Below are positions 1 to 64,000 of a stretch of 64,000 bases of DNA, piece by piece. Source of the stretch: Actinospica robiniae DSM 44927 (GTDB taxonomy: Bacteria; Actinomycetota; Actinomycetes; Streptomycetales; Catenulisporaceae); assembly GCF_000504285.1 (NCBI RefSeq), contig NZ_KI632511.1, forward strand, positions 3,593,372-3,657,371. The letters are read 5' to 3'. The position numbers and the translations under genes were made by a program. Under the pieces are notes generated by a model that searched no databases, was not told the origin of the DNA, and saw only the letters and a list, made by a program, of their open reading frames with translations. Each line of letters starts with the position of its first letter. Within the stretch, counting starts at the first letter, position 1.

Positions 1-204
1 CACACCTCCGACCGCGATCAGGATCAAGCCGATCACACCACGAACCCACACCGTACGCTCCGTTCACGAGCAAGTCGCCGGCCGAATGCCGACGCCTTCG
101 CCCTCTCCACGTACCGCCGGCGAACTTCGTTCATCCAGGCACGCTACCGCCTTAGGCGACCCGTGCCAGCGAGGACGTCGACCGGCCGCTCGTCGCCGAC
201 CGCC

Positions 205-245
205 TTGACTCTCAGGCTGCTTGAGAATCCATAGTGGCGAATATG
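205..245 (+). promoter_or_regulatory. MerR-type autoregulated promoter, probable leaderless start
   Basis: A -35-like TTGACT (205-210) and a -10-like CATAGT (230-235) are separated by exactly 19 bp. The spacer begins with the dyad CTCAGGCTGCTTGAG (211-225). A long 19-bp spacer holding a dyad is the signature of promoters that MerR proteins activate by DNA distortion (family knowledge). The -10 box overlaps the first in-frame GTG (234), so that codon would not be in the transcript. Initiation about 7-8 nt downstream falls on the ATG at 243, implying a leaderless mRNA (inference). Confidence 0.6.
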
Positions 246-1160
246 AACGAGCTCTACTCCATCGGCGATGTCGCCCGCCGCACCGGCCTGAGCGTCAGCA
301 CGATCAGGTTCTACGCCGATCAGGGCGTCGTCGCGCCCACCGGCCTGACCGAGGGCGGCTTCCGCCAGTACGACGTGCACGCCATCGTGCGGCAGCACAC
401 CACGGCGGAGCAGGTCAGCCTGATGCACAAGCTCGTGTCGATGTCTGACGACGAGCGCGACCGGCTGATCAGCGAGTTCTGGGATTTCGTGACCGACGGC
501 CTGGACGTGCATCCCGGCTTCGTCGAGCGGCTGCACCATCGGCGTCCGCACCTGCCCGAGGAACCGTCCACGGAGCAGTTGGAGGCCTGGATCGAACTGG
601 CCGAGATCGTGCAGGACAAGGAGGTCCGCACGGCGGTGCGCGACTTCCTGCACCGCACCTTCGACACCGAGCAGGGCCGGCTGGTGGTCTCACCGGACAT
701 GGCGGCCCATGTGGAGAAGCAATGCAGGCTCCTGCTGGAAGCACGCGCCGCCTGGCAGGCGGGCGTGTCCGCGGATTCGGCGCAGGCCCGCGACCTCCCC
801 GAGCGTGTAGCCGCCGGCTCGGCCGAACTGGTCGCCGCCATGACCGGGCGCTACGACATCGACGAGGCCCGGCGGCGCATCGTCGAGTTCGACGGCAAGG
901 GGGCTCGACGGCAGACGAGCAGCACGGCCGGACTCACGCAGCTGAACCGGTATCACGTCCTGGTGGCGACGACCGCCGGCCTGCATCAAGCAATAGAGTG
1001 TGGGCCGTCGGGCGCTCACGGCGCTCAAGGGGGAGGAACTCATGCAGGGTTACGGCAGGCGGCCTGTTGCCCCTCTTACTCGTCCCGGTGTGGGCACCTG
1101 GACAGCCCTGCTCCTGTTCGGCATCGTCTCGTGGTGGGGACTGTGGGGTACGGCGGTTGA
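243..1160 (+). CDS. MerR-family transcriptional regulator, apparently missing its coiled-coil linker
   Basis: An N-terminal winged helix-turn-helix of the MerR type is clear (YSIGDVARRTGLSVSTIRFY, then DQGVVAPTG and a QYDVHA wing), so this is a DNA-binding regulator that probably controls its own 19-bp-spacer promoter. The C-terminal part resembles the all-helical effector region of actinobacterial MerR regulators (TAEQVSLMHKL, DDERDRLISEFWDFV). What looks missing is the roughly 50-residue dimerisation helix that normally lies between the wing and this region: the text passes from VHAIVRQHT straight into TAEQVS. The C-terminus also looks degraded, since after about residue 225 it becomes low-complexity and runs 119 nt into the next gene. 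ATG 243 is chosen from the promoter position; GTG 234 is the alternative. It may be a decayed, non-dimerising regulator. Confidence 0.7.
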   Translation: MNELYSIGDVARRTGLSVSTIRFYADQGVVAPTGLTEGGFRQYDVHAIVRQHTTAEQVSLMHKLVSMSDDERDRLISEFWDFVTDGLDVHPGFVERLHHRRPHLPEEPSTEQLEAWIELAEIVQDKEVRTAVRDFLHRTFDTEQGRLVVSPDMAAHVEKQCRLLLEARAAWQAGVSADSAQARDLPERVAAGSAELVAAMTGRYDIDEARRRIVEFDGKGARRQTSSTAGLTQLNRYHVLVATTAGLHQAIECGPSGAHGAQGGGTHAGLRQAACCPSYSSRCGHLDSPAPVRHRLVVGTVGYGG

Positions 1161-1584
1161 GCATGTTGACGTTCCCAATGGCTTCGATTGGCTCTGCTCG
1201 GTCTCGCTCGTCGGGATCGCCGTCTCGCGCTGGCTCACGCGGTACGGTGCAGATCGGCTCAACTACACGCAGCCCGGCCGCGAGAGGTGGTTCAACTCGG
1301 GGAGGGCGATCGAGGTGGGCGTCGTTCTCCTCGTTCCCGGCGCCGCCTGCTGGCTCGCGATGAAGATCATTGCGGCTCACCGGCGGGCAGGGACCCAGCG
1401 TGCCGTTGTTTCCATCCTGTGGGCGCTGTGGGCTCTGTCCGGCGCAGCGGGACTGGCTACGGCCGCGAACCCGGCGGCCCTGTTCGTGGCGAGCCTGATC
1501 AACGCAGCAGCCATCGGGACCCTGATGTTGCTGGAAACCAAGCCTGGCCGCCAAAACGAGAGTCGTCTCGCTGCCAACTGGTAG
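1042..1584 (+). CDS. Four-helix integral membrane protein of unknown function
   Basis: 180 residues. ATG 1042 is chosen because GGGAGG lies about 7 nt upstream; a longer reading from 1000 lacks such a site. Four hydrophobic segments are visible: WTALLLFGIVSWWGLWG, a weaker one around LCSVSLVGIAV, AIEVGVVLLVPGAACWLAMKII, and WALWALSGAAGLATAANPAALFVASL leading into a final NAAAIGTLMLL. A short polar loop (RYGADRLNYTQPGRERW) separates the first and second pairs. No catalytic motif or named domain is recognised. It overlaps the degraded 3' end of the MerR gene and ends 3 nt before the convergent XRE regulator gene, so the two 3' ends are packed together without a visible terminator. Confidence 0.6.
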   Translation: MQGYGRRPVAPLTRPGVGTWTALLLFGIVSWWGLWGTAVEHVDVPNGFDWLCSVSLVGIAVSRWLTRYGADRLNYTQPGRERWFNSGRAIEVGVVLLVPGAACWLAMKIIAAHRRAGTQRAVVSILWALWALSGAAGLATAANPAALFVASLINAAAIGTLMLLETKPGRQNESRLAANW

Positions 1585-1587
1585 CCC

Positions 1588-2415
1588 TCACGCAGGGCCG
1601 CGGCGAGCATCAACTGTCGAAGCCGCCTCACCTGTCCCACTCCCGGTTTCCGCGAGTGCACGCAGGATCTCCGCGCTTTCCGCGTCCGCGGGATAGTAGG
1701 ACTCGATGGAGAGTTCCTCGAGGGTGACGTCCTGCGCCGTGCCGAAGGTCGTGATCGTGGAGATCAGGCTCACCCGGCGGTCCTGGAAACTGAAGATCAT
1801 CGGCACTGCCACGTCGAGGGGCGGCGTTCCGTGAAGGGCTTCGGGCTCACGGTGCGCGAAGAACTCGTCGTAGAGCGCGCCGATCTCGGGATCGCCGGTC
1901 TTCGCGAGCTGACGCGAGAGCCGCGCCCGGAAGAGCGCGCGCACCTCGGGGAGGTTGAGGATGCGCGGCGCCAGGCCTCGGGGGTCGAAGCCCAGCCTCA
2001 CCATGTTGACCGGAGGGCTGAGCAGCGCGGGATCCACGTTCGCGAGGAAGAAGTCGACCGGCGCGTTGGCCAGGACGATGTTCCAGCGTCGATCCACGAT
2101 GAGCGCCGGATAGGGTTCGTGCGCGCGCAGGATCCTGGCCAGGGCGTCTCGAACAGCGGACATATCCGGCCCGTCGAGCAGACGCTCGCGGTACTTCGGC
2201 GCGAATCCGGCGGCGACCAGCAGGCGGTTGCGCTCGCGCAGCGGCACCTCGAGGCAATCCGCGAGCCGGAGGACCATGGCCGCGCTCGGGTTCGACCGGC
2301 CCGTCTCGACGAGGCTGACGTAGCGCTGCGATACGTCCGCGGCCAGTGCGAGATCGAGCTGACTCAACCGGCGGGCTTGTCGCCAGCCGCGTAGAAGTCC
2401 CCCGACCGTCTCCAT
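1588..2415 (-). CDS. XRE-family regulator with MLTR (MmyB-like) ligand-binding domain
   Basis: 275 residues. Residues about 5-65 form a Cro/C1 helix-turn-helix (LLRGWRQARRLSQLDLALAADVSQRYVSLVETGRSNPSAAMVLRLADCLEVPLRERNRLL in outline). Residues about 95-250 match the PAS-like MLTR fold that accompanies such HTHs (ILRAHEPYPALIVDRRW, NIVLANAP, NMVRLGFDPRGLAPRI, LDVAVPMIFSF, RRVSLISTITTFGTAQDVTLEELSIESYYPAD). MLTR proteins are usually local repressors of an adjacent divergent gene, often an oxidoreductase or SnoaL-like gene. Here the divergent neighbour at 2504 is SnoaL-like, so it is the probable target (inference). The ATG at 2415 starts the HTH domain at the usual distance. Complete and intact. 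Confidence 0.88.
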   Translation of the reverse strand: METVGGLLRGWRQARRLSQLDLALAADVSQRYVSLVETGRSNPSAAMVLRLADCLEVPLRERNRLLVAAGFAPKYRERLLDGPDMSAVRDALARILRAHEPYPALIVDRRWNIVLANAPVDFFLANVDPALLSPPVNMVRLGFDPRGLAPRILNLPEVRALFRARLSRQLAKTGDPEIGALYDEFFAHREPEALHGTPPLDVAVPMIFSFQDRRVSLISTITTFGTAQDVTLEELSIESYYPADAESAEILRALAETGSGTGEAASTVDARRGPA

Positions 2416-2503
2416 CCGTTCGACCCTATCGCCGCACCTGGGCGCGGTCTATGAAGTACGAGTTCATCGACAACGCCCCCGCGGCACGGTGATGCTCGTG
2501 GAC

Positions 2504-2935
2504 ATGAGCATCGACAACAACATCGCCATCACCACCACCACCGCCACCGCCGCCGCCACCGAAAACAAGCAGCTGATTCTCGACTGCCTCGCCCTGTACA
2601 GCCAGGGCAGGCTCGAGGACGTCGTGCCGCTGCTGCGCGAGGACTACACCGACCACGGCCTGCCGTTCCAGACGTCGTCGCGCGAGGCGTGGATCGCGAC
2701 GGCGCGGACTCTTCCGTTGGCCGGAATGCGGATCGACATCCGCAGCCTCGTGGCGGACGGAGACAATGTGCTGATGCTCTCCCGCCGTCAGCTGCCCGCC
2801 GTCGGACTCGACATCGCCGTGGCCGACGTCTTCCGCGTCCAAGACGGGCGGATCGCCGAGCGCTGGGAGATCGTCGAACAGCTCGCGGCAGGCGCCGCGG
2901 ACCCGCTTGCCGGCCTGGTATCCGACGCTGCGTGA
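2504..2935 (+). CDS. SnoaL-like / NTF2-fold small protein
   Basis: 143 residues with the NTF2-like pattern: an N-terminal helix (ENKQLILDCLALYSQGRLEDVVPLLREDYTDHG), a central strand set (ADGDNVLMLSRRQLPAVGLDIAVADVFRVQDGRIAERWEIVE) and a short tail. The strand motif DVFRVQDGRIAERWE is the classic SnoaL signature. Such proteins are either polyketide cyclases or scaffolds for small-ligand binding; nothing here indicates a substrate. The N-terminus has an unusual Thr/Ala run caused by an ACC/GCC trinucleotide tract (about 2520-2560), which may be slippage-prone. In-frame starts exist at GTG 2489, ATG 2492 and ATG 2504, none with a strong ribosome site. The gene is divergent from the MLTR regulator and probably under its control. 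Confidence 0.75.
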   Translation: MSIDNNIAITTTTATAAATENKQLILDCLALYSQGRLEDVVPLLREDYTDHGLPFQTSSREAWIATARTLPLAGMRIDIRSLVADGDNVLMLSRRQLPAVGLDIAVADVFRVQDGRIAERWEIVEQLAAGAADPLAGLVSDAA

Positions 2936-3108
2936 GCTCCAGCATCGCAGCCGGGAGCCGTTGAAGCCCATCCGCACGGGGCCACGCTGTCGAGAACGGT
3001 CCCGCAGGTGAGCCCGCGGGACCGGTGGGCTGCGCGTCCGAGATGCGCCGTCGCTCATCTGGCCGACGCAGGCTCGCGCTCAGCCACTCCGGACGGTTCG
3101 ATGGACGC

Positions 3109-3315
3109 ATGATCGACTCGACGTTCAGCCGCGCCGACCCGAACGTGGTCCTGCGCGGCGGACCGCTCGACGGCCGGTGTGTCCACGTCGCGGCATGGGT
3201 CCCGATCAGGCTCGACGCCGACGGGTCCAGCGCGGTCTATCGACCGACCTCCGAACTCGACACCGAGTTCCCCACGCTCGCCATCTGGGTGTTCGACCAC
3301 GCCGAGACGGTCTGA
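3109..3315 (+). CDS. Small conserved actinobacterial protein of unknown function
   Basis: 68 residues from ATG 3109. The sequence has a compact beta-rich look with the motif VVLRGGPLDGRCVHV near residue 13 and AVYRPTSELDTEFPTLAIWVFDH near the end. The GGPLDG motif recurs in small actinobacterial and phage-related proteins of unknown role (from memory). An upstream extension to 3025 exists in the same frame but is arginine-rich, non-conserved in character and unlikely to be translated. No signal peptide or membrane segment. It stands alone between the SnoaL gene and the convergent HxlR regulator. Confidence 0.5.
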   Translation: MIDSTFSRADPNVVLRGGPLDGRCVHVAAWVPIRLDADGSSAVYRPTSELDTEFPTLAIWVFDHAETV

Positions 3316-3425
3316 GCAGCGCAGCCGGCGCTCCCACGCGCGATCAGGGCTTTGCGGTTCGTTCACGGAAACGCCCACGGTAGAACGGCAGGACTCTTCG
3401 ACGGTATTCGTGCTCTGGCCGCCGC

Positions 3426-3866
3426 TCACCGCTCCGTTCGTATCGCCGCGTCGTCGAAAGCGTGCTGGTTGCTGCGGATTTCGCGGTGGTGACCGGCGGA
3501 CCAGGCTGCCAGGTCCAGGACCGTCGAGAGCAGCGAGGTGCCCAGTCCGGTCAAGGAGTACTCGACCCGGGGCGGGACCTCCGCATAAGCGGTGCGGCTC
3601 ACAAGGCCGCTGCGCTGGAGGTGCTTGAGGGTGAGGGTGAGCATGCGCTGCGAGATGCCGGGGATCGCGTCCGCGAGCTCGGAGTAGCGCACCGGGCCCT
3701 CGGCCAGGGTGCCGATGATCAGCACGCTCCACTTGTCGCCGACCAGGTCGAGAATCTCGCGGATGAAGTTCGTCTCCGCGCTGTCCCACTGCGCGCACGG
3801 GCCCGGCTTGCGCCGCACGGCCTGCAGGACGTCGGCACGCTCCGCTCCGATCTTGCCCGAGCTCAC
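3426..3866 (-). CDS. HxlR/YodB-family winged-helix regulator
   Basis: 146 residues. HxlR hallmarks are clear: an early cysteine (KPGPCAQWDSAE), FIREILDLVGDKWSVLIIGTL, VRYSELADAIPGISQRMLTLTLKHLQRSGLVSRTAYAEVPPRVEYSLTGLG. The start is set at GTG 3866 because GGAGAGAGG lies just upstream; ATG 3893 is an alternative. Family members such as YodB sense quinones or diamide through the N-terminal cysteine and repress azoreductase or nitroreductase genes. The divergent transcript carries a DsbA-like thiol gene remnant and an AzoR-type azoreductase, so this protein is very probably their local thiol/quinone-responsive repressor (inference from family and synteny). Confidence 0.85.
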   Translation of the reverse strand: MSSGKIGAERADVLQAVRRKPGPCAQWDSAETNFIREILDLVGDKWSVLIIGTLAEGPVRYSELADAIPGISQRMLTLTLKHLQRSGLVSRTAYAEVPPRVEYSLTGLGTSLLSTVLDLAAWSAGHHREIRSNQHAFDDAAIRTER

Positions 3867-3971
3867 GAGGTCACCTCTCTCCGCCGCGCACATGAATGTG
3901 CCTTTTGTAGCACTTCTCATCCTAATCCATAGTGGGGTTACGAACACGACGTAAGTAATGGAGGTGCCGTC

Positions 3972-4558
3972 GTGGAGATCGACTTCTGGTCGGACATCGT
4001 CTGCCCCTACTGCGGGCTCATGGACCACCGGCTTCACCAGGCATTGGAGCGTTTCGAGCACTCCGCCGACGTACGGCTGGTCCACCGGTCCTTCCAGATC
4101 CACCCCGACCTGCCACGCGACGGCGTCACCCAGCGGGAGCTCCTGGAAAGGGGCGGGGTGAGGAGGCGTGGACAGCGATGTTCCGCGCGCACCTCGGGCA
4201 GGGCGACAAGCTGTGGACCACGAGCGAGGTGCTCGGGTTCGCCGCCCAGCTGGGCCTGGATCGCGACGCTGCCGCCGAGGCCCTCGAGGACCGGCGCTAC
4301 CGCAGACGAGTGGCCGCCGACCAGCGCGAAGCCCAGCGCTTGGGTGCCCCAGGGGTGCCGTTCCTCGTCCTCGACGGCCGCTGCGTCATCAACGGCGCCG
4401 TCGGCACCGAACAGCTCCTCGCCGCGATGACCGAGGCATGGGACACCGGCGGCCACCGCGCCGCACCGTCACCGCTGACCATCGCCGGAGCCGGAGCCGA
4501 GGCCGACGGAGTGTGCGGCTTGGACGGCTGCGCCGTCACCGGCACGCACACCTCCTGA
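3972..4558 (+). pseudogene. Broken DsbA/FrnE-family thiol oxidoreductase
   Basis: The first frame from GTG 3972 encodes the start of a FrnE-like DsbA protein, including the redox motif CPYC at residues 11-14 (family norm CPWC) and VRLVHRSFQIHPD. After about residue 58 it degenerates into an arginine-rich tail. The correct C-terminal part continues in another frame (about 4165-4558): EAWTAMFRAHLGQGDKLW, an AAQLGLD helix and the cis-Pro loop GVPFLVLDGR. Typical FrnE proteins are about 210-240 residues, so roughly 50-60 residues of the helical insertion are gone as well as the frame. The C-terminus carries an extra Cys pair (CGLDGC). The gene is not expected to give an active enzyme. Confidence 0.75.
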
Positions 4559-4608
4559 ACGCACCCGAAAACCCGTACCGCAACACCCGACGTACAGAAA
4601 GCACGATC

Positions 4609-5241
4609 ATGTCCTACCTTCTGCGTATCGATTCCTCCGCCTCCGGCGACGCCTCCTTCTCCCGGCGAGTCGCAGACACCTTCGCCAGCAACTGGAGCGG
4701 ACGCATCGTCACCCGCGACTTGGCCCGCAACCCGCTCGGCCACCTCGACGCCGCCGGCATCACCGCCCGCACAATCCCCGCCGACCGGCACACCCCTCAA
4801 CAGCGGGCCGCGGCCGAACTGCAGGACGAACTCGTCGCGGAGTTCCTGGGCGCGAGCGCCTACCTGCTCGCCGTCCCGATGTACAACTACTCGATGCCGT
4901 CGGTGTTCAAAGCCTGGCTCGACCACATCATGATCCCCGGAAAGACCTTCGCCACCGGCGGGTCAGATCCTGCCTCCGGCCGTCCGGCCATCCTCGTCTC
5001 CGCCCGCGGCGGCGGCTACGGCCCGGGCACCCCGCAGCACGGCAAGGACTTCCTCATCCCGGCCGTGGAGACCATCCTCGGCGACGCACTGGGCCTCGAC
5101 GTCCACACCATCGCACCGGAATTGACCTACGCACCGATCATGGAGCCTCTCAAGCACCTACTCCCCCTGCACGAGACGTCTCTTGCCGAGGCCCACGACC
5201 TGGCCCGCCGCAGCGCCGCAGACCTCTCCCCCGCGACCTGA
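4609..5241 (+). CDS. azoR: FMN-dependent NADH:quinone oxidoreductase / azoreductase
   Basis: 210 residues from ATG 4609. Flavodoxin-like fold with the AzoR signatures: LLRIDSSASGDASFSRRVADTF (FMN phosphate loop), LLAVPMYNYSMPSVFKAWLDHI, and the second FMN motif SARGGGYGPGTP. The length matches the family. AzoR enzymes reduce quinones and azo dyes by two-electron transfer from NADH, protecting thiols from quinone alkylation. The gene follows the broken FrnE gene by 50 nt and is probably repressed by the divergent HxlR regulator (3426-3866). The ORF could be read from 4168, but that part overlaps the FrnE remnant and is arginine-rich noise. Confidence 0.9.
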   Translation: MSYLLRIDSSASGDASFSRRVADTFASNWSGRIVTRDLARNPLGHLDAAGITARTIPADRHTPQQRAAAELQDELVAEFLGASAYLLAVPMYNYSMPSVFKAWLDHIMIPGKTFATGGSDPASGRPAILVSARGGGYGPGTPQHGKDFLIPAVETILGDALGLDVHTIAPELTYAPIMEPLKHLLPLHETSLAEAHDLARRSAADLSPAT

Positions 5242-5282
5242 CGGCACTCGTGCGGCCTAACTTAAGGCCTAACGTGCGCGGC

Positions 5283-5705
5283 TTAACGTGCGGCGAGGCG
5301 CTCCATCAGGACGGCGCTGCGCGCGAGCACTTCGCGCTCCTCGGCGGTGAGTTCGAGTTCGATGGCCTGGGCGAGCCAGCCCGCCCTGCGCCCGCGTTCC
5401 TCCTCGAGCGCGGCGTGGCCGGCCGGGGAGAGCTCCAGCAGGGACTTGCGGCCGTCCGTGGGATGCGCCCGGCGCACGACGAGCCCCTGGTCCATGAGGA
5501 GTCCGACCGCTCGCGCCATGGACTGGGGGCGGACCCGGTGATCCGCGGCCAGGTCGCTGGTGGTCATGGCCCCGTCGCGGTCGAGGGTGCCGAGCACGGA
5601 GACCTGGCCGAGCGGGATGTGGTCCTCGTGCTTCACGCGTCGGGTGAGCTTGCCCATCGCGGTACGCAGTTCGGTGGCGACGGCAGCGGTCTCGGCGGTG
5701 GGCAT
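5283..5705 (-). CDS. MarR-family winged-helix regulator
   Basis: 140 residues. The MarR fold is recognisable: an N-terminal helix pair (VATELRTAMGKLTRRVK), the recognition helix region TTSDLAADHRVRPQSMARAVGLLMDQGLVVRRAHPTDGRKSLLELSPAGHAALEEER, and a C-terminal dimerisation helix (ELTAEEREVLARSAVLMERLAAR). The DGRK wing is typical. The gene diverges from an enolase gene at 5908, and the 200-bp interval carries seven copies of a 13-bp repeat centred on CTGnACAG-like palindromes (5750-5840). That array is a natural candidate for its operator (inference). Ligand unknown. Confidence 0.85.
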   Translation of the reverse strand: MPTAETAAVATELRTAMGKLTRRVKHEDHIPLGQVSVLGTLDRDGAMTTSDLAADHRVRPQSMARAVGLLMDQGLVVRRAHPTDGRKSLLELSPAGHAALEEERGRRAGWLAQAIELELTAEEREVLARSAVLMERLAAR

Positions 5706-5749
5706 AGGGCACTTTAACCGGTGATCACCCGTGTGGCCGTACGCGCCAT

Positions 5750-7224
<1,475 letters not shown>

Positions 7225-7354
7225 CGCCTGGCGTCGCCACCGGCAGCGTCCCGCGACGACCCGCCGAAAACAATCCGGTTGACGGGCCCTGATTGCTCCG
7301 ACAAGCTGTGCGCCGCTTGTCATCTTGTCATCTCTCTAGGTAGGGGCTGCCGAC

Positions 7355-8380
7355 GTGGAGTTCGCACCATTCGATTCGAGCACCGCGACCGACGCGGATT
7401 ACGCGGCGATCGCCGAGATGCGTGCGCGCATGCACGCCGTCGATCGGGTCGGATCTCCGCTGCCCACTCTGGCGTCCACGCTCGAGCTGATGACGAAGAA
7501 GGACGCTGCGGCCCTGGCCAGCCGCAACTTCTGGCTGGCCCGCGACGACTCCGGCCGCCTGGTCGGCTTCGGGATGGTGTCGTTCCCCGAGCAGGAGAAC
7601 ACGGAGACGGCGTTCGTCTCCCTCGAAGTCGACCTCGGCCGCCGCCGCGAGGGGATCGGCACCGCGTTCCTCAAGGCGGTCCTCCCGGCGGTCCAGGCCG
7701 CCGGGAGGACGCGCATCATGGCGATGAACGTCACCACCGGCGGCTCCGACGGCTCCGACGGCGAGCGCTTCGCCGTGGCACTCGGCTCGGTCTGCACGCT
7801 CCCCGGGCTGATGCAGACGCTCGAGGTCCCGTCGGTCGATCGCACGCTGTGGGACGTCCCCGCGCCGGACGGGTACCGCCTGCAGAGCTGGTCGGGTCCG
7901 GCGCCCGAGGAGCTCATGCCCTCCTACACCGTGGCGCGCAACGCCATCGCCGACAAGCCGGCCCAGGACTCGGACTGGGAGGAGATGGAATGGACGCCGG
8001 AACGCATCCGCGAGGATGAGGCCTCGTTCGCCGCGGCCGGGCAGGACTACCGGATCGCCATCGCCGTCCACGAGGCCACCGGCGAGGTCGCCGGCTTCAC
8101 GGAGATCGTCGTCCGACCCTCGGCGCCCGACCTCGCCCAGCAGATCGACACCGCCGTGCTGAAGGAACACCGCGGCCACGGACTCGGCCGGGCGATCAAG
8201 GCCGAGATGATGCGCCGCCTGATGGCGGAGCGGCCCGAGATAAAGCAGGTGGCGACCACGACCGCGGCGGACAACAGCTACATGATCGCCGTGAACCACT
8301 CGATCGGTTACACCGACGCACGAGGGTTGGCGCACTTCGAGGTCTCGGTCGACGATCTGGTCGCACGGTTGGGAAACTGA
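7355..8380 (+). CDS. Tandem GNAT-family N-acetyltransferase
   Basis: 341 residues from GTG 7355, with AGGTAGGGG upstream. Two GNAT folds are fused. The N-terminal one contains FWLARDDSGRLVGFGMVSF and the acetyl-CoA pyrophosphate loop LGRRREGIGTAFLK; the C-terminal one has AVHEATGEVAGFTEIVV, VLKEHRGHGLGRAIKAEMMRRL and the NSYMIAVNHSIGYTDA motif typical of the final strands. The second domain resembles mycothiol synthase-like or antibiotic-modifying double GNATs, but the substrate cannot be read from sequence. The gene is monocistronic, 130 nt after the enolase gene. The preceding DNA has a direct repeat CTTGTCAT twice (about 7316-7332) that could be regulatory. Confidence 0.82.
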   Translation: MEFAPFDSSTATDADYAAIAEMRARMHAVDRVGSPLPTLASTLELMTKKDAAALASRNFWLARDDSGRLVGFGMVSFPEQENTETAFVSLEVDLGRRREGIGTAFLKAVLPAVQAAGRTRIMAMNVTTGGSDGSDGERFAVALGSVCTLPGLMQTLEVPSVDRTLWDVPAPDGYRLQSWSGPAPEELMPSYTVARNAIADKPAQDSDWEEMEWTPERIREDEASFAAAGQDYRIAIAVHEATGEVAGFTEIVVRPSAPDLAQQIDTAVLKEHRGHGLGRAIKAEMMRRLMAERPEIKQVATTTAADNSYMIAVNHSIGYTDARGLAHFEVSVDDLVARLGN

Positions 8381-8394
8381 GCCTAGGTGCCGCA

Positions 8395-8573
8395 AGGCAT
8401 GACTCGGCGGCGGCCGCGACGACGTTCGCCGGCCAGCCGGGCCAGTAGGTGACTCCGCCGCTCTCCTTGTCGATGACGTTGACGGCGCTGCCGGCCTGTG
8501 GCGGGGCCGGCGGCGCGGTCGGGTCTGCGTCCGCGCGAGGGTTCGGCCGCACGCGTACGTTGAAGCCAGACAT
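8395..8573 (-). pseudogene. Remnant of a small protein, SMI1-locus neighbour
   Basis: Reading leftward from ATG 8573 gives MSGFNVRVRPNPRADAD, a Pro/Ala stretch, then VNVIDKESGGVTYWPGWPANVVAA before the text turns into arginine/serine noise that overlaps the antisense of the acetyltransferase gene. The phrase VIDKESGGVTYWPGWP is like the conserved end segments of small proteins found beside polymorphic-toxin and SMI1 genes (from memory, low certainty). The absence of a sensible C-terminus suggests a truncated gene. It lies 22 nt downstream of the SMI1 gene on the same strand. Confidence 0.3.
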
Positions 8574-8595
8574 CTGCCGAGGCACCACCGGCCGG

Positions 8596-9078
8596 TCACC
8601 GCCCGATCACACGGCGGGCCTTCCTGAGGGCGAACGCCCCGAAGCTCGATGCGATGTATTCGAGCGGTCGACCGTTGGTCACCCAGGGCGGCAGGTAGAC
8701 CAGCACGGGAGCTTCGCCGTCAGCGTCTGTCTGGGCGGTGTCGAGGACGTAGATTCCGCCCATGCCGTCGTACTGGAGGACGAGCATCGTGGCCGGCATC
8801 TGGGAATCCTGGCGTTCTTGGAGCGAGAAGCTCGCGGTCCCCATGATTTGCTGTGGGTCATCGCGGCGGCGAAACAGGCCGTAGAACTCCTCGCCCTCGA
8901 TGTCACACCCGCCGATCTCGGCAAGGAAGTGCCGGTAGGAGGGTGGGAAGGTCACACCAAGGATCTGCTCGGCCTCCTCGATCAGCGCGGCGTCCGGCGG
9001 GTCCTCGTGGTAGTTGACGGTCCCGTCGTGGGTCTTGACGATGCGGATGAACGCGTCAATGTCCTCAATCGCGCTCAT
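8596..9078 (-). CDS. SMI1/KNR4 (SUKH) family protein, putative immunity protein
   Basis: 160 residues. The SUKH pattern is visible: an N-terminal helix, IEEAEQILGVTFPPSYRHFLAEIGGCDIEGEEFYGLFRRRDDP, then YDGMGGIYVLDTAQTDADGEAPVLVYLPPW and a final helix SSFGAFALRKA. In bacteria, SUKH proteins are mostly immunity proteins for secreted polymorphic toxins. No toxin gene is present within the window, so this may be an orphan immunity gene. It is 22 nt downstream of another small gene on the same strand (9101-9601), forming a two-gene unit with it. Confidence 0.85.
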   Translation of the reverse strand: MSAIEDIDAFIRIVKTHDGTVNYHEDPPDAALIEEAEQILGVTFPPSYRHFLAEIGGCDIEGEEFYGLFRRRDDPQQIMGTASFSLQERQDSQMPATMLVLQYDGMGGIYVLDTAQTDADGEAPVLVYLPPWVTNGRPLEYIASSFGAFALRKARRVIGR

Positions 9079-9100
9079 GTAATGCTGCCCGAGCCGATCA

Positions 9101-9601
9101 TCATGTCCCCCTTGCGAAGCTCATGTAGATGGATGCCAAGTACTCCTCGTCGGGCACGGCATCCGGCTCTGTGACATCCAGGTCTGGAGCGGCAAAGACC
9201 AGGGACGCTCCGATGGCCGTGCGGATGGCGCTCTGGTGACCAGGGAACGTGAGCGCTGCATCGACGGCCCAAGCACAGTCAGCACGACTGAGGGCTTTCA
9301 CCATCTCACTACGCGCCAGCCGCGAGCCCTCCGAGGCCGGGGCGTCCAACAGCGATGGAGGCACCGAGAGCACGAGGTCTCCGTCATGGTCCAGACCGAG
9401 AAGGATTACGCGGCCTTCGCTCACGCTGACTTCGAGACTCTCGAACCTCGCGGCGAACTCCGCCCTCTCGGGCGGCGGCTCGAAGGCCAGGCCGAGATCC
9501 GCCAAGGCAGCCGACAGCCCAGTCGCCTCCATCCCCACACGCAGCGGCCCGATACGCCCGGTCTTGGCGAAGGACGCGACGAACTCTGCGAGGGCGCTCA
9601 T
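9101..9601 (-). CDS. Conserved hypothetical protein co-transcribed with the SMI1 gene
   Basis: 166 residues from ATG 9601. It begins MSALAEFVASFAKTGRIGPLRVGMEATGLSAALADLG, an alpha/beta start with a 'GPLRVGM' turn often seen in small proteins of toxin-immunity loci, followed by FESLEVSVSEGRVILLGLDHDGDLVLSVPPSL and a helical C-terminus. No catalytic motif, signal peptide or membrane segment. It precedes the SMI1 gene by 22 nt and diverges from 9716. A role as a second immunity-type protein is possible from context only. Confidence 0.55.
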   Translation of the reverse strand: MSALAEFVASFAKTGRIGPLRVGMEATGLSAALADLGLAFEPPPERAEFAARFESLEVSVSEGRVILLGLDHDGDLVLSVPPSLLDAPASEGSRLARSEMVKALSRADCAWAVDAALTFPGHQSAIRTAIGASLVFAAPDLDVTEPDAVPDEEYLASIYMSFARGT

Positions 9602-9715
9602 CGGGAACGACCTCCAGACTCCTCCGGCGCCGGCTTAACAGCCTTCAGGAGTTTAACCAACGGACGGGCTCGCACTGGCCTTCGCCGTGTGGAAGTCGCA
9701 ACAAGGCACCGCGAC

Positions 9716-10444
9716 ATGATCGCGAACACGGAGCTGCCGCCACTCGACATCCCAGGGTACGAGGGCGGGCCGTTCATCCATCGCCCGCAACTGCTCAACG
9801 AGCACCTGTTCGTGGTTGGACACCTTTACGGGTGCGTGCAGAGCGAGCAGGCCGAGGAAGCCTTGTTCGGCGCCGACTATGACGACGCCGCGGGACTCAA
9901 CAGTGACCTACTGCAGGGTGAGGACTGGTCGGTGTTCACCGTGCCCCTCGCCGACCGTCACCGGCTCTACATCGTCTACCGCGCCTTCCCGGACGAGTCA
10001 GGCATCGACTATCTGGCGCACCACCCCGACTGGGAGCAGGCCGAAATGCTGGCCATCGACGACGGCCACTTCCGCGGCCCGGGACTGCGCTGGCATGAGC
10101 TCGAGGCGGCCGCGTTCAACACGCTGCCCGGTGGCAGCACCCAGGATCCGCATGCCCGGCTGCTCCTACTGCTGCCCGCCCTTGGCGACGACCAGATCGA
10201 CGGAAGGGCGGTCGCGTCCGTGGCGGAGGCTCTGGCCGCACGCACCCAAGTCGATGACCCCGAACGGGCCGCCACACTCCTGCTCGACGGGCAGGGCCAA
10301 GCCGGCCCGGCCCACTGGCAGGCCGACGACCAAGGTGTGTGGACGTGCGACGGCAGGTACGCCTTTCGCACTCCAGGCGCCCTGCCGCCCGCACGGCTCG
10401 CTCGCATCTCCGCCGCGCTCAATCCGATAGGAGAGATCATTTGA
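9716..10444 (+). CDS. Conserved hypothetical protein near the SMI1 locus
   Basis: 242 residues from ATG 9716. Beginning MIANTELPPLDIPGYEGG, it has acidic character, an EDWSVFTVPLADRHRLYIVYRAFPDESGIDYLAHHPDWEQAEMLA segment and a later region resembling a repeat-scaffold helix pair (HARLLLLLPALGDDQIDGRAVASVAEALAA). It resembles actinobacterial proteins of unknown function that sit among polymorphic-toxin immunity genes (from memory). No motif allows a function. Same-frame sequence upstream to 9236 lies antisense to the 9101-9601 gene and is not credible as coding. It diverges from that gene across about 115 bp. Confidence 0.55.
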   Translation: MIANTELPPLDIPGYEGGPFIHRPQLLNEHLFVVGHLYGCVQSEQAEEALFGADYDDAAGLNSDLLQGEDWSVFTVPLADRHRLYIVYRAFPDESGIDYLAHHPDWEQAEMLAIDDGHFRGPGLRWHELEAAAFNTLPGGSTQDPHARLLLLLPALGDDQIDGRAVASVAEALAARTQVDDPERAATLLLDGQGQAGPAHWQADDQGVWTCDGRYAFRTPGALPPARLARISAALNPIGEII

Positions 10445-10547
10445 CGGTGAACTCGCGAGATTCCGTATGCCGCTGACAAAGAGCCCTTACTCAGCGAGCA
10501 TGAATTTCGGGTGGTCGGGCGCGAGTGTGATGCCGTAGCCTGACGAT

Positions 10548-10982
10548 GTGAGGACCCAGCAGGCCCATGACTCGAACTGGTACCCGCTCTGCTACCTCGA
10601 TACGGGTATCGTCCCCCGCCTGACCCGCACGCTCGACACCCTGTTCGGTGGTGGCCCCGGAAAATCCGGCGTCCAGGCAGGGGAGACAGAGCTCAGGGTG
10701 CACGCGGTCGGTTTCAAGCTGACGGTGCCCCGGTCATCGGTGCGCCACGCAGCCCGCGCCGGTGCGCCGGTGCGCGGTACCACCGGCGTGCACGGGCGAA
10801 ACGGCCACTGGTTGGTCAACGGCCCGCCGGACAACTTCGTCCGACTTCAGTTCGATCCGCCGGCCTACTTGCCGCGCCGATCCAGCATGTTGTTTTTCAG
10901 GCCGCCCGTGCACAGCCTCATGGTGAGCCTGCAGGACCCGGACGGCTTCATCGCCGCCGTCAGTCCGGCCGTCGAGAACTGA
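10548..10982 (+). CDS. Conserved actinobacterial protein of unknown function
   Basis: 144 residues from GTG 10548. The sequence is basic and beta-rich: NWYPLCYLDTGIVPRLTRTLDTLFG, VHAVGFKLTVPRSSVRHAARAGAPVRGTTGVHGRNGHWLVNGPPDNFVRLQFDPPAYLPRRSSMLFFRPPVHSLMVSLQDPDGFIAAV. The strongly patterned end (FFRPPVHSLMVSLQDPDGFIA) suggests a conserved globular domain, but I recognise no named function. No signal peptide. It ends 39 nt before a strong bidirectional terminator shared with the convergent membrane-protein gene. Confidence 0.6.
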   Translation: MRTQQAHDSNWYPLCYLDTGIVPRLTRTLDTLFGGGPGKSGVQAGETELRVHAVGFKLTVPRSSVRHAARAGAPVRGTTGVHGRNGHWLVNGPPDNFVRLQFDPPAYLPRRSSMLFFRPPVHSLMVSLQDPDGFIAAVSPAVEN

Positions 10983-11021
10983 TTCACTCCGACTCCGCGC
11001 GGGGAGTACTAGGCAGATATC

Positions 11022-11059
11022 CGCGTCGCGGGCCGGGCAGTTGCCCGGCCCGCGACGCG
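11022..11059. terminator. Bidirectional hairpin terminator, 18-bp perfect stem
   Basis: CGCGTCGCGGGCCGGGCA (11022-11039) is followed by a 2-nt gap and its exact reverse complement (11042-11059). The hairpin lies between the 3' ends of convergent genes (10548-10982 plus strand, 11072-11530 minus strand), where it would stop transcription from both sides. There is no U-tract, as is usual in high-GC actinomycetes. Confidence 0.85.
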
Positions 11060-11071
11060 AATGTCCGACGA

Positions 11072-11530
11072 CTACTGCCTGGGCCGGGCCTGATGCGGCG
11101 AGCCGTTGTACTCGGCCACGCCGTTCGGGGCCGCATTGGCAGACACGGCGAACTCGCCGTCGCCGGGCAGGGGGCCGGCGCCGGCCATGGCCAAGGGCTC
11201 TCCGGCCGGCGCGGCGGCGCGGGCCCTGCGCACTCGGACCTCCTTGCTGAGCCGGTATCCACCGAGGATCATGAACAGCGGACCGGCCACGTCGAGGATG
11301 AGGGCCTCGCGCTTGTTGTTGGCCTGCTGGCCGGCCAGGTCGGCGTCGGTGGTCCTGCCTTGGTAGGTGATCACGCAGGTGTCGCCCTGCTGCATGGTCT
11401 GACCGCCGCAGTCGGCGGTGTTGCTCCGCACCCATAGCGCGCCTATAACGAAGAGCACTCCCAGCCCGATGGTCAGCACAGCGGCGATCAGGGCCGGGGT
11501 GGTACCGGGACGTAAGGAGGATCTGGCCAT
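11072..11530 (-). CDS. Two-helix membrane protein with exposed cysteine loop
   Basis: 152 residues. Residues about 12-35 form a first membrane helix (ALIAAVLTIGLGVLFVIGALWV). A loop of about 45 residues carries two cysteines in CGGQTMQQGDTCVITYQGRT, suitable for an extracytoplasmic disulfide. A second hydrophobic stretch (ALILDVAGPLFMILGGYRL) follows. The tail is basic, then Ala/Gly/Pro-rich and probably cytoplasmic. ATG 11530 is preceded by GGAGG-like sequence on the minus strand. Function unknown. Confidence 0.6.
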   Translation of the reverse strand: MARSSLRPGTTPALIAAVLTIGLGVLFVIGALWVRSNTADCGGQTMQQGDTCVITYQGRTTDADLAGQQANNKREALILDVAGPLFMILGGYRLSKEVRVRRARAAAPAGEPLAMAGAGPLPGDGEFAVSANAAPNGVAEYNGSPHQARPRQ

Positions 11531-11866
11531 GGCGGGTCGCTCTCCCGGGCGGCTGGAAGGTACACGTCGCAGACCACTTCCGAAACTCCATCGGGCGGTT
11601 CCGCGGACCCGGACTCGCCGGGACTGGCGCGCATGCTATCGGTACTGAGACCCCATTACACAGGGCCGAGTGTTCCTGGCTTATCAATATAGGACTGATT
11701 CGCCCCGAATAAGCCGGACCTCATCAGGGCTCGAACCAAGATGAGCGCGCCGACGGGGAGTGACGGCGTGCCAGGTCGGACCCGCCGGGAACCGCTGTGC
11801 TCGCGCTGACGTCAACGTGCCGTGGGGTGGCGTCGGGCCGCCGCAGTGATCGGAGAGTGCGAGTCG

Positions 11867-12793
11867 ATGCGGCGTTTAGCTGGCTTCGTTGCGGTGTGTT
11901 CAGCTGCGGCGGCTTCGGTGGTTTTGGCGCCGGCGCAGGGGTGGGCGGGCACGGCGTGGCCGACGGTCGGGACGCTGAAGAGCTCGATCAGTGCGCCCTC
12001 GACGGCTCACGCGGGGAGCACGTACTCCTTCAGCGACACGATAAGCCAGACCTCGTCGGACACGATGCTCGTGGACGGCACGCTCCTGACGGTCTGGCTC
12101 CCCTCGGACAACAGCGCGTACGTGGCCAGCAACAACGCTGTGAAGTGGTTCAACCCGGCCACCGGCTCCTGGCAGTCGCCCACGAGCGTGGAGAACTCCA
12201 CCGGGCAATACGAATGGGACCTCGGCTCGTTGTCGAACTGGCTGCCCCTGAAGCCTCACGCGTCCATGACCCTCAAGTTCCAGCTGTCGCTGCGCTCCTC
12301 TCTGCCCGCGGGGACGTATCACGTCTTTTTCCAGGACGCCTGGGCCTACGAGCTCGTCAACGCGGCCGGCGCTCCGATCGACGCCGACCTCGACACCCCG
12401 GACTTCCAGACGACGTTCGTCATCGGGGGCAGTTCGAGCACGTCGGGCAAGGGAGGCAAGCCGAGCTCGGGCACGTCCGCCACATCGAAGACCTCTGCCA
12501 AGGCCCCCACACCCGCGAAGAGCACCCCGACGGCCGCGCATTCGAGCCCTGCGGCATCGGCCTCGGCGTCGCCATCGCCCTCGCCCTCAACCTCTTCGCC
12601 CACGCCGGCGACATCCTCGTCCGAGGCGAGCACGCCGATCCCGGCGAGCAGTCGGTTCGACCCGGTCCTGTCCGCGTCGAGCAGGTCTGACACCGCGCGG
12701 CGGGTGCTCTGGCCACTCTCCTTCGTCCTGATGGCGGGCGCGTCGGTGGCCTACATCGCGTTCCGTCGGCGACGAGTGCGCGACAAGGAATGA
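11867..12793 (+). CDS. Secreted, membrane-anchored surface protein with Ser/Thr/Pro stalk
   Basis: 308 residues from ATG 11867. The N-terminus is a Sec signal peptide (MRRLAGFVAVCSAAAASVV, probable cleavage after AQGWAG). Residues about 30-200 form a beta-rich extracellular domain with many Ser, Asn and aromatic residues (PSTAHAGSTYSFSDTISQTSSDTMLVDGTLLTVWLP and PAGTYHVFFQDAWAYELV). A roughly 75-residue Ser/Thr/Pro/Ala-rich stalk follows, then a single membrane helix (VLWPLSFVLMAGASVAYIAF) and a basic RRRRVRDKE tail. No LPxTG motif is seen, so anchoring is by the helix. It was probably glycosylated in its stalk (inference). The first large inverted-repeat element starts 28 nt after its stop codon. 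Confidence 0.75.
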   Translation: MRRLAGFVAVCSAAAASVVLAPAQGWAGTAWPTVGTLKSSISAPSTAHAGSTYSFSDTISQTSSDTMLVDGTLLTVWLPSDNSAYVASNNAVKWFNPATGSWQSPTSVENSTGQYEWDLGSLSNWLPLKPHASMTLKFQLSLRSSLPAGTYHVFFQDAWAYELVNAAGAPIDADLDTPDFQTTFVIGGSSSTSGKGGKPSSGTSATSKTSAKAPTPAKSTPTAAHSSPAASASASPSPSPSTSSPTPATSSSEASTPIPASSRFDPVLSASSRSDTARRVLWPLSFVLMAGASVAYIAFRRRRVRDKE

Positions 12794-13064
12794 CATCTTG
12801 GAGCCAGCTGGCGGCCCTACTGCGAATTGATGATCGGCTGGGTGCTCGTGGGCGAGACGGGCTGCAGTTCAAGACGAAAATCGCTGCCGGCGGGCCCTTC
12901 CTCGGAGAGAGTGCCGGGCCTGCGTGGCTGCTGCCGTTGGAGGGGCGGGCTGAGGTTCGGGATGGTGAGGTAGCGGGGGCGTGCTCTCTCGCCGGAAAAT
13001 ACAACTGTTCGAGGGCATGGCGAAGCGCCCCGGCTGGCCCCGGGGGTTTAGTGTTCGTGTCCTG

Positions 13065-14369
13065 TTATGCCCGGGTGAGGGTGACGGTGTAGCCGAGGTT
13101 TTCCAGGGCGCGTTGGTGGTTGCGGGTGGCGCGGGCCTGGTTGAGGTGGCGTTCGTGCCAGTCGGGTCCGAGGTCGCGGAAGCGTAGGGCGGGGTCGTTG
13201 ATCAGGTGCCAGGCGATCTCGAGGATGTTGCGGGCGATGGCGGTCTGCGCCTTCTTCTTCGGCATATGTCTGATCAGCCGGCGGTAGCGGGCGCCGAGGA
13301 AGGTCTGGCCGCGTTTGGCGCTGTTGGCGGCCTGTCCGAGGGGTCCTTTCAGCCACCGGTTGCCTTTCCCGGTCGGGCCGTGGGTGTTCTTCGACCCGGA
13401 CTGGATGGCGCGCGGGGTCAGCTTCGCCCAGGAGGCGAGGTGGCCGGGGGTGGGAAAGGCGCTCATGTCCAGGCCGATCTCCGCGACGATCGCCTGCGCG
13501 CAGGCGCGCCCGACCCCGGGGATCTCATCGAGGCGTTCGAGCACGCCCATACCGTCCGGGGGCCGGGGGCCGCCCGCCTCGAGGTCCCGGATCCTGCGCT
13601 CGATCTCGGCGTCGAGCTCGGCGATCTGCGCGTCCAGGCGGTCGTTGTTGGCCAGCAGCAGGCGCAGCTGGTAGGCGTGGTGTTCGGTGAAGCGGCCCTC
13701 GAGGGTCTTGCGCAGCGCCGGAATCTTGTTGCGCAGCGTGCCCCGGGCCAGGTCCGCGATCACCGCCGGGGAGCGCTGCCCGCTCACGAGCGCATCGAGC
13801 ATCGCGCGCCCGGAGACCCCGAACAGGTCCGAGGCCTCGAGCGAGAGCTTGATCAGCGCGTCCTCCAAGACCTTCTCCACCCGGTTGCGGTACCGGGTGC
13901 GCTCACCGACCAGCACCTCGCGCAACCGGGTCAGGTCCTGCAACTCCCGCACCGGCCGGGGAGGTATGAACGAGGCGCGCAGCATCCCGCGCTCGGCCAG
14001 CTTCGCCAGCCACACCGCATCGAGCCGGTCGGTCTTGGCCCGGCCCGGCACGTTCTTCACATCCCGGGCGTTGACCAGCCACACCCGCAGCCCACGGGAC
14101 TCGAGCAGGTAGAAGAACGGCCGCCAGTAATCCCCGGTCGCCTCCATCACCACCAACTCCACCCCCTGACACACCAGAAGGTCGCCCAACTCGTTGATCG
14201 CCGAGGTGAGCGCGGCCACCTTCCAGGTCCGCTGCACCCGCCGCGCACCGGCCCCGGGCACCCGCAGACACACCACCGCCGACGCCTTGGCGATATCGAG
14301 CGCTGCCACCCGCTCGACACGCCCGTCGGCTTCCTGCTCATCCCGCCAAACCATCATCTGATCGCCCAT
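13065..14369 (-). CDS. IS110-family DEDD transposase/recombinase
   Basis: 434 residues from ATG 14369, with AAGGAGG 7 nt upstream; the in-frame extension to 14435 lacks a ribosome site. The N-terminal RuvC-like DEDD domain shows the first Asp in ALDIAK, the Glu in VVMEATGDYW, and the final Asp pair in KTDRLDAVWLA. A coiled linker follows (about residues 180-260). The C-terminal Tnp_20 domain has IPGVGRACAQAIVAEIG, GHLASWAKLTPR and the region NRWLKGPLGQAANSA, which holds the catalytic serine in IS110 enzymes. The gene is intact with no frameshift, so the element may still be active. The enzyme should cut and rejoin DNA guided by a structured RNA made from its own non-coding end. Confidence 0.92.
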   Translation of the reverse strand: MGDQMMVWRDEQEADGRVERVAALDIAKASAVVCLRVPGAGARRVQRTWKVAALTSAINELGDLLVCQGVELVVMEATGDYWRPFFYLLESRGLRVWLVNARDVKNVPGRAKTDRLDAVWLAKLAERGMLRASFIPPRPVRELQDLTRLREVLVGERTRYRNRVEKVLEDALIKLSLEASDLFGVSGRAMLDALVSGQRSPAVIADLARGTLRNKIPALRKTLEGRFTEHHAYQLRLLLANNDRLDAQIAELDAEIERRIRDLEAGGPRPPDGMGVLERLDEIPGVGRACAQAIVAEIGLDMSAFPTPGHLASWAKLTPRAIQSGSKNTHGPTGKGNRWLKGPLGQAANSAKRGQTFLGARYRRLIRHMPKKKAQTAIARNILEIAWHLINDPALRFRDLGPDWHERHLNQARATRNHQRALENLGYTVTLTRA

Positions 14370-14614
14370 CAGGGCCTCCTTGCGATCCCGCGCTCCCCCG
14401 AGCCGGCACCCCGTGCCCGCCACCCGACAGGCCACCCGAGGAACGCCAAGTCTCGCCGGCGTGCTCGAAGCAACAAGTCACAGCCCCGGATAGCAGCCCG
14501 TGTCAGACTCCTCGACGGGATACGAAACCCAAGAGAACTCGACCTCACACAGGCGGCGGGCACAAGCCCATTTTCACGCCGTCAAGGCGTCACCGGAAGG
14601 GGACAGGAAGACTC
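14370..14614 (-). ncRNA. Candidate IS110 bridge-RNA region
   Basis: This 245-bp segment lies between the transposase start and the element's end and has no ORF of its own. In IS110-group elements the corresponding segment is transcribed as a bridge RNA whose loops pair with target and donor DNA. It contains GGCGTGCTC (14458-14466), identical to target DNA at 12978-12986 beside the insertion point; a 9-nt match may be chance. The exact RNA ends and loops were not derived. Confidence 0.35.
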
Positions 14615-14757
14615 CTCGGTCGGTCCCCGGAGGCAATCAGGAACCTGCCGGGAGGTCAAGCGGCGGACGGCCTCCGTTGATGCTGGATCTTGCATGGCGC
14701 CGCTTGACCTCCCGGCAGAACCCTGATCGGGCTTCGCCTGCCCGACCGAGGAGAGAG
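14615..14757 (+). repeat. 149-bp hairpin unit A (left terminal repeat split by IS110)
   Basis: The unit's right terminal repeat CCGACCGAGGAGAGAG is at 14742-14757. Its left partner CTCTCTC/CTCGGTCGG is split between 12984-12990 and 14615-14623 by the IS110 element. Internal arms with the 20-bp complementary cores TGCCGGGAGGTCAAGCGGCG and CGCCGCTTGACCTCCCGGCA flank a variable loop. Same orientation as unit C. Confidence 0.8.
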
Positions 14758-14955
14758 CCCACCCCCTGGGGGAGTGGTGCGAGCTGCGCTCGGGCCGGAT
14801 CCCGTCCCGTGGCCCGGCCGCGCTCGATCCGGAAGAATCCTGCATCACCGTTCTGGGCCGCTCTTTTGTTCTCTACTGTTCCAACGCCGGGGAGCGCGCC
14901 CGAGTTCCCCGGAAGTATCCGGAATTCTCTATAACAGGTAAAGGCCGGATTCACG

Positions 14956-14987
14956 GTTTTTGTCGGTGGCGGCGGCTAGCATGGAAG
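14956..14987 (+). promoter_or_regulatory. Conserved core box of the large inverted-repeat element
   Basis: GTTTTTGTCGG, a short gap, then CTAGCATGGAAG is kept almost unchanged at the matching place in the second element (30202-30233), while surrounding bases differ. The arrangement resembles a promoter or protein-binding box, but the 11-nt gap between TTGTCG and TAGCAT does not fit a standard sigma-70 promoter. Short ORFs after it in the two copies do not share a protein sequence. Confidence 0.3.
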
Positions 14988-15089
14988 CGTACGAGGAATC
15001 GGGGCTTGCGTCGGGAGGGAGGTGGACGGGGTGGATGGGCAGATGACGTCAGGGGTGAGGCCGAAGACGGTGCAGGATTTCCCCTCGGG

Positions 15090-16875
15090 GGACTCTGCTG
15101 GCGAAGTCGGGGGTGGTTTGGTTAGGCGGGTTTGCCGATGTGGTGGGTGTCGTAGAGGGCTTGTATACGGGTGGGTCGGCGGGGTTTGGTCTGGGTGGGC
15201 GCGTAGTGCGCGCCGAGGCGTCTGATGTTGATCGCGATGCCGGTCAGGACGTTTTGGAGGTGGTTTTTGGGGAGCCCGCGGTAGCGGGAGTGGCGTAGAT
15301 CGCTGATGCGTACGGCCTGGGAGATGGTGCCCTCGATACCGGCGCGCTGGTTATAAACCTTCTGCCATTCTGGGGTGTGCTGGGTGCGGATCGCGTTCAT
15401 GCGGGCCTCGTAGGGCTCGCGGGGTGAACGACCAGCACGCGTGGCCGAGGGGCCGGCGCGCTCAGACAGGCGGTGCGTAGCGGGCAGGGTGTGCAGTCGC
15501 GGCGGGAGAAGCTGAAGGCGACCAGCCCGTTCTTCTGCCCGCGCATCGGGTTGCTCACCTTCTCGCCCGGGCAGCGGGCGCGCCCGGTGTCCCAGTCGAT
15601 CTCGAACTCGCCGGGCTGAAGGTCCCGGTCTTCGCGCCCCGCCCGCTCGAGACGGTGACCGGCGCGATCAGGGTGATGCCGTGGCCGGCCGCGGCGATGA
15701 GGTTCGCGGCGGTGGGATACCCGGCGTCCATCACATGCACGCCCGGGCCCAGCCCGCGCGCCAGGAGCCGTTCCTGGATATCAGTTGTCTGCGCGGAATC
15801 CTGCACGGTCGCCGCGCTCGTGGCGACATCCGTGACCAGGTGCGGGAGATCCTCGTCGCAGGACTCGGTCAGGTGGACCTTGCCTCCCTCCCACCCGCTC
15901 GCGCGTTTGACCGCGTAGCGGGCATCCGGGTCGTACGGAGAGATCGGCAACTCGGCCGCGGGCGGCAGGTCGGTGACGGCTTTGAGCACCCATCCGCCGC
16001 CCTCACTCCGCTCGAAGTGCTGCTCCCAGACCTGGGCGAGCAGCCGTACCTGCGGCAGCCTAAGGACCCACCCGGCCGTGGGGTCCGCCTTAAGCGTCTC
16101 GAGCAGCAGCGAGCCGTCCGCGCCGAACCGCCCGGCCAACTCCTCCATCGTGGCCTTGCCCCGCCCGCGCCCGATCAGCCGGGAGGTCTCGACCTTGCGC
16201 CCGTACCGCTCCTCCCACCCCGGCGCCAGCAGCGGCACGACCCGCTCCGGAGCGACCCGCGCGATCTCCTCGAGCGCCGCACGCACACTCTCGCCGAGCA
16301 TCTCGACCCGGCCCAGCGAGCGCACCGCCGCGAGCACATGCGTCGAGTCCGTACGCGCCCGCCCGCCCGCGCGCACCAGCCCGGCCGCCTTGAGCTTGTC
16401 CAGCACGGTATCGAGCAGCGCGTCCGCGCGCCCCGGCTCGGCCAGCCGGGCCCGGAACTCGGCCAGCACCGACGCGTCGAACCCGGTCTCAGCCACATCC
16501 AGGCCCAGCGCGTACTTCCACGAGATCCGGTCCGCCATCGCCACCACCGCCTCCCGGTCCGAGAGGTTGTGCAGGAACTGCAACACCGTGACCATCGCCA
16601 GCAACCCCGGCGAAAGCGCGGGCCGGCCGAGCGCCGCAAACATCCCGGCGAACCGCTCGTGCTCGAAATCCTCATCGGCGAACAACGGCCCGAGCGCATC
16701 ACGCACCCGCATCTCGCCCGTGCCCTTCGGATGCACCGCCCACGCCAACGCGGCCGTCGCCGCCGGAACCCCACCAGCCCGCACAGGACGAAACACCACA
16801 AGCCCCTCAATCACCCAGCCGACACGACCACCCAGCCTGCCACAAAATCAGACCACGACTTCGCCAGCAGAGTCC
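15090..16875 (-). mobile_element. Degenerate IS1182-like insertion sequence
   Basis: Terminal inverted repeats GGACTCTGCTGGCGAAGTC (from 15090) and its exact reverse complement (ending 16875) bound the element. TCGG flanks both ends (15085-15088 and 16876-16879), consistent with a 4-bp target duplication. The uninterrupted sequence in the second large element reads CCCCTCGGCGTGCGACC, which confirms the insertion point. The single transposase gene is frameshifted, so the element is dead on its own. Confidence 0.8.
15122..16814 (-). pseudogene. IS1182-like transposase, frameshifted at least twice
   Basis: The first frame (16814 down to about 15620) encodes the N-terminal DUF772-type and DDE domains: RVRDALGPLFADEDFEHERFAGMFAALGRPALSP, SWKYALGLDVAETGFDASVLAEFRARL, the catalytic region ARTDSTHVLAAVR, and MDAGYPTAANLIAAA. 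At about 15610-15630 the reading shifts: the proper continuation (PGEFEIDWDTGRARCPGEKV) is in another frame, followed by CTPCPLRTACLS. A second shift near 15420-15440 leads into the last segment (NAIRTQHTPEWQKVYNQRAGIEGTISQAVR, then SRYRGLPKNHLQNVLTGIAINIRRLGAH) ending at 15122. An intact protein would be about 550 residues. No slippery site suggests programmed frameshifting. Confidence 0.85.
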
Positions 16876-17114
16876 TCGGAGTGCGACCGAGCCGCGCGAC
16901 CCTGCGCGCTGCGGGCACACCGGGTGAATCGCACGAGGGCGATGCAGAATTCTTCCGTGTTGAGCGTGGACGGGCCGCGGGATCCCTTCGCGCGGGTCGG
17001 GGATCGAATTGGTCGGATCAGGATGATGCAGAATCGTTCCGCATGGAGCGCGCTCGGGCCACAGGACGGGACCCGGGCCCGAGCGCAGCTCACACCACTC
17101 CCCCAGGGGGTGGG

Positions 17115-17263
17115 CTCTCTCCTCGGTCGGGCAGGCGAAGCCCGATCAGGGTTCTGCCGGGAGGTCAAGCGGCGCCCTGCACAATCCACCACCATCGACA
17201 ACCACCGCCGCTTGACCTCCCGGCAGGTTCCTGATTGCCTCCGGGGACCGACCGAGGAGAGAG
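17115..17263 (-). repeat. 149-bp hairpin unit B
   Basis: Terminal inverted repeats CTCTCTCCTCGGTCGG (17115-17130) and CCGACCGAGGAGAGAG (17248-17263) are exact complements. Internal 28-bp arms (17147-17174 and 17206-17233) share a perfect 20-bp core and flank a 31-nt loop. Orientation is opposite to unit A: the 'GGCAGGCGAAGCCCGATC' side is on the left. Confidence 0.85.
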
Positions 17264-17524
17264 CACACCCCCGCAACCCCACCACCCCGAATCCCAACCC
17301 GCCCCGTCACGCCAGCACCCACGCAACCCCGGCATCTCTCTCCGAGGGAAGGGCTTGCCAGCGGCGCCTTTCGATCTTGAAACCCCAGCCCGCGCCGCCA
17401 ACGCCACGGGTGGGCGGGTGGCAGCAAACCCGGGCGGCGCGAAGCGCCCGACCACACCCCGACGACCACCCCGACCCGGCAGGCCATCAGGCCTCACGAA
17501 CACCCAGCCGATCATCAAGTCGGG

Positions 17525-18343
17525 TTAGAGCTGCGTGCCGACGCGGGCAAGGCTGTCGCGGCGTTCTTCGGCTTGGCAGGATGCTGGAAACCCGCCGCCG
17601 GTGAGGGCCGCAACCATATCGCGGTACTCGGTGCCTCCCGGGAGGTCCGGTTCGCGGTGCAGCTGGCGGCGGATCACCGTCACGCGCGTTTGATCCCGCG
17701 GGTCGTATCCGTCCCTTTCCACGGTCTCGAACCACATGCCGACCCCGCGCCGCTGCCATGCCGGGCGCTCCTCGAACGCGGGACCGTAGTCGGCCAGGGC
17801 TTCCTCCTTGGCGCCGCGGGCCATTGCCTCCATGCGACGCTGCGCCTGCCGCGCGGTCAGGCCGTTCTGGCGAAGCGCCCAGTAGAGGCAGGTGTTGAGG
17901 GCGTTGCGCTGGGCGTCGGCTTGGCGCCAGGCGAAGTAGTCGACGACGTCGCCTACTGCGTCACCGGTCCAGATGCGCGAGTCGAAGGAGACGCTTTGCG
18001 CGGCAGCGTGGGTGAAGGCGGCGCTTGCGGTGGCGGCGCTGAGCGAGACGAGCTTCTCCACGCTCCGGCCGAAGGAGCCGTCAGAATGCGCCAGGAGCAA
18101 GGAGATCTCGTCGCTCTGCGTGTAGACGTAAAGGCCGGCGAACTCCTCGATCATCGCAGCGGCCGTGGTGGCCATGAGTTCGCCGAACCGGTCGTCGAAG
18201 GGCTTGCCGAAGTGCGCATTGGTCAGGGACGTGAACCCCCGGCCGTCCACGCGGATGACGATCCACTGTCCCTCGGGGACGGACAGCGCGTGGTACCGCT
18301 CGCGTTCGCGCTGTGCGGCCTCGAGCTCGCTGAACTTCACCAC
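17525..18343 (-). CDS. Thg1-like tRNA-His guanylyltransferase / 3'-5' RNA polymerase
   Basis: 272 residues from GTG 18343 (a second GTG is the next codon), preceded by GGGAGGTG. Thg1 signatures are plain: IVIRVDGRGFTSLTNAHFGKPFDDRF, with the catalytic metal-binding Asp in the VDGRGF strand, then YVYTQSDEISLLLAHSD with the second acidic pair, SFDSRIW, and DVVDYFAWRQADAQRNALNT. Eukaryotic Thg1 adds G-1 to tRNA-His in the 3'-5' direction; bacterial homologues (TLPs) repair truncated tRNA 5' ends and are sporadic in bacteria. The last 40 residues are a basic tail that ends 2 bp beyond the large repeat element. No obvious partner gene lies beside it, so a general RNA-repair role is the best inference. 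Confidence 0.88.
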   Translation of the reverse strand: MVKFSELEAAQRERERYHALSVPEGQWIVIRVDGRGFTSLTNAHFGKPFDDRFGELMATTAAAMIEEFAGLYVYTQSDEISLLLAHSDGSFGRSVEKLVSLSAATASAAFTHAAAQSVSFDSRIWTGDAVGDVVDYFAWRQADAQRNALNTCLYWALRQNGLTARQAQRRMEAMARGAKEEALADYGPAFEERPAWQRRGVGMWFETVERDGYDPRDQTRVTVIRRQLHREPDLPGGTEYRDMVAALTGGGFPASCQAEERRDSLARVGTQL

Positions 18344-18452
18344 GCACCTCCCGCGTTCGGATCGCTTCAGTCTCGCGTATCCGCCATCGCAGGGGCCAAC
18401 GAATAGCGACGGAGACGTCTGAGACCAACGGCTGGCCGCGACGGGAGCGCAT

Positions 18453-18875
18453 TCAGCGGCACATGGCCCTAGCGAGAAGCGCCGCTTGTTCGCGTACGCT
18501 GCCCTGCCATCCGTCGCCGAACCCCGTTTCGGCACCGACCTGCACATCGTGCAGGCTGCTCGCGGCGGTCAACGGCTCCGGCCAGCGCAAGCTGGCACCG
18601 GCGCGCTCGGCCAGGACGACGCATGTGGCGATGAAGCCGTCGGAGAGCGCCGTCATGACGGTGTGGTTCGTGCGGCTGCGCCAGTCCAACAATGTGCTGA
18701 CGAACTCTCCGAGGAGGGCGCCGTCGACCTCGGCCTCGTCCTCCTCCATCGGGCCGATCCCTGAGGTCATACCGATCTGGGCCTCGAATACGCTCGCCTG
18801 CTGCAAGAACAACCCCGATGCGCCGTTCGACGGGCTCCACAACGCCACGTCTGCCAGCCGAAAATACTGGCTCAT
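18453..18875 (-). CDS. Small conserved actinobacterial protein (resembles DUF6086)
   Basis: 140 residues from ATG 18875, with GGAAGGAG upstream. It starts MSQYFRLADVALWSPSNGASGLFLQQASVFEAQIGMTSGIGPMEEDEAEVD and continues as helices (LLGEFVSTLLDWRSRTNHTVMTALSDGFIATCVVLAERAGASLRWP). The opening 'YFRL-DVALWSPSNGAS-LF' resembles a family of short Streptomyces proteins listed, as I recall, as DUF6086; the function of that family is not known to me. No membrane segment. It is followed, 110 nt on, by the Thg1-like gene on the same strand and is divergent from the dioxygenase operon. Confidence 0.6.
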   Translation of the reverse strand: MSQYFRLADVALWSPSNGASGLFLQQASVFEAQIGMTSGIGPMEEDEAEVDGALLGEFVSTLLDWRSRTNHTVMTALSDGFIATCVVLAERAGASLRWPEPLTAASSLHDVQVGAETGFGDGWQGSVREQAALLARAMCR

Positions 18876-19020
18876 CAGGCTCCTTCCGACCAGCAGACGA
18901 CCCAGTGGCCGATCTTCCCCGGGGTGACACCAGGATGACAGACTCCGCTGCGCGAGTATCGAAGATATATAGGCGCCCGAGCGACACTGCCGGAAAGTCG
19001 GGGTTGTCGTGAGGAGTCCC

Positions 19021-19962
19021 ATGATCAGCGAGGCCGGCTCGTGGCAGCCGTTGACAATCTCTCCGGGCACGGTGGGTGACACCGGAGGGGATGGCGGTCT
19101 GCTCGGCTATCTCGGGGACGGCGACCGGCTCAGTGCACTGCTGACCGAGCACAAGGCTCTGGTGTTCCGGCAGTTCGAGGTGAGCACGGAGCAGCTCGGC
19201 GCCGTGCTCGACCTGATGCTGCCGAACCGCTTGGCCTACGTGCACGGCAACTCCCCGCGCACCAAGGTGGGGCGCAACGTCTACACCTCCACCGAGTACC
19301 CGGCCGAGTTCACCATCTCCATGCACAACGAGCTCTCCTACGCCGCGGCGTGGCCGTCCCGGTTGGCCTTCTACTGCGAGCGGGCAGCCGCGAGCGGCGG
19401 TGCGACACCGGTGGTGGACGCGGCCCGCTGGCTCGAGGAGCTCGATCCGCAGGTGCGCGAGGCGTATGCCGGCGGCGTGCGCTACCAGCAGAACCTGCAC
19501 GGCGGCGCGGGCCTGGGCAAGAGCTGGCAGGACACCTTCGAGACCGTGGACCGCGACGAGGTCGAGGCCTTCCTGTCCGAGTCCGGGGCCGAATGGAAGT
19601 GGATCGGCAACGGTGTGCGGATCAGCCAGATCCGGCCGTCCACCGCTCGCCATCCGGTGACCGGCACGGAGGTCTGGTTCAATCAGTCCGATCAGTGGCA
19701 TCCCGCGGCGCTGGGCGACGAGACCGCGCTGGCGCTGGCGAAGGTGATGCCGGCCGAGGAGCTGCCGCAGTCGGTCACTTTCGCCGACGGCAGCCCGATC
19801 CCGGCCGAGTACGTCCTCCAGGTGCGCGACCGGGGGCTGGCGGCCGCCGTCGATGTGGACTGGCACGCCGGCGACCTGCTGCTGATCGACAACGTTCTGG
19901 TCGGACACGGTCGGCGGCCGTATGCCGGCGAGCGGCGGGTGCTGGTGGCGATGTCCCGATGA
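19021..19962 (+). CDS. SyrP/TauD-type Fe(II)/2-oxoglutarate dioxygenase, first copy
   Basis: 313 residues from ATG 19021, with AGGAG 5 nt upstream (GTG 19009 also possible). The TauD fold shows the HxE metal motif in SMHNELSYAAAWP, the distal His in LLIDNVLVGHGRRPYAGERRVLVAMS with the Arg that binds 2-oxoglutarate, and SyrP-like segments NVYTSTEYPAEFTISMHNE and VTGTEVWFNQSDQWHPAAL. SyrP-like enzymes beta-hydroxylate aspartyl (or other) residues bound to NRPS carrier domains, or free amino acids. The NRPS at 50970-55934 has an Asn/Asp-type second adenylation domain, a plausible substrate. The stop codon overlaps the start of a second dioxygenase gene by ATGA, so the two are translationally coupled. 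Confidence 0.87.
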   Translation: MISEAGSWQPLTISPGTVGDTGGDGGLLGYLGDGDRLSALLTEHKALVFRQFEVSTEQLGAVLDLMLPNRLAYVHGNSPRTKVGRNVYTSTEYPAEFTISMHNELSYAAAWPSRLAFYCERAAASGGATPVVDAARWLEELDPQVREAYAGGVRYQQNLHGGAGLGKSWQDTFETVDRDEVEAFLSESGAEWKWIGNGVRISQIRPSTARHPVTGTEVWFNQSDQWHPAALGDETALALAKVMPAEELPQSVTFADGSPIPAEYVLQVRDRGLAAAVDVDWHAGDLLLIDNVLVGHGRRPYAGERRVLVAMSR

Positions 19963-20891
19963 CCGAGCGCATGCTGCCGGCCGTGGTCGAGGCCGCCGGA
20001 TCACAGGAGTCTGTCACCGGCCGGATTCGGGCCGAGCACGACGAGATCCACAAGCTGCTCGTCGAACGCGGCGCGGTGCTGCTGCGCGGGTTCGAGATCG
20101 GCGGGGTGGACGGGTTCGACGCGGTCGTGCGGGAGCTCTCCGGCGCGCCGCTGACCTACTCCGAGCGCTCCTCGCCGCGCAGCACCATCAAGGGCCAGGT
20201 CTACACCTCGACGGACTACCCGCCGAACGAGGAGATCTTCCTGCACAACGAGAACTCGTATCAGGCCGTGTGGCCGCTGACGCTTTACTTCTACTGCATC
20301 ACCGCCCCGCTCACCCTCGGCGCCACACCGCTCGCCGACATCGGCGAGGTCTACCGGTCGATCGACCCGGATGTGCGCGAGGAGTTCCGCCGGCGGCGAT
20401 GGACCGTGGTGCGCAACTTTCATCCCGACTTCGGTGTGCAGTGGCAGCACGTGTTCAACACCGAAGACCGGGACGCCGTCGCGCGGTACTGCGCCGGCCG
20501 GGGCATCGAGCTGGAGTGGCGCGACGGCGGCGGCCTGCGCACCCGCGCGGTGCGCGACGCCGTCCACCGGCACCCGGTCACCGGCGAGGAGACCTGGTTC
20601 AACCACGCGACGTTCTTCCACATCACCACTCAGGCTGCTGACGTGCAGACCGGCCTGCGCACCTTCTTCGCCGACGAGGACCTGCCGACCAACACGTACT
20701 ACGGCGACGGCGGCCGGATACCGGACGACGTGATGGAGCATCTGCGGGGCTGCTACCAGGCGGCTCGCACCCGCTTCGACTACCGGGCCGAGGATGTGCT
20801 CGTGGTCGACAACATGCGCGTCGCGCACGGCCGTGAATCCTTCACCGGGCCGCGCAAGGTCGCGGTCGCGATGGCCACGCCCTCGGGCTGA
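19959..20891 (+). CDS. SyrP/TauD-type Fe(II)/2-oxoglutarate dioxygenase, second copy
   Basis: 310 residues, starting in the ATGA overlap with the first copy. Metal ligands are HNE in IFLHNENSYQAVWP and the His in VVDNMRVAHGRESFTGPRKVAVAM; the same Arg follows. The two copies share the framework SSPRSTIKGQVYTSTDYPP / NSPRTKVGRNVYTSTEYPA and VTGEETWFNHATFFH / VTGTEVWFNQSDQWH but differ widely elsewhere, so this is an old duplication, not a recent one. Likely role: a second tailoring hydroxylation on a carrier-bound amino acid, at another residue or as a further oxidation of the same one (inference). Followed 21 nt later by the type II thioesterase gene. Confidence 0.87.
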   Translation: MTERMLPAVVEAAGSQESVTGRIRAEHDEIHKLLVERGAVLLRGFEIGGVDGFDAVVRELSGAPLTYSERSSPRSTIKGQVYTSTDYPPNEEIFLHNENSYQAVWPLTLYFYCITAPLTLGATPLADIGEVYRSIDPDVREEFRRRRWTVVRNFHPDFGVQWQHVFNTEDRDAVARYCAGRGIELEWRDGGGLRTRAVRDAVHRHPVTGEETWFNHATFFHITTQAADVQTGLRTFFADEDLPTNTYYGDGGRIPDDVMEHLRGCYQAARTRFDYRAEDVLVVDNMRVAHGRESFTGPRKVAVAMATPSG

Positions 20892-20912
20892 GGCCGGATC
20901 GGAATCGGGGCG

Positions 20913-21662
20913 ATGAGCCGATACCCTGACCCCATGACTGACCGGTGGCTGCGGGTGCTGCGACCCGTGGCCCGGCCCCGGCTTCGCCTGGTGTGCCTGC
21001 CGCACGCGGGCGGGACGGCGTCCTTCTTCCAGCCGTGGGCCGAGCTGATGCCGCCGGACGTGGAACTTCTCGCGGTGCGCTATCCGGGCCGGCACGACCG
21101 GTACGGCGATCCCTTCGCCGAGTCCATGGAGCAGCTCGCCGATCCGGTGGCCGCCGCGCTCGAGCCGCTGCTCGACCGGCCGATCGCGCTGTTCGGCCAC
21201 AGCATGGGCGCCACCGTGGGGTACGAGGTCGCGGTCCGGCTCGAGGCCGCCGGCCGCCCGCCGGTCCGGCTGTTCGTCTCCAGCCGCAGAGCCCCGCACC
21301 TGCCGTTCGAGGAGAACCTCGCCGACCTGCCCGACGACGATCTGGTGGCCGAGGTGCGCAAACTCGGCGGCGTGGACGACGGGTTGCTGGACCTGCCCGA
21401 GATGCGGGCCATCGCGTTGCCCTCGTTGCGGGCCGACTACCGGCTGGTCACCGCCTACTGCCCGGCCGAGCCGGTCAAGACGAGCGTGCCGGTGGTCGCC
21501 TACACGGGCCTGGCCGACCCCGGCTGCACCCTGGACGAGGCCCGGGCCTGGGCGGAACTGAGCCTCGGCGGGTTCGAGTTGCGCGTGTTCCCCGGTGATC
21601 ACTTCTACCTGGTGCCGGAGCGGGAAACGCTGCTGGCGCATCTGTTCTCCCGACTGCGGTGA
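20913..21662 (+). CDS. Type II (proofreading) thioesterase
   Basis: 249 residues. Alpha/beta hydrolase of the TEII group: CLPHAGGTASFFQPWAELMPPDVELLAVRYPGRHDRY, nucleophile Ser97 in GHSMGA, the SRRAPHLP cap motif, the Asp in YTGLADPGCT and the His in FPGDHFYLVPE. TEIIs remove wrong or stalled acyl groups from carrier domains in NRPS and PKS lines and act in trans in the cytoplasm. It is the third gene of the dioxygenase operon. ATG 20913 has GGGG-type upstream sequence; ATG 20934 (MTDRWL) would also leave all motifs intact. Confidence 0.92.
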   Translation: MSRYPDPMTDRWLRVLRPVARPRLRLVCLPHAGGTASFFQPWAELMPPDVELLAVRYPGRHDRYGDPFAESMEQLADPVAAALEPLLDRPIALFGHSMGATVGYEVAVRLEAAGRPPVRLFVSSRRAPHLPFEENLADLPDDDLVAEVRKLGGVDDGLLDLPEMRAIALPSLRADYRLVTAYCPAEPVKTSVPVVAYTGLADPGCTLDEARAWAELSLGGFELRVFPGDHFYLVPERETLLAHLFSRLR

Positions 21663-21844
21663 CCGGCCGGGAACACCCGGAGGATCCTTGTCCGCACGTG
21701 GAATCGGCATGATCAGGGGTGGTGAACAAGGCCTTTTATCTCCCTTCTTTTCAAACGCGAAACACGAATGTGAATTCATGTCCGGCAACCCCGGGGAAAC
21801 ATCGAATGTCGGGTTCTTAGCGTTGCTGTGGTATTTCGTTTTCC

Positions 21845-21874
21845 GTACGCCGCGTGCGTACACTGCGGTACAAT
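21845..21874 (+). promoter_or_regulatory. Palindrome and -10-like box upstream of the LuxR-type regulator
   Basis: GTACGC (21845-21850) and GCGTAC (21856-21861) form an inverted repeat just upstream of TACAAT (21869-21874), a good -10 candidate, about 100 nt before the ATG at 21974. The dyad would overlap the -35 position, which suits an operator. The stretch 21663-21973 is otherwise non-coding and locally AT-rich. Confidence 0.4.
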
Positions 21875-21973
21875 CAGAATCGTGATCCGCTCTGCTTGAA
21901 GCGATACAGGGCCGGGCCGGCTGACTGCCGTTCGCCGGCGGGGAATCCAACGCTCAAAGCTGGGGGAAGAACC

Positions 21974-23230
21974 ATGGCAGTCAGTTCCACGCAGCCTCCG
22001 AACGGGGACGAGACCGCCGCGGCTCATTCGCCGCCGGCCGGCCCGGGGGCCTCGGCCTCCGGCACGCGGCGGACGGCGGACACCGGCGATCATCCGGCCC
22101 TGGCCATCCACCGCATGCTGACCGAGGAGATCGCGGTGGTCAACGAGCGCTGGCGGCAGTTGCAGCGCAACTGCGAGGTCCTGCTGTCGATGGCGGCCGG
22201 GCCGGGCGTGAGCACCGCGTCGGAGACGGCGGAGCATCCGCCGCAGCGGCTGACCGGGTTGTCCGCGGTACATCAGGCCGTTCAGGTTCTGGTGTTCCAG
22301 GCCCGCGATGAGATCCTGGCCTTCCCGCCGACGCCGGCGCACCCCGACTGCGCCGCCCTGACCGACCGGATGCTGAACCAGGCGGCGGCCCGGCCCGGGG
22401 TGCGGATCCGGGCGATCTACCCGGAGTCGGTGTACGCCACGGCCGGCTTCGACGAGTCGGCGCCCGCCGACGCGCAGGGGCACCCGCTCCCGGACGGCGC
22501 ACCGGAGGAGGCCGGTCCGGAAAAACCCGGCGCCGGCCTCGAGGACGCGGTCACCGGTTCGGCGGCCCTCGACATCGAGACCTTCGAGGCCGACTCCGAC
22601 TCGGAGACGGAGGGCGCGGAACCGGCCGGGTCCGGGCCCGTGCCGGTCCGGGCGCCGTACCAGCTGCGGATCGCCCCCGAGGGCACCGAGGCGCGGATCG
22701 CCCCCGAACTGCCGCTGTGCATGCTGGTGGTCGACGGCGGCGTGGCCCTGGTCTCCGACGATCCCGCGCGCGGCGCGCTGCTGATTCGGGACGCCAGCAC
22801 GGTCGCCGCGCTGCGCGCCCTGTTCGAGTCCTACTGGATCCAGGCCAAGGCGCCGGCCTCGGACGACGAGTCGCAGGAGTGCAGCCCGCTGGACCGGGCC
22901 ATCCTGCGCCAGCTGGCGACCGGCAACAAGGACGACGCGGTCGCCCGGCTGCTGGGCATCTCGGTGCGCACACTGCGCCGCCGGGTCGCCGACCTGATGC
23001 AGCGGGTCGAGGCGCAGTCCCGGTTCGAGCTCGCCATCGAGGTCGCCGCCCGCGGCTGGGTCAGCCCGGCCACGCTCCGCTCCGCGCGCCCAGGCGCCGT
23101 GCGGGACTCCGCCGTACGGGACTCCGGCGCGCAGAACCGGGCCGCGCCCGAGCCCCGGCCGGCGCGGGACTACCCGCCGGAATGGGACGAACCGGGAGTC
23201 GGCGCACGCACCTTGACGCGCCGCCGCTGA
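21974..23230 (+). CDS. LuxR-type transcriptional regulator of the peptide cluster
   Basis: 418 residues from ATG 21974, with GGGGGAAG upstream. The C-terminal third contains a LuxR-like helix-turn-helix (LDRAILRQLATGNKDDAVARLLGISVRTLRRRVADLMQRVEAQSRFELAIEVAARGW). The middle has a sensor-like segment of the TrmB/PLD type (MLNQAAARPGVRIRAIYPESVYATAGF and PLCMLVVDGGVALVSDD, ALRALFESYW) interrupted by an acidic, disordered insert of about 80 residues (residues 160-240). The N-terminus is a Pro/Ala/Glu-rich leader. This architecture is common beside NRPS and RiPP clusters; ligand unknown. It precedes the SARP gene by 225 nt, so the two regulators may act in a cascade (inference). Confidence 0.8.
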   Translation: MAVSSTQPPNGDETAAAHSPPAGPGASASGTRRTADTGDHPALAIHRMLTEEIAVVNERWRQLQRNCEVLLSMAAGPGVSTASETAEHPPQRLTGLSAVHQAVQVLVFQARDEILAFPPTPAHPDCAALTDRMLNQAAARPGVRIRAIYPESVYATAGFDESAPADAQGHPLPDGAPEEAGPEKPGAGLEDAVTGSAALDIETFEADSDSETEGAEPAGSGPVPVRAPYQLRIAPEGTEARIAPELPLCMLVVDGGVALVSDDPARGALLIRDASTVAALRALFESYWIQAKAPASDDESQECSPLDRAILRQLATGNKDDAVARLLGISVRTLRRRVADLMQRVEAQSRFELAIEVAARGWVSPATLRSARPGAVRDSAVRDSGAQNRAAPEPRPARDYPPEWDEPGVGARTLTRRR

Positions 23231-23293
23231 CCACCGGCCGCGAGCGTACCGCCACCGACCGCGAGCGGAGTGGGCGCGACTCGCCGGCTCAAG

Positions 23294-23315
23294 TGGCAGC
23301 GTTCTGCCATGGCAG
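23294..23315 (+). promoter_or_regulatory. Triple TGGCAG half-site upstream of the SARP gene
   Basis: TGGCAG (23294-23299), its complement CTGCCA (23304-23309) and TGGCAG again (23310-23315) occur in 22 bp. They lie about 140 nt before the SARP start, in the only intergenic space between the LuxR-type and SARP genes. A TTGACC (23400-23405) nearer the gene may be a -35 box; no convincing -10 is seen. The arrangement suits an activator or repressor site. Confidence 0.4.
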
Positions 23316-23455
23316 CTCTTTCCGGCCGCAGAAGGCGGTTCGAACACGCCGGGTCGGCTTTAGTGGATTCCAGGCGTGCGAACGGGGGGGACTAGTCTGT
23401 TGACCCGACGCGCGCGTCTCGCCATTTGATATTTAGGGGAAGGCCTCGACGCGAC

Positions 23456-24202
23456 ATGGAATTTCGCATCCTCGGCCCGGTGGAGATGTGGGACATGGGC
23501 TCTGAGATACCCATCGACGGCCCGAAGGAGCGCACGGTGCTGGCGGCGCTTCTGTTGGCAAAGGGTCGGACGGTGTCCGACGCGGTGCTGCTGGACCTCC
23601 TCTGGGGTGAAAGCCCGCCGAAAACGTATACATCACAGCTTTACACCTACATTTCTCGGTTGCGCAAGAGATTCGGTACGGGAACCGCAATACTCCGTCA
23701 ACATCCCGGCTACCTGATCAAGACCGGCGACGGCGTCCTGGACAGCGACCTGTTCGAGCGGTACGCCGCGCAGGGCCGTGAGGCGCTGCGGCTGGGCCGC
23801 CCGGAGACGGCCGCCGAGCTGCTGGGCGCCGCGCTGGCCCTGTGGCGCGGGCCGGCCCTGGCGAACGTCAGCCAGTCGCTGATCGACGCCGAGGCCGACC
23901 GGCTGGAGGAGGCGAGGATGGCGGTGCTGGAGAACCGGATCGAGGCGGATCTGGCCCTCGGCCGGCACAGCCAGCTGGTCTCCGAGCTCTCCGGCCTGGT
24001 CGTGCGGCACCCGCTGCACGAACGGCTGCGCGCCCACCTGATGACCGCGTTGTACCGCTGCGGCCGCCAGGGCGACGCGATGAGCGTGTACCAGGACGGC
24101 TGCCGGATCCTGTCCAACGAGCTCGGCGTGTATCCGGGCCGGGCGCTGCGGGAGGCGCACCAGTTCATCCTGCACGGGCGGGACCTCGTCCCCTCCCGCT
24201 AG
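23456..24202 (+). CDS. SARP-family pathway-specific activator
   Basis: 248 residues from ATG 23456. The OmpR-like winged helix is at residues about 1-90 (MEFRILGPVEMWD, KERTVLAALLLAKGRTVSDAVLLDLLWGESPPKTYTSQLYTYISRLRKRFG, HPGYLIKTGDGVLDSDLFERY), followed by the bacterial transcriptional activation domain (residues about 95-240: EARMAVLENRIEADLALGRHSQLVSELSGLVVRHPLHERLRAHLMTALYRCGRQGDAMSVYQDGCRILSNELGVYPGRALREAHQFIL). The length is that of small SARPs such as DnrI/RedD. These bind heptamer direct repeats and switch on biosynthetic operons, here most likely the NRPS operons. The ribosome site GGGGAAGG lies somewhat far (about 14 nt) from the ATG. Confidence 0.92.
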   Translation: MEFRILGPVEMWDMGSEIPIDGPKERTVLAALLLAKGRTVSDAVLLDLLWGESPPKTYTSQLYTYISRLRKRFGTGTAILRQHPGYLIKTGDGVLDSDLFERYAAQGREALRLGRPETAAELLGAALALWRGPALANVSQSLIDAEADRLEEARMAVLENRIEADLALGRHSQLVSELSGLVVRHPLHERLRAHLMTALYRCGRQGDAMSVYQDGCRILSNELGVYPGRALREAHQFILHGRDLVPSR

Positions 24203-24217
24203 TGTCCCTGCCCGGAA

Positions 24218-24242
24218 ATCCGCTGCGGCTTGCGCGGCGGAT
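24218..24242. terminator. Hairpin between the SARP and DUF4097 genes
   Basis: ATCCGCTGCG (24218-24227), a 5-nt loop and CGCGGCGGAT (24233-24242) form a 10-bp stem with one mismatch. It lies in the 85-bp gap between two convergent gene ends and could serve both. Confidence 0.55.
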
Positions 24243-24287
24243 CCGCGAGGAGACGGGCGCGGCCCGGTCCGTCCGGCCGCGTCCGGC

Positions 24288-25070
24288 TCAGCTCACTGTG
24301 ACGTCGCCGTCTCCGGTCCGGGCCGTGATCGTGTGCGAGCTGCCCGAGTCGACCGGCACGCTGACGGTGCGCTGCCCGGTCTGGGCCTCGGCGGTCACCT
24401 GGTAGCCGGCCGAGCCGCCGGGGACGGAGACGGTGACGTTGCCGGTGCTGGTGACGGCGGAGACGGTGTCCGGGGCGTTCGCGAAGCCGAGCGAGACGTC
24501 CCCGGTGTCGCCGTGGACCGTGACCGCGCCGGCGGCGAGTTCGGTCCCGGTGACCGTCCCGGTGTCCGAGCCGACCTGGATCCGCCCGCCGACCCCGGCG
24601 AGGTTGACGTCGCCGGTGCCGACGGTGGCGTCGAGGCCCCCGGTCAGATCCTGCACCGACAGATCGCCGTCGGTGGTGCGGGAACTCACCTCGGTTCCCG
24701 CCGGGACCTGCACGGTGAAGTCGACGCTGCAGTGCGACTGGCTCGGGCAGCTGGACTTGATCACCAGGGTGCTGCCGCTCCAGGACTCCGAGACGGAGGG
24801 CTTGGTCTTGTTCCACTCCAGGTGGGCCGAGATGCTCTCCGCGCCCGAGTTCCCGGCGGACAACGAGATGTTCCCGGAGTCCACGGTGAGCTCGACCTTG
24901 GAGATCGTGTGCTGATAGCTGCTGTGCTGATCGGTCTGGTCGGTCGGCCCGGCGGTGACGGCGGCGCACCCGGCCGCACCGGCGGCGAGCAGGCCCAGTG
25001 CCGCCGCGCCGCACACCGCGGCCCCCCGGCGCCTGCGCCCGGACGGCGGTCCGGAAACGTGTACAGACAT
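24288..25070 (-). CDS. DUF4097-type beta-helix lipoprotein
   Basis: 260 residues from ATG 25070, with AAGGAG upstream. A lipoprotein signal ends in LLAAGAAGCAAV, with Cys as the lipidated residue, so the protein is exported and membrane-tethered. The rest is a repetitive beta-sheet ladder typical of DUF4097 ('putative adhesin'): VELTVDSGNISLSAGN, RTTDGDLSVQDLTGGLDATVGTGDVNLAGVGGRIQVGSDTGTVTG, VTVHGDTGDVSLGFANAPDTVSAVTSTGNVTVSVPGG. Such proteins usually accompany two-component systems that respond to envelope stress. It lies 62 nt downstream of the response-regulator gene, in the same orientation, and is probably co-transcribed with it. Confidence 0.82.
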   Translation of the reverse strand: MSVHVSGPPSGRRRRGAAVCGAAALGLLAAGAAGCAAVTAGPTDQTDQHSSYQHTISKVELTVDSGNISLSAGNSGAESISAHLEWNKTKPSVSESWSGSTLVIKSSCPSQSHCSVDFTVQVPAGTEVSSRTTDGDLSVQDLTGGLDATVGTGDVNLAGVGGRIQVGSDTGTVTGTELAAGAVTVHGDTGDVSLGFANAPDTVSAVTSTGNVTVSVPGGSAGYQVTAEAQTGQRTVSVPVDSGSSHTITARTGDGDVTVS

Positions 25071-25132
25071 CGCTGCTCCTTCGATTTCGAGCATGCTGCG
25101 CGGTACTTCCCGCCCCGGGGTTCGGGGCCGGG

Positions 25133-25777
25133 CTACGGGGCCAGGAACTGCAGGACGGCCAGGACCCGGCGATGGTCGGTGTCGGTCATGGTGAGGTCGA
25201 GCTTCATGAAGATGCTCTTGACGTGCTTGGCCACCGCGCTCTCGCTGATCACCAGCTTGCTCGCGATGCCGTAGTTGGACCGGCCCTCCGCCATCAGCGA
25301 GAGCACGCCGAGCTCGCGCTCGGTCAGCTCGCCCAGCGGATTGCGGGCCTTGCTGCGCACCAGCAGCTGGGCCACCACTTCGGGGTCCAGCGCGGTGCCG
25401 CCGTCGCCGAGCCGGCGCAGGGTCTCGATGAACGACTCCACGTCCGCGACCCGGTCCTTGAGCAGGTAGCCGACCCCGGCGGTGTCCCGGGTCAGCAGGT
25501 CGGTGGCGTGGCGCTCCTCCACGTACTGAGACAGCACCAGCACCGCCACCTCCGGCCACCGCTGACGCAGCGTCAGGGTCGCGCGCATCCCCTCGTCGGT
25601 GAAGGTGGGCGGCATCCGGATGTCGACTATGGCCAGGTCCGGCTGGTGCTCTTCGACCAGGGCCAGCAGCCGTTCGGCGTCCCCGGCGCAGCCGACCACC
25701 TCGAATCCGGCCCAGTCCAGCAGCCGCTCGAGCCCTGCCCGCAGCAGGACCGAGTCCTCCGCGATCACGATGCGCAC
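25133..25777 (-). CDS. NarL/LuxR-family response regulator
   Basis: 214 residues. Receiver domain with the acidic pocket AEDS near the N-terminus, phospho-acceptor Asp52 in AIVDIRMPPTFTDEG, and the conserved Lys in VGYLLKDRVADVESF. The C-terminal LuxR helix-turn-helix is LTERELGVLSLMAEGRSNYGIASKLVISESAVAKHVKSIFMKLDL. Its start overlaps the end of the histidine kinase gene by 13 bp, so the pair is co-translated. Likely targets are its own operon, the DUF4097 gene and the divergent MMPL exporter, through the palindrome at 27196-27231 (inference). Confidence 0.93.
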   Translation of the reverse strand: MRIVIAEDSVLLRAGLERLLDWAGFEVVGCAGDAERLLALVEEHQPDLAIVDIRMPPTFTDEGMRATLTLRQRWPEVAVLVLSQYVEERHATDLLTRDTAGVGYLLKDRVADVESFIETLRRLGDGGTALDPEVVAQLLVRSKARNPLGELTERELGVLSLMAEGRSNYGIASKLVISESAVAKHVKSIFMKLDLTMTDTDHRRVLAVLQFLAP

Positions 25778-27147
25778 GGCAGTTCCACCACCAGGAGTGT
25801 CGGGCCGCCGGCCGGACTGTCGACGGACATGGTCCCGTCCAGGGAGCGCACCCGCTGGCCCAGGCCGCGCAGTCCGGATCCGCGGCTCGGGTCCGCGCCG
25901 CCGCGGCCGTCATCGGACACGATCACCCGCAGCAGGCCGCCGTCCTGTTCGACCACGATGTCGACCCGGCGGGCCTGGGCGTGCTTCGCCACGTTGGTCA
26001 GGGCTTCGGAGACCACGAAGTAGGCGACCGTCTCCACCGCGCGCGGCGGCCGTTCGGGCAGCTCCACCAGCAGGCGCACCGGCACCGGGGAACGGGCGGT
26101 GATCCCGGACAGGGCCGCGTCCAGGCCCATCTCGTCGAGCACTGCCGGGTGCAGCCCGCGGACGAAGTCGCGCAGCTCCTCGAGGGCCAGCTTGGCCTCG
26201 TCGTGGGCCTGCTCGATCGCGGTGCGCACCGACTCGGGCACCTCGGTCAGGGTGGTGCGCGTCATGCCCAGATTCAGGGCCAGGGAGACCAGGCGCTGTT
26301 GCGCGCCGTCGTGCAGATCGCGTTCGATCCGGCGGCGCTCGGCGTCCGCGGCGTCGATCATCTCGGTGCGGCTCTGGGTGAGCGTCTCGACCCGGCGGGT
26401 CAGCTGGTCCTTGCCGCTGAGCGAGAGCAGCCCGTGCGCCAGCGCCACGTTGAGCCGGACGGCGGCCTGCGCGGCCCACGGCGCCAGCAGGAGGGCTGCC
26501 AGCCCGCACACGGTCAGCGCCACGATCCGGCCCACGCCGTGCACCGAGTAGCCGAACAACCCGTACCCGGCCGGCCACGCCCACGACCACAGCGCGATCG
26601 TGCCGAACACCACCCCGGCGAGCCACAGACCCAGCACGATCGTGCAGCCGAGCCCGTCGACCAGCAGCGACAGGGCGTGGTAGGCGAGGCGGCGCCAGTT
26701 GCCGGCGGACTTCGTCGCGACCCAGACGGACCGCCACCAGACGGGCTGCCGCTCGGCCGGCGGCGGGGGCGGGATGTCGACCCCGAGCAACGCGCGGAAG
26801 CGCGCCAGCTGCCATCCGGTGAACCGGCGCCCGCACCAGTAGAGCGCGGCGAGGAAGGGCAGCGCCAGGACGGTCGTGGGCAGGAGGGCCAGCGCGACGG
26901 AGGCGAGCGTCAGGACGGTCGTGGAGGTCACCAGGGCCACGGGGAGACCCGAGGCGATGAAGAAGGTCTCGCGCCATGCGGCGGCCGTGAGCGGAGCGCG
27001 TAACGCCGTGGAGGCGAGGTGCCGCGGGCTCGCGCCCCGGGCGGGTGCCTGCCGCTGGTGCTGTTCTTCGGCGGACTGCTCCGGCTCCGGCCGCGGATCG
27101 GGCCGCGGACCGTCGTCGCAGCCCTCTGGGGTCCCGGTCGGCGTCAT
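25765..27147 (-). CDS. Sensor histidine kinase (HisKA_3, NarX type)
   Basis: 460 residues from ATG 27147. The polar N-terminus (about 60 residues) is followed by a DUF1707-like/sensor membrane region with four to five helices (LPVALVTSTTVLTLASVALALLPTTVLALPFLAALYW, LVDGLGCTIVLGLWLAGVVFGTIALW, IVALTVCGLAALLLAPWAAQAAV). The dimerisation/phosphoacceptor helix is ERRRIERDLHDGAQQRLVSLALNLG with the phospho-His in LHD. The ATPase domain shows the N box VVSEALTNVAKHAQA and the G boxes SDDGRGG and GSGLRGLGQRV. It senses an unknown envelope or compound signal. Its gene diverges from the MMPL exporter over a 133-bp promoter region. Confidence 0.92.
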   Translation of the reverse strand: MTPTGTPEGCDDGPRPDPRPEPEQSAEEQHQRQAPARGASPRHLASTALRAPLTAAAWRETFFIASGLPVALVTSTTVLTLASVALALLPTTVLALPFLAALYWCGRRFTGWQLARFRALLGVDIPPPPPAERQPVWWRSVWVATKSAGNWRRLAYHALSLLVDGLGCTIVLGLWLAGVVFGTIALWSWAWPAGYGLFGYSVHGVGRIVALTVCGLAALLLAPWAAQAAVRLNVALAHGLLSLSGKDQLTRRVETLTQSRTEMIDAADAERRRIERDLHDGAQQRLVSLALNLGMTRTTLTEVPESVRTAIEQAHDEAKLALEELRDFVRGLHPAVLDEMGLDAALSGITARSPVPVRLLVELPERPPRAVETVAYFVVSEALTNVAKHAQARRVDIVVEQDGGLLRVIVSDDGRGGADPSRGSGLRGLGQRVRSLDGTMSVDSPAGGPTLLVVELPCAS

Positions 27148-27195
27148 GGGCACAACCCTAGTGAACCGTGTCAGGGCCGGAAATCCGGCAGACTC

Positions 27196-27231
27196 CCGTT
27201 TCCAGCTGTACCTAGGTACAGCTGGAAACGG
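27196..27231. promoter_or_regulatory. 36-bp perfect palindrome in a divergent promoter
   Basis: The half CCGTTTCCAGCTGTACCT (27196-27213) is followed directly by its exact reverse complement (27214-27231), centred on CCTAGG. It lies between the divergent starts of the kinase gene (27147) and the MMPL exporter gene (27281). The inner TGTACCTAGGTACA looks like a NarL-type response-regulator site, and the outer arms extend it. It is the natural operator for the neighbouring regulator. Confidence 0.8.
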
Positions 27232-27280
27232 CATCGGGCGGTACTGACCGGAGGGGGTCGGCTGCCGGATCCTGAACAGC

Positions 27281-29434
27281 ATGCTTACACGAATGGGACT
27301 GTTCTGCTTCCGCCGGTACCGGTGGATCTTGATCGTCTGGCTGGTCGTGATGGCCGGAGGCGGGGCCGCCATCGGCCCGGTCTTCAGCGATCTGAGCAAC
27401 GGCACGACGCTCTCGGGCACCGAGTCGGCGCAGGCCAGCGACGCGATCCAGAACGGCGTGGACTACGGCATCACCTACTACGTGCTGGTCAACGGGGTCG
27501 ACCCGAACGCGCCGGCCACGCAGCAGGCGCTGTCCTCGGCCGAGTCCGACACGCGGGCGATCACCGGGGTCAAGTCGGTGACCGGCCCGACGATCGCCCA
27601 GGACGGCAAGGCCCTGTCGCTGACCGTCGTGCTGGACAAGGCGGACTCGCAGTACCTGCCCTACACCGACTCGCGCGCCCGGATGCAGCAGCTCTCGACC
27701 GCGCTGCCCGGATCCACGGTGCTGATCGGCGGCGGCGACCTGATCAGCGACGAGGCCAACGACGCGATCCAGAGCGACCTGACCCGCGCCGAGGAGCTGT
27801 CCCTGCCGGTGACCCTCGTCGTGCTCGTGTTCATCTTCGGCGGGGTGGTCGCCGCCTCGCTGCCGGTGCTCGCCGCGCTGGGCACCGTGGCCGGCGGGTT
27901 CGGCATCCTGATGTGCCTGTCCGGCCTGTTCCAGCTCGACGGGAACGCGGTCACGGTGGTCAGCCTGCTGGGCCTGGCCCTGTCGATCGACTACGGGCTG
28001 CTGCTCGTGGTCCGCTACCGCGAGGAGCTGACCCGCACCGACGACCGGGCCGAGGCGGTCGCCCGCACCTGGCGCAGCGCCGGACGCACCATCCTGTTCA
28101 GCGGCCTGACCGTGGCCGCGGCGCTGACCAGCCTGCTGGCCTTCGACATCGGACCGCTCAGGATCATGGGCGTGGCCGCGATCAGCACGGTCGCCGTGGC
28201 GATCCTGGCCTCCCTGACGCTCACCCCGGCGATGCTCGGCCTGTGCGGCGCGCGGGTCAAGCCCTCGCAAAAGCAGATCGCCCGGCAGGCCGCCGCGGCG
28301 GCGGCCGCGGGCGTCGACGACCCGGCCGAGCACGGCTTCTTCGCCGGACTCGCCCGGATCACCCAGCGCCGGCCGCTGATCATGACGATCGCGTGCCTGG
28401 CGCTGCTGCTGGCGATCGCCTCGCCGCTGCTGGGCACCGTGATCAAGGTCCCGCAGCTCGAGGCCCTGCCGCAGAGCCTGGAGTCGGTGCAGGTGGCCAA
28501 CGAGCTGTCGGGCGAGTTCGGCCTGACCTCGCAGCCCGGCGTGGAGGTCGTCGCCCGCACCGACACGGCGTCGCTGAACGCCTACGCGGCCCAGTGGCGC
28601 AGCGACCCTGAGGTGCTGCGGGTGGAACCGGCGACGGCGGTGAACCCGCACCTGTCCACGGTGATCCTGGCGGTCAAGGGCGACGACCAGACCGCGGCCG
28701 CGCGGGCGCTGGTGGAACGGCTCAGGGCGGACCGTCCGGCCGGCGTCCAGTCCTGGGTGGCCGGCGACGCGGCCAACCTGATCGATCTGAACGACCGCTT
28801 GGAGTCGGGGCTGCCGCTGGCGGCCGGCATCACCGTGCTGGCCATGGTGATCCTGCTGTTCCTGATGTCCGGCTCGCTGATCATCCCGATCAAGGCCCTG
28901 CTGATGAACGCGCTCTCGCTCTCCGCGTCCTTCGGCGTGCTGGTGGCGGTCTTCCAGCACGGGCATCTGGCCGGTCCGCTCGGCATGCTGGTGGTCGGCG
29001 GGCTGAACCCGTACATGATCGTGATCGTGTTCACCTTCGGATTCGGCCTGTCCATGGACTACGAGGTCTTCCTGCTCAGCCGGATCCGCGAATACCGGGC
29101 CGAGGGCGCCGATCCGGACACGGCGGTACGCCGGGGCCTGCAGCGCAGCGGCCGGGTGATCACCTCCGCGGCGCTGCTGATGCTGATCGTGTTCGCGTTC
29201 TTCGCCACCGCGAAGACGGGGCAGATCCAGGAGATCGGCCTCGGCCTGTTCGTCGCAGTACTCATCGACGCCACCGTCGTGCGCTGCCTCCTGGTGCCGG
29301 CGGTGATGACGCTGCTCGGCAGCGCCGCCTGGTGGGCTCCCGGCCCGCTGCGCCGCTTCCACGAACGGCGCGGCCTGACCGAGGAGCCGGCCGCGCCGGC
29401 CGGAGAGCCGGCGCTGGCGGACAGTTCCTCCTGA
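27281..29434 (+). CDS. MMPL-family RND exporter
   Basis: 717 residues. The two-half RND plan is evident: helix 1 (WILIVWLVVMAGGGAAIG), a large external loop, then helices 2-6 (LSLPVTLVVLVFIFGGVVAASLPVLAALG, TVVSLLGLALSIDYGLLLVVRYREEL, ILFSGLTVAAALTSLLAF), a second external loop and helices 7-12. The proton-relay motif of the second half is FGFGLSMDYEVFLLSRIREYR, and its first-half match is ALSIDYGLLLVVRYREEL. Actinobacterial MMPL pumps export lipids, siderophores and lipopeptides. Placed inside the NRPS cluster and opposite a two-component system, it is a good candidate for product export or self-resistance (inference). It ends 33 nt before a strong hairpin terminator. Confidence 0.92.
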   Translation: MLTRMGLFCFRRYRWILIVWLVVMAGGGAAIGPVFSDLSNGTTLSGTESAQASDAIQNGVDYGITYYVLVNGVDPNAPATQQALSSAESDTRAITGVKSVTGPTIAQDGKALSLTVVLDKADSQYLPYTDSRARMQQLSTALPGSTVLIGGGDLISDEANDAIQSDLTRAEELSLPVTLVVLVFIFGGVVAASLPVLAALGTVAGGFGILMCLSGLFQLDGNAVTVVSLLGLALSIDYGLLLVVRYREELTRTDDRAEAVARTWRSAGRTILFSGLTVAAALTSLLAFDIGPLRIMGVAAISTVAVAILASLTLTPAMLGLCGARVKPSQKQIARQAAAAAAAGVDDPAEHGFFAGLARITQRRPLIMTIACLALLLAIASPLLGTVIKVPQLEALPQSLESVQVANELSGEFGLTSQPGVEVVARTDTASLNAYAAQWRSDPEVLRVEPATAVNPHLSTVILAVKGDDQTAAARALVERLRADRPAGVQSWVAGDAANLIDLNDRLESGLPLAAGITVLAMVILLFLMSGSLIIPIKALLMNALSLSASFGVLVAVFQHGHLAGPLGMLVVGGLNPYMIVIVFTFGFGLSMDYEVFLLSRIREYRAEGADPDTAVRRGLQRSGRVITSAALLMLIVFAFFATAKTGQIQEIGLGLFVAVLIDATVVRCLLVPAVMTLLGSAAWWAPGPLRRFHERRGLTEEPAAPAGEPALADSSS

Positions 29435-29467
29435 CCTGACCAACCTGACCAACGCGAAACGCTTCAC

Positions 29468-29500
29468 GGGCCGCCGTCGGAGGACTTCCGACGGCGGCCC
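29468..29500 (+). terminator. Terminator of the MMPL gene
   Basis: GGGCCGCCGTCGGA (29468-29481), a 5-nt loop and the exact complement (29487-29500) give a 14-bp perfect stem 33 nt after the stop codon. A low-complexity GGCTACGG-type tract (29530-29590) follows, then the large inverted-repeat element. Confidence 0.85.
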
Positions 29501-29848
29501 ATTCGTGTGCGCGCACCACCCGTGAACCGCGGCCATGGGTACGGCTACGGCCGCGGATACGGCTGCGGCTGTGGGTACGGAGACAGCCACGGCTTATTGC
29601 GATTTGATGATCGGCTGAGCGCTGGTGGGGCGTGGGATGACGTGTCAGGTCAGGGTGAGGGCGGCCGCTTCGCGTCGCCCGTTTCGTCTGACCACCCGCC
29701 CACCCGTTGCGTTGACGGGGCGACCTGCAGTTTCAAGACGAAAAACGCCGCTGGCAGGCCCTTCCCTCGGAGAGAGTGCCGGGTTCGCGTGGGTGCTGGC
29801 GTTGGCGGGGCCGGCTGAGGTTCGGGGTGGTCGGGTGCCGGGGGTGGG

Positions 29849-29997
29849 TTCTCTCCCCGGCCGGTCCCCGGAGGCAATCAGGAACCTGCCGAGAGCTCAA
29901 GCGGCGGAGATTTCCGCTCATGCTCGATCTTGCATCGCGCCGCTTGACCTCCCGGCAGGTTCCTGATCGGGCTTCGCCTGCCCGACCGAGGAGAGAA
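29849..29997 (+). repeat. 149-bp hairpin unit C
   Basis: Terminal repeats TTCTCTCCCCGGCCGG (29849-29864) and CCGACCGAGGAGAGAA (29982-29997) pair with two mismatches. Internal 28-bp arms at 29879-29906 and 29938-29965 pair with two mismatches around a 31-nt loop. Same orientation as unit A. Confidence 0.85.
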
Positions 29998-30201
29998 CCC
30001 ACCCCCTGAGGGTACGAGTCTGAGCCGCGCTCGGGCCGAGTCACGTCCCGCGGCCCGGCCACGCTCGATGCGGAAGGATTCTGCATCGCCGTTCTGTCTG
30101 GGCCGCCGTCTTCTTCTCTACTCCTTCAACGCCCGAGAGCCCGCCCGAGTGCCCGGAAATCTCCATGATTTTTGCTTATCCAGCGAAAGGACGGATTCGC
30201 C

Positions 30202-30233
30202 GTTTTTGTCGGTAGTGGCATCTAGCATGGAAG
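30202..30233 (+). promoter_or_regulatory. Conserved core box, second copy
   Basis: Matches the box at 14956-14987: GTTTTTGTCGG, a gap, CTAGCATGGAAG. Conservation between elements whose neighbouring bases differ suggests selection or recent spread. Function unknown. Confidence 0.3.
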
Positions 30234-30645
30234 GGTACGAGGGTCAGGGCTTGTGACGGAAGGGGCGGTGAACGCGATGGCTGCGCTGATGGCGGCGGGA
30301 CGTGGCCGAGAACGGTGCAGGATTTCCCCTCGGCGTGCGACCGAGTCGCACGATCCTGCGCAGTGCGTGAGCACCGGGCGGAACCGACCGGGGCGATGCA
30401 GAAACCTTCCGCACCGGGCACGGCCGGCCTGCAGGATTGCGCCGCGAGATCCGGGATCGGAGTCGATCACGCCGAGGCCATGCAGGATCTGACATCAGCG
30501 CGACCCGAGCACCGACCCTCCGCGCGGATCGAGGACCGGGACGGCCGGATCACAGCGATGCAGAATCCTTCCGCATCGAGCGTGGCCGGGCCACGGGATG
30601 GGTCTGGGCCCGAGCGCAGCTCGCACTAGACCCTCAGGGGGTGTG

Positions 30646-30794
30646 TTCTCTCCTCGGTCGGGCAGGCGAAGCCCGATCAGGGTTCTGCCGGGAGGTCAAG
30701 CGGCGCGATGCAAGATCCAGCACCAACGAGGGCCACCGCCGCTTGAGCTCCCGGCAGGTTCCTGATTGCCTCCGGGGACCGACCAAGGAGAGAG
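30646..30794 (-). repeat. 149-bp hairpin unit D
   Basis: Terminal repeats TTCTCTCCTCGGTCGG (30646-30661) and CCGACCAAGGAGAGAG (30779-30794) pair with two mismatches. Internal arms share the 20-bp core except for one base (TTGAGCTCCC in the right arm). Orientation matches unit B and is opposite to unit C. Confidence 0.85.
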
Positions 30795-30796
30795 GG

Positions 30797-30896
30797 CTCG
30801 GGGGCTCGTGGCCTCACCCTGTCGGTGGGAAAGTCCTTATGCTGCATAATTAATAGATCATGCTCTGAACTGGGCCTCCGTGGGACTTTCGTCTCA
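30797..30896. other. AT-richer insertion inside arm D with short inverted repeats
   Basis: Compared with arm B, arm D has about 100 extra bases just after its hairpin unit. They include GAAAGTCC (30829-30836) and GGACTTTC (30883-30890) around an AT-rich centre (GCATAATTAATAGATCATG), unusual in this GC-rich DNA. It looks like a minute insertion element or its remnant. Confidence 0.45.
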
Positions 30897-31275
30897 GCAC
30901 ACCCCCGACACCCGACCACCCCGAACCCCAGCCCGCCCCGCCAACGCCAGCACCCACGCGAACCGGCACTCTCTCCGAGAGAAGGGCCCCCGCCGGAGGC
31001 GAAATCTTGAAACCCCAGCCCACCCCGCCAAAGCAACGGGTGGGCAGGGCGGGCAAACGAAACCGAGGGCGGAGCGAAGCGGCCGCCCACACCACAACGA
31101 CCACCCCGACCCGACAGGCCGCGACGCTCCACGAGCACTCAGCCGATCATCAAATCGCTCTAAAGGCCACGGCTAAGGCCACCGCTGCGGCTGCGGCCAC
31201 CGGCGGGCAGAAAGACACGGCGGCCGGGACGTCTACCGTCCCGGCCGCCGTGATCCGTACCGCCACGCTGTGCCG

Positions 31276-32640
31276 TCAGTCCGCGAGGTGCAGTTCCTTC
31301 TCGAGCGCGGCGGCCTTGCGTCCGCCGAACCAGGCGAAGGCGAGGACCGCGAGCGCGGCCATCACCGCTCCGACGATGAACATGACCGTCTTCGACGTGT
31401 ACGAGTCGAGCAGCACGCCCGCGACGAGGGCGCCGAGGGAGTTGCCGCCGGAGGCGAGCAGGTTGGCGATCGAGCCCACCCGGCCCTGCATGTTCCCCGG
31501 CGTGGTGCGCATCGTGTAGACGATGCCCGCGACGTTGGCCACGCCGCCGCCGTAGAGCATCAGGGTGAAGATCACGGCCAGACCGACCGGGGTCTGCTCG
31601 AAGGCGATGCTGGTCATCAGCAGCGCCCAGGCCAGGTTCACGCCCATGATGATCCGGCGGATGCCGAAGCGGCGCATGAAGATCCCGCTGTGCAGGGCGC
31701 CGAACATGCCGCCGACGCCGCTGGCCGCGATGACCAGGCCGATGGTGGTGGCCGAGCCGCCGTGGCGGTGGATGATCACGATCAGGCCGAGCGCGAGGAT
31801 CTGGAACAGGATGTTGCTGGCCGCGATCAGCATCAGGGCCCTGCGGAGGTAGAGCTGCGACCAGACGAACTTGAAGCCCTCGGCCAGGTCGCCCACCGGC
31901 GTGCGCTTGTTCTCGCTGCGGGTCACGCTCAGGTCGCGCCGGATGAACATCAGCGTGCCGAGCGAGATGAAGTGGGCGATCACGGTCGAGGCGAACGGGA
32001 CCCAGCGGAAGACCGCGAACAGCAGCGTGCCCAGCGGCTGGCCGACGAGGCCGGCCGCCTGGTTGCGCGCCTCGTTGCGGGACATCGCCGAGCCGATCTG
32101 CTCCTCCTCGACCACGGTGAAGACCGCGGCGCGTTCGGCGAGCAGGTAGAGGATGGTCAGGCTGCCCTCGACGAAGGCGACGACCATCAGCTGCGGCAGC
32201 CAGACGTGCCCGAGGGCCACGGCGGCGATGACGCTGCCGATCGCGATGATCCGGCCGATGTCGCAGCCGATCATCACCTTGCGCCGGCCCCAGCGGTCCA
32301 CCAGCAGTCCGGCGGGCAGCTGCATGAACAGGCTGGGCAACAGCGCCGCGGTGGACACGAAGCTGGCCTGGGCGGCGGAGCCGGTGTTCCAGAAGACCAG
32401 CAGCGTGTAGGCGATGGCGCTGACCCGGGAGCCGATGTAGGCGACCCCGGCGCCGACCCACAGCAGCAGGAAGTCGCGATTCTTGCCCAGGGGCACCTCG
32501 GCCTCGGCGGCGGCGCCGGCGTCTTCGGCCACGGCCTCGATCTCGGCGTCCGACACGGGATCCGGAACCAGATCCGCGAGCGGATCGGACTCGGGCGCGG
32601 AGAGGCGCAGCTGCTGATCTGACTTGTCGACGGTCGTCAT
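31276..32640 (-). CDS. MFS exporter (EntS/MFS_3-like)
   Basis: 454 residues from ATG 32640; the start overlaps the stop of the carbamoyltransferase-like gene by ATGA, so it is the last gene of the NRPS operon. After a 50-residue acidic cytosolic leader come 12 predicted helices in two sets. The inter-helix 2-3 motif is LLVDRWGRRKVMIGCDIGRII, and a second-half counterpart is SGIFMRRFGIRRIIMGVNL. It belongs to the group that exports siderophores and peptides (EntS-like), so peptide product efflux is likely. The C-terminal region ends in ALEKELHLAD. A weak hairpin and the second large repeat element follow its 3' end. Confidence 0.9.
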   Translation of the reverse strand: MTTVDKSDQQLRLSAPESDPLADLVPDPVSDAEIEAVAEDAGAAAEAEVPLGKNRDFLLLWVGAGVAYIGSRVSAIAYTLLVFWNTGSAAQASFVSTAALLPSLFMQLPAGLLVDRWGRRKVMIGCDIGRIIAIGSVIAAVALGHVWLPQLMVVAFVEGSLTILYLLAERAAVFTVVEEEQIGSAMSRNEARNQAAGLVGQPLGTLLFAVFRWVPFASTVIAHFISLGTLMFIRRDLSVTRSENKRTPVGDLAEGFKFVWSQLYLRRALMLIAASNILFQILALGLIVIIHRHGGSATTIGLVIAASGVGGMFGALHSGIFMRRFGIRRIIMGVNLAWALLMTSIAFEQTPVGLAVIFTLMLYGGGVANVAGIVYTMRTTPGNMQGRVGSIANLLASGGNSLGALVAGVLLDSYTSKTVMFIVGAVMAALAVLAFAWFGGRKAAALEKELHLAD

Positions 32641-33584
32641 GTCCGCTGGTCCACCTCGGTATCGGTTCCCTGGCACCACTCGAGCACCGCCATGGCGCTG
32701 TACATCTTGTTCGCGGCCTGCTGGAACGCGATGCTCTGCGGCCCGTCGAGCACCTCCGAGGTGACCTCCTCGCCGCGATGCGCCGGCAGGTCGTGCATGA
32801 ACACCGCCTCCGGGCTGGTCTGCCACAGGTCCCGGACGACCTGGAAGGGGGCGAATATCTCCCGCCAGTTCGGGTCCGGCTTCGTGGTCCCGGTGGTCTG
32901 CCAGCGGGTCGTGTAGATGACGTCCAGCGCCTCGGGCAGCTCGTCCATGTCGTGTCTCTCGGCGAAGGCCCCCTTGGACGCCTCCGCCTGGTTCCGGGCG
33001 CGGGCCGCGATCGCCGGGTCCAGGCCGTATCCGGGCGGAGTGCGCACCTCGAATTCGAAGCCTTCGATCCGGGTCAGGGCCAGTGCGAGGGCCGCCGCGG
33101 TGTTGTTGCCCTCGCCGATGTAGAGCAGCCGCAGGTCCTCCAGCCGGCCGAAGTGCCCGAGCAGCGTGGTCAGGTCCGCCAGCGCCTGGGTCGGGTGCTC
33201 GTCCGCGGTCATCGCGTTGACCACCGACATGCCGCCCTCGGCCGCCCAGCCGCGCAGCTGCGCCGGGTCGCCGGCGGTCCGCGCGACCAGGACGTCGAGC
33301 ATCCGCGCGAACACCCGGCCGGTGTCCTCGTAGGTCTCGCCGGTGTTGGTCTGCAGATCGCCGGGCCCGTACGGGACCACGCCGGCGCCGAGGCGCAGCG
33401 CGCCGCTGGAGAACGCGGTCCTGGTCCGGGTGGAGGTCTTGGCGAAGTAGGTGCCGACCACCTTTCCGGCCAGGGGCGCGGCCCGTTCGCCGTCGGCGAA
33501 CCGGCGGCCGCGCTCCACGATCCGGCGCAGGTCAGTGTCGGACAGGTCGTCGATCGATATCAGGCTTCGTGTTCGCACTGCCAT
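32637..33584 (-). CDS. Ornithine/aspartate-carbamoyltransferase-like enzyme
   Basis: 315 residues. The carbamoyl-phosphate site is conserved: KTSTRTRTAF (Ser51-Thr-Arg-Thr-Arg55) and DEHPTQALADLTTL. The amino-acid site differs from ornithine transcarbamoylase: the usual HCLP is HDLP in FMHDLPAHRGEEVTSEVLDG, and the second-half SMG-type loop is altered. Cys to Asp at this place would change recognition of the amino substrate. VioL-type carbamoyltransferases in tuberactinomycin pathways come from this superfamily. With SbnA/SbnB-like 2,3-diaminopropionate enzymes in the same operon, the best guess is carbamoylation of the beta-amino group of diaminopropionate, giving beta-ureidoalanine, or of an ornithine residue (inference). 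It begins 13 nt after the large NRPS and overlaps the MFS gene. Confidence 0.85.
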   Translation of the reverse strand: MAVRTRSLISIDDLSDTDLRRIVERGRRFADGERAAPLAGKVVGTYFAKTSTRTRTAFSSGALRLGAGVVPYGPGDLQTNTGETYEDTGRVFARMLDVLVARTAGDPAQLRGWAAEGGMSVVNAMTADEHPTQALADLTTLLGHFGRLEDLRLLYIGEGNNTAAALALALTRIEGFEFEVRTPPGYGLDPAIAARARNQAEASKGAFAERHDMDELPEALDVIYTTRWQTTGTTKPDPNWREIFAPFQVVRDLWQTSPEAVFMHDLPAHRGEEVTSEVLDGPQSIAFQQAANKMYSAMAVLEWCQGTDTEVDQRT

Positions 33585-33597
33585 GCCTTGCCTCTCT

Positions 33598-36500
33598 TCA
33601 GTGGGTCCGCAGCCGCGCGGCCAGGAACCGGGCGATTTCGCGGCCGGAGCGGCCGTTGGTCAGGGCGACCACGCCGTCGCCGGCCCGCAGCAGCGCGGAG
33701 ACGGTGGCGCGGTAGCCGGGCATCTCGCCGCCGTGGCCGTATTCGAGGTCTGCGCCGTCGTCGTCCACGACCGTGCCCAGGCCGTAATGCGCCCCCGGAT
33801 GCGGGGTGAGCATCTCGGCGGCCAGTTCGCGGGTGAGCACCCTGCCGCCGTCCCCGAGGTAGGCCGAGCGCACCTCGATCACGGCCCGGGCCAGGTCCGG
33901 CGCGGTGGTCCACAGCCCTGCCGCGGCCGTGTCCGGGCGCACCCGCCAGCCGCCGGGCACCGGGACGCCGGCCTCGTCGTGCCCGGCCGCGACCGGCCGG
34001 CCGCACCGGCTCGGGAAGTCCGGCTCGAAGCCGCTTCCGGCCATGCCCAGCGGATCCAGGACGAGCTCGCGGATCAGGTCGGCGAACGGCGTGCCGGTCC
34101 GGTCCTCGATCAGCTGCTGCAGGACCGCGTAGTTGACGTTGGCGTTCTCGAAGGCGGTGCCCGGGGCCCGGTCGACCCGGACCGGCGGGGTCCGGAACGG
34201 CGGACGCCCGTCGAGCAGGTCGGGCAGGCCGGGCAGGGGCTCGTCCGGCGCGAACACGGTGTTCTCCACCGGGGTCAGACCGGACAGGTGGCCGAGCAGC
34301 CGGCGCAGGCTCACCGCCCGACGCCCGGGCACCCGCCACGAGGTCAGGTAGTCGTTGATGTTCCGGTCGAACTCCAGCCGGCCGTCCCGGACGAGGCTGA
34401 GCGCGCCGAGGACGGAGACGAACTTGCTGACCGAGCCCACCTGGAAGACCGTGTCCGCGGTCGCCGGTTCGGCGCCGTCGGCCCGCAGCACCCCGAAGGC
34501 GCGCGCTTCCGCGATCTCGCCGCCCTCGATGAGCGCGATCGCCACGCCCGGAACGTGGTGCTCGGCCATGGTGGCCGCCGGGGACGGGATTCGCAGCCCG
34601 CGACCGCGCGTACTTGGGACGGCCGCGGCTTCCGGTGCGGCCGCGTCGGCGAGGGCGGCCGGGTCGGCCGCCCCGGGTTCGGTTCCCGGCTGCGGCACGC
34701 GGGCGGCGAACTGCTCCAGGGTGAGGTCTTCGTAGAACATCCGCAGCGACAGAGCCAGGCCGGCCTGCTGTGCGTCGGCGATTACCTGGATCAGCCGGAT
34801 CGAGTCGCCGCCGAGGTCGAAGAAGCGGTCTTGCGCGCCGACCCGGCCGATTCCCAGGACCCGGCCCCAGATCTCGGCCAGCGCGCACTCCACCGGCGTA
34901 CTCGGAGCGACGTACTCGACCCGGGCGGTGGCGCTGTCGCCGGGGTCGGGCAGGGCCCGCTTGTCGAGTTTGCCGTTGGGCGTGAGCGGCAGAGCAGGCA
35001 GGGTGACGAAGGCGGTCGGCAGCATGTACTCCGGCAGGGTCCTGGCAAGCGTGGCCCGCAAGGCGGACGGGCTCAGGGGATCGTCTGCGGCGTGATCCGC
35101 AGCGGAATCCGCTGAGTCGGGGTCAGGTGCGGGGGCTGCTGCGGACGAGGTGGTCAGGTAGGCCACGAGTCGTTTGTCGCCGGGGGTGTCCTCGCGCACC
35201 ACGACGACCGCGTCGCGGATCCCGGGCACCGCGGCCAGAGCCGCCTCGATCTCACCCAACTCGATCCGGTACCCGCGAATCTTGACCTGGTCATCGATCC
35301 GGCCGCAGAACTCCAGCCGGCCATCCGGCAGACGCCGAGCCAGATCACCACTGCGATACAGCCGGGAACCGGGGGCACCGCCGAACGGATCGGGAACGAA
35401 CCGCTCCGCCGTCAGCTCCGGACGCCCGAGATAACCGCGCGCCACACCGGGACCACCGACATAGATCTCACCCGGCACGCCCTCGGGCACCAGGTTGCCC
35501 TGCCCGTCGAGCAGGTAGACGCGCAGGTCCGCCAGGGGCCGGCCGATCGGGTTGCCGGCGTTCGGCGCCAGGTCGGCGCGCACGATCCGGTGATAGGTGG
35601 TGTGCACCGTCGTTTCGGTAATCCCGTACATGTTGACCAGGGCGACCCTGGCGAGGCTGTGCCGGGCGACCCAGGGGGCGAGTTCGGCGAACTCCAGCTT
35701 CTCCCCCGCGAACACCACCGCCCGCAACGACAACCGATCGATCCGCGGATCACCCTCACCCGCCAACCGCACCAACCCCCGAAACGCCGACGGCGTCTGA
35801 TTCAACACCGTCACCCCATGCCCCACCAGCAAATCCAGAAAATCATCCGGCGACCGCGTCACACCCCGCGGCACCACCACCAGACGACCACCCTGCAACA
35901 ACGCACCCCACAACTCCCACACCGACACGTCAAACGCATACGAATGGAACAACGGCCACACATCCGACTCATCAAACCCATAATGCTCCTGAGCCGACGA
36001 CAACAACCGCACCACATTCCCATGCGACAAACACACCCCCTTCGGCCGACCCGTCGACCCCGACGTATAAATCACATACACCAAATCATCCGGACCCCCC
36101 GACACCCCCAGATCCGAACCCGACAAACCCTCCAGATCCTCCTCATCCAACACCACCACCACACCCCCGAAATCAGCAGGCAGACACCCCCGACCCACCG
36201 AATCCGTCACCACCACCGACACACCCGCATCCCCCACCATGAACCCCAACCGCTCCACCGGCTGCACCGGATCAAGCGGCAAATAACCAGCCCCCGACTT
36301 CAACACCCCCAACAAAGCCGGCACCAAATCCAACCCCCGCTCCAAACACACCCCCACCACACACTCACGACCCACACCCAACCCCACCAACCGACGCGCA
36401 ATCCGATTCGCCCGCACATTCAAACCCGCATACGACAACCCCACACCCTCAAACACCACCGCCACCGCATCCGGCGACACACGCACCCGCTCCTCGAACA

Positions 36501-39500
36501 GCTCGTGCAAACGGTGGGTCACCTTGGCCACGGCCGGCTGCGAGGCCCCGCCGCTGATCAGCCGATCGCGTTCGCCGGCGGGCAGATACGTCGCCTGCGC
36601 GTCGCCGTCGGGGTCGGCGGCCATCGCCTCCAGCACCGCGCGGTACATGCCGGCCAACCGGTCGAGGTTCGCGCGGCTGAGCGCGGCGGTGGTCGTGGTC
36701 AGGTCGAGGCGGCCGCCGACGCTGATGACGGACAGGGCGAACTCGCTGTCGCCTTCGCCCAGGCTCACCTCGGTGGCGCCGATCCCGGCGACACGGCCGG
36801 AATCGCCGCCGCCGACCGCGCCCGTCGCGGCCCGCGCGGCACCGGAGAAGTCCTGGTAGTTGAACAGCACCTCGATCAGCCGCTGCCGGTTGCCGCGCTG
36901 AATCGCGGGCATCGGGTAGCGGCGGTGCGGCCAGAGCTCGACCTCCTGGTCGAACACGTCGCGGATCAGATCGCGCCAGGTGCGCGCGGACCGCTGGTAG
37001 ACGAAGGGCAGGGTGTTGAGGAACATACCCTGGATCCGGTCCGCCCCGGCCCGTTCCGGCCGCGCGTCGCAGACCAGGCCCGCGTGGAACGCGACCTCTC
37101 CCGTCAGCTGACTCAGTACCTTGAGGTGCGCGGCGTGCAGCACGGCCTTGAGCGAGACCCGGCCGGCGGTGGCGAGCTCGCGCAGCCGCTCGTCGAGGTC
37201 GCGCAGGTCGACCTCCCCGTGCAGCGGAGTCGCAGTGCCCTGCTCGCCCCACCCGGGCAGTGTGAACCGGGCGGCGCCGGACACGACGCCGGTCCAGTAC
37301 GCCTGGTCCTCCGGTGAGGCCAGCGCCTCGAGCTCCCCGGCGATGAAGTCGGCGTACCGCACGTCCGGCAGCGCAGGCAGATCAGGGGCCTGACCGTCAC
37401 GGATCCGCTGGTAGGCCTTGATGACCTCCTCGAGCAGCAGGGCACTGCTCCAGCCCTCGGTCACGGCGTGGAAGATCGTGAACGTCAGCCACCAGGTGTC
37501 ATCGGAGGCCAGGTGCGCCGCGACACGCACCAGCGGCGCGTTGCCGATCTCGAAGCGGTCGGCGCGCTCGGCGGCCACGTACGCGGCCAGCGCCGCGGAC
37601 TGCTCCTGTGGCGGCAGGCCCCTCCCGTCCTCGACCACGATCCGCGGTTCGGCCGCCTCGTGCACGAGCTGCAAGGGCGTGGCGTAGCCGCTCAGCGCGA
37701 AGGAGGTGCGCAGGATCTCGTGCCGGTCGACGATCGCGCGGACCGCGGCGGCGAACGCCTCCGGTTCGAACGGCCGGGTGTCCCGGATCTGCTGGGACAG
37801 CACGCTCTGGTACGCGCCCGGACCCTCGCCGGCCATCAGCTCGAACACCATGCCGAGCTGGATCTGGGACAGCGGGTAGGCGTCGGCCAGACCCGGCGGC
37901 AGGGCCGCCCGGTCCGCCACGGAAAGCAGCGCGAACGGCTCGACCGCGGCGGCACGCGCAGCGGCGCCGGCCGAGGCGAGCGGGGTGAGCGCGGCGGCGA
38001 GTTCCGCGACCGTGCGCAGCGCGAACACCTCCCGGACCGAGGTGGCGTATCCGGCCGAGTGCAGCGCGCCGACCAAGGCGATGGCGCGCAGCGAATCACC
38101 GCCGAGGTCGAAGAAGCTGTCCTCGACGCCGACGCGGTCCACGCCGAGCACCTCGCGCCAGATCGCGGCGACCTGCTCCTCTCGCGGGTCGCGCGGGGCG
38201 ACGTACTGGCCCACCGGGAAGTCAGAGGGCTGCGGGGCGGGCAGCAGGCCGCGGTCCACCTTGCCGGTCGGGCCGAGCGGCAGGACATTGAGCGCGACCA
38301 GGGCGGCCGGGACGAACGCGGCCGGCAGCGCCACGGCGAGCAGCGAGCGCAGCTGCGCCGGCGCGGGCGTCGCGTCTCCGGGCCGCGGCACGTAGTAGCC
38401 GACCAGGCTGCGACGGCCCTTGTCGGTGCGGACCACGACGACCGCGTCGGTGACGCCGGGGCAGCCGCGCAGGGCCGCCTCGATCTCGCCCGGTTCGATC
38501 CGCACGCCGTGCAGTTTCACCTGAGCGTCGACACGGCCGAGGAAGTCCAGGGTGCCGTCCGGGCGCCAGCACACTGCGTCGCCGGTCCGGTAGAGCCGAG
38601 CGCCGGGGCCGTCCGGCGAGCCCGCCTGCGGTTCGGGCGCGAACGGGTCGGGCACGAACGCGGCGGCGGTCAGTTCCGGCGAGCCGTAGTAGCCGCGGGC
38701 CAGGCCGACGCCGCCGAGGTACAGTTCGCCGCGCACTCCGGCCGGCACCGGGCGCATGTCCTCGTCGAGGACGTAGAGCCGCACGTTCGGGTGCGCCCGG
38801 CCGAGCGGGACGCGGGAGAGCCCTGCCAGTTCCTCGGCAGTGCACTGCCAGGCGGTGACGTCGATCGACGCCTCCGCGGGCCCGTAGGCGTTGAACACGG
38901 CGCAGTCGGGCAACGCGGCGGTCAGCGTCCGGGCGAGGTCCACCGGGAACTCCTCGCCGCCGAAGCACAGGCTGCGCAGTCCGGTGCACTCGGCCAGGCC
39001 GGCCGCCAGCAGCGGCGCCAGCAGGGTCGGCACCGCGTCGACGGCGGTGACTCCCTCGGCTGCGATCAGGTCGCGCAGGTAGCGCGGGTCCCGATGCCCG
39101 CCCGGCGCGGCCAGCACCAGCCGGGCGCCGACGGACAGCGCGGCGAGCACCTCGCCGACGGCGACGTCGAAGCCGATCTCGGTCTTGACCAGCTGGGCCG
39201 AGCCCGGCTCGAGCCGATAGACCTCCCGGGCCACGTAGTCGATCCGGTTGGCCAGGGCGGCATGCGAGTTGACCACGCCCTTGGGGCGTCCGGTCGATCC
39301 CGAGGTGTAGACGACGTAGCAGGTGCCGGCCGGGTCGGCCGTGCGGACCGGGTCGGTGGCCGGCATCTCGGCCCAGGGCGCCGGGTCCGCGAGCGCGATC
39401 AGCCGTGCCGGGCCGGCCGGCAGGGCCGAGCGCCCGGACGGATCGCAGAGCACGATGGGGGCCTCGATCTGCTCGAGGATGAAGGCCAGGCGTTCGGCGG

Positions 39501-42500
39501 GCAGTGTCGGGTCGAGCGGCACGTAGCCGCCGCCGGCCTTGATCACCGCCAGCAGCGCGATCACCTGCTCCACCGAGCGCTCGGCGCACACTCCGACCAG
39601 GACCTCGGGCCCGACGCCGAGGGCGCGCAGGTGGTGGGCCAACCGGTTGGCACGGGCGTTGAGCTCGCCATAGCCGAGCCGGGATCCGTCGTCGACCACG
39701 GCGACCGCGTCCGGGTCGGCGGCCGCCCGGGCTTCGAAGGCCTCGTGGGCGAGCCGGGGCTCGCCCGCGCCGGTCACCGCGTGGTTCGGGGCGTAGGCCC
39801 ACTCGCCCAGGATCCGCTCGAGCTCCCCGGCGGGCAGGTACACGGCTCGGGCGTCGCCGTCCGCATCAGCGGCGATCGCCTCCAGGACGGCGCGGTACAT
39901 GCCGGCCACCCGGTCCAGGCCGGACTGACTCATCACCCTGCCATCGGCGGCCAGATTGACGAAGCCGCCCGCGGTGCTCACGCTGAGCCCGAACTCGGTA
40001 GCGCCCTGCTCGTCGCTGGCCTGGATGTCCACCGCGCCGAGGTCCACCTGGTGGAAGTCGGTGAAGTCGAAGACCACGTCGAGCGGGCCGAGGCCGGTGG
40101 CCCGGCGGATCGCCGGCAGCGGGTGGCTACGGTGCGGCCAGAGCTCGACCTCGCGGTCGAAGGCCTGGTGGACGAGCTCCCGCCAGGTCGCCGCGGTGCG
40201 CTCGACGGCAAAGGGCAGGGTATTGATGTACATTCCGTTGACCTTGTCGGCGCCGAGCACCTCGGGCCGCGCGTCGCACACCAGGCCGCTGGAGAAGGAA
40301 CGCTCCGACGTCAGCTGGCCGAGCACCTTCAGGTGCGCAGCGTGCAGCACGGACTTGACCGAGACGCGTTCGGCCGCGGCGAACGAGCGCAGGGCAGCGT
40401 CGAGGTCGTGGTAGGCGACGCGGGCGTGTGCGGCCTCCGCCGCAGCGTGCGCCTCGCCCCAGCCCTCGGGTAGGACGAAGGCCGGATAGCCTTCGGCGAT
40501 CGCCCGCCAGTAGCTCTGGTCCTCGGCCGACTCCAGCGAGGCGACTTCGGCCGCGATGAAGTCGGCGTAGCGCACGCCGGTCCCGGCCGCCTCGGGCTGC
40601 TCGGCCGCGGTCCCGTCGCGGTGTGCGCGGTAGGTGCGGACGAACTCCATCAGCAGGGTATTGAAATCCCAGCCGCCCGTGACGAGGTGGCTCACCGCGA
40701 TGGTCAGCCACCACGCCTCGTCGGTCTCGACGTGCGCGGCGACGCGCAGCAGCGGCGGGGCCTGGTCGAGGGCGAACGCGTTCGAACGTTCGGCGGCCAC
40801 GAACTCCTCATGGCCGCCCATGTCCGGGTGGACCACGACGGCGGCCGAGACCTCGCCGTGCACCAGCTGGAGCGGCACTGAGTATCCGGCGGTCGCGAAG
40901 GACGTGCGAAGCGTCTCGTGCCGGTCGACGAGTTCCTGCACGGCGGCGCGCAGTGCGGCCTCTGCGAAGGGGCGGTCGTCGCGGATCCGGAAGGAGGAGA
41001 CGATGTGGTAGAGCGTGCGCCCGGTCGCGTTCTGCGCCGCGACCGCCATGCCGAGCTGCGCCTGCGCGGCCGGATAGGCGTCGGTCACGCCTGGTGGCAG
41101 CAGCCTGCGATCAGCCTCGTCGATCAGGGCGAAGGGAGCGACCGGAACGAAGCGCGCGGCGTCGCCGGCCGCCGAGGCCGGGCGGGCGTCGAGCAGCTCG
41201 GCGAGCCGGGCCACGCTCTGGTACTGGAACACGTCCCGTACCCCGAGGTCGAAGCCGGCCAGCCGCAGCGCGCCGACCAGTGCGACCGCGCGCAGCGAGT
41301 CGCCGCCGAGTTCGAAGAAGCCGGCGTCCACGCCGACCCGCTCCAGGCCGAGCACTTCGGCGTAGATCTCGGCCAGGCGCCGCTCGGTGGCGGTGGCCGG
41401 CTCGCGTCGGCCGACCTGATCGCCGAGCGCGGCCAGGTCCGGGGCGGGCAGGGCGCGCCGGTCGAGCTTGCCGGTGCTGCCCAGGGGGATCGCCTCGAGC
41501 CGGACGAAGAACGCGGGCACCATGTAGTCCGGCAGCCGCACGCCGAGCGCGCTGCGCAGCACGGCGATGTCCGGGTCACACCCCTCGGCCGGCACGTAGT
41601 AGCCGACCAGGCTCTCCCCGCGCGCCACCGCCACCGCCTCGCGGACGCCCGGCTGCGCGGCCAGGACCGCGCTGATCTCGCCGAGCTCGATCCGGTAGCC
41701 GCGGATCTTGACCTGGTCGTCGATCCGGCCGAGGAAGTCGAGGCCGCCGTCCGCGCGCCGCCGGGCCAGGTCGCCGCTGCGGTAGAGCCGCTGTCCGGCG
41801 GCGAACGGGTCGGGTACGAACCGCTGCGCGGTCAGCTCCGGCCGGTTCAGGTAGCCGCGGGTCACCCCGGGCCCGCCGACGAAGATCTCGCCGGGCACAC
41901 CCAGCGGCACCAGGTCGCCTTCCGGGCTCAGCAGGTGGAGCGTCAAGTCGTCGATCTTCCGGCCGACCCGGCTGGGCGCGCCAGAGGCGAAGTCGCTCTC
42001 GTCGAGTCGGTAGTAGGTGGTGTGCACGGTGGTCTCGGTGATGCCGTACATGTTGATCAGCTGGGGCCGGTCCAGGCCGAGCCGCCCGGCCCACGGGGCC
42101 AGTTCGGCCGGTTCCAGCTTCTCGCCGGCGAAGACGACCGCGCGCAGGTCCAGACGCTCCAGCCGGGCATCGCCCTGAGCCGCCGCGGCGGCCAGCGAAC
42201 GGAACGCCGACGGGGTCTGGCACAGGATGGTGGCGCGGTGCTCGACCATCAGCTCGAGGAAGTCCTCAGGCGAGCGGGCGACGTCGAAGGGCACGACGAC
42301 CAGGGTGCCGCCGTGCATCAGCGCGCCCCACAGCTCCCAGACCGAGACGTCGAAGGCGTAGGAGTGGAACAGGGTCCAGACATCGTGCTCGTCGAACCCG
42401 TAGTCGTCGCTGGTGCTGGTGAACAGCCGGTGCACGTTCGCGTGGGTGACGCATACGCCCTTGGGCCGACCGGTCGAGCCGGAGGTGAAGATGACGTACA

Positions 42501-45500
42501 TCAGGTTCCCGGCGCTCGCACTCGGCTGCGGGTCGATGCCGGGATGGTCCGAGAAGTCTTCCTGGTCCAACAGGATCAGCTCGTAGCCGGGGCCTGCGGC
42601 GCCCGACGGCTCGGACGTATCAGATCCCTGTCCCGCGTCGGCCATCAGAGCACTGTCGCTGATCAGCCAGCCGGCACCGGACTCGGCGAGCATGTAGGCA
42701 CGCCGATCCGCCGGGTAGGCCGGGTCCAGCGGCAGGTAGGCGCCGCCGGCCTTGAGGATCGCCAGGATGCTGACCACGACCTCGACACCGCGCTCGAGGT
42801 GGACGCCGACCAGCCGCTCCGGTCCGACGCCGCGGGCCCGCAGGTTGTGCGCGAGCCGGTTGGCCCGGGCGTTGAGCTCCGCGTAGGTCAGCCGGGTGTC
42901 GCCGAAAACGAGTGCGGTGGCGCCCGGGCGGGCGGCGGCGTGCTCCTGGAACAGCTCGTGCGGCGGGCGCACCGGGGCGGCCGGGACGACCCGGTTGACC
43001 TCGCCGAGCAGCAGGTCTCGTTCGCCCGCGGGCAGGCAGGTGGCGCGCGCGTCGCCGTCCGGATCGGCGGTCATCGCGGTCAGCACGGCCTCGTACATCG
43101 CCGAGAGCCGGTTCATGTTGACCCGGTTGAAGTACCGGGTGCTGCTGCTCAGTCCGAGGTAGCCGCCGATGGTGGTGACCGACAGGCCGAACTCGGTCGG
43201 GCTGTCGCTGATCGTCTCGTCCGAGTCGACCTGTTCGGTGTCGACGATGTGGAAGTCGAGGTAGGTGAAGATGACGTCGATCAGGCTCTCCCGGCCGGCC
43301 TCGCGCTGGACCGCGGGCAGCGGGAAGCGGCGGTGCGGCCAGAGTTCGACCTCGCGGGCGAACACCTGCCGCACCAGGTCGCGCCAGGTGCGTGCGCCGC
43401 GGTCGTGGCCGAACGGCAGGGTGTTGAGGTGCATGCCGTAGACCCGGTCCGCGCCCAGCACTTCGGGCCGCGCGTCGCACACCAGGCCGGCCGAGAACGA
43501 CTCCTGCTCGGTCAGCTGGCTGAGCACCTTCAGGTGCACCGCGAGCAGCACCGCCTTGAGCGAGACCCGGCAGTCGGCGGCCAGGGCGCGCAGCGCCGCG
43601 TCGAACGGCCGCAGCGAGACTCCGCCGCGGATCGCTTCGCGCGGGGCGTCCGGCGCGGGGGCCGGCTCGTCGCACCAGCCGGACGGCAGGGCGAACTTCG
43701 GGTGCGATTCGACCAGCGCGCGCCAGTAAGCGCGGTCCTCCTCGCCAGCCAGGGACTCGAGTTCGGCCGCGATGAAGTCGGCGTAGCGGACCGCGGGCGC
43801 GGCCGGTTCGGCGGCTTCGGTCTCGGCCGCGCCGGGCTCAGCCGCGCCGGGCTCGACGCCGTCGAGGACCTCCCGGTAGCAGGTCAGCAACTCCATCAGC
43901 ATGGAGTGGTAGCTCCACCCCTCGGTGATGGCGTGCGACTGGGTGAAGGACATCCGCCAACCGCCGTCGACCAGGTGCACGGTGAAGCGCAGCAGCGGCG
44001 CGGTGCCCAGGTCGAACAGCCGGTCGCGTTCGGCCGCGACGAACTCGGCCACCCGGGCGCGCCGCTCCATGTCGCCGAGCCCGCGCAGATCGTGCACCGC
44101 CACCGGGATCCGGGCCTCGGCGTGCACCACCTGCATCGGCACCGAGTAGCCGACCAGTTCGGCGGAGGTGCGCAGGATCTCGTGCCGCTCGGTGAGCACC
44201 CGGGCCGCCGCCTCGAGCGCCGCCAGGTCGAATCCGCGCTCGTCCGGAATCATGAAGGAGTTGACATTGTGGTACGCGTTCTGCCCGTCCTGGGCCAGCA
44301 TCGCGACCAGCATGCCGACCTGCGCCTGCGACAGCGGGTAGGCGTCGACCGCGTCGGCCGGCAGCTTCGCACGGTCCTGCGAGTCGATCAGCGCGAACCT
44401 GGCCACCGGCTCGGCCGGGCCGGCCGGGGCCGGACGGCCGGTCAGCAGCTCGGCCAGGCGCTCGACCGTCTGGTACTCGAACACGTCCCGCACGGCCACG
44501 TCGAACCCGGCCGCGCGGGTCGCGCCGACGAGCGTCACCGCCCGGATCGAGTCGCCGCCGAGGTCGAAGAAACCGTCCGTGACCCCGACCCGCGCCACGC
44601 CCAGCACTTCGGCCCACACCGCCGCGATCCGCTCCTCGACCGGCGTGCGCGGGGCGAGGTAGTGCTGGTCGGCGCGCAGGGCGGATCGGTCCGGGGCCGG
44701 CAGGGCCCTGCGATCCAGTTTGCCGTTCACGGTCAGCGGCAGCACCGGCAGGGCGACGAACGCGGCCGGCACCATGTACCCGGGCAGCCGGCCGGCGCAG
44801 TGCTCGGCCAGCTCGCCGGCCGGGACCGGCTCGGCGCCGGCGGGCACGCAGTAGGCCACCAGGCGCCGGTCGCCGGGCTGGTCCTCGCGCACCAGCACGA
44901 CCGCGTCGCGCACGCCCGGGTGGTCGGCCAGGACCGCGGTGATCTCGCCCAGCTCGATCCGGAAGCCGCGGATCTTCACCTGGTCGTCGATCCGGCCGTA
45001 GAACTCCAGGGTGCCGTCGGGCAGCCGCCGGGCCAGGTCCCCGCTGCGGTAGAGCCTGCTGCCGGGGGCGCCGAACGGGTCGGGCACGAACCGCTGCGCG
45101 GTCAGCTCCGGCCGGTTGAGGTAGCCGCGGGTCACCCCGGGGCCGCCGACGTGGATCTCCCCGGGCACGCCGAGCGGGGCCGGGTACCCCTCGCGGTCCA
45201 GGATGTGCACGGTCAGGTCGGCCAGCGGGCGCCCGACCTGGTTGCCGGCCCCGGCCGCCAGATCGGCCGCGGCCAGCCGGTGGAAGGTGGTGTGCACCGT
45301 GGTCTCGGTGATGCCGTACATGTTCAGCAGTTCCGGCGCCTGCAGGCCGAGCCGGTCGGTCCACGGATGCAGATCGTCGAACTCGAGCTTCTCCCCGGCG
45401 AAGACCACGGCGCGCAGCCGCAGCCGGCCGATCCGCGGATCGCCGTCGGCGGCGAGCCGGATCAGGCCCTTGAAGGCCGACGGGGTCTGGTTGAGCACCG

Positions 45501-48500
45501 TGACGCCGTGCTCGACCAGCAGGTCGAGGAAGTCCTCCGGGGAACGCGTGACCTGCTGCGGAACGACGACCAGCCGGCCGCCGTAGAGCAGCGAGCCCCA
45601 CAGCTCCCAGACCGAGACGTCGAAGGCGAAGGAGTGGAACAGCGGCCAGACGTCTTCGGGCGTGAAGTGGTAGTGCCGGTCGCCTGCGGCCATCAGACGC
45701 AGAACGTTGGCATGGGTGACGCTCACGCCCTTGGGCCGGCCGGTCGAGCCGGAGGTGTAGATCACGTAGGCGAGGTTGCCCGGGCCGCTGAGCGACGGCG
45801 GGTTCTCGTCGGGGCGGGCACGCAGCTCCTCGGCGTCACGATCCAGATCGACCAGCGCGCCCTGGTAGAACTCTGCGATCCCGGCGGCGTGCCTGCCGCT
45901 GGTGACCACGACCGGCGCCTGCGCGTCTCCGAGCATGAACGCCAGCCGGTCCGCGGGCAGTGCCGGGTCCAGCGGCAGGTATCCGGCCCCTGACTTGAGC
46001 ACGCCCAGCAGCGTGGGCACCAGGTCCGGCCCGCGCTCGAGACAGACCCCGACCAGTCGCTCCGGGCCGGCGCCGAGCTCGCGCAACCGGTGCGCGAGCC
46101 GGTTGGCCCGCTCGTTCAGCTCGCGGTAGTCGAGCTCCTCCTGTTCGAAGGCCACTGCGACGGCGTCCGGGTAGCGGGCCGCGGCCGCCTCGAAAGCCTC
46201 GTGGATGCCCTGGGTGACCGGCAGTTCCACCTCGCCGCCGGCCAGCGCGCGCAGCAGCTCGCGTTCGCCCTCGGGCAGGTAGACCGCGCGGGCGTCGCCT
46301 TCGGAGTCCGCGACCATCGCCTCGACCACGGCGCGGTACATCGCCGCGATCCGCTGGGCGTTGTCCAGGCTCAGCGAGCGCGGATTGGCCGTGAGCATGA
46401 AGGCGCCGGCGCGGCTGGAGACGGTCAGCGGGAACTCGGTCGGGCTCTCGTCGATGCTGGCCTGATAGTCCACCAGGTTGGTGTCGACCTGGTTGAAGTC
46501 CTGGTAGTTGAAGTAGACCTCGATCAGCTTGGTGCCGCCGGCCAGGCGCTGGATCGCCGGCAGCGGGAAACGCCGGTGCGGCCAGAGCCGGACTTCGCGG
46601 TCGAACACCTGCTGCACCAGCTCGCGCCAGGTGCGCGCCTCGCGGTCGACCGCGAACGGCACCGTGTTCAGGTACATGCCGTACACCCGGTCGGCGCCGG
46701 CGATCTCGGGGCGGGCGTCGCAGACCAGACCGGCCGAGAACTCCGCCTCATCAGTGAGCTGACTCAGTACCTTGAGGTGCGCGGCGAGCACCACGGCCTT
46801 CATCGAGACCCGGGCCTTGGCGGCCAGGGCGCGCAGACCGTCCTGCAAATCGTGGTAGGGCGCTGCGACCACATAGGTGCCGCGCGGCGCGTCCGGGTCG
46901 GTCGTTCCCCATCCCGTCGGCAGGGCGAACCGGGGGTAGTCGGCCACGATGCCGCCCCAGTACTCCTGATCCTGCGCGGATTCCAGGGACTCGAGTTCGG
47001 CGGCGATGAAGTCGGCGAACCGCACCTCCGGCAGTGCCACCGGCTCCGGCTCGAGCCCGTCCCGGATCCGGCGGTAGCAGGCGAGCAGCTCCATCAGCAG
47101 CGAGTGGTGGCTCCAGCCCTCGAGCACCGCGTGGCACTCGGTGACCGAGATCCACCAGACGCCGCCGTCGCACGCGTGCGCGCCGATCCGCAGCAGCGTC
47201 GGCGTGGCGAGGTCGAACAGGGTGGCCCTTTCGCGCCTGGAGTAGGCGTGCAGGTGCTCGGTGATCGAGGACTGAGTCTGGCCGGTCAAGTCGTGCACCT
47301 CGACCGGCATCACGGCCGACTCGTGCACCAGCTGCAGCGGCCGGCTGTAGGTGCTCAGGTCTATCCCGGTGCGCAAAACCTCGTGCCGGGCCACGACCAC
47401 CGCGGCAGCGGCCCGAAGCGCCGCCTCGGAGAAGGGGGTCTGGTCGACGATCCGGAAGGAGGTGACGTTGTGATAGTTGTTCTGCCCGTCGCCGGCCAGC
47501 ATCTCCACGAGCATGCCGGCCTGGACCTGGGAGAGCGGGTAGGCATCGACCGCCGACTCCGGCAGCCTGGCCCGGTCGGCGGCACTGATCAGCGCGAACG
47601 GTGCCACCGGGGCGGCCGCCTCGGCCGGGGCCGGGCGCCCCGTGACGAACCCGGCCAGCAGCGCGACCGTGCGGAACTCGAACACGTCCCGCACCGCCAC
47701 GTCGAACCCGGCCGTGCGCAGCGCGCCGACCAGGGCCACGGCCCGGATCGAGTCGCCGCCGAGGTCGAAGAAGCCGTCGTCCACGCCGACCTTGTTCACC
47801 CGCAGCACCGCGGACCAGACGGCCGCGATCCGCTCCTCGACCGGGGTCCGCGGGGCGACGTACTCGCCCGCGGTGGTCTGCGTGCGCTGGTCCGGTGCGG
47901 GCAGGGCGCGCTTGTCCAGCTTGCCGTTGGCGGTCAGCGGGAGCGCGGCCAGCGGCACGAACACGGACGGGATCATGTAGTCGGGCAGCGACTGAGAGAG
48001 CAGGGCCCTGATGTCGCCGGGCGCGGGCGCCTGTCCGCCGGCCGGAACGCCGTAGCCGACGAGGCGTTTGTCGCCGGGGGTGTCCTCGCGCACCACCACG
48101 ACCGCGTCGCGGATCCCGGGAACCGCGGCCAGCGCCGCCTCGATCTCACCCAGCTCGATCCGGTACCCGCGGATCTTGACCTGGTCATCGATCCGGCCAC
48201 AGAACTCCAGCCGGCCATCCGGCAGACGCCGAGCCAGATCACCACTGCGGTAGAGCCGCGCACCCGGGGCACCGCCGAACGGATCGGGAACGAACCGCTC
48301 CGCCGTCAGCTCCGGACGCCCGAGATACCCGCGCGCCACACCGGGACCACCGACATAGATCTCACCCGGAACGCCGACCGGCACGAGGCCGCCGCGTGCA
48401 TCGAGCAGGTAGACGCGCAGGTCCGCCAAGGGCCGGCCGATCGGGTTGCCGGTAGCGGTCTCGATCTCCTCCTGCGTCACCTGGTGGAAGGTGGTGTGCA

Positions 48501-50973
48501 CGGTGGTTTCGGTGATGCCGTACATGTTCAGCAGCCGCGTCTGCGCCAGATCGCGGCGCGCGGTCCAGGGGGCGAGTTCGGCGAACTCCAGCTTCTCCCC
48601 CGCGAACACCACCGCCCGCAACGACAACCGATCGATCCGCGGATCACCCTCACCCGCCAACCGCACCAACCCCCGAAACGCCGACGGCGTCTGATTCAAC
48701 ACCGTCACCCCATGCCCCACCAGCAAATCCAGAAAATCATCCGGCGACCGCGTCACACCCCGCGGCACCACCACCAGACGACCACCCTGCAACAACGCAC
48801 CCCACAACTCCCACACCGACACGTCAAACGCATACGAATGGAACAACGGCCACACATCCGACTCATCAAACCCATAATGCTCCTGAGCCGACGACAACAA
48901 CCGCACCACATTCCCATGCGACAAACACACCCCCTTCGGCCGACCCGTCGACCCCGACGTATAAATCACATACACCAAATCATCCGGACCCCCCGACACC
49001 CCCAGATCCGAACCCGACAAACCCTCCAGATCCTCCTCATCCAACACCACCACCACACCCCCGAAATCAGCAGGCAGACACCCCCGACCCACCGAATCCG
49101 TCACCACCACCGACACACCCGCATCCCCCACCATGAACCCCAACCGCTCCACCGGCTGCACCGGATCAAGCGGCAAATAACCAGCCCCCGACTTCAACAC
49201 CCCCAACAAAGCCGGCACCAAATCCAACCCCCGCTCCAAACACACCCCCACCACACACTCACGACCCACACCCAACCCCACCAACCGACGCGCAATCCGA
49301 TTCGCCCGCACATTCAAACCCGCATACGACAACCCCACACCCTCAAACACCACCGCCACCGCATCCGGCGACACACGCACCCGCTCCTCGAACAGCTTGT
49401 CCAGGCGCGCCGTGGGCGGCTCGACCCGCCCGGTGCCGGCCGTCTCAAGGAGTACGGACAGTTCGGTGTCGTCGTAGAGCGCGATGTCGGAGACCCGCGT
49501 CCCCGGGTCGGCGGTGACTTGAGCGAGCAGTCGCAGATAGTGCCGCACCATCCGCTCGACGGTGGTCCGGTCGAACAGGGCGTCGGCGTACTCGAGCAGG
49601 CCGCGCAGGCGGCCGTCGGCACCGGTCTCAATGTGCAGAGTCAGGTCGACCTTCGCGACGCGCCACTGTGCGGGCACCGCTTCCACCTGCACGCCGGGCA
49701 GCGCGAGGTCAGCGGCCCGGCCCTCGTGCATGGTGAACGCGACCTGATACAGCGGCGTGCGGGAGAGGTCGCGCTCCGGCTGGAGCTCGTCGACCAGGCG
49801 GGCGAACGGGATCTCGCGATGATCGAAGGCGTCCAGCACGGCCGTGCGGGCCCCGGCCAGGAGCCCGGCGAACCTCGGGTCACCGTCCCACAGGCCGCGC
49901 ACGACCAAGCTGTTGATGCCGTAGCCGATCAGGCCCTGCAACTCCGGTCGGCCGCGTCCGGAGACGACCGTGCCGACCGGGATGTCGGTGGCGCCGGTAT
50001 ACCGGGAGAGCAGCGCCTGGAACGAGGCCAGGAAGGCCACGAACAGGGTGACGTTCTGGGCCTCGGCCAAGGCGCGCAAGCCCGCGGCCAGGTCCTCGGG
50101 CAGTTCGAAGGGCACTGCGGAACCGTGCCAGTCGCGCACCGGCGGGCGCGGGCGGTCGGCGGGCAGTTCGAGCGGCGCCAGGTCGCAAAGCCGGGATCGC
50201 CAGTAGCCGAGCTGCTTCTCGAGCAGCCCGCCGGACAGAGTGGCTCGCTGCCACGCGGCGTAGTCGGCGTACTGGATCGGCAGGGTGTCGGCCGGCTTGG
50301 CCGGGCGGCCCTGCGGCTCCGCGGTGTACGCGGCGTAACCCTCGCACAGCTCGCGCAGGAAAACCTCGGTGGACCAAGCGTCACAGGCGATGTGGTGGAA
50401 GACCACTGACAACACGTGCTCGTCCGCGGCCAGGCACAGCAGACGGCCGCGCACCGGCCAGTCGCGCTCCAGGTCGAACCCGGTCGTGGCGTCCAGGGCC
50501 AGCTGCCGCTCCATCTGCTCGGCGCGCTCGTGCCCGGCCAGCGCGGTCAGATCGAGCTCTGCCAGCGCGAGCGCCGAGCCCGGGCCGGGTGCCGGGTCGA
50601 CCAGCTGCACCGGCTCGTCCTCGACCATGGTGTAGCGGGTGCGCAGGATCTCGTGCCGGGCGACGATCGCGTCCCAGGCACGGGCGAGGGCCGGCCGGTC
50701 CAGTGGACCGGTCAGCCGCAGCGCCAGCGGGACCAGGTACTCCGCGCTGTCCGGCTCCAGCCGGTTGAGGAACCACAGCTGCTCCTGCCCGAAGGCCAGG
50801 CGCAGCGGCCGGGAGCGGTCGGCCGGCGCGATGCGGCCGTCGCGGCCCCCGCGCCGCCCGGCGCCGGCCAGCCGGCGCCGGACCAGCTCCTCCCGGGCCG
50901 CGTCGGCCGCGGCCGCGTCGTCGGCGGCGGGGCCGGATCCGTGGTCGGGGGCGGTTGCGGCGCTCTGGGTCAT
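33598..50973 (-). CDS. Five-module NRPS with C-terminal beta-lactamase/PBP-like domain
   Basis: 5791 residues, domains C-A-T x5 then a serine hydrolase. Approximate residues: C1 50-500, A1 526-1020, T1 1073; C2 1124, A2 1590, T2 2141; C3 2194, A3 2671, T3 3224; C4 3284, A4 3741, T4 4292; C5 4348, A5 4821, T5 5391; hydrolase 5455-5791. Pocket codes read by eye: A1, A2 and A5 DVWNVAMVHK; A3 DVWCVAMVHK (both close to the Thr code DFWNIGMVHK); A4 DVGDCGAIDK (close to Orn DVGEIGSIDK). C1 has [10 protein letters not shown]2-C5 have CHAVLEG, SHAITEG, SHLVTGG and FHAVTEG, all departing from HHxxxDG. The hydrolase has SVSK (Ser5514, Lys5517) and HGG, but Asn5610 stands where the YxN tyrosine should be. 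There is no epimerisation domain and no normal thioesterase. ATGA overlap with the upstream NRPS gene. Confidence 0.95.
35671..36503 (-). repeat. Duplicated A-domain segment (module 5 copy)
   Basis: This 833-bp stretch appears base-for-base identical, by eye, to 48565-49397 in module 1, at a constant offset of 12,894 bp. It covers the A domain from its beginning ([14 protein letters not shown]) to just past the [13 protein letters not shown] strand. Codons are G- or T-ending (TTG, TAT, GAT, TCG, GGG) unlike the C-ending codons around it. Similarity continues downstream at a lower, still high level (35160-35480). Confidence 0.9.
48565..49397 (-). repeat. Duplicated A-domain segment (module 1 copy)
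   Basis: Partner of 35671-36503. Both borders are sharp: beyond 49397 the two modules diverge at once (CTTGTCCAGG versus CTCGTGCAAA in plus-strand reading), and below 48565 they diverge for about 90 bp. Identity at silent sites shows the copying was recent. Confidence 0.9.
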
Positions 50974-53900
50974 GCTCCTGGCTCCTTGGGCGCGGTGTCA
51001 GCGGTGGAATCGGCGGCGGTCTCGCGGCGCAGCTGCTCTTCCGGCAGCGCGGCGATTTCGGCCCGGATCTCGGCCTCGACCGCCTCGGCGAGGCCGGCGA
51101 CGCTGGGCCGCTCGAAGATCAGCCGCATCGGCAGGTCGAGGTCGAACTCCTCCTGCAGCCGGGCGATCAGCCGGATCGCGAGCAGGGAGTGCCCGCCGAG
51201 CTGGAAGAAGTCGTCCAGAACGCCGACCGGCCGGCCGAGCAGCTCGGTCCAGACCTCGGCGATCCGCTCCTCGACCACGGTGCGCGGGGCGAGTTGCCCC
51301 TGGGCTCCGGCCCCGGACTCGGGCGGCCCGGGCAGCGCGGAGCGGTCCAGCTTGCCGTTGGCGTTGAGCGGGATCCGGTCGAGCAGGACGAACGCGGCCG
51401 GGACCATGTAGTCCGGCAGCCGGGTCGCGCAGTACTCCGCGAGCCCTTCGACGGCGGCGCCGTCCTGGTCGGGCACGTAGAAGGCGGTCAGGTGGTGCTG
51501 GTCGGCGAGGATCGCGGCGTCGCGCACGCCCGGGTGCGCCGCGAGCACCGCGCGGATCTCGCCCGGCTCGATCCGGTAGCCGCGGATCTTGACCTGGTCG
51601 TCGATCCGGCCGAGGAAGGCCACGTCGCCGCTCGCCAGCCGGCGCACCAGGTCGCCGGTGCGGTAGAGCCGGCCGCCCGCGCCGAACGGGTCGGGCAGGA
51701 ACCGCTCCGCGGTCAGCTCCGGCCGTCCGGCATAGCCGCGGGCGACGCCGGTCCCGCCGACGTACAGTTCGCCGGTCACCCCGACCGGGACGGGACGCAG
51801 CGCGGAGTCGAGCACGTACATGGTCATGTTCGGCAGCGGCCGGCCGATCGGCACCGTGCCCTCCGGCTGCCGGTCCCGGATCGGGAAGATGCAGGTGCCC
51901 ACCGACGCCTCGGTCGGGCCGTACTCGTTGATCAGCCGTCCGGGGCCGAGCAGGTCTAGCCAGCGGTTGGCCAGCGACCCGGGCAGCGCCTCGCCGGCCA
52001 CCACGATCACCCCGGCCAGGTCCGCGGCCGCCTCATCCGCCAGCTGCTCGCCGAGGATCTGCAGGTGTCCGGGCGTCAGCTTGATGAAGCTGAACGGGCC
52101 GGCCGCGCTGAGCGCCGAGCCCAGCCGGGCCAGATCGAGGTCCGGGGCGATGACGTGCACCCGCTGCCCGACGACCAGTGGCGCCCACAGGTTCGGCACG
52201 ACCAGGTCGAAGGCCACTGAGGAGAACAGCGGCGCGCCGCCGGTGCCCCGGCTGGCGAGTTCGGCCGCCGCCCAGCCGACGTGGTTGGCCAGGCCTCGAT
52301 GGGTCACCTGCACGCCCTTGGGGCGGCCGGTGGACCCGGAGGTGAAGATGACGTAGGCCAGCTCGTCCGGGTCGGTGGTCCGCGGCAGCGCGCGCACCGA
52401 GGTCGAGCCGATCATCTGGGCGTGCTTGTCCACCATCAGCGTCGGCACCGTCAGGCGCTCGGCGTATGCGGCGGTACTGACCGCGGCGCTGGCTCCGGCG
52501 TCCTCGAGCATCGCGGCGATCCGCTCCGCCGGGTAGCTCGGGTCCAGCGGCACATAGGCGCCGCCGAGCTTCCACACGCCGAGCAGCGTGGCGAGCAGGT
52601 CCACGCCCCGGTCCAGCAGCACGCCGACCACAGCGCCGGCGCGAAGGCCGCTGTTGTGTAGCAGGTTCGCCGTCCTGGCGGCCTGGGCGTCGAGCTCGGC
52701 GTAGCTGTACGTGCGCTCGCCCGCTTCGAGTGCGACGGCGTCCGGGGTCGCGGCGACCTGGGCCTCGAACCGGTCGAGCACGGTGCCGGCCGGGAAGTCG
52801 GCCGCGGTCTCGTTCCATCCGGCCACCAGCTGCCCGCGTTCGGCGTCGGCCAGGTACTCGAGATCGGCCAGAGCGGTGTCGGGGTCGGCGACCGCGGCAG
52901 TCAGCAGCCTGACGAAGTGGTCGGCCAGGCGCTGCACGGTGTCCCGGTCGAAGACCGTCGTGGCGTATTCGAACGCTGCGGCCAGGGAGCCGTCGGCCCG
53001 GCGCCACATGAACAGAGTCAGGTCGGTCTTGGCCACCTTCCACGCGCGCTGGAAGGCCTCCATCGCGGTGTCGTCCTCGGCGGTGACGCTGGTCGCGCCC
53101 TCGTCCTGCAGGTCGAAGGCGACCTGGTAGAGCGGGGTGCGCGACAGGTCGCGCTCCGGGACGAGCTCGTCCACCAGCAGCTCGAACGGCAGCGCCTGGT
53201 GTTCGAACGCTGACACGGCGGACGAGCGCACCCGGCGGACCGCCTCGGTGAAGGACAGCTCCGGGGCCAGGCCGCAGCGCAGCACCAGGGAGTTGAGGAA
53301 GAACCCGGCGACGTCGCCCACCTCAGGCCGGCCGCGGCCGGCCACCGGGGTGCCGACCGGGACGTCCCACTGGCCGGTGTACCGGGCCAGAGTCGCGGCG
53401 AATCCGGCGAGCAGTGTCATGAACGGCGTCGCCGCGCAGCCGCGGCCGAGGTCGGCGAGCGCGCCGGCCAACTCGGCCGGCAGTTCCACCCGCACCCCGG
53501 AACCGGCCGGGTCTCGCTCGGCCGGGCGCACCCGGTCCGCGGGCAGTTCGAGCCGCGGCAGGTCGGCCAGGGCCTTACGCCAGTATTCCAGTTCGCCGGT
53601 GCGCACCTGGTCGGTCAGCTGCGCACGCTGCCAGGACGCGAAATCCGCGTACTGCACCGGCAGTTCGGGCAGCTGCGGCACGCGGCCGGCCACCTCGGCG
53701 GCGGCCAGTTCACGCAGGTCGCGGCTGAGCACAACGGTGCTCCAGCCGTCGGATGCGATGTGGTGCAAGGTGATCAGCAGCACATGCGGCTGCCCCGGAA
53801 TGCGCACCAGCATGGCCCGCCACAGCGGGCCGTGTTCGAGGTCGAATCCGCCATCGAACTGTTCGCCGAACAGCTTGGCGAGCCGATCGTCGACCTGCTC

Positions 53901-55934
53901 GGCGTTGCTCGCGGGAAGGTCGACCACGCGCAGCTCCACCGGTCCGGGTGCCCCGGGGTACTGCAAGGGCTGTCCCTCGACGGTCGTGTAGTGCGTACGC
54001 AGCGCCTCGTGCCGCACTTCGAGCGCGTCCAGAGCGCGCTGCACGGTGAGCACGTCCAGGTCGGCCGGCAGCCGCAGGAACAACGGCGCGACCCACTCCC
54101 GGCTGCCCGGGTGCATCTGGTCCAGGAACCACAACCGCTGCTGACCGAAGGAGAGCGGCAGCCCTCGGCCGCGCGGCAGCAGCGGGATCGCCGCCGCGGC
54201 GCCCTCTCCGCCGTCGCCGGCCCCAGCGCTCTCCGCCAGCAGCGCGGCCTGTGCGCGCACCGTGGTCGCGGTGAACAGCTTGCGCGGCTCGATGGCCGCG
54301 CGGCCGCCCTCGATCAGGCGGCCGGCCAGCCGGGCGAGCACCAGCGAGGAGCCGCCGAGCTGGAAGAAGTCGTCGTGCGCGCCGACCCGCTCGATCCCGA
54401 GCAGGTCCTGCCAGGCCTCGGCGACGAACCGCTCCTCCGGGGTGCTCGGCTCGACGAATCCACCCTGCTCGGCCGGCTCCACGATCGCGGCCAGCGCAGC
54501 GCGGTCCACCTTGCCGTTGGGCGTCAGCGGGAATCGCTCGACCGAGCGGAAGACAGCCGGGATGACCGCCTCAGGCAGCCGTCCGACCAGGTACTCACGC
54601 AGCTGCCCGGGCGGCACCGGCTCTGCGGTGCGTACGTACGCGGCCAGCCGGGTCGCGCCGGATTCGTCCTTGAGGCCGACCACGGCGGCGCCGCGCACCT
54701 GCGGGTGTCCGGTCAGCACCGCCTCGATCTCGCCCGGCTCGATCCGCACGCCGTTGACCTTGAGCTGGTCGTCGACCCGGCCGAGGTACTCCAGGCTCTG
54801 GTCCGCCCGCCAGCGCGCCCGGTCGCCGGTGCGGTAGAGCCGGGAGCCCGGCTCGCCGAACTCGTCCGGAACGAACCGGTCCGCGGTCAGCGCGGGCTGA
54901 TTCAGATAGCCGCGCCCCAGGCCGCGGCCGCCGAGGTACAGCTCGCCGGCCATACCGACCGGCACCGGCTCGCCGGCCGGGTCGAGCACCACCACGTACA
55001 GGTTCTCGATCGGACGGCCGATCGGCACCGGCCCGGTCAGCTGCGCCGGGTCGAGCCGGTGCGCGGTGGCGTCGATGGAGCACTCGGTCGGGCCGTAGGT
55101 GTTCCACAGCGCGAAGTCGTGGCCGGCCAGCAGCCGCTGGCACAGCTCGGCGTGCAGGGCCTCTCCGGCGGAGAAGACCAGGCGCAGCGACGAGCACTCG
55201 CGCCAGGCCGGCTCCTCGGCGAGCAGCCGGTACACCGAGGGCACGCCCTGCAGAACCGTGATCCGCTCGTCGCGCACCGCCCGGGCCAGTGCCGCCGGGT
55301 CGCGCTCGGCTCCGCGCGGCGCCAGCACCACGCAGCCGCCGGAGCTGAGCGGGCCGAAGAATTCCCAGCAGGCAGCGTCGAATCCGATCGAAGTCTTCTG
55401 CAACACCCGGTCGGCCGGGCCCAGGCCGTGGCGGCGCACGGTCCACCCCACCCGGTTGCCGATGCCCTCGTGGGTGACCACGACGCCCTTCGGCCGGCCG
55501 GTCGAGCCCGAGGTGTACACGATGTACGCGGCGGCGTCCGGCTCGATCCGCACCCGCGGATCGCTGTCCGGGCAGCGCTCGAGCGCGGTCCAGTCCGTGT
55601 CCGCGTCCAGCACGACCTTCGCGGCGGTGTCCTGCAGGATCCACTCGCGCCGAGCGGCCGGATAGGCCGGGTCGATCGGCACGTACGCGCTGCCGGACCG
55701 CCATACCCCGAGCAGGGCGACGACGAGGTCGAAGCCGCGTTCCAGGCACACCGCCACCGGCACCTCGGGGCCGGCCCCGAGGTCGCGCAGGTGGTTGGCC
55801 AGGCGGTTGGCCCGGGCGTCGAGCTGCGCGTAGCTGTGGACGAGGCCGCCGTCGAGGACCGCGGCCGCCTGCGGGGTGCGCGCGGCCTGCCGGGCGACCT
55901 GGTCGTGCAGCAGGACGGGCGAGATCGTGCTCAT
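50970..55934 (-). CDS. Two-module initiating NRPS (A-T-C-A-T)
   Basis: 1654 residues from ATG 55934 (AGGAG upstream). A1 residues 1-500, T1 about 530 ([10 protein letters not shown]), C about 593-1040 with the standard [10 protein letters not shown]2 about 1058-1540, T2 about 1582 ([11 protein letters not shown]). No condensation domain precedes A1, so this enzyme starts the chain, or receives an acyl cap from the free-standing C protein at 58313-59752. Pocket codes by eye: A1 DAWQFATIDK, close to the Gln code DAWQFGLIDK; A2 DLPKVAEVGK, close to Asn DLTKLGEVGK and Asp DLTKVGHIGK. A2 is the likely substrate site for a SyrP-like hydroxylase. The C-terminus is a short acidic, Ala-rich tail that may dock to the next NRPS. 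The stop overlaps the start of the five-module NRPS by ATGA. Confidence 0.95.
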
Positions 55935-56002
55935 CGCGACTCCTAGCGAGGTGACGGGTGGTGCGGATCAAGGTGCCGGCCCGCGCTAGGCGGGCCGGCC
56001 GG

Positions 56003-56209
56003 TCAGGCCTGCGCGGTCTCGGCCATCCGCCGGCGCAGGCTCAGCGGGCGCATGTCGGTCCAGACCTCGCCGATCCGGGCCAGGCACTCCTCCCGGGTGC
56101 CGCTGGTCCCCTCGGCCCGCCAGCCGGGCGGCAGCTCGCGCTCCGCCCACCACAGCGAGTACTGCTCCTCGTCGTTGAGCACCACCAGGAAGCCGCGCTC
56201 GTCGCTCAT
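56003..56209 (-). CDS. MbtH-like protein
   Basis: 68 residues. All family positions are present: NDEEQYSLWWAERELPPGWRAEG, then EECLARIGEVWTDMRPLSLR, with the invariant tryptophans of the A-domain contact surface. MbtH proteins bind NRPS adenylation domains and are needed for their folding or activity. The gene sits 68 nt upstream of the first NRPS gene in the same operon, so it probably serves both NRPSs. Confidence 0.95.
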   Translation of the reverse strand: MSDERGFLVVLNDEEQYSLWWAERELPPGWRAEGTSGTREECLARIGEVWTDMRPLSLRRRMAETAQA

Positions 56210-56261
56210 CGCTACTCCAGTTCCGTTGTTTCGCAGGGTTCGTAGATTGCCTGGCCGCCGG

Positions 56262-57272
56262 TCAGGCGACCAGGGCGCCGCCGTCGAGCAGGAAGTCGTC
56301 GAATCGCGTGCCCAGGCCCCGGTCCAGGGCCGCGCAGCGCACGTAGTCCGCCAGCGCGAGGTCGAGCATGCCGAGGCCGAACGGGGAGAAGACCACGTTC
56401 TGCTGCGGAGTGCGGCGCAGGGCCGAGGGATCGCGCACCAGCCGCCCGAGGGAGGCGTGGATGAAGTCGCGGTTGCCCGCGACCTGCTCGGTCAGGTGCA
56501 GCGAGGTGCGTTCGCGGCACACGTGGTCGGCGTCGTCGACCACGTTGACCGAGCTGAGGATCGCCGCCGGATACAGGTCGCGCAGCGAGACGTGCAGCAG
56601 CACGCTGCCCGGCGGCACGTCGTCCAGGCCCATGTGCGGTTCGGCCGCGGTGGTGGCGATCGAGTGCAGCCGGTGGCCGCGCAGTGCCGCGGCGGCGCTC
56701 GGGGCGACCTCGACGGCGACGTCGGGCAGCTCCTCGGCGGCGCGGCGGCGGAAGGATTCCGCCCGGTCCTGGTCGCGGTCGAACACGCTGGCCGCACGGA
56801 GGTTCGGCAGCACGGCGGCGAGGAACCTGAGCACCTCGAAGTTGATCACGCCGCAGCCGAGCAGCGCGGCCGAGCCGGACTGCTCCGGCGTGGTCAGGAC
56901 CGAGGCGGCCAGCGCGGCGCTCGCCGCGGTGCGCCGGGCGGAGATCACCGAACCCTCGATCAGCGCCTCCGGCTGCCCGGTGGCCAGGCTGTTGAGCAGG
57001 ATCGCGGCGCTGGCCCGCTGGAGCCCGGAGTCCAGGTTGCCGGGGAAGGAGGAGATCCACTTCATCCCGGCGACCGGCTGCGGTCCGCCGAGGTAGGCCG
57101 GCAGGCCGATGATCCGGTTGCGCGCGTTGCGCGGGAAGCGCAGGAAGACCGAGTGCGGGACCGCGGCCTGCCCCTCGTCGTAGAGCCGGTAGGCCTCCCG
57201 GACCAGGTCGACGAGCTCGCGCTCGCGCCCGTCCAGCAGTGCGGAGACCTCCGCCTGGCGCAGGATCAGCAT
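56262..57272 (-). CDS. SbnB-like 2,3-diaminopropionate synthase (ornithine cyclodeaminase fold)
   Basis: 336 residues from ATG 57272, with GGAAGGA upstream; GTG 57287 is an alternative. Rossmann-type NAD-binding region LLGCGVINFEVLRFLAAVLPNL, substrate lobe with GMKWISSFPGNLDSGLQRASAAILLNS, and LVRDPSAL... FSPFGLGMLDLALADYV, as in the SbnB/VioK branch rather than true cyclodeaminases. SbnB oxidatively cleaves N-(1-amino-1-carboxyl-2-ethyl)-glutamate made by SbnA, giving 2,3-diaminopropionate and 2-oxoglutarate. It overlaps the SbnA-like gene by 7 bp (ATGCTGA), so both products are made together. Confidence 0.9.
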   Translation of the reverse strand: MLILRQAEVSALLDGRERELVDLVREAYRLYDEGQAAVPHSVFLRFPRNARNRIIGLPAYLGGPQPVAGMKWISSFPGNLDSGLQRASAAILLNSLATGQPEALIEGSVISARRTAASAALAASVLTTPEQSGSAALLGCGVINFEVLRFLAAVLPNLRAASVFDRDQDRAESFRRRAAEELPDVAVEVAPSAAAALRGHRLHSIATTAAEPHMGLDDVPPGSVLLHVSLRDLYPAAILSSVNVVDDADHVCRERTSLHLTEQVAGNRDFIHASLGRLVRDPSALRRTPQQNVVFSPFGLGMLDLALADYVRCAALDRGLGTRFDDFLLDGGALVA

Positions 57273-58258
57273 CTGCGGTCCTTCCACAGGTGGGAGACCT
57301 CACCGAAGTGAGTGGTCACCCACGGGTCCGAGTAGATGGTGTTGAGGTAGCGGTCGCCGCCGTCCGGGAAGATCAGCACGCAGGTCGACCCGTCCGGGAT
57401 CTGCTCGAGCCGGCGGCCGACGGCGGCCACGGTCGCCCCGGAGGAGCCGCCGGCCAGGATCGCCTCGCGGTCCACCAGCCGGCGGCAGGCCACCACGCAC
57501 TCCAGATCGGACACGTGCACCACGTCCTGGGCCAGCGCCGGGTCCGCCAGCGGCGGCACCACCGACGCGCCGTGGCCCGGGATCAGCCGCACCGCCGGGG
57601 GCTGGCCGAAGATCATGCTGCCCACCGCGTCCACGGCGACGACCCGGGTCTTAAGTCCCTCGGCCCTGATGTACTCGGCGCAGCCGCGCAGGGTGCCGAA
57701 GGTGCTGGTGGAGCAGAACAGGTAGTCCACCGGCCGGTCCAGCGCCCCGACGATCTCGGCCATGGTGCCGCGGTGCGCCCGCGGGTTGAGCGGGTTCGAG
57801 TACTGATTCGGGTTGTAGGCGTGCGGGATGGCCTCGACCAGCTCGGCCACCCGGCGCAGCCGCATCGGCAGGTACTCGCCGGTCTCCGGGTCGGGCTGGG
57901 TGATCAGCTCGATCTCGGCCCCGTAGGCCCGGAGGATGGCAAGGTTCTGCTTCGTCGTCTTGGCGTCGACCACGCAGACGAACCGCAGGTCGAAGTAGCG
58001 GCAGAGCTGGGCGATGCCGATGGCCAGGTTGCCGGAGCTAGACTCGACCACCACCGACACACCCGGGATCAGCTCGCCCGAGCGGACCCGTCCGAGCAGC
58101 ATGCTCAGCGCGGACCGGTCCTTGATGCTGCCGCCCGGATTGAACCGCTCCAGTTTCGCGAACACCCTCGAGGAGGCGTCCGGAAACAGGCGGGCGAGCG
58201 CTACCAGCGGGGTGTTGCCCACTGTCGAGAGGATCCCCTCAATGCCCTGATCGGCCAC
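57266..58258 (-). CDS. SbnA-like PLP enzyme for 2,3-diaminopropionate
   Basis: 330 residues from GTG 58258 (GGGGAGG upstream). Fold-type II PLP enzyme of the cysteine-synthase family: PLP lysine 47 in NPGGSIKDRSAL, the substrate loop SSSGNLAIGIAQLC, and the glycine-rich phosphate site around FCSTSTFGTLRGC. The SbnA branch is supported by the QYSNPLNPRAHRGTMAEI segment and the C-terminal DGGDRYLNTIYSD. It condenses O-phosphoserine with glutamate. Paired with SbnB downstream, it supplies L-2,3-diaminopropionate, used by staphyloferrin B, zwittermicin and viomycin pathways. Confidence 0.92.
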   Translation of the reverse strand: MADQGIEGILSTVGNTPLVALARLFPDASSRVFAKLERFNPGGSIKDRSALSMLLGRVRSGELIPGVSVVVESSSGNLAIGIAQLCRYFDLRFVCVVDAKTTKQNLAILRAYGAEIELITQPDPETGEYLPMRLRRVAELVEAIPHAYNPNQYSNPLNPRAHRGTMAEIVGALDRPVDYLFCSTSTFGTLRGCAEYIRAEGLKTRVVAVDAVGSMIFGQPPAVRLIPGHGASVVPPLADPALAQDVVHVSDLECVVACRRLVDREAILAGGSSGATVAAVGRRLEQIPDGSTCVLIFPDGGDRYLNTIYSDPWVTTHFGEVSHLWKDRRC

Positions 58259-58312
58259 GGCCTCCCCTAGCGTCGTGCCGCCTCAGGCGGCACTTCGGAC
58301 CACTGACGTAAT

Positions 58313-59752
58313 TCACGAGAACAGCGACTTCTCTGCCGGCCCCGCGTCCGCCCGGCCGCCGAGCAGGGCCAGCCGGCGGCGCTCGGCCGGGTCGGTGAGC
58401 ACGGCCCGGGACACCGGCCGCGCCGGGTCGGCGCAGGCCGCGCCGAGCAGGTTCAGGTAGCGCTGGAGCAGAGTGCCGATAGTGGACTCGTCGAACAGCT
58501 CGCGGTCGTAGCGGAAGACCACCGCGAGCGCGTCGCCGTCCTGGGTGAACTCCACCGTCAGGTCGCACTGCCCTTCTAGGTGCGGCACGTCGAGCCGGGT
58601 GACGCGGTGCCCGGCGATCCGGCCGGATCCGCCGGCGCCTTGCGCCGCGGACTGCTCGCGCAGGCCGGTGACCATCGTGGCCGCGATCCGGAACAGCGGT
58701 TCGCCGGCCGAGGCGGCCGGGCCCATCAGGGCGTACGGATAGCCGGAGCGGGTCATGGCCGCGGCCAACTGCCCGCCGACCTGGCCGATCGCTTCGGCGA
58801 AGGTGGTCTCCTCGCTCCAACTGCTGCGCACCACGATCGAGTTCACCAGCAGCCCGACCATGTCGCGCAGCGACCGGCTGCGCCGGACCGTGGTCGGACA
58901 GCCGACCAGCAGTTCGTTCTCGCCGGTGTATCGGTGCAGCAGAGCGTGCAAGACCCCGAACAGCAGGCTGAACGGAGTGACCCGCAGCGACTGGGCGGCC
59001 TCGCGGACCCGCTGCGCGGCCTCGTCGGACAACGCGCTGCTGCACGTGCCGCCGTCGAACGCGGAACTCGCCGGCCGCGGCCGGTCGGTGGGCAACGCCG
59101 CCGCCCGGCCACCCGCGGCCAGATCCCGCCAGTACGCGGCGAGCTCGGCCCGCCGCGGCGAATCAAGCAGCTGACGTTCCCGGGTGACGTAGTCGTCGTA
59201 GGTACCGGTCAGTTCCGGCCAATCCGGCTCGGACTCCACGTCGTACGCCCGGTAGGCCTCGAGCAGGTCGCGCCAGATCAGGTGCATCGAGTACGCGTCC
59301 GTGGCGATGTGGTGCGCGGCCACGACTACCGCGGCGTCCTGCTCGCGGTGCAGCACGAACACCCGGAACGGCTCTTCATCGGAGAGCCGGAACGGGCTGC
59401 GGGCCAGGTCTCGGGCCGAGGCGACCAGTTCCACGTCGTCGAGGCCAGGCACCTGCCGCTGTTCGATCCGCACCGGGCCGGCCGGATGCACGACGCGCAC
59501 CGGCCGGTCTTCGAGGTCGACGAAGCGCGAGCGCAACAGCTCGTGCCGGCCCACCAGCGCCTCGACGGCGCGCTCCAGCACATCCGGCCGCGGTGCCGGG
59601 TTGAACAGCACAGCGCCGGCGTCGTTGTACGCGGAGCTTTCCGGGGCGGTCCGGTGCAGCAGCCACAGCGCCTGCTGACCGACCGACAACTCCCGGACGC
59701 GGTCGCCCGGGACGGCGCGCGGCCGTCCGTCGGCCGCCGAGCGCTCGGCCAT
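58313..59752 (-). CDS. Free-standing condensation-domain protein
   Basis: 479 residues. A single condensation fold: SVGQQALWLLHRTAPESSAYNDAGAVLF, the catalytic motif HHIATDAYSM (HHxxxDx), YWRDLAAGGRAAALPTDRPRP, and DMVGLLVNSIVVRSSWSEETTF...GYPYALM. The motif is intact at both His residues and at Asp, so it should be active. Free-standing C proteins join two carrier-bound partners in trans. Its position directly after a KAS III and acyl carrier protein suggests it transfers an acyl group from that ACP to the first residue of the NRPS, which lacks its own C domain (inference). It is followed by the diaminopropionate genes. Only 2 nt separate it from the ACP gene. Confidence 0.88.
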   Translation of the reverse strand: MAERSAADGRPRAVPGDRVRELSVGQQALWLLHRTAPESSAYNDAGAVLFNPAPRPDVLERAVEALVGRHELLRSRFVDLEDRPVRVVHPAGPVRIEQRQVPGLDDVELVASARDLARSPFRLSDEEPFRVFVLHREQDAAVVVAAHHIATDAYSMHLIWRDLLEAYRAYDVESEPDWPELTGTYDDYVTRERQLLDSPRRAELAAYWRDLAAGGRAAALPTDRPRPASSAFDGGTCSSALSDEAAQRVREAAQSLRVTPFSLLFGVLHALLHRYTGENELLVGCPTTVRRSRSLRDMVGLLVNSIVVRSSWSEETTFAEAIGQVGGQLAAAMTRSGYPYALMGPAASAGEPLFRIAATMVTGLREQSAAQGAGGSGRIAGHRVTRLDVPHLEGQCDLTVEFTQDGDALAVVFRYDRELFDESTIGTLLQRYLNLLGAACADPARPVSRAVLTDPAERRRLALLGGRADAGPAEKSLFS

Positions 59753-59754
59753 GC

Positions 59755-60000
59755 TCAGCCGACTCGCACGGAGGCGATGAAGGCGATCAGGTCCCGCACC
59801 TTCAGGATGTTGCCGACCTCGGCGTCCGGGACGGACATCTCGAAGACCGACTCGGCCTCGGCCAGCACGTCGATCCGGTTCAGCGAGTCCAGACCGAGGT
59901 CCTCGAAGCTCATCTCCGGGCTTATCTCCCAGTCGACGAGGTCGGTGTTGTTGGATCGCAGGATCCGGATGACCTCGTCCTCGATCTGCTTGTCAGTCAT
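59755..60000 (-). CDS. Acyl carrier protein
   Basis: 81 residues, the usual ACP length. The phosphopantetheine serine is Ser39 in DLGLDSLNRIDVL; acidic helix 2 follows (AEAESVFEMSVPDAEVGNILKVRDL), typical for interaction with ketosynthases. It lies between the KAS III gene (49 nt upstream) and the free-standing C protein gene, so it probably carries the acyl unit these enzymes handle. Confidence 0.93.
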   Translation of the reverse strand: MTDKQIEDEVIRILRSNNTDLVDWEISPEMSFEDLGLDSLNRIDVLAEAESVFEMSVPDAEVGNILKVRDLIAFIASVRVG

Positions 60001-60049
60001 GCTTTCTCTCCCCTTGTCGATGAAGTGCGTCGTGCGCGGCCGCCCGGTT

Positions 60050-61021
60050 TCAGGGCAGCCGGACGACCTGGCCGGCGTAGGACAGGCCGGCGCCGAACCC
60101 GAGGAGCAGGGCCAGATCGCCGCTCTGCGTCCGGCCGGACTCGTACAGGGTGTTGAGCGCGAGCGGTATCGAGGCGCCGGAGGTGTTGCCGGTGGTGACC
60201 ACGTCGCGCACGACCTGGTCCGAAGGGAACTGGAGCATCCGGGTCAGGGTGTCGATGATCCGGCGGTTGGCCTGGTGCGGCACGAACCACTTCACGTCGG
60301 CGAGCGTCACCCCGGCCGCCTCGCAGGCCTGCCGGGCCACCTTCGGCATGGTCGCGGTGGACCACTTGTAGACCAGCGGACCGTCCATGAACACGTACTC
60401 GACCCCGGGGGCGACGAAGTTGCTCATCAGCACGTCGCGCCGGCCGCCGTCGCTGCCCCAGACCACCGGCGAGACGCCGGGGTCCTCGGACCGCGACAGC
60501 AGGACCGCGCCGGCCCCGTCGCCGAAGATGACGAAGGTGTCGGGGTCCTCCGGGTTGAGCAGGTGGGAGACCTTCTCCGCGCCGATCACGAGCGCGTTGC
60601 GCGCCTCGCCGAGCCGGATCGCGTTGGAGGCCAGGGCGAGGGAGTAGGCGAAGCCGGCGCACACCGCGTTCACGTCGAAGGCGCCCGGAGCCGGCACCCC
60701 GATCATCGAGGCGATCATGGCCGCCTCGCCCGGGATCCGCCGGCTGCGGGTGGCGCTGGCCAGCACGAGCAGGTCCACCTCGGCCGGGTCGACGCCGGAC
60801 ATCGCCAGCGCCTTGGTGCCGGCCGCCGCGGCCATCATGGCCACGTCCTCGTCTTCCCCGCCGTAGTACCGGGTCTCGATGCCGGTGCGCTCCAGGATCC
60901 AGTCGGCCTCGACCCCGCACATCCGGCCTATCTGCGTGTTGTCCATCAACCGGGTGGGGCGGTACGCGCCCAGCCCGGTGATCGTCGAACCCGTGACGCT
61001 CGAGGCGTTGATACCCGGCAC
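60050..61021 (-). CDS. FabH-like beta-ketoacyl-ACP synthase III
   Basis: 323 residues from GTG 61021, preceded by GGGAGGTG. Thiolase fold with the KAS III triad: Cys121 in VNAVCAGFAYSLALA, His in WFVPHQANRRIIDTL and Asn in VTTGNTSGASIPLALNTLYE. It starts acyl chains by condensing an acyl-CoA with malonyl-ACP, or acts as an acyl-transferring KAS III variant. In this operon it is first, followed by an ACP and a free C protein, much as fabH-like genes feed the acyl chain of calcium-dependent antibiotic. Chain length cannot be read. No ketoreductase or dehydratase is visible in the window. Confidence 0.9.
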   Translation of the reverse strand: MPGINASSVTGSTITGLGAYRPTRLMDNTQIGRMCGVEADWILERTGIETRYYGGEDEDVAMMAAAAGTKALAMSGVDPAEVDLLVLASATRSRRIPGEAAMIASMIGVPAPGAFDVNAVCAGFAYSLALASNAIRLGEARNALVIGAEKVSHLLNPEDPDTFVIFGDGAGAVLLSRSEDPGVSPVVWGSDGGRRDVLMSNFVAPGVEYVFMDGPLVYKWSTATMPKVARQACEAAGVTLADVKWFVPHQANRRIIDTLTRMLQFPSDQVVRDVVTTGNTSGASIPLALNTLYESGRTQSGDLALLLGFGAGLSYAGQVVRLP

Positions 61022-61247
61022 GACGCACCTCCCTTTCCGCACAGTGGCCGCGCCTCCGCGGTCCCCTGGAAAAGCAACGGTGCACGCCGGGCCTATATGT
61101 TCTCTATAACGGTCCGAATATGGCAAAGATATAGACGGCGCGGCCAGGCTGGCCCCGGCGCTTCGCGACCACATGCGCTCGCGTGCCGGTCGCGGCCGTT
61201 TCGCGCGCCGAAAACCCGTCCGTATTCGAGCATGGAGGTGTCCCGGC
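61022..61247. promoter_or_regulatory. Divergent promoter region of the two biosynthetic operons
   Basis: 226 bp separate the KAS III start from the decarboxylase start. The middle (61093-61135) is AT-rich, with CTATAT and ATATAG half-sites in opposite directions (61093-61098 and 61129-61134) and CTCTATAAC between. It is the likely site where the SARP or LuxR-type regulator sets both operons; no heptamer repeats were proven. Confidence 0.5.
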
Positions 61248-62522
61248 ATGTGGGCGAACGATCCGGCCGTCGCCGCCGACACCTATCGATTCCTTGCCGA
61301 GAAATACGGCACGCCGCTCTATGTCTACGACGGCTCGGCGCTCACCGGCGCGCTGCGCGAACTGAGCGAGGCGCTGCACCCGGCGATGGAGGTGTTCTAC
61401 TCGCTCAAGGCGAATCCGAACATCACCCTGGCCGGGCTGCTCGCCGTGCACGGCGCGCGGGCCGAGGTCTCCTCGCTGGTCGAGCTGCGCACCGCGCTGC
61501 GCGCCGGGTTCCGGCCGCAGGACGTCATCTTCCTCGGCCCGGGCAAGAGCACGCAGGAGCTGGCCGCGTGCGTGGAGGCCGGGATCTACGCCGCCGTCGT
61601 CGAGTCCTTCGACGAACTGGGCGAGCTGGACCGGCTGGCCGCCGCGCGCGGCGTGCGCCAAGCGGCGCTGATCCGGATCAACCCGCGGGAGGCCGGAAAC
61701 GGCTCGCGGCTGACCATGGGCGGCAAGCCGCGCCAGTTCGGCATCGACGAGGAGCAGGTCCTGGCGGCCGGCCCGCTGGCCGAACGGTATCCGGCGCTGG
61801 ACGTGATCGGCGTACACGCGTATCTGGGCACCCGGATTCTGGACGCCACGGCCGTGGTGGACAACACCGCCCGGGTCCTCGAACTGGCCGAGCGGGTGGC
61901 CGAGGCCACCGGGATCGACCTGCGCGCGGTGGACGTCGGCGGCGGGCTGGGGGTGGCCTACTTCGAAAAGGAGGAGGACCCGGACCTCGGCGTGTTGCGC
62001 GCCGGGCTGCGCCCGCTGGTCGAGTCGTTCCGCCGGCGCCACCCCGATACACGGCTGCTGTTCGAGTCCGGACGCTACCTCGCCGCCCGAGCCGGGGTGT
62101 ACGCGGTCTCCGTGCGCGGGGTCAAGGAGTCGATGGGCCGTCAGTTCGCGGTGACCGACGGCGGCACGCACCACCACATGGCCGCGGTCGGCGTCGGCTC
62201 CTATGTGCGGCGCAACTTCCCGGTGCGGCTGCTGAGCCGGCCGGATGAGCCGCCGACGGGCGCCTGGCAGCTGACCGGGCCGCTGTGCACTCCCAACGAC
62301 ACCATCGCCAAGGACGTGGAACTGCCCGAGCTGCGCCCGGGCGACCTGATCGGGATCCTGCGCTCCGGCGCCTACGGCCCCACCGCGTCCCCGGGGCTGT
62401 TCCTGAGCCACGGCTTCCCCGCCGAGGTGCTGCTCCACCAGGGCCGGGACTACCTGGTACGGGACCGCGACCTGCCCGAGGACCTGCTGCGCAAGCAGCA
62501 CCACCACGAATTCGACGCCTGA
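61248..62522 (+). CDS. Type III PLP-dependent decarboxylase, BtrK/LysA-like
   Basis: 424 residues from ATG 61248, with GGAGGTG upstream. Alanine-racemase-type barrel and beta domain: the PLP lysine in EVFYSLKANPNITLAGLLA, VHAYLGTRIL, VDVGGGLGV, and ESGRYLAARAGVYAVSV. The active-site pair from the partner subunit is in GPLCTPNDTIAKD (the Cys) and GAYGPTASPGLFLS (the Tyr). The GxY-GTxIL and ESGRYL motifs are like BtrK, which decarboxylates glutamate bound to a carrier protein in butirosin synthesis. The next gene is a carrier protein, which supports an ACP-bound amino acid substrate here as well (inference). Substrate identity is unknown. Confidence 0.85.
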   Translation: MWANDPAVAADTYRFLAEKYGTPLYVYDGSALTGALRELSEALHPAMEVFYSLKANPNITLAGLLAVHGARAEVSSLVELRTALRAGFRPQDVIFLGPGKSTQELAACVEAGIYAAVVESFDELGELDRLAAARGVRQAALIRINPREAGNGSRLTMGGKPRQFGIDEEQVLAAGPLAERYPALDVIGVHAYLGTRILDATAVVDNTARVLELAERVAEATGIDLRAVDVGGGLGVAYFEKEEDPDLGVLRAGLRPLVESFRRRHPDTRLLFESGRYLAARAGVYAVSVRGVKESMGRQFAVTDGGTHHHMAAVGVGSYVRRNFPVRLLSRPDEPPTGAWQLTGPLCTPNDTIAKDVELPELRPGDLIGILRSGAYGPTASPGLFLSHGFPAEVLLHQGRDYLVRDRDLPEDLLRKQHHHEFDA

Positions 62523-62541
62523 TGCCCGAGGGGGAGCAGCG

Positions 62542-62796
62542 ATGGACCGCAACCGCGCCGTGGAAGAGATCAAGCTGGTGGTCGAGAAGGCCGTCGGCCG
62601 GGAGTTGCCGGACTTCGGCGAGGACACCGCGCTGCTGGCCGAGTTGAACCTGGACTCCAGCTCGCTGCTCGAGGTGCTGATGGATCTGGAGGACGCCGTC
62701 GGCTTCGAGGCGAACGTCGACGAGCTGGACGCCTCCGTGCTCGAGAGCGTGGGCAGCCTGGCCGACTTCGTGGTCCGGATGACGGCGGCGGTCTGA
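62542..62796 (+). CDS. Second acyl carrier protein
   Basis: 84 residues from ATG 62542. The prosthetic-group serine is Ser39 in AELNLDSSSLLEVLMDLED. The adjacent Ser-Ser and the acidic helix 2 (MDLEDAVGFEANVDELD) resemble carriers that hold amino-acyl groups, as BtrI does. It starts 19 nt after the decarboxylase and is followed, 3 nt later, by the dehydrogenase-like gene, so the three are co-transcribed. Confidence 0.92.
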   Translation: MDRNRAVEEIKLVVEKAVGRELPDFGEDTALLAELNLDSSSLLEVLMDLEDAVGFEANVDELDASVLESVGSLADFVVRMTAAV

Positions 62797-62799
62797 CCG

Positions 62800-63438
62800 G
62801 TGCCAGCCACGATCACGCCGCCGGACCTGTTCGACGAGCTGACGGACCTCGGCCGGGAGCAAGGCCTGGCCGCCGGGCTGCGCCGGATCCTCGGCAACGC
62901 GGTGCCCGCTCCGCGGACCGCGAGCGGTCTGGCCCTGGTGCCGCGCGGGAGTTGCGGCGCGGAAGCGGTCGCGACGGGACCGCGGACCGATCCGCTCGTC
63001 GCCGCCGCAGGACTCGAACTCGTCCGTTTCGCCGATCCGGCTGCGCAGTCGGATCCGCGCGACGTGCCGGACCTGGCGCTCATGCTCGCCGCGGTCCGGC
63101 TCGGCGTGACCTCACGGCTGCTGGACCTGGCCGTCGACCATCTCTCCGCCCGCCGGGTCGAGGAAGCTGCGCTGATCGACAAACCGTTGCTGCGCGCGCA
63201 GATCGCCGATGCTGTGGCAGACCTCGAGCTCTGTCGCCACGGGTTGCGCACCGCCACCACGCCGGCCGCCGCGGAGGCGTTGCACGCCTGCCTCGCCAGG
63301 ACTGCATGGTCTATCAGTACCCTGTTCGGCGCGAGTGGATACGTGCTCGATCATGCCGCACGGGAGCTGTACGCGGCAGAGCTCGTACACAGCGCCTGGG
63401 TCGGATCAGCCATCGATCACGTCGTCGGCGAGGCGTAG
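62800..63438 (+). CDS. Short acyl-CoA-dehydrogenase-like subunit (C-terminal-domain type)
   Basis: 212 residues from GTG 62800. The last 110 residues match the helical C-terminal half of acyl-CoA dehydrogenases: ALMLAAVRLGVTSRLLDLAVDHLSARRVEEAALIDKPLLRAQIADAVADLELCRHGL and WSISTLFGASGYVLDHAARELYAAELV. The first 100 residues are short and not a full N-terminal domain. It probably forms a heterodimer with the following gene product, which has the other half. Such split dehydrogenases act on carrier-bound substrates in some biosynthetic pathways. It ends 2 nt before the next gene. Confidence 0.75.
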   Translation: MPATITPPDLFDELTDLGREQGLAAGLRRILGNAVPAPRTASGLALVPRGSCGAEAVATGPRTDPLVAAAGLELVRFADPAAQSDPRDVPDLALMLAAVRLGVTSRLLDLAVDHLSARRVEEAALIDKPLLRAQIADAVADLELCRHGLRTATTPAAAEALHACLARTAWSISTLFGASGYVLDHAARELYAAELVHSAWVGSAIDHVVGEA

Positions 63439-63440
63439 GC

Positions 63441-64000
63441 GTGGCCGCCGACATCGACCTGACCGCGCTCCGCGCCGAGGCCCGGGAACTGGCCCGCGGA
63501 TTGCGCTCGGTGGCACTGGAGATCGACGCGGCACCTCTCGCCGCCGCCGACCTGCGCCACCCCGCGCTGGAGGCGGTGCAGACCTACGACCCGGTCCGCC
63601 TGGGCAATCTGGGCCAGGCTGTGGCATTGCTCGAACTCGCCGCCGGGGACGCCGGCGCCGTGCTCGCCTGCCCTGGGCCCGCTCTGGCCGGAGTGCTGGT
63701 TCGGATCCTCGGCGACGAGGCGCAGAACGAGCGGCTGCGAGCGGCGGTCGCCGACGGACGCACCTGGGGCTACCTGGCCGTGACCGAGCCGGACGCGGGC
63801 AGCGACGTGACCCGGCTGTCCACCGAACTTCGCCCGGACGGCGACGGCGGCCACCTGCTCTACGGACGCAAGCGCTACATCGGCAACGGTTACCGCGGCG
63901 ACGTCGGCGTGGTGCTGGCCCGCACGGGTCCCGGCCCGGTGGCGCTGCGAGCCGCGCTGTTGACCAGCCGGCCGGCGCAGCTGACCGCCGCGCCGCTGGA
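63441..64000 (+). CDS. Acyl-CoA dehydrogenase-like protein, runs off the window
   Basis: At least 186 residues are visible from GTG 63441; the gene continues past the right edge. It starts with a helical domain (LTALRAEARELARGLRSVALEID, LGNLGQAVALLELAAGDAGAVLACPGPAL) and contains the flavin/substrate motif YLAVTEPDAGSDVTRLSTEL typical of acyl-CoA dehydrogenases, then RKRYIGNGYRGDVGVVLART. It is likely the FAD-binding partner of the preceding small subunit. Together with the decarboxylase and the ACP it may desaturate or oxidise an ACP-bound amino- or acyl group (inference). This gene was read directly from the nucleotide sequence. Confidence 0.8.
   Translation, partial: MAADIDLTALRAEARELARGLRSVALEIDAAPLAAADLRHPALEAVQTYDPVRLGNLGQAVALLELAAGDAGAVLACPGPALAGVLVRILGDEAQNERLRAAVADGRTWGYLAVTEPDAGSDVTRLSTELRPDGDGGHLLYGRKRYIGNGYRGDVGVVLARTGPGPVALRAALLTSRPAQLTAAPL

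What the first reader, a model, noticed from the sequence alone, without database searches (positions are those of the whole stretch)
29599..31158. A roughly 1.56-kb inverted-repeat element with nested hairpins and no transposase gene
Perfect 21-bp inverted ends, homologous arms in opposite directions, one 149-bp hairpin per arm and a conserved core make a nested palindrome unlike ordinary insertion sequences. It lies between the ends of convergent genes, as does the other copy (12822-17522). A giant bidirectional terminator, a chromosome-organising site or a transposase-dependent passenger element are all possible. This is the best candidate for something undescribed.
Basis: partly seen in the sequence, partly recalled or inferred. 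Interest (0 to 1): 0.8.

Follow-up and report, generated by a model that had tools for sequence, protein, structure and literature searches.

The report
Palindromic transposon that lost its gene
A 1.56-kb gene-less palindrome, present in about 80 copies in one actinobacterial chromosome, appears to be a transposon remnant that lost a nuclease gene, is moved by a borrowed enzyme, and often lands on the stop codons of genes.

Summary
The element (29597-31160) is one of at least 80 copies or remnants in a 9.9-Mb Actinospica-like chromosome. Thirty near-intact copies give a 1,474-bp consensus: 508-bp inverted arms (96.7% identical) around a 457-bp core, without a conserved ORF. Ends read YTA-NN-GCGADTTGATGATCGGCTGRG. 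Rebuilt targets are YTAR, mostly CTAG; a sister genome holds one empty site. Similar ends bound IS630-type insertion sequences in this genus. Five sister copies carry an HNH-nuclease gene of the DUF222 kind between the arms. Best explanation: a non-autonomous, IS630-mobilised deletion derivative of a palindromic DUF222-HNH element. Copies favour convergent gaps (45 of 78), and 20 of 36 testable insertions hit a stop codon exactly, so target choice plus selection can explain the convergent-gene pattern without a terminator role. Unexpected: arm hairpins show strong compensatory changes between subfamilies. Which enzyme moves the element, and why the hairpins are conserved, is inferred, not shown.

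The parts
29597..31160 (.). Palindromic non-autonomous element (window copy), 1,564 bp including the variable terminal dinucleotides
29595..29596 (.). TA, left copy of the inferred target duplication (rebuilt target TTAA)
   Evidence: (L074)
31161..31162 (.). TA, right copy of the inferred target duplication
   Evidence: (L074)
29599..29619 (+). Left terminal inverted repeat, 21 bp, perfect
31138..31158 (-). Right terminal inverted repeat, 21 bp, perfect
29597..30092 (+). Left arm (508 bp in the consensus; limits here approximate)
30552..31160 (-). Right arm, inverted copy of the left arm, with an extra ~103-bp insertion at about 30794-30896
29840..30006 (+). Hairpin of the left arm; stem near invariant among copies and compensated between subfamilies
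30637..30803 (-). Hairpin of the right arm (approximate limits; this one was not in the alignments because of the extra insertion beside it)
30093..30551 (+). Core; in the consensus its first part (about 491-707) is homologous to the region upstream of the HNH gene in gene-bearing copies; the gene itself is missing
12820..17525 (.). Second window copy, interrupted by two inserts; TA at 12818-12819 and 17526-17527; rebuilt target CTAG = stop codon of the gene at 17525-18343 (-)
   Evidence: L073
12997..14611 (-). Insert of 1,615 bp in the second copy, IS110-type (transposase ORF 13065-14435)
15094..16871 (-). Insert of 1,778 bp in the second copy, DUF772-type transposase (ORF 15555-16814)

Best explanation
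The feature is a non-autonomous transposable element, a very large MITE-like palindrome. Its ancestor was an element of two inverted ~0.5-kb hairpin-bearing arms around a DUF222-HNH nuclease gene; the window copy belongs to a lineage from which that gene was deleted. An IS630 (Tc1/mariner-type) transposase acting in trans most likely recognised the ends, cut the element out and joined it to a TA in YTAR, preferably CTAG, duplicating the TA. In this genome tolerated sites of that kind are often the TAG or TAA stop codons of genes, and insertions near promoters were probably lost, so surviving copies sit mainly between convergent genes. Shown: the family, its ends, the target motif, one empty site, gene-bearing relatives, and IS630s with similar ends. 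Inferred: the identity of the moving enzyme, the direction from gene-bearing to gene-less, and selection as the reason for the gap bias.
For: At least 80 copies or remnants in one chromosome. End logo over 122 ends: T 0.90 and A 0.84 at the TA, two free bases, then GC. In the 36 of 79 copies that have TA at both ends, the outer bases give YTAR in 36 of 36, CTAG in 22. G002 aligns in one piece, without the 1-kb element, across one insertion point. Of 32 IS630 loci inspected (of 48 matches in 14 genomes), two have ends like the element's: L186 of G002, found by its own perfect 24-bp TIRs (16 of 22 compared bases at each end), and L131, a remnant of the same subgroup in this genome (17 of 23). 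[quoted passage not shown] Five copies carry the HNH gene, and the compact core keeps a 74-75% match to the region upstream of it. L072 and L092 are 98.9% identical at different sites.
Against: No intact IS630 with matching ends was found in this genome; the five PF13358 matches include only a rearranged remnant with such an end. End similarity to the IS630s is 16-17 of 22-23 bases, not identity, and the best single-end matches in other IS630 loci, searched by similarity alone as L131 was, reach 14 of 23. TA at both ends was the selection criterion of the 36 copies; 43 of 79 were left out. The size, 1.3-1.6 kb, exceeds usual MITEs. Hairpin stems are far more conserved than loops and outer arms, which plain decay of dead copies does not predict. 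One of four tested loci gave a clear empty site; the other three gave no match across the junction.
Confidence: 0.8

Rival explanations
1. The DUF222-HNH protein, not an IS630 transposase, moves or spreads the element: it cleaves YTAR targets with a 2-base stagger or homes into them, and the hairpin arms are its recognition structures. The compact copies are parasites of the gene-bearing ones.
For: Of the six PF02720 genes of this genome five lie between two inverted arms and one (L202) has an arm on one side; of three in G001 (Actinospica acidithermotolerans) one has both arms, one has an arm on the side not cut by the contig end, and one (L203, cut by a contig end) showed none. Hairpins covary. 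No intact IS630 partner was found in the genome.
Against: 30 DUF222 loci from 30 other genomes of the class have no flanking inverted arms, so the protein does not generally go with them. IS630-type ends and TA duplication fit a known enzyme. No solved relative was found for the DUF222 part; matches below E 0.1 were all to HNH regions. The fold prediction was too poor to use (mean pLDDT 49).
Confidence: 0.12
2. A giant bidirectional transcription terminator or insulator kept by the host between convergent genes.
For: 45 of 78 copies lie between convergent genes, beyond YTAR availability (44 of 276; p about 1e-12); hairpin stems are conserved and, between subfamilies, compensated.
Against: 29 of 78 copies lie in tandem and 4 in divergent gaps; the window genes have hairpins of their own outside the element; the end sequence was found in almost no relative; many copies are interrupted by inserts.
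Confidence: 0.05
3. A chromosome-organising or replication-related site.
For: Many copies, large palindromes, uneven spread with only 3 of 79 between 5.0 and 7.5 Mb.
Against: Irregular clusters, end sequence nearly absent from relatives, one recent transposition. Orientation along the chromosome was not tested.
Confidence: 0.02

Closest known systems
RUP of Streptococcus pneumoniae, proposed to be mobilised by IS630-Spn1 (PMC2229807, passages)
   Same: Gene-less repeat whose TIRs resemble those of an IS630, insertion at TA, 108 intergenic copies
   Different: RUP is 107 bp; here 1.3-1.6 kb with 508-bp inverted arms, covarying hairpins and sisters that carry an HNH gene
IS630 family: ISY100 (PMC2170065, passages; its reference list holds the title of Tenzen and Ohtsubo 1991 on TA in CTAG)
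   Same: TA duplication, CTAG preference (from that title), two terminal bases where the 5' cut lies inside the end
   Different: No transposase gene inside; far longer inverted arms
REP13E12 / HNH endonuclease / DUF222 repeats of Mycobacteria (PMC10589994, passages; otherwise recalled)
   Same: Repeated DUF222-HNH gene
   Different: I recall no inverted arms or IS630-type ends there, and did not test mycobacterial copies by name; 30 loci from 30 other genomes of the class had none
REP/BIME elements with RAYT transposases (PMC2817692, search listing; otherwise recalled)
   Same: Palindromic, extragenic repeats in high copy number; landing sites for insertion sequences (recalled)
   Different: REPs are short (recalled); here long arms with TIR-TA ends. 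No RAYT was sought

Membership tests
IS630/Tc1-mariner non-autonomous element (MITE-like) | TA target duplication | tested here: met
   End logo over 122 ends; 36 of 79 copies with TA at both ends; empty site for one copy
IS630/Tc1-mariner non-autonomous element (MITE-like) | CTAG/YTAR target preference | tested here: met
   36 of 36 YTAR, 22 CTAG, among copies with TA at both ends
IS630/Tc1-mariner non-autonomous element (MITE-like) | TIRs shared with an IS630 of the same lineage | tested here: met
   Similar, not identical: L186 (G002) 16 of 22 at each end, L131 (own genome, one end) 17 of 23; other TA-flanked TIR pairs found in these loci at most 10
IS630/Tc1-mariner non-autonomous element (MITE-like) | Intact cognate transposase in the same genome | tested here: not met
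   PF13358 gives 5 matches; the only one with a like end is a remnant
IS630/Tc1-mariner non-autonomous element (MITE-like) | Mobilisation in trans by the transposase | not testable with these tools
   needs an excision/insertion assay
Classical MITE | Small size (a few hundred bp; recalled) | tested here: not met
   30 copies of 1.28-1.61 kb
DUF222-HNH (13E12-type) element | DUF222-HNH gene present | tested here: not met
   No ORF above 153 aa lies within the window copy and only the upstream stretch of the gene-bearing copy matches it; present in 5 sister copies
Autonomous insertion sequence | Own transposase gene | tested here: not met
   No conserved ORF in 30 copies; transposases inside larger copies lie in inserts
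Intrinsic bidirectional terminator | Stem plus T-run on both strands ending flanking transcripts | tested here: inconclusive
   3 plus-strand terminator-like sites and no minus-strand site within the element; shuffles of the region give 1.2 on average; no transcript data

The most novel reading that the evidence does not exclude
Actinospica hosts a new type of selfish unit in which a DUF222-HNH nuclease and two structured palindromic arms form one system: the nuclease acts on the extruded arm hairpins, whose pairing is under selection, and IS630-like ends supply integration at stop codons; the ~80 gene-less palindromes are its satellites. This would give the widespread DUF222-HNH proteins a defined mobile context.
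Probability: 0.2. Interest if true: 0.85.

Novelty: new variant of a known kind. Interest (0 to 1): 0.55.

Why it matters
DUF222 genes occur in 90 of 118 sampled genomes of the class, and the domain has no assigned function (Pfam name); here they sit inside a transposon-like unit with defined ends, which makes their role testable. A long palindrome with compensated hairpins that survives in about 80 chromosomal copies is also a natural test of how actinobacteria tolerate large inverted repeats. Insertion at stop codons gives a simple mechanistic reason for a repeat between convergent genes, a pattern easily read as a terminator or organising site.

Tried and rejected
Known RNA family: Rfam at E up to 1 gave nothing in the element. 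The exact 21-bp end in named genomes, the 19-bp end in viral contigs and the element in plasmids and phages gave nothing; these tools may leave out this genome. IS630 copies L127 and L129/L130 were considered as the partner; L129/L130 have other ends, and for L127 no TIR pair and no similar end was found. Within-copy likeness of arms in the main family was tested: 0.858 within a copy (32 copies) against 0.851, 0.862 and 0.856 between copies, so the arms are alike because the founder's arms were; in other subfamilies the two arms of one copy are 93-98% alike (L200, L206, L207). Covariation within the main family is nearly absent (1 of 49 pairs); it appears between subfamilies and species (19 of 43 pairs). 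Correction of one stem by the other could give the same pattern. Structure prediction of the DUF222-HNH protein was too poor to use. Empty-site query: four loci joined, one clear empty site (L087a in G002), three without a match across the junction; in G001 the L087a flanks matched as two pieces close together, the left one of only 25 bp.

Weak points of method: gene calls come from a home-made coding model, not checked against annotation; copy counts are lower bounds because the DNA searches scored at most 40 candidates and the pattern search listed 100 of 119 sites; 43 of 79 copies were left out of the target test because an end was truncated, diverged or without TA; 5 of 127 ends were dropped from the logo. 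The alignment A2 leaves out two of 60 hairpins (left of L108, right of L074). A3 holds 16 sequences that I chose: 5 main-family hairpins and 11 of related elements. In the flank test some ORF limits were off; flanks under 400 nt were used for L223, L240 and L202, which may be why L202 failed. Its mismatched control had 6 of 150 pairs at 40 bits or more: four between Actinospica loci, but two between other loci (492 bits for L226 with L234, which are of one genus; 40 bits for L231 with L236).

Full report
1. What is there. The window lies in a single 9,918,887-bp contig (G000:C1:3593372-3657371). One genome of the same genus, G001, has contigs of the same lengths as Actinospica acidithermotolerans MGRD01-02 (51,763 and 68,529 bp), so G000 is taken to be an Actinospica; its species name was not obtained. 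The reported element has perfect 21-bp inverted ends, inverted arms and a hairpin per arm. Counting two free terminal bases on each side it spans 29597-31160, with TA on both sides.

2. Copies. The 19-base end occurs at 119 sites in the chromosome with up to 3 mismatches and at none when read backwards; 113 such sites fell in the 78 stretches that I fetched. These stretches hold 79 copies or remnants (the shortest are 116, 960 and 1,028 bp), and one more copy outside them is listed at 4,291,807. Thirty have both ends 1.28-1.61 kb apart. Oriented by the core and aligned, they give a 1,474-bp consensus whose first 508 bases match its last 509 in reverse at 96.7%. Pairwise identity is 78-99%, median 83%. 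L072 and L092 are 98.9% identical with different flanks, so movement has been recent at least once. Arms differ as much within a copy (mean 0.858) as between copies (0.851-0.862), as expected if the copies descend from a founder with nearly identical arms.

3. No gene in the compact form. None of 16 consensus ORFs of at least 90 codons is open in more than 12 of 30 copies. Larger copies hold inserts: 50 segments of 0.7-4.5 kb lie between element pieces. Five of the 50 hold the HNH gene of section 4, and one (L087) is the interval between two copies. Representatives of the others, tested by Pfam, gave transposases of IS110, IS3-like (rve with HTH), IS4, DUF772, Mutator, ISL3, IS30-like (rve with HTH_38), DDE_Tnp_1_4 and IS630 (DDE_3) kinds, some gave no family, and two gave ordinary genes (CobN in L087, DUF4241 in L095) (IS family names beyond the Pfam names are recalled). 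Several inserts use one position of the element again and again.

4. Gene-bearing relatives. In G001 two inverted hairpin arms bracket a 409-aa DUF222-HNH ORF. In the present genome five main-family copies (L037, L048, L051, L091, L103) hold a homologous gene between consensus positions 707 and about 956; the L048 gene is interrupted by an insert. The L103 protein gave DUF222 (45.6 bits) and HNH (26.9 bits); L037, L091 and L051 gave only HNH at E up to 0.001, although L037 and L103 are 94% identical. PF02720 has six matches in this genome, one of them the L103 copy. L200, L204 (the L103 copy), L205, L206 and L207 have inverted arms on both sides of the gene; L202 has an arm match on one side only. 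Of the three G001 loci, L199 has both arms, L201 one, L203 none; the last two are cut by contig ends. The compact core keeps a stretch (consensus 491-707) that is 74-75% identical to the region upstream of the gene, so the compact form looks like a deletion derivative; the opposite direction was not tested. Thirty DUF222 loci, one from each of 30 other genomes of the class, showed no inverted flanks (best 31 bits); 6 of 7 Actinospica loci scored 145-596 bits. In the mismatched-flank control 6 of 150 pairs reached 40 bits: four between Actinospica loci and two between others, one of these at 492 bits between two loci of one genus. The 30 loci are the best match of each genome, not all its copies.

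5. Ends and target. Over the 122 ends kept by the filter (of 127) the logo reads Y-C-T-A-N-N-G-C-G-A-D-TTGATGATCGGCTGRGTG; CTA in 74 and TTA in 20. Of 79 copies, 36 have TA at both ends; their outer bases are Y and R in all 36, and CTAG in 22. For one copy (L087a) the joined flanks align to G002 in one piece with small gaps near the junction. There the target CTAG is the stop codon of a minus-strand methyltransferase-like gene (L087 7014-7805 in the calls of 39 as printed; Pfam), where G002 reads TGA in the same frame (my reading). The other three loci in that query gave no match across the junction.

6. Moving enzyme. I inspected 32 IS630 loci (of 48 PF13358 matches in the 14 genomes of the family; 34 locus ids, two redundant). 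The 1,134-bp L186 of G002 has perfect 24-bp TIRs flanked by TA; 16 of 22 compared bases of each end match the element. L131, a rearranged remnant in this genome, matches at one end at 17 of 23, and its end and transposase C-terminus resemble L186. Other TIR pairs matched at 10 or fewer; not every locus gave a pair, and single ends picked by similarity reach 14 of 23 elsewhere. A second DUF222-HNH subfamily has TTA-AT-GC-TGATTGATG at the left of L206 and L207 and CTA-AT-GC-TGCTTGG at the right of L206, again TA-NN-GC; the right end of L207 does not show it. [quoted passage not shown] That paper's reference list holds the title of Tenzen and Ohtsubo 1991 on TA in CTAG. RUP of pneumococcus is the nearest described case that I found (PMC2229807, passages).

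7. Why convergent genes. With home-made gene calls, 45 of 78 copies lie in convergent, 29 in tandem and 4 in divergent gaps, and none inside a called gene (the 79th copy lacked a neighbour). Non-genic YTAR sites in the same stretches are 44 convergent, 122 tandem and 110 divergent of 276 (odds ratio 7.2, p about 1e-12). Twenty of 36 rebuilt targets are exactly a stop codon of a coding ORF, against 60 of 318 YTAR sites that are not inside genes (p about 5e-6). The window copy itself sits in a TTAA that is not a stop codon by this test; the second window copy sits in the TAG stop of its right-hand neighbour. The likely reading is target choice plus loss of insertions near promoters; an active preference is not excluded. 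Each gene beside the window copy has a perfect hairpin of its own outside the element.

8. The hairpin. Among 58 arm hairpins of the main family stems are near invariant while the loop varies, and only 1 of 49 pairs has a change on both sides. Between subfamilies and species (16 chosen sequences), 19 of 43 pairs show changes on both sides, 94.9% of cells pair, and none of 500 shuffles reaches the covariation score, though the number of further pair types is not above shuffles (200 of 500); slid controls pair at 38-48%. This points to selection on pairing, or to correction of one stem by the other. It is the part of the story without a shown mechanism.

9. Spread of the family. The end sequence with up to 1 mismatch is in 1 of 394 genomes of the class, this one; with up to 2 mismatches in 2 of 14 genomes of the family, the second (G003) with a single site. 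Pieces related to the arms are in G001 and G002; 6 of their 9 places lie at contig ends, so drafts may under-count them. Weak matches also occur in G003, G004, G007, G011 and G013 and were not followed. Nothing was found in plasmids, phages, viral contigs or, for the exact 21-mer, named genomes.

10. Literature. Searches for DUF222 with HNH endonuclease and repeat; IS630, MITE, stop codon and palindrome (62); 13E12 or DUF222 (79, 25 of 44 listed); Actinospica with insertion sequence (80); IS630, CTAG, TA dinucleotide, non-autonomous (81); REP13E12 or HNH (84, 8 of 3,057 listed); stop codon, convergent genes, terminator and MITE terms (85); DUF222 with mobile element (101); foldback transposon, IS630, long inverted repeats (102). 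In the listings, and in passages of three papers, I saw no description of this element. The library holds open-licence papers only.

Verdict: an IS630-type non-autonomous element of unusual size and structure, derived from a DUF222-HNH palindromic element. The anatomy and target are shown, the enzyme is inferred.

Noticed in passing
L031, L053, L087, L088, L094, L107 (consensus 116-118), L095 (100/116); L051, L062, L088, L099, L106 (356-364); L073, L103 (270-272): Different inserts each reuse their own position in the arms. 11 of 22 IS110 copies of the genome (24 matches, merged by me) lie inside element spans, which make up 2.0% of the chromosome including inserts. The palindromes act as landing sites.
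   Followed up: partly
window 30794-30896: An AT-richer insertion of about 103 bp in the right arm of the window copy; in the fetched loci its only other match is 44 bp at the edge of that region beside an IS110 insert in L062.
   Followed up: partly
window 17525-18547 (-): The gene beside the second copy matches Thg1 (tRNA-His guanylyltransferase) families, uncommon in bacteria as far as I recall.
   Followed up: no
window 33598-50973 and 50970-55934 (-): Two very long ORFs (5,791 and 1,654 aa) near the element, not identified by any search.
   Followed up: no
L188, L190, L191, L193, L194, L195 (G001, G002 contig ends): Draft contigs of related genomes end at pieces of these elements (6 of 9 places), so palindromes may fragment Actinospica assemblies.
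   Followed up: partly
genomes of the same order: DUF222 was found in 90 of 118 class genomes but in none of the 7 other genomes of the same order that were listed (8 genomes without a match were not listed).
   Followed up: no
A2 columns 70-100: The hairpin loop varies in shared combinations of a few variants, as if copies exchange pieces.
   Followed up: no
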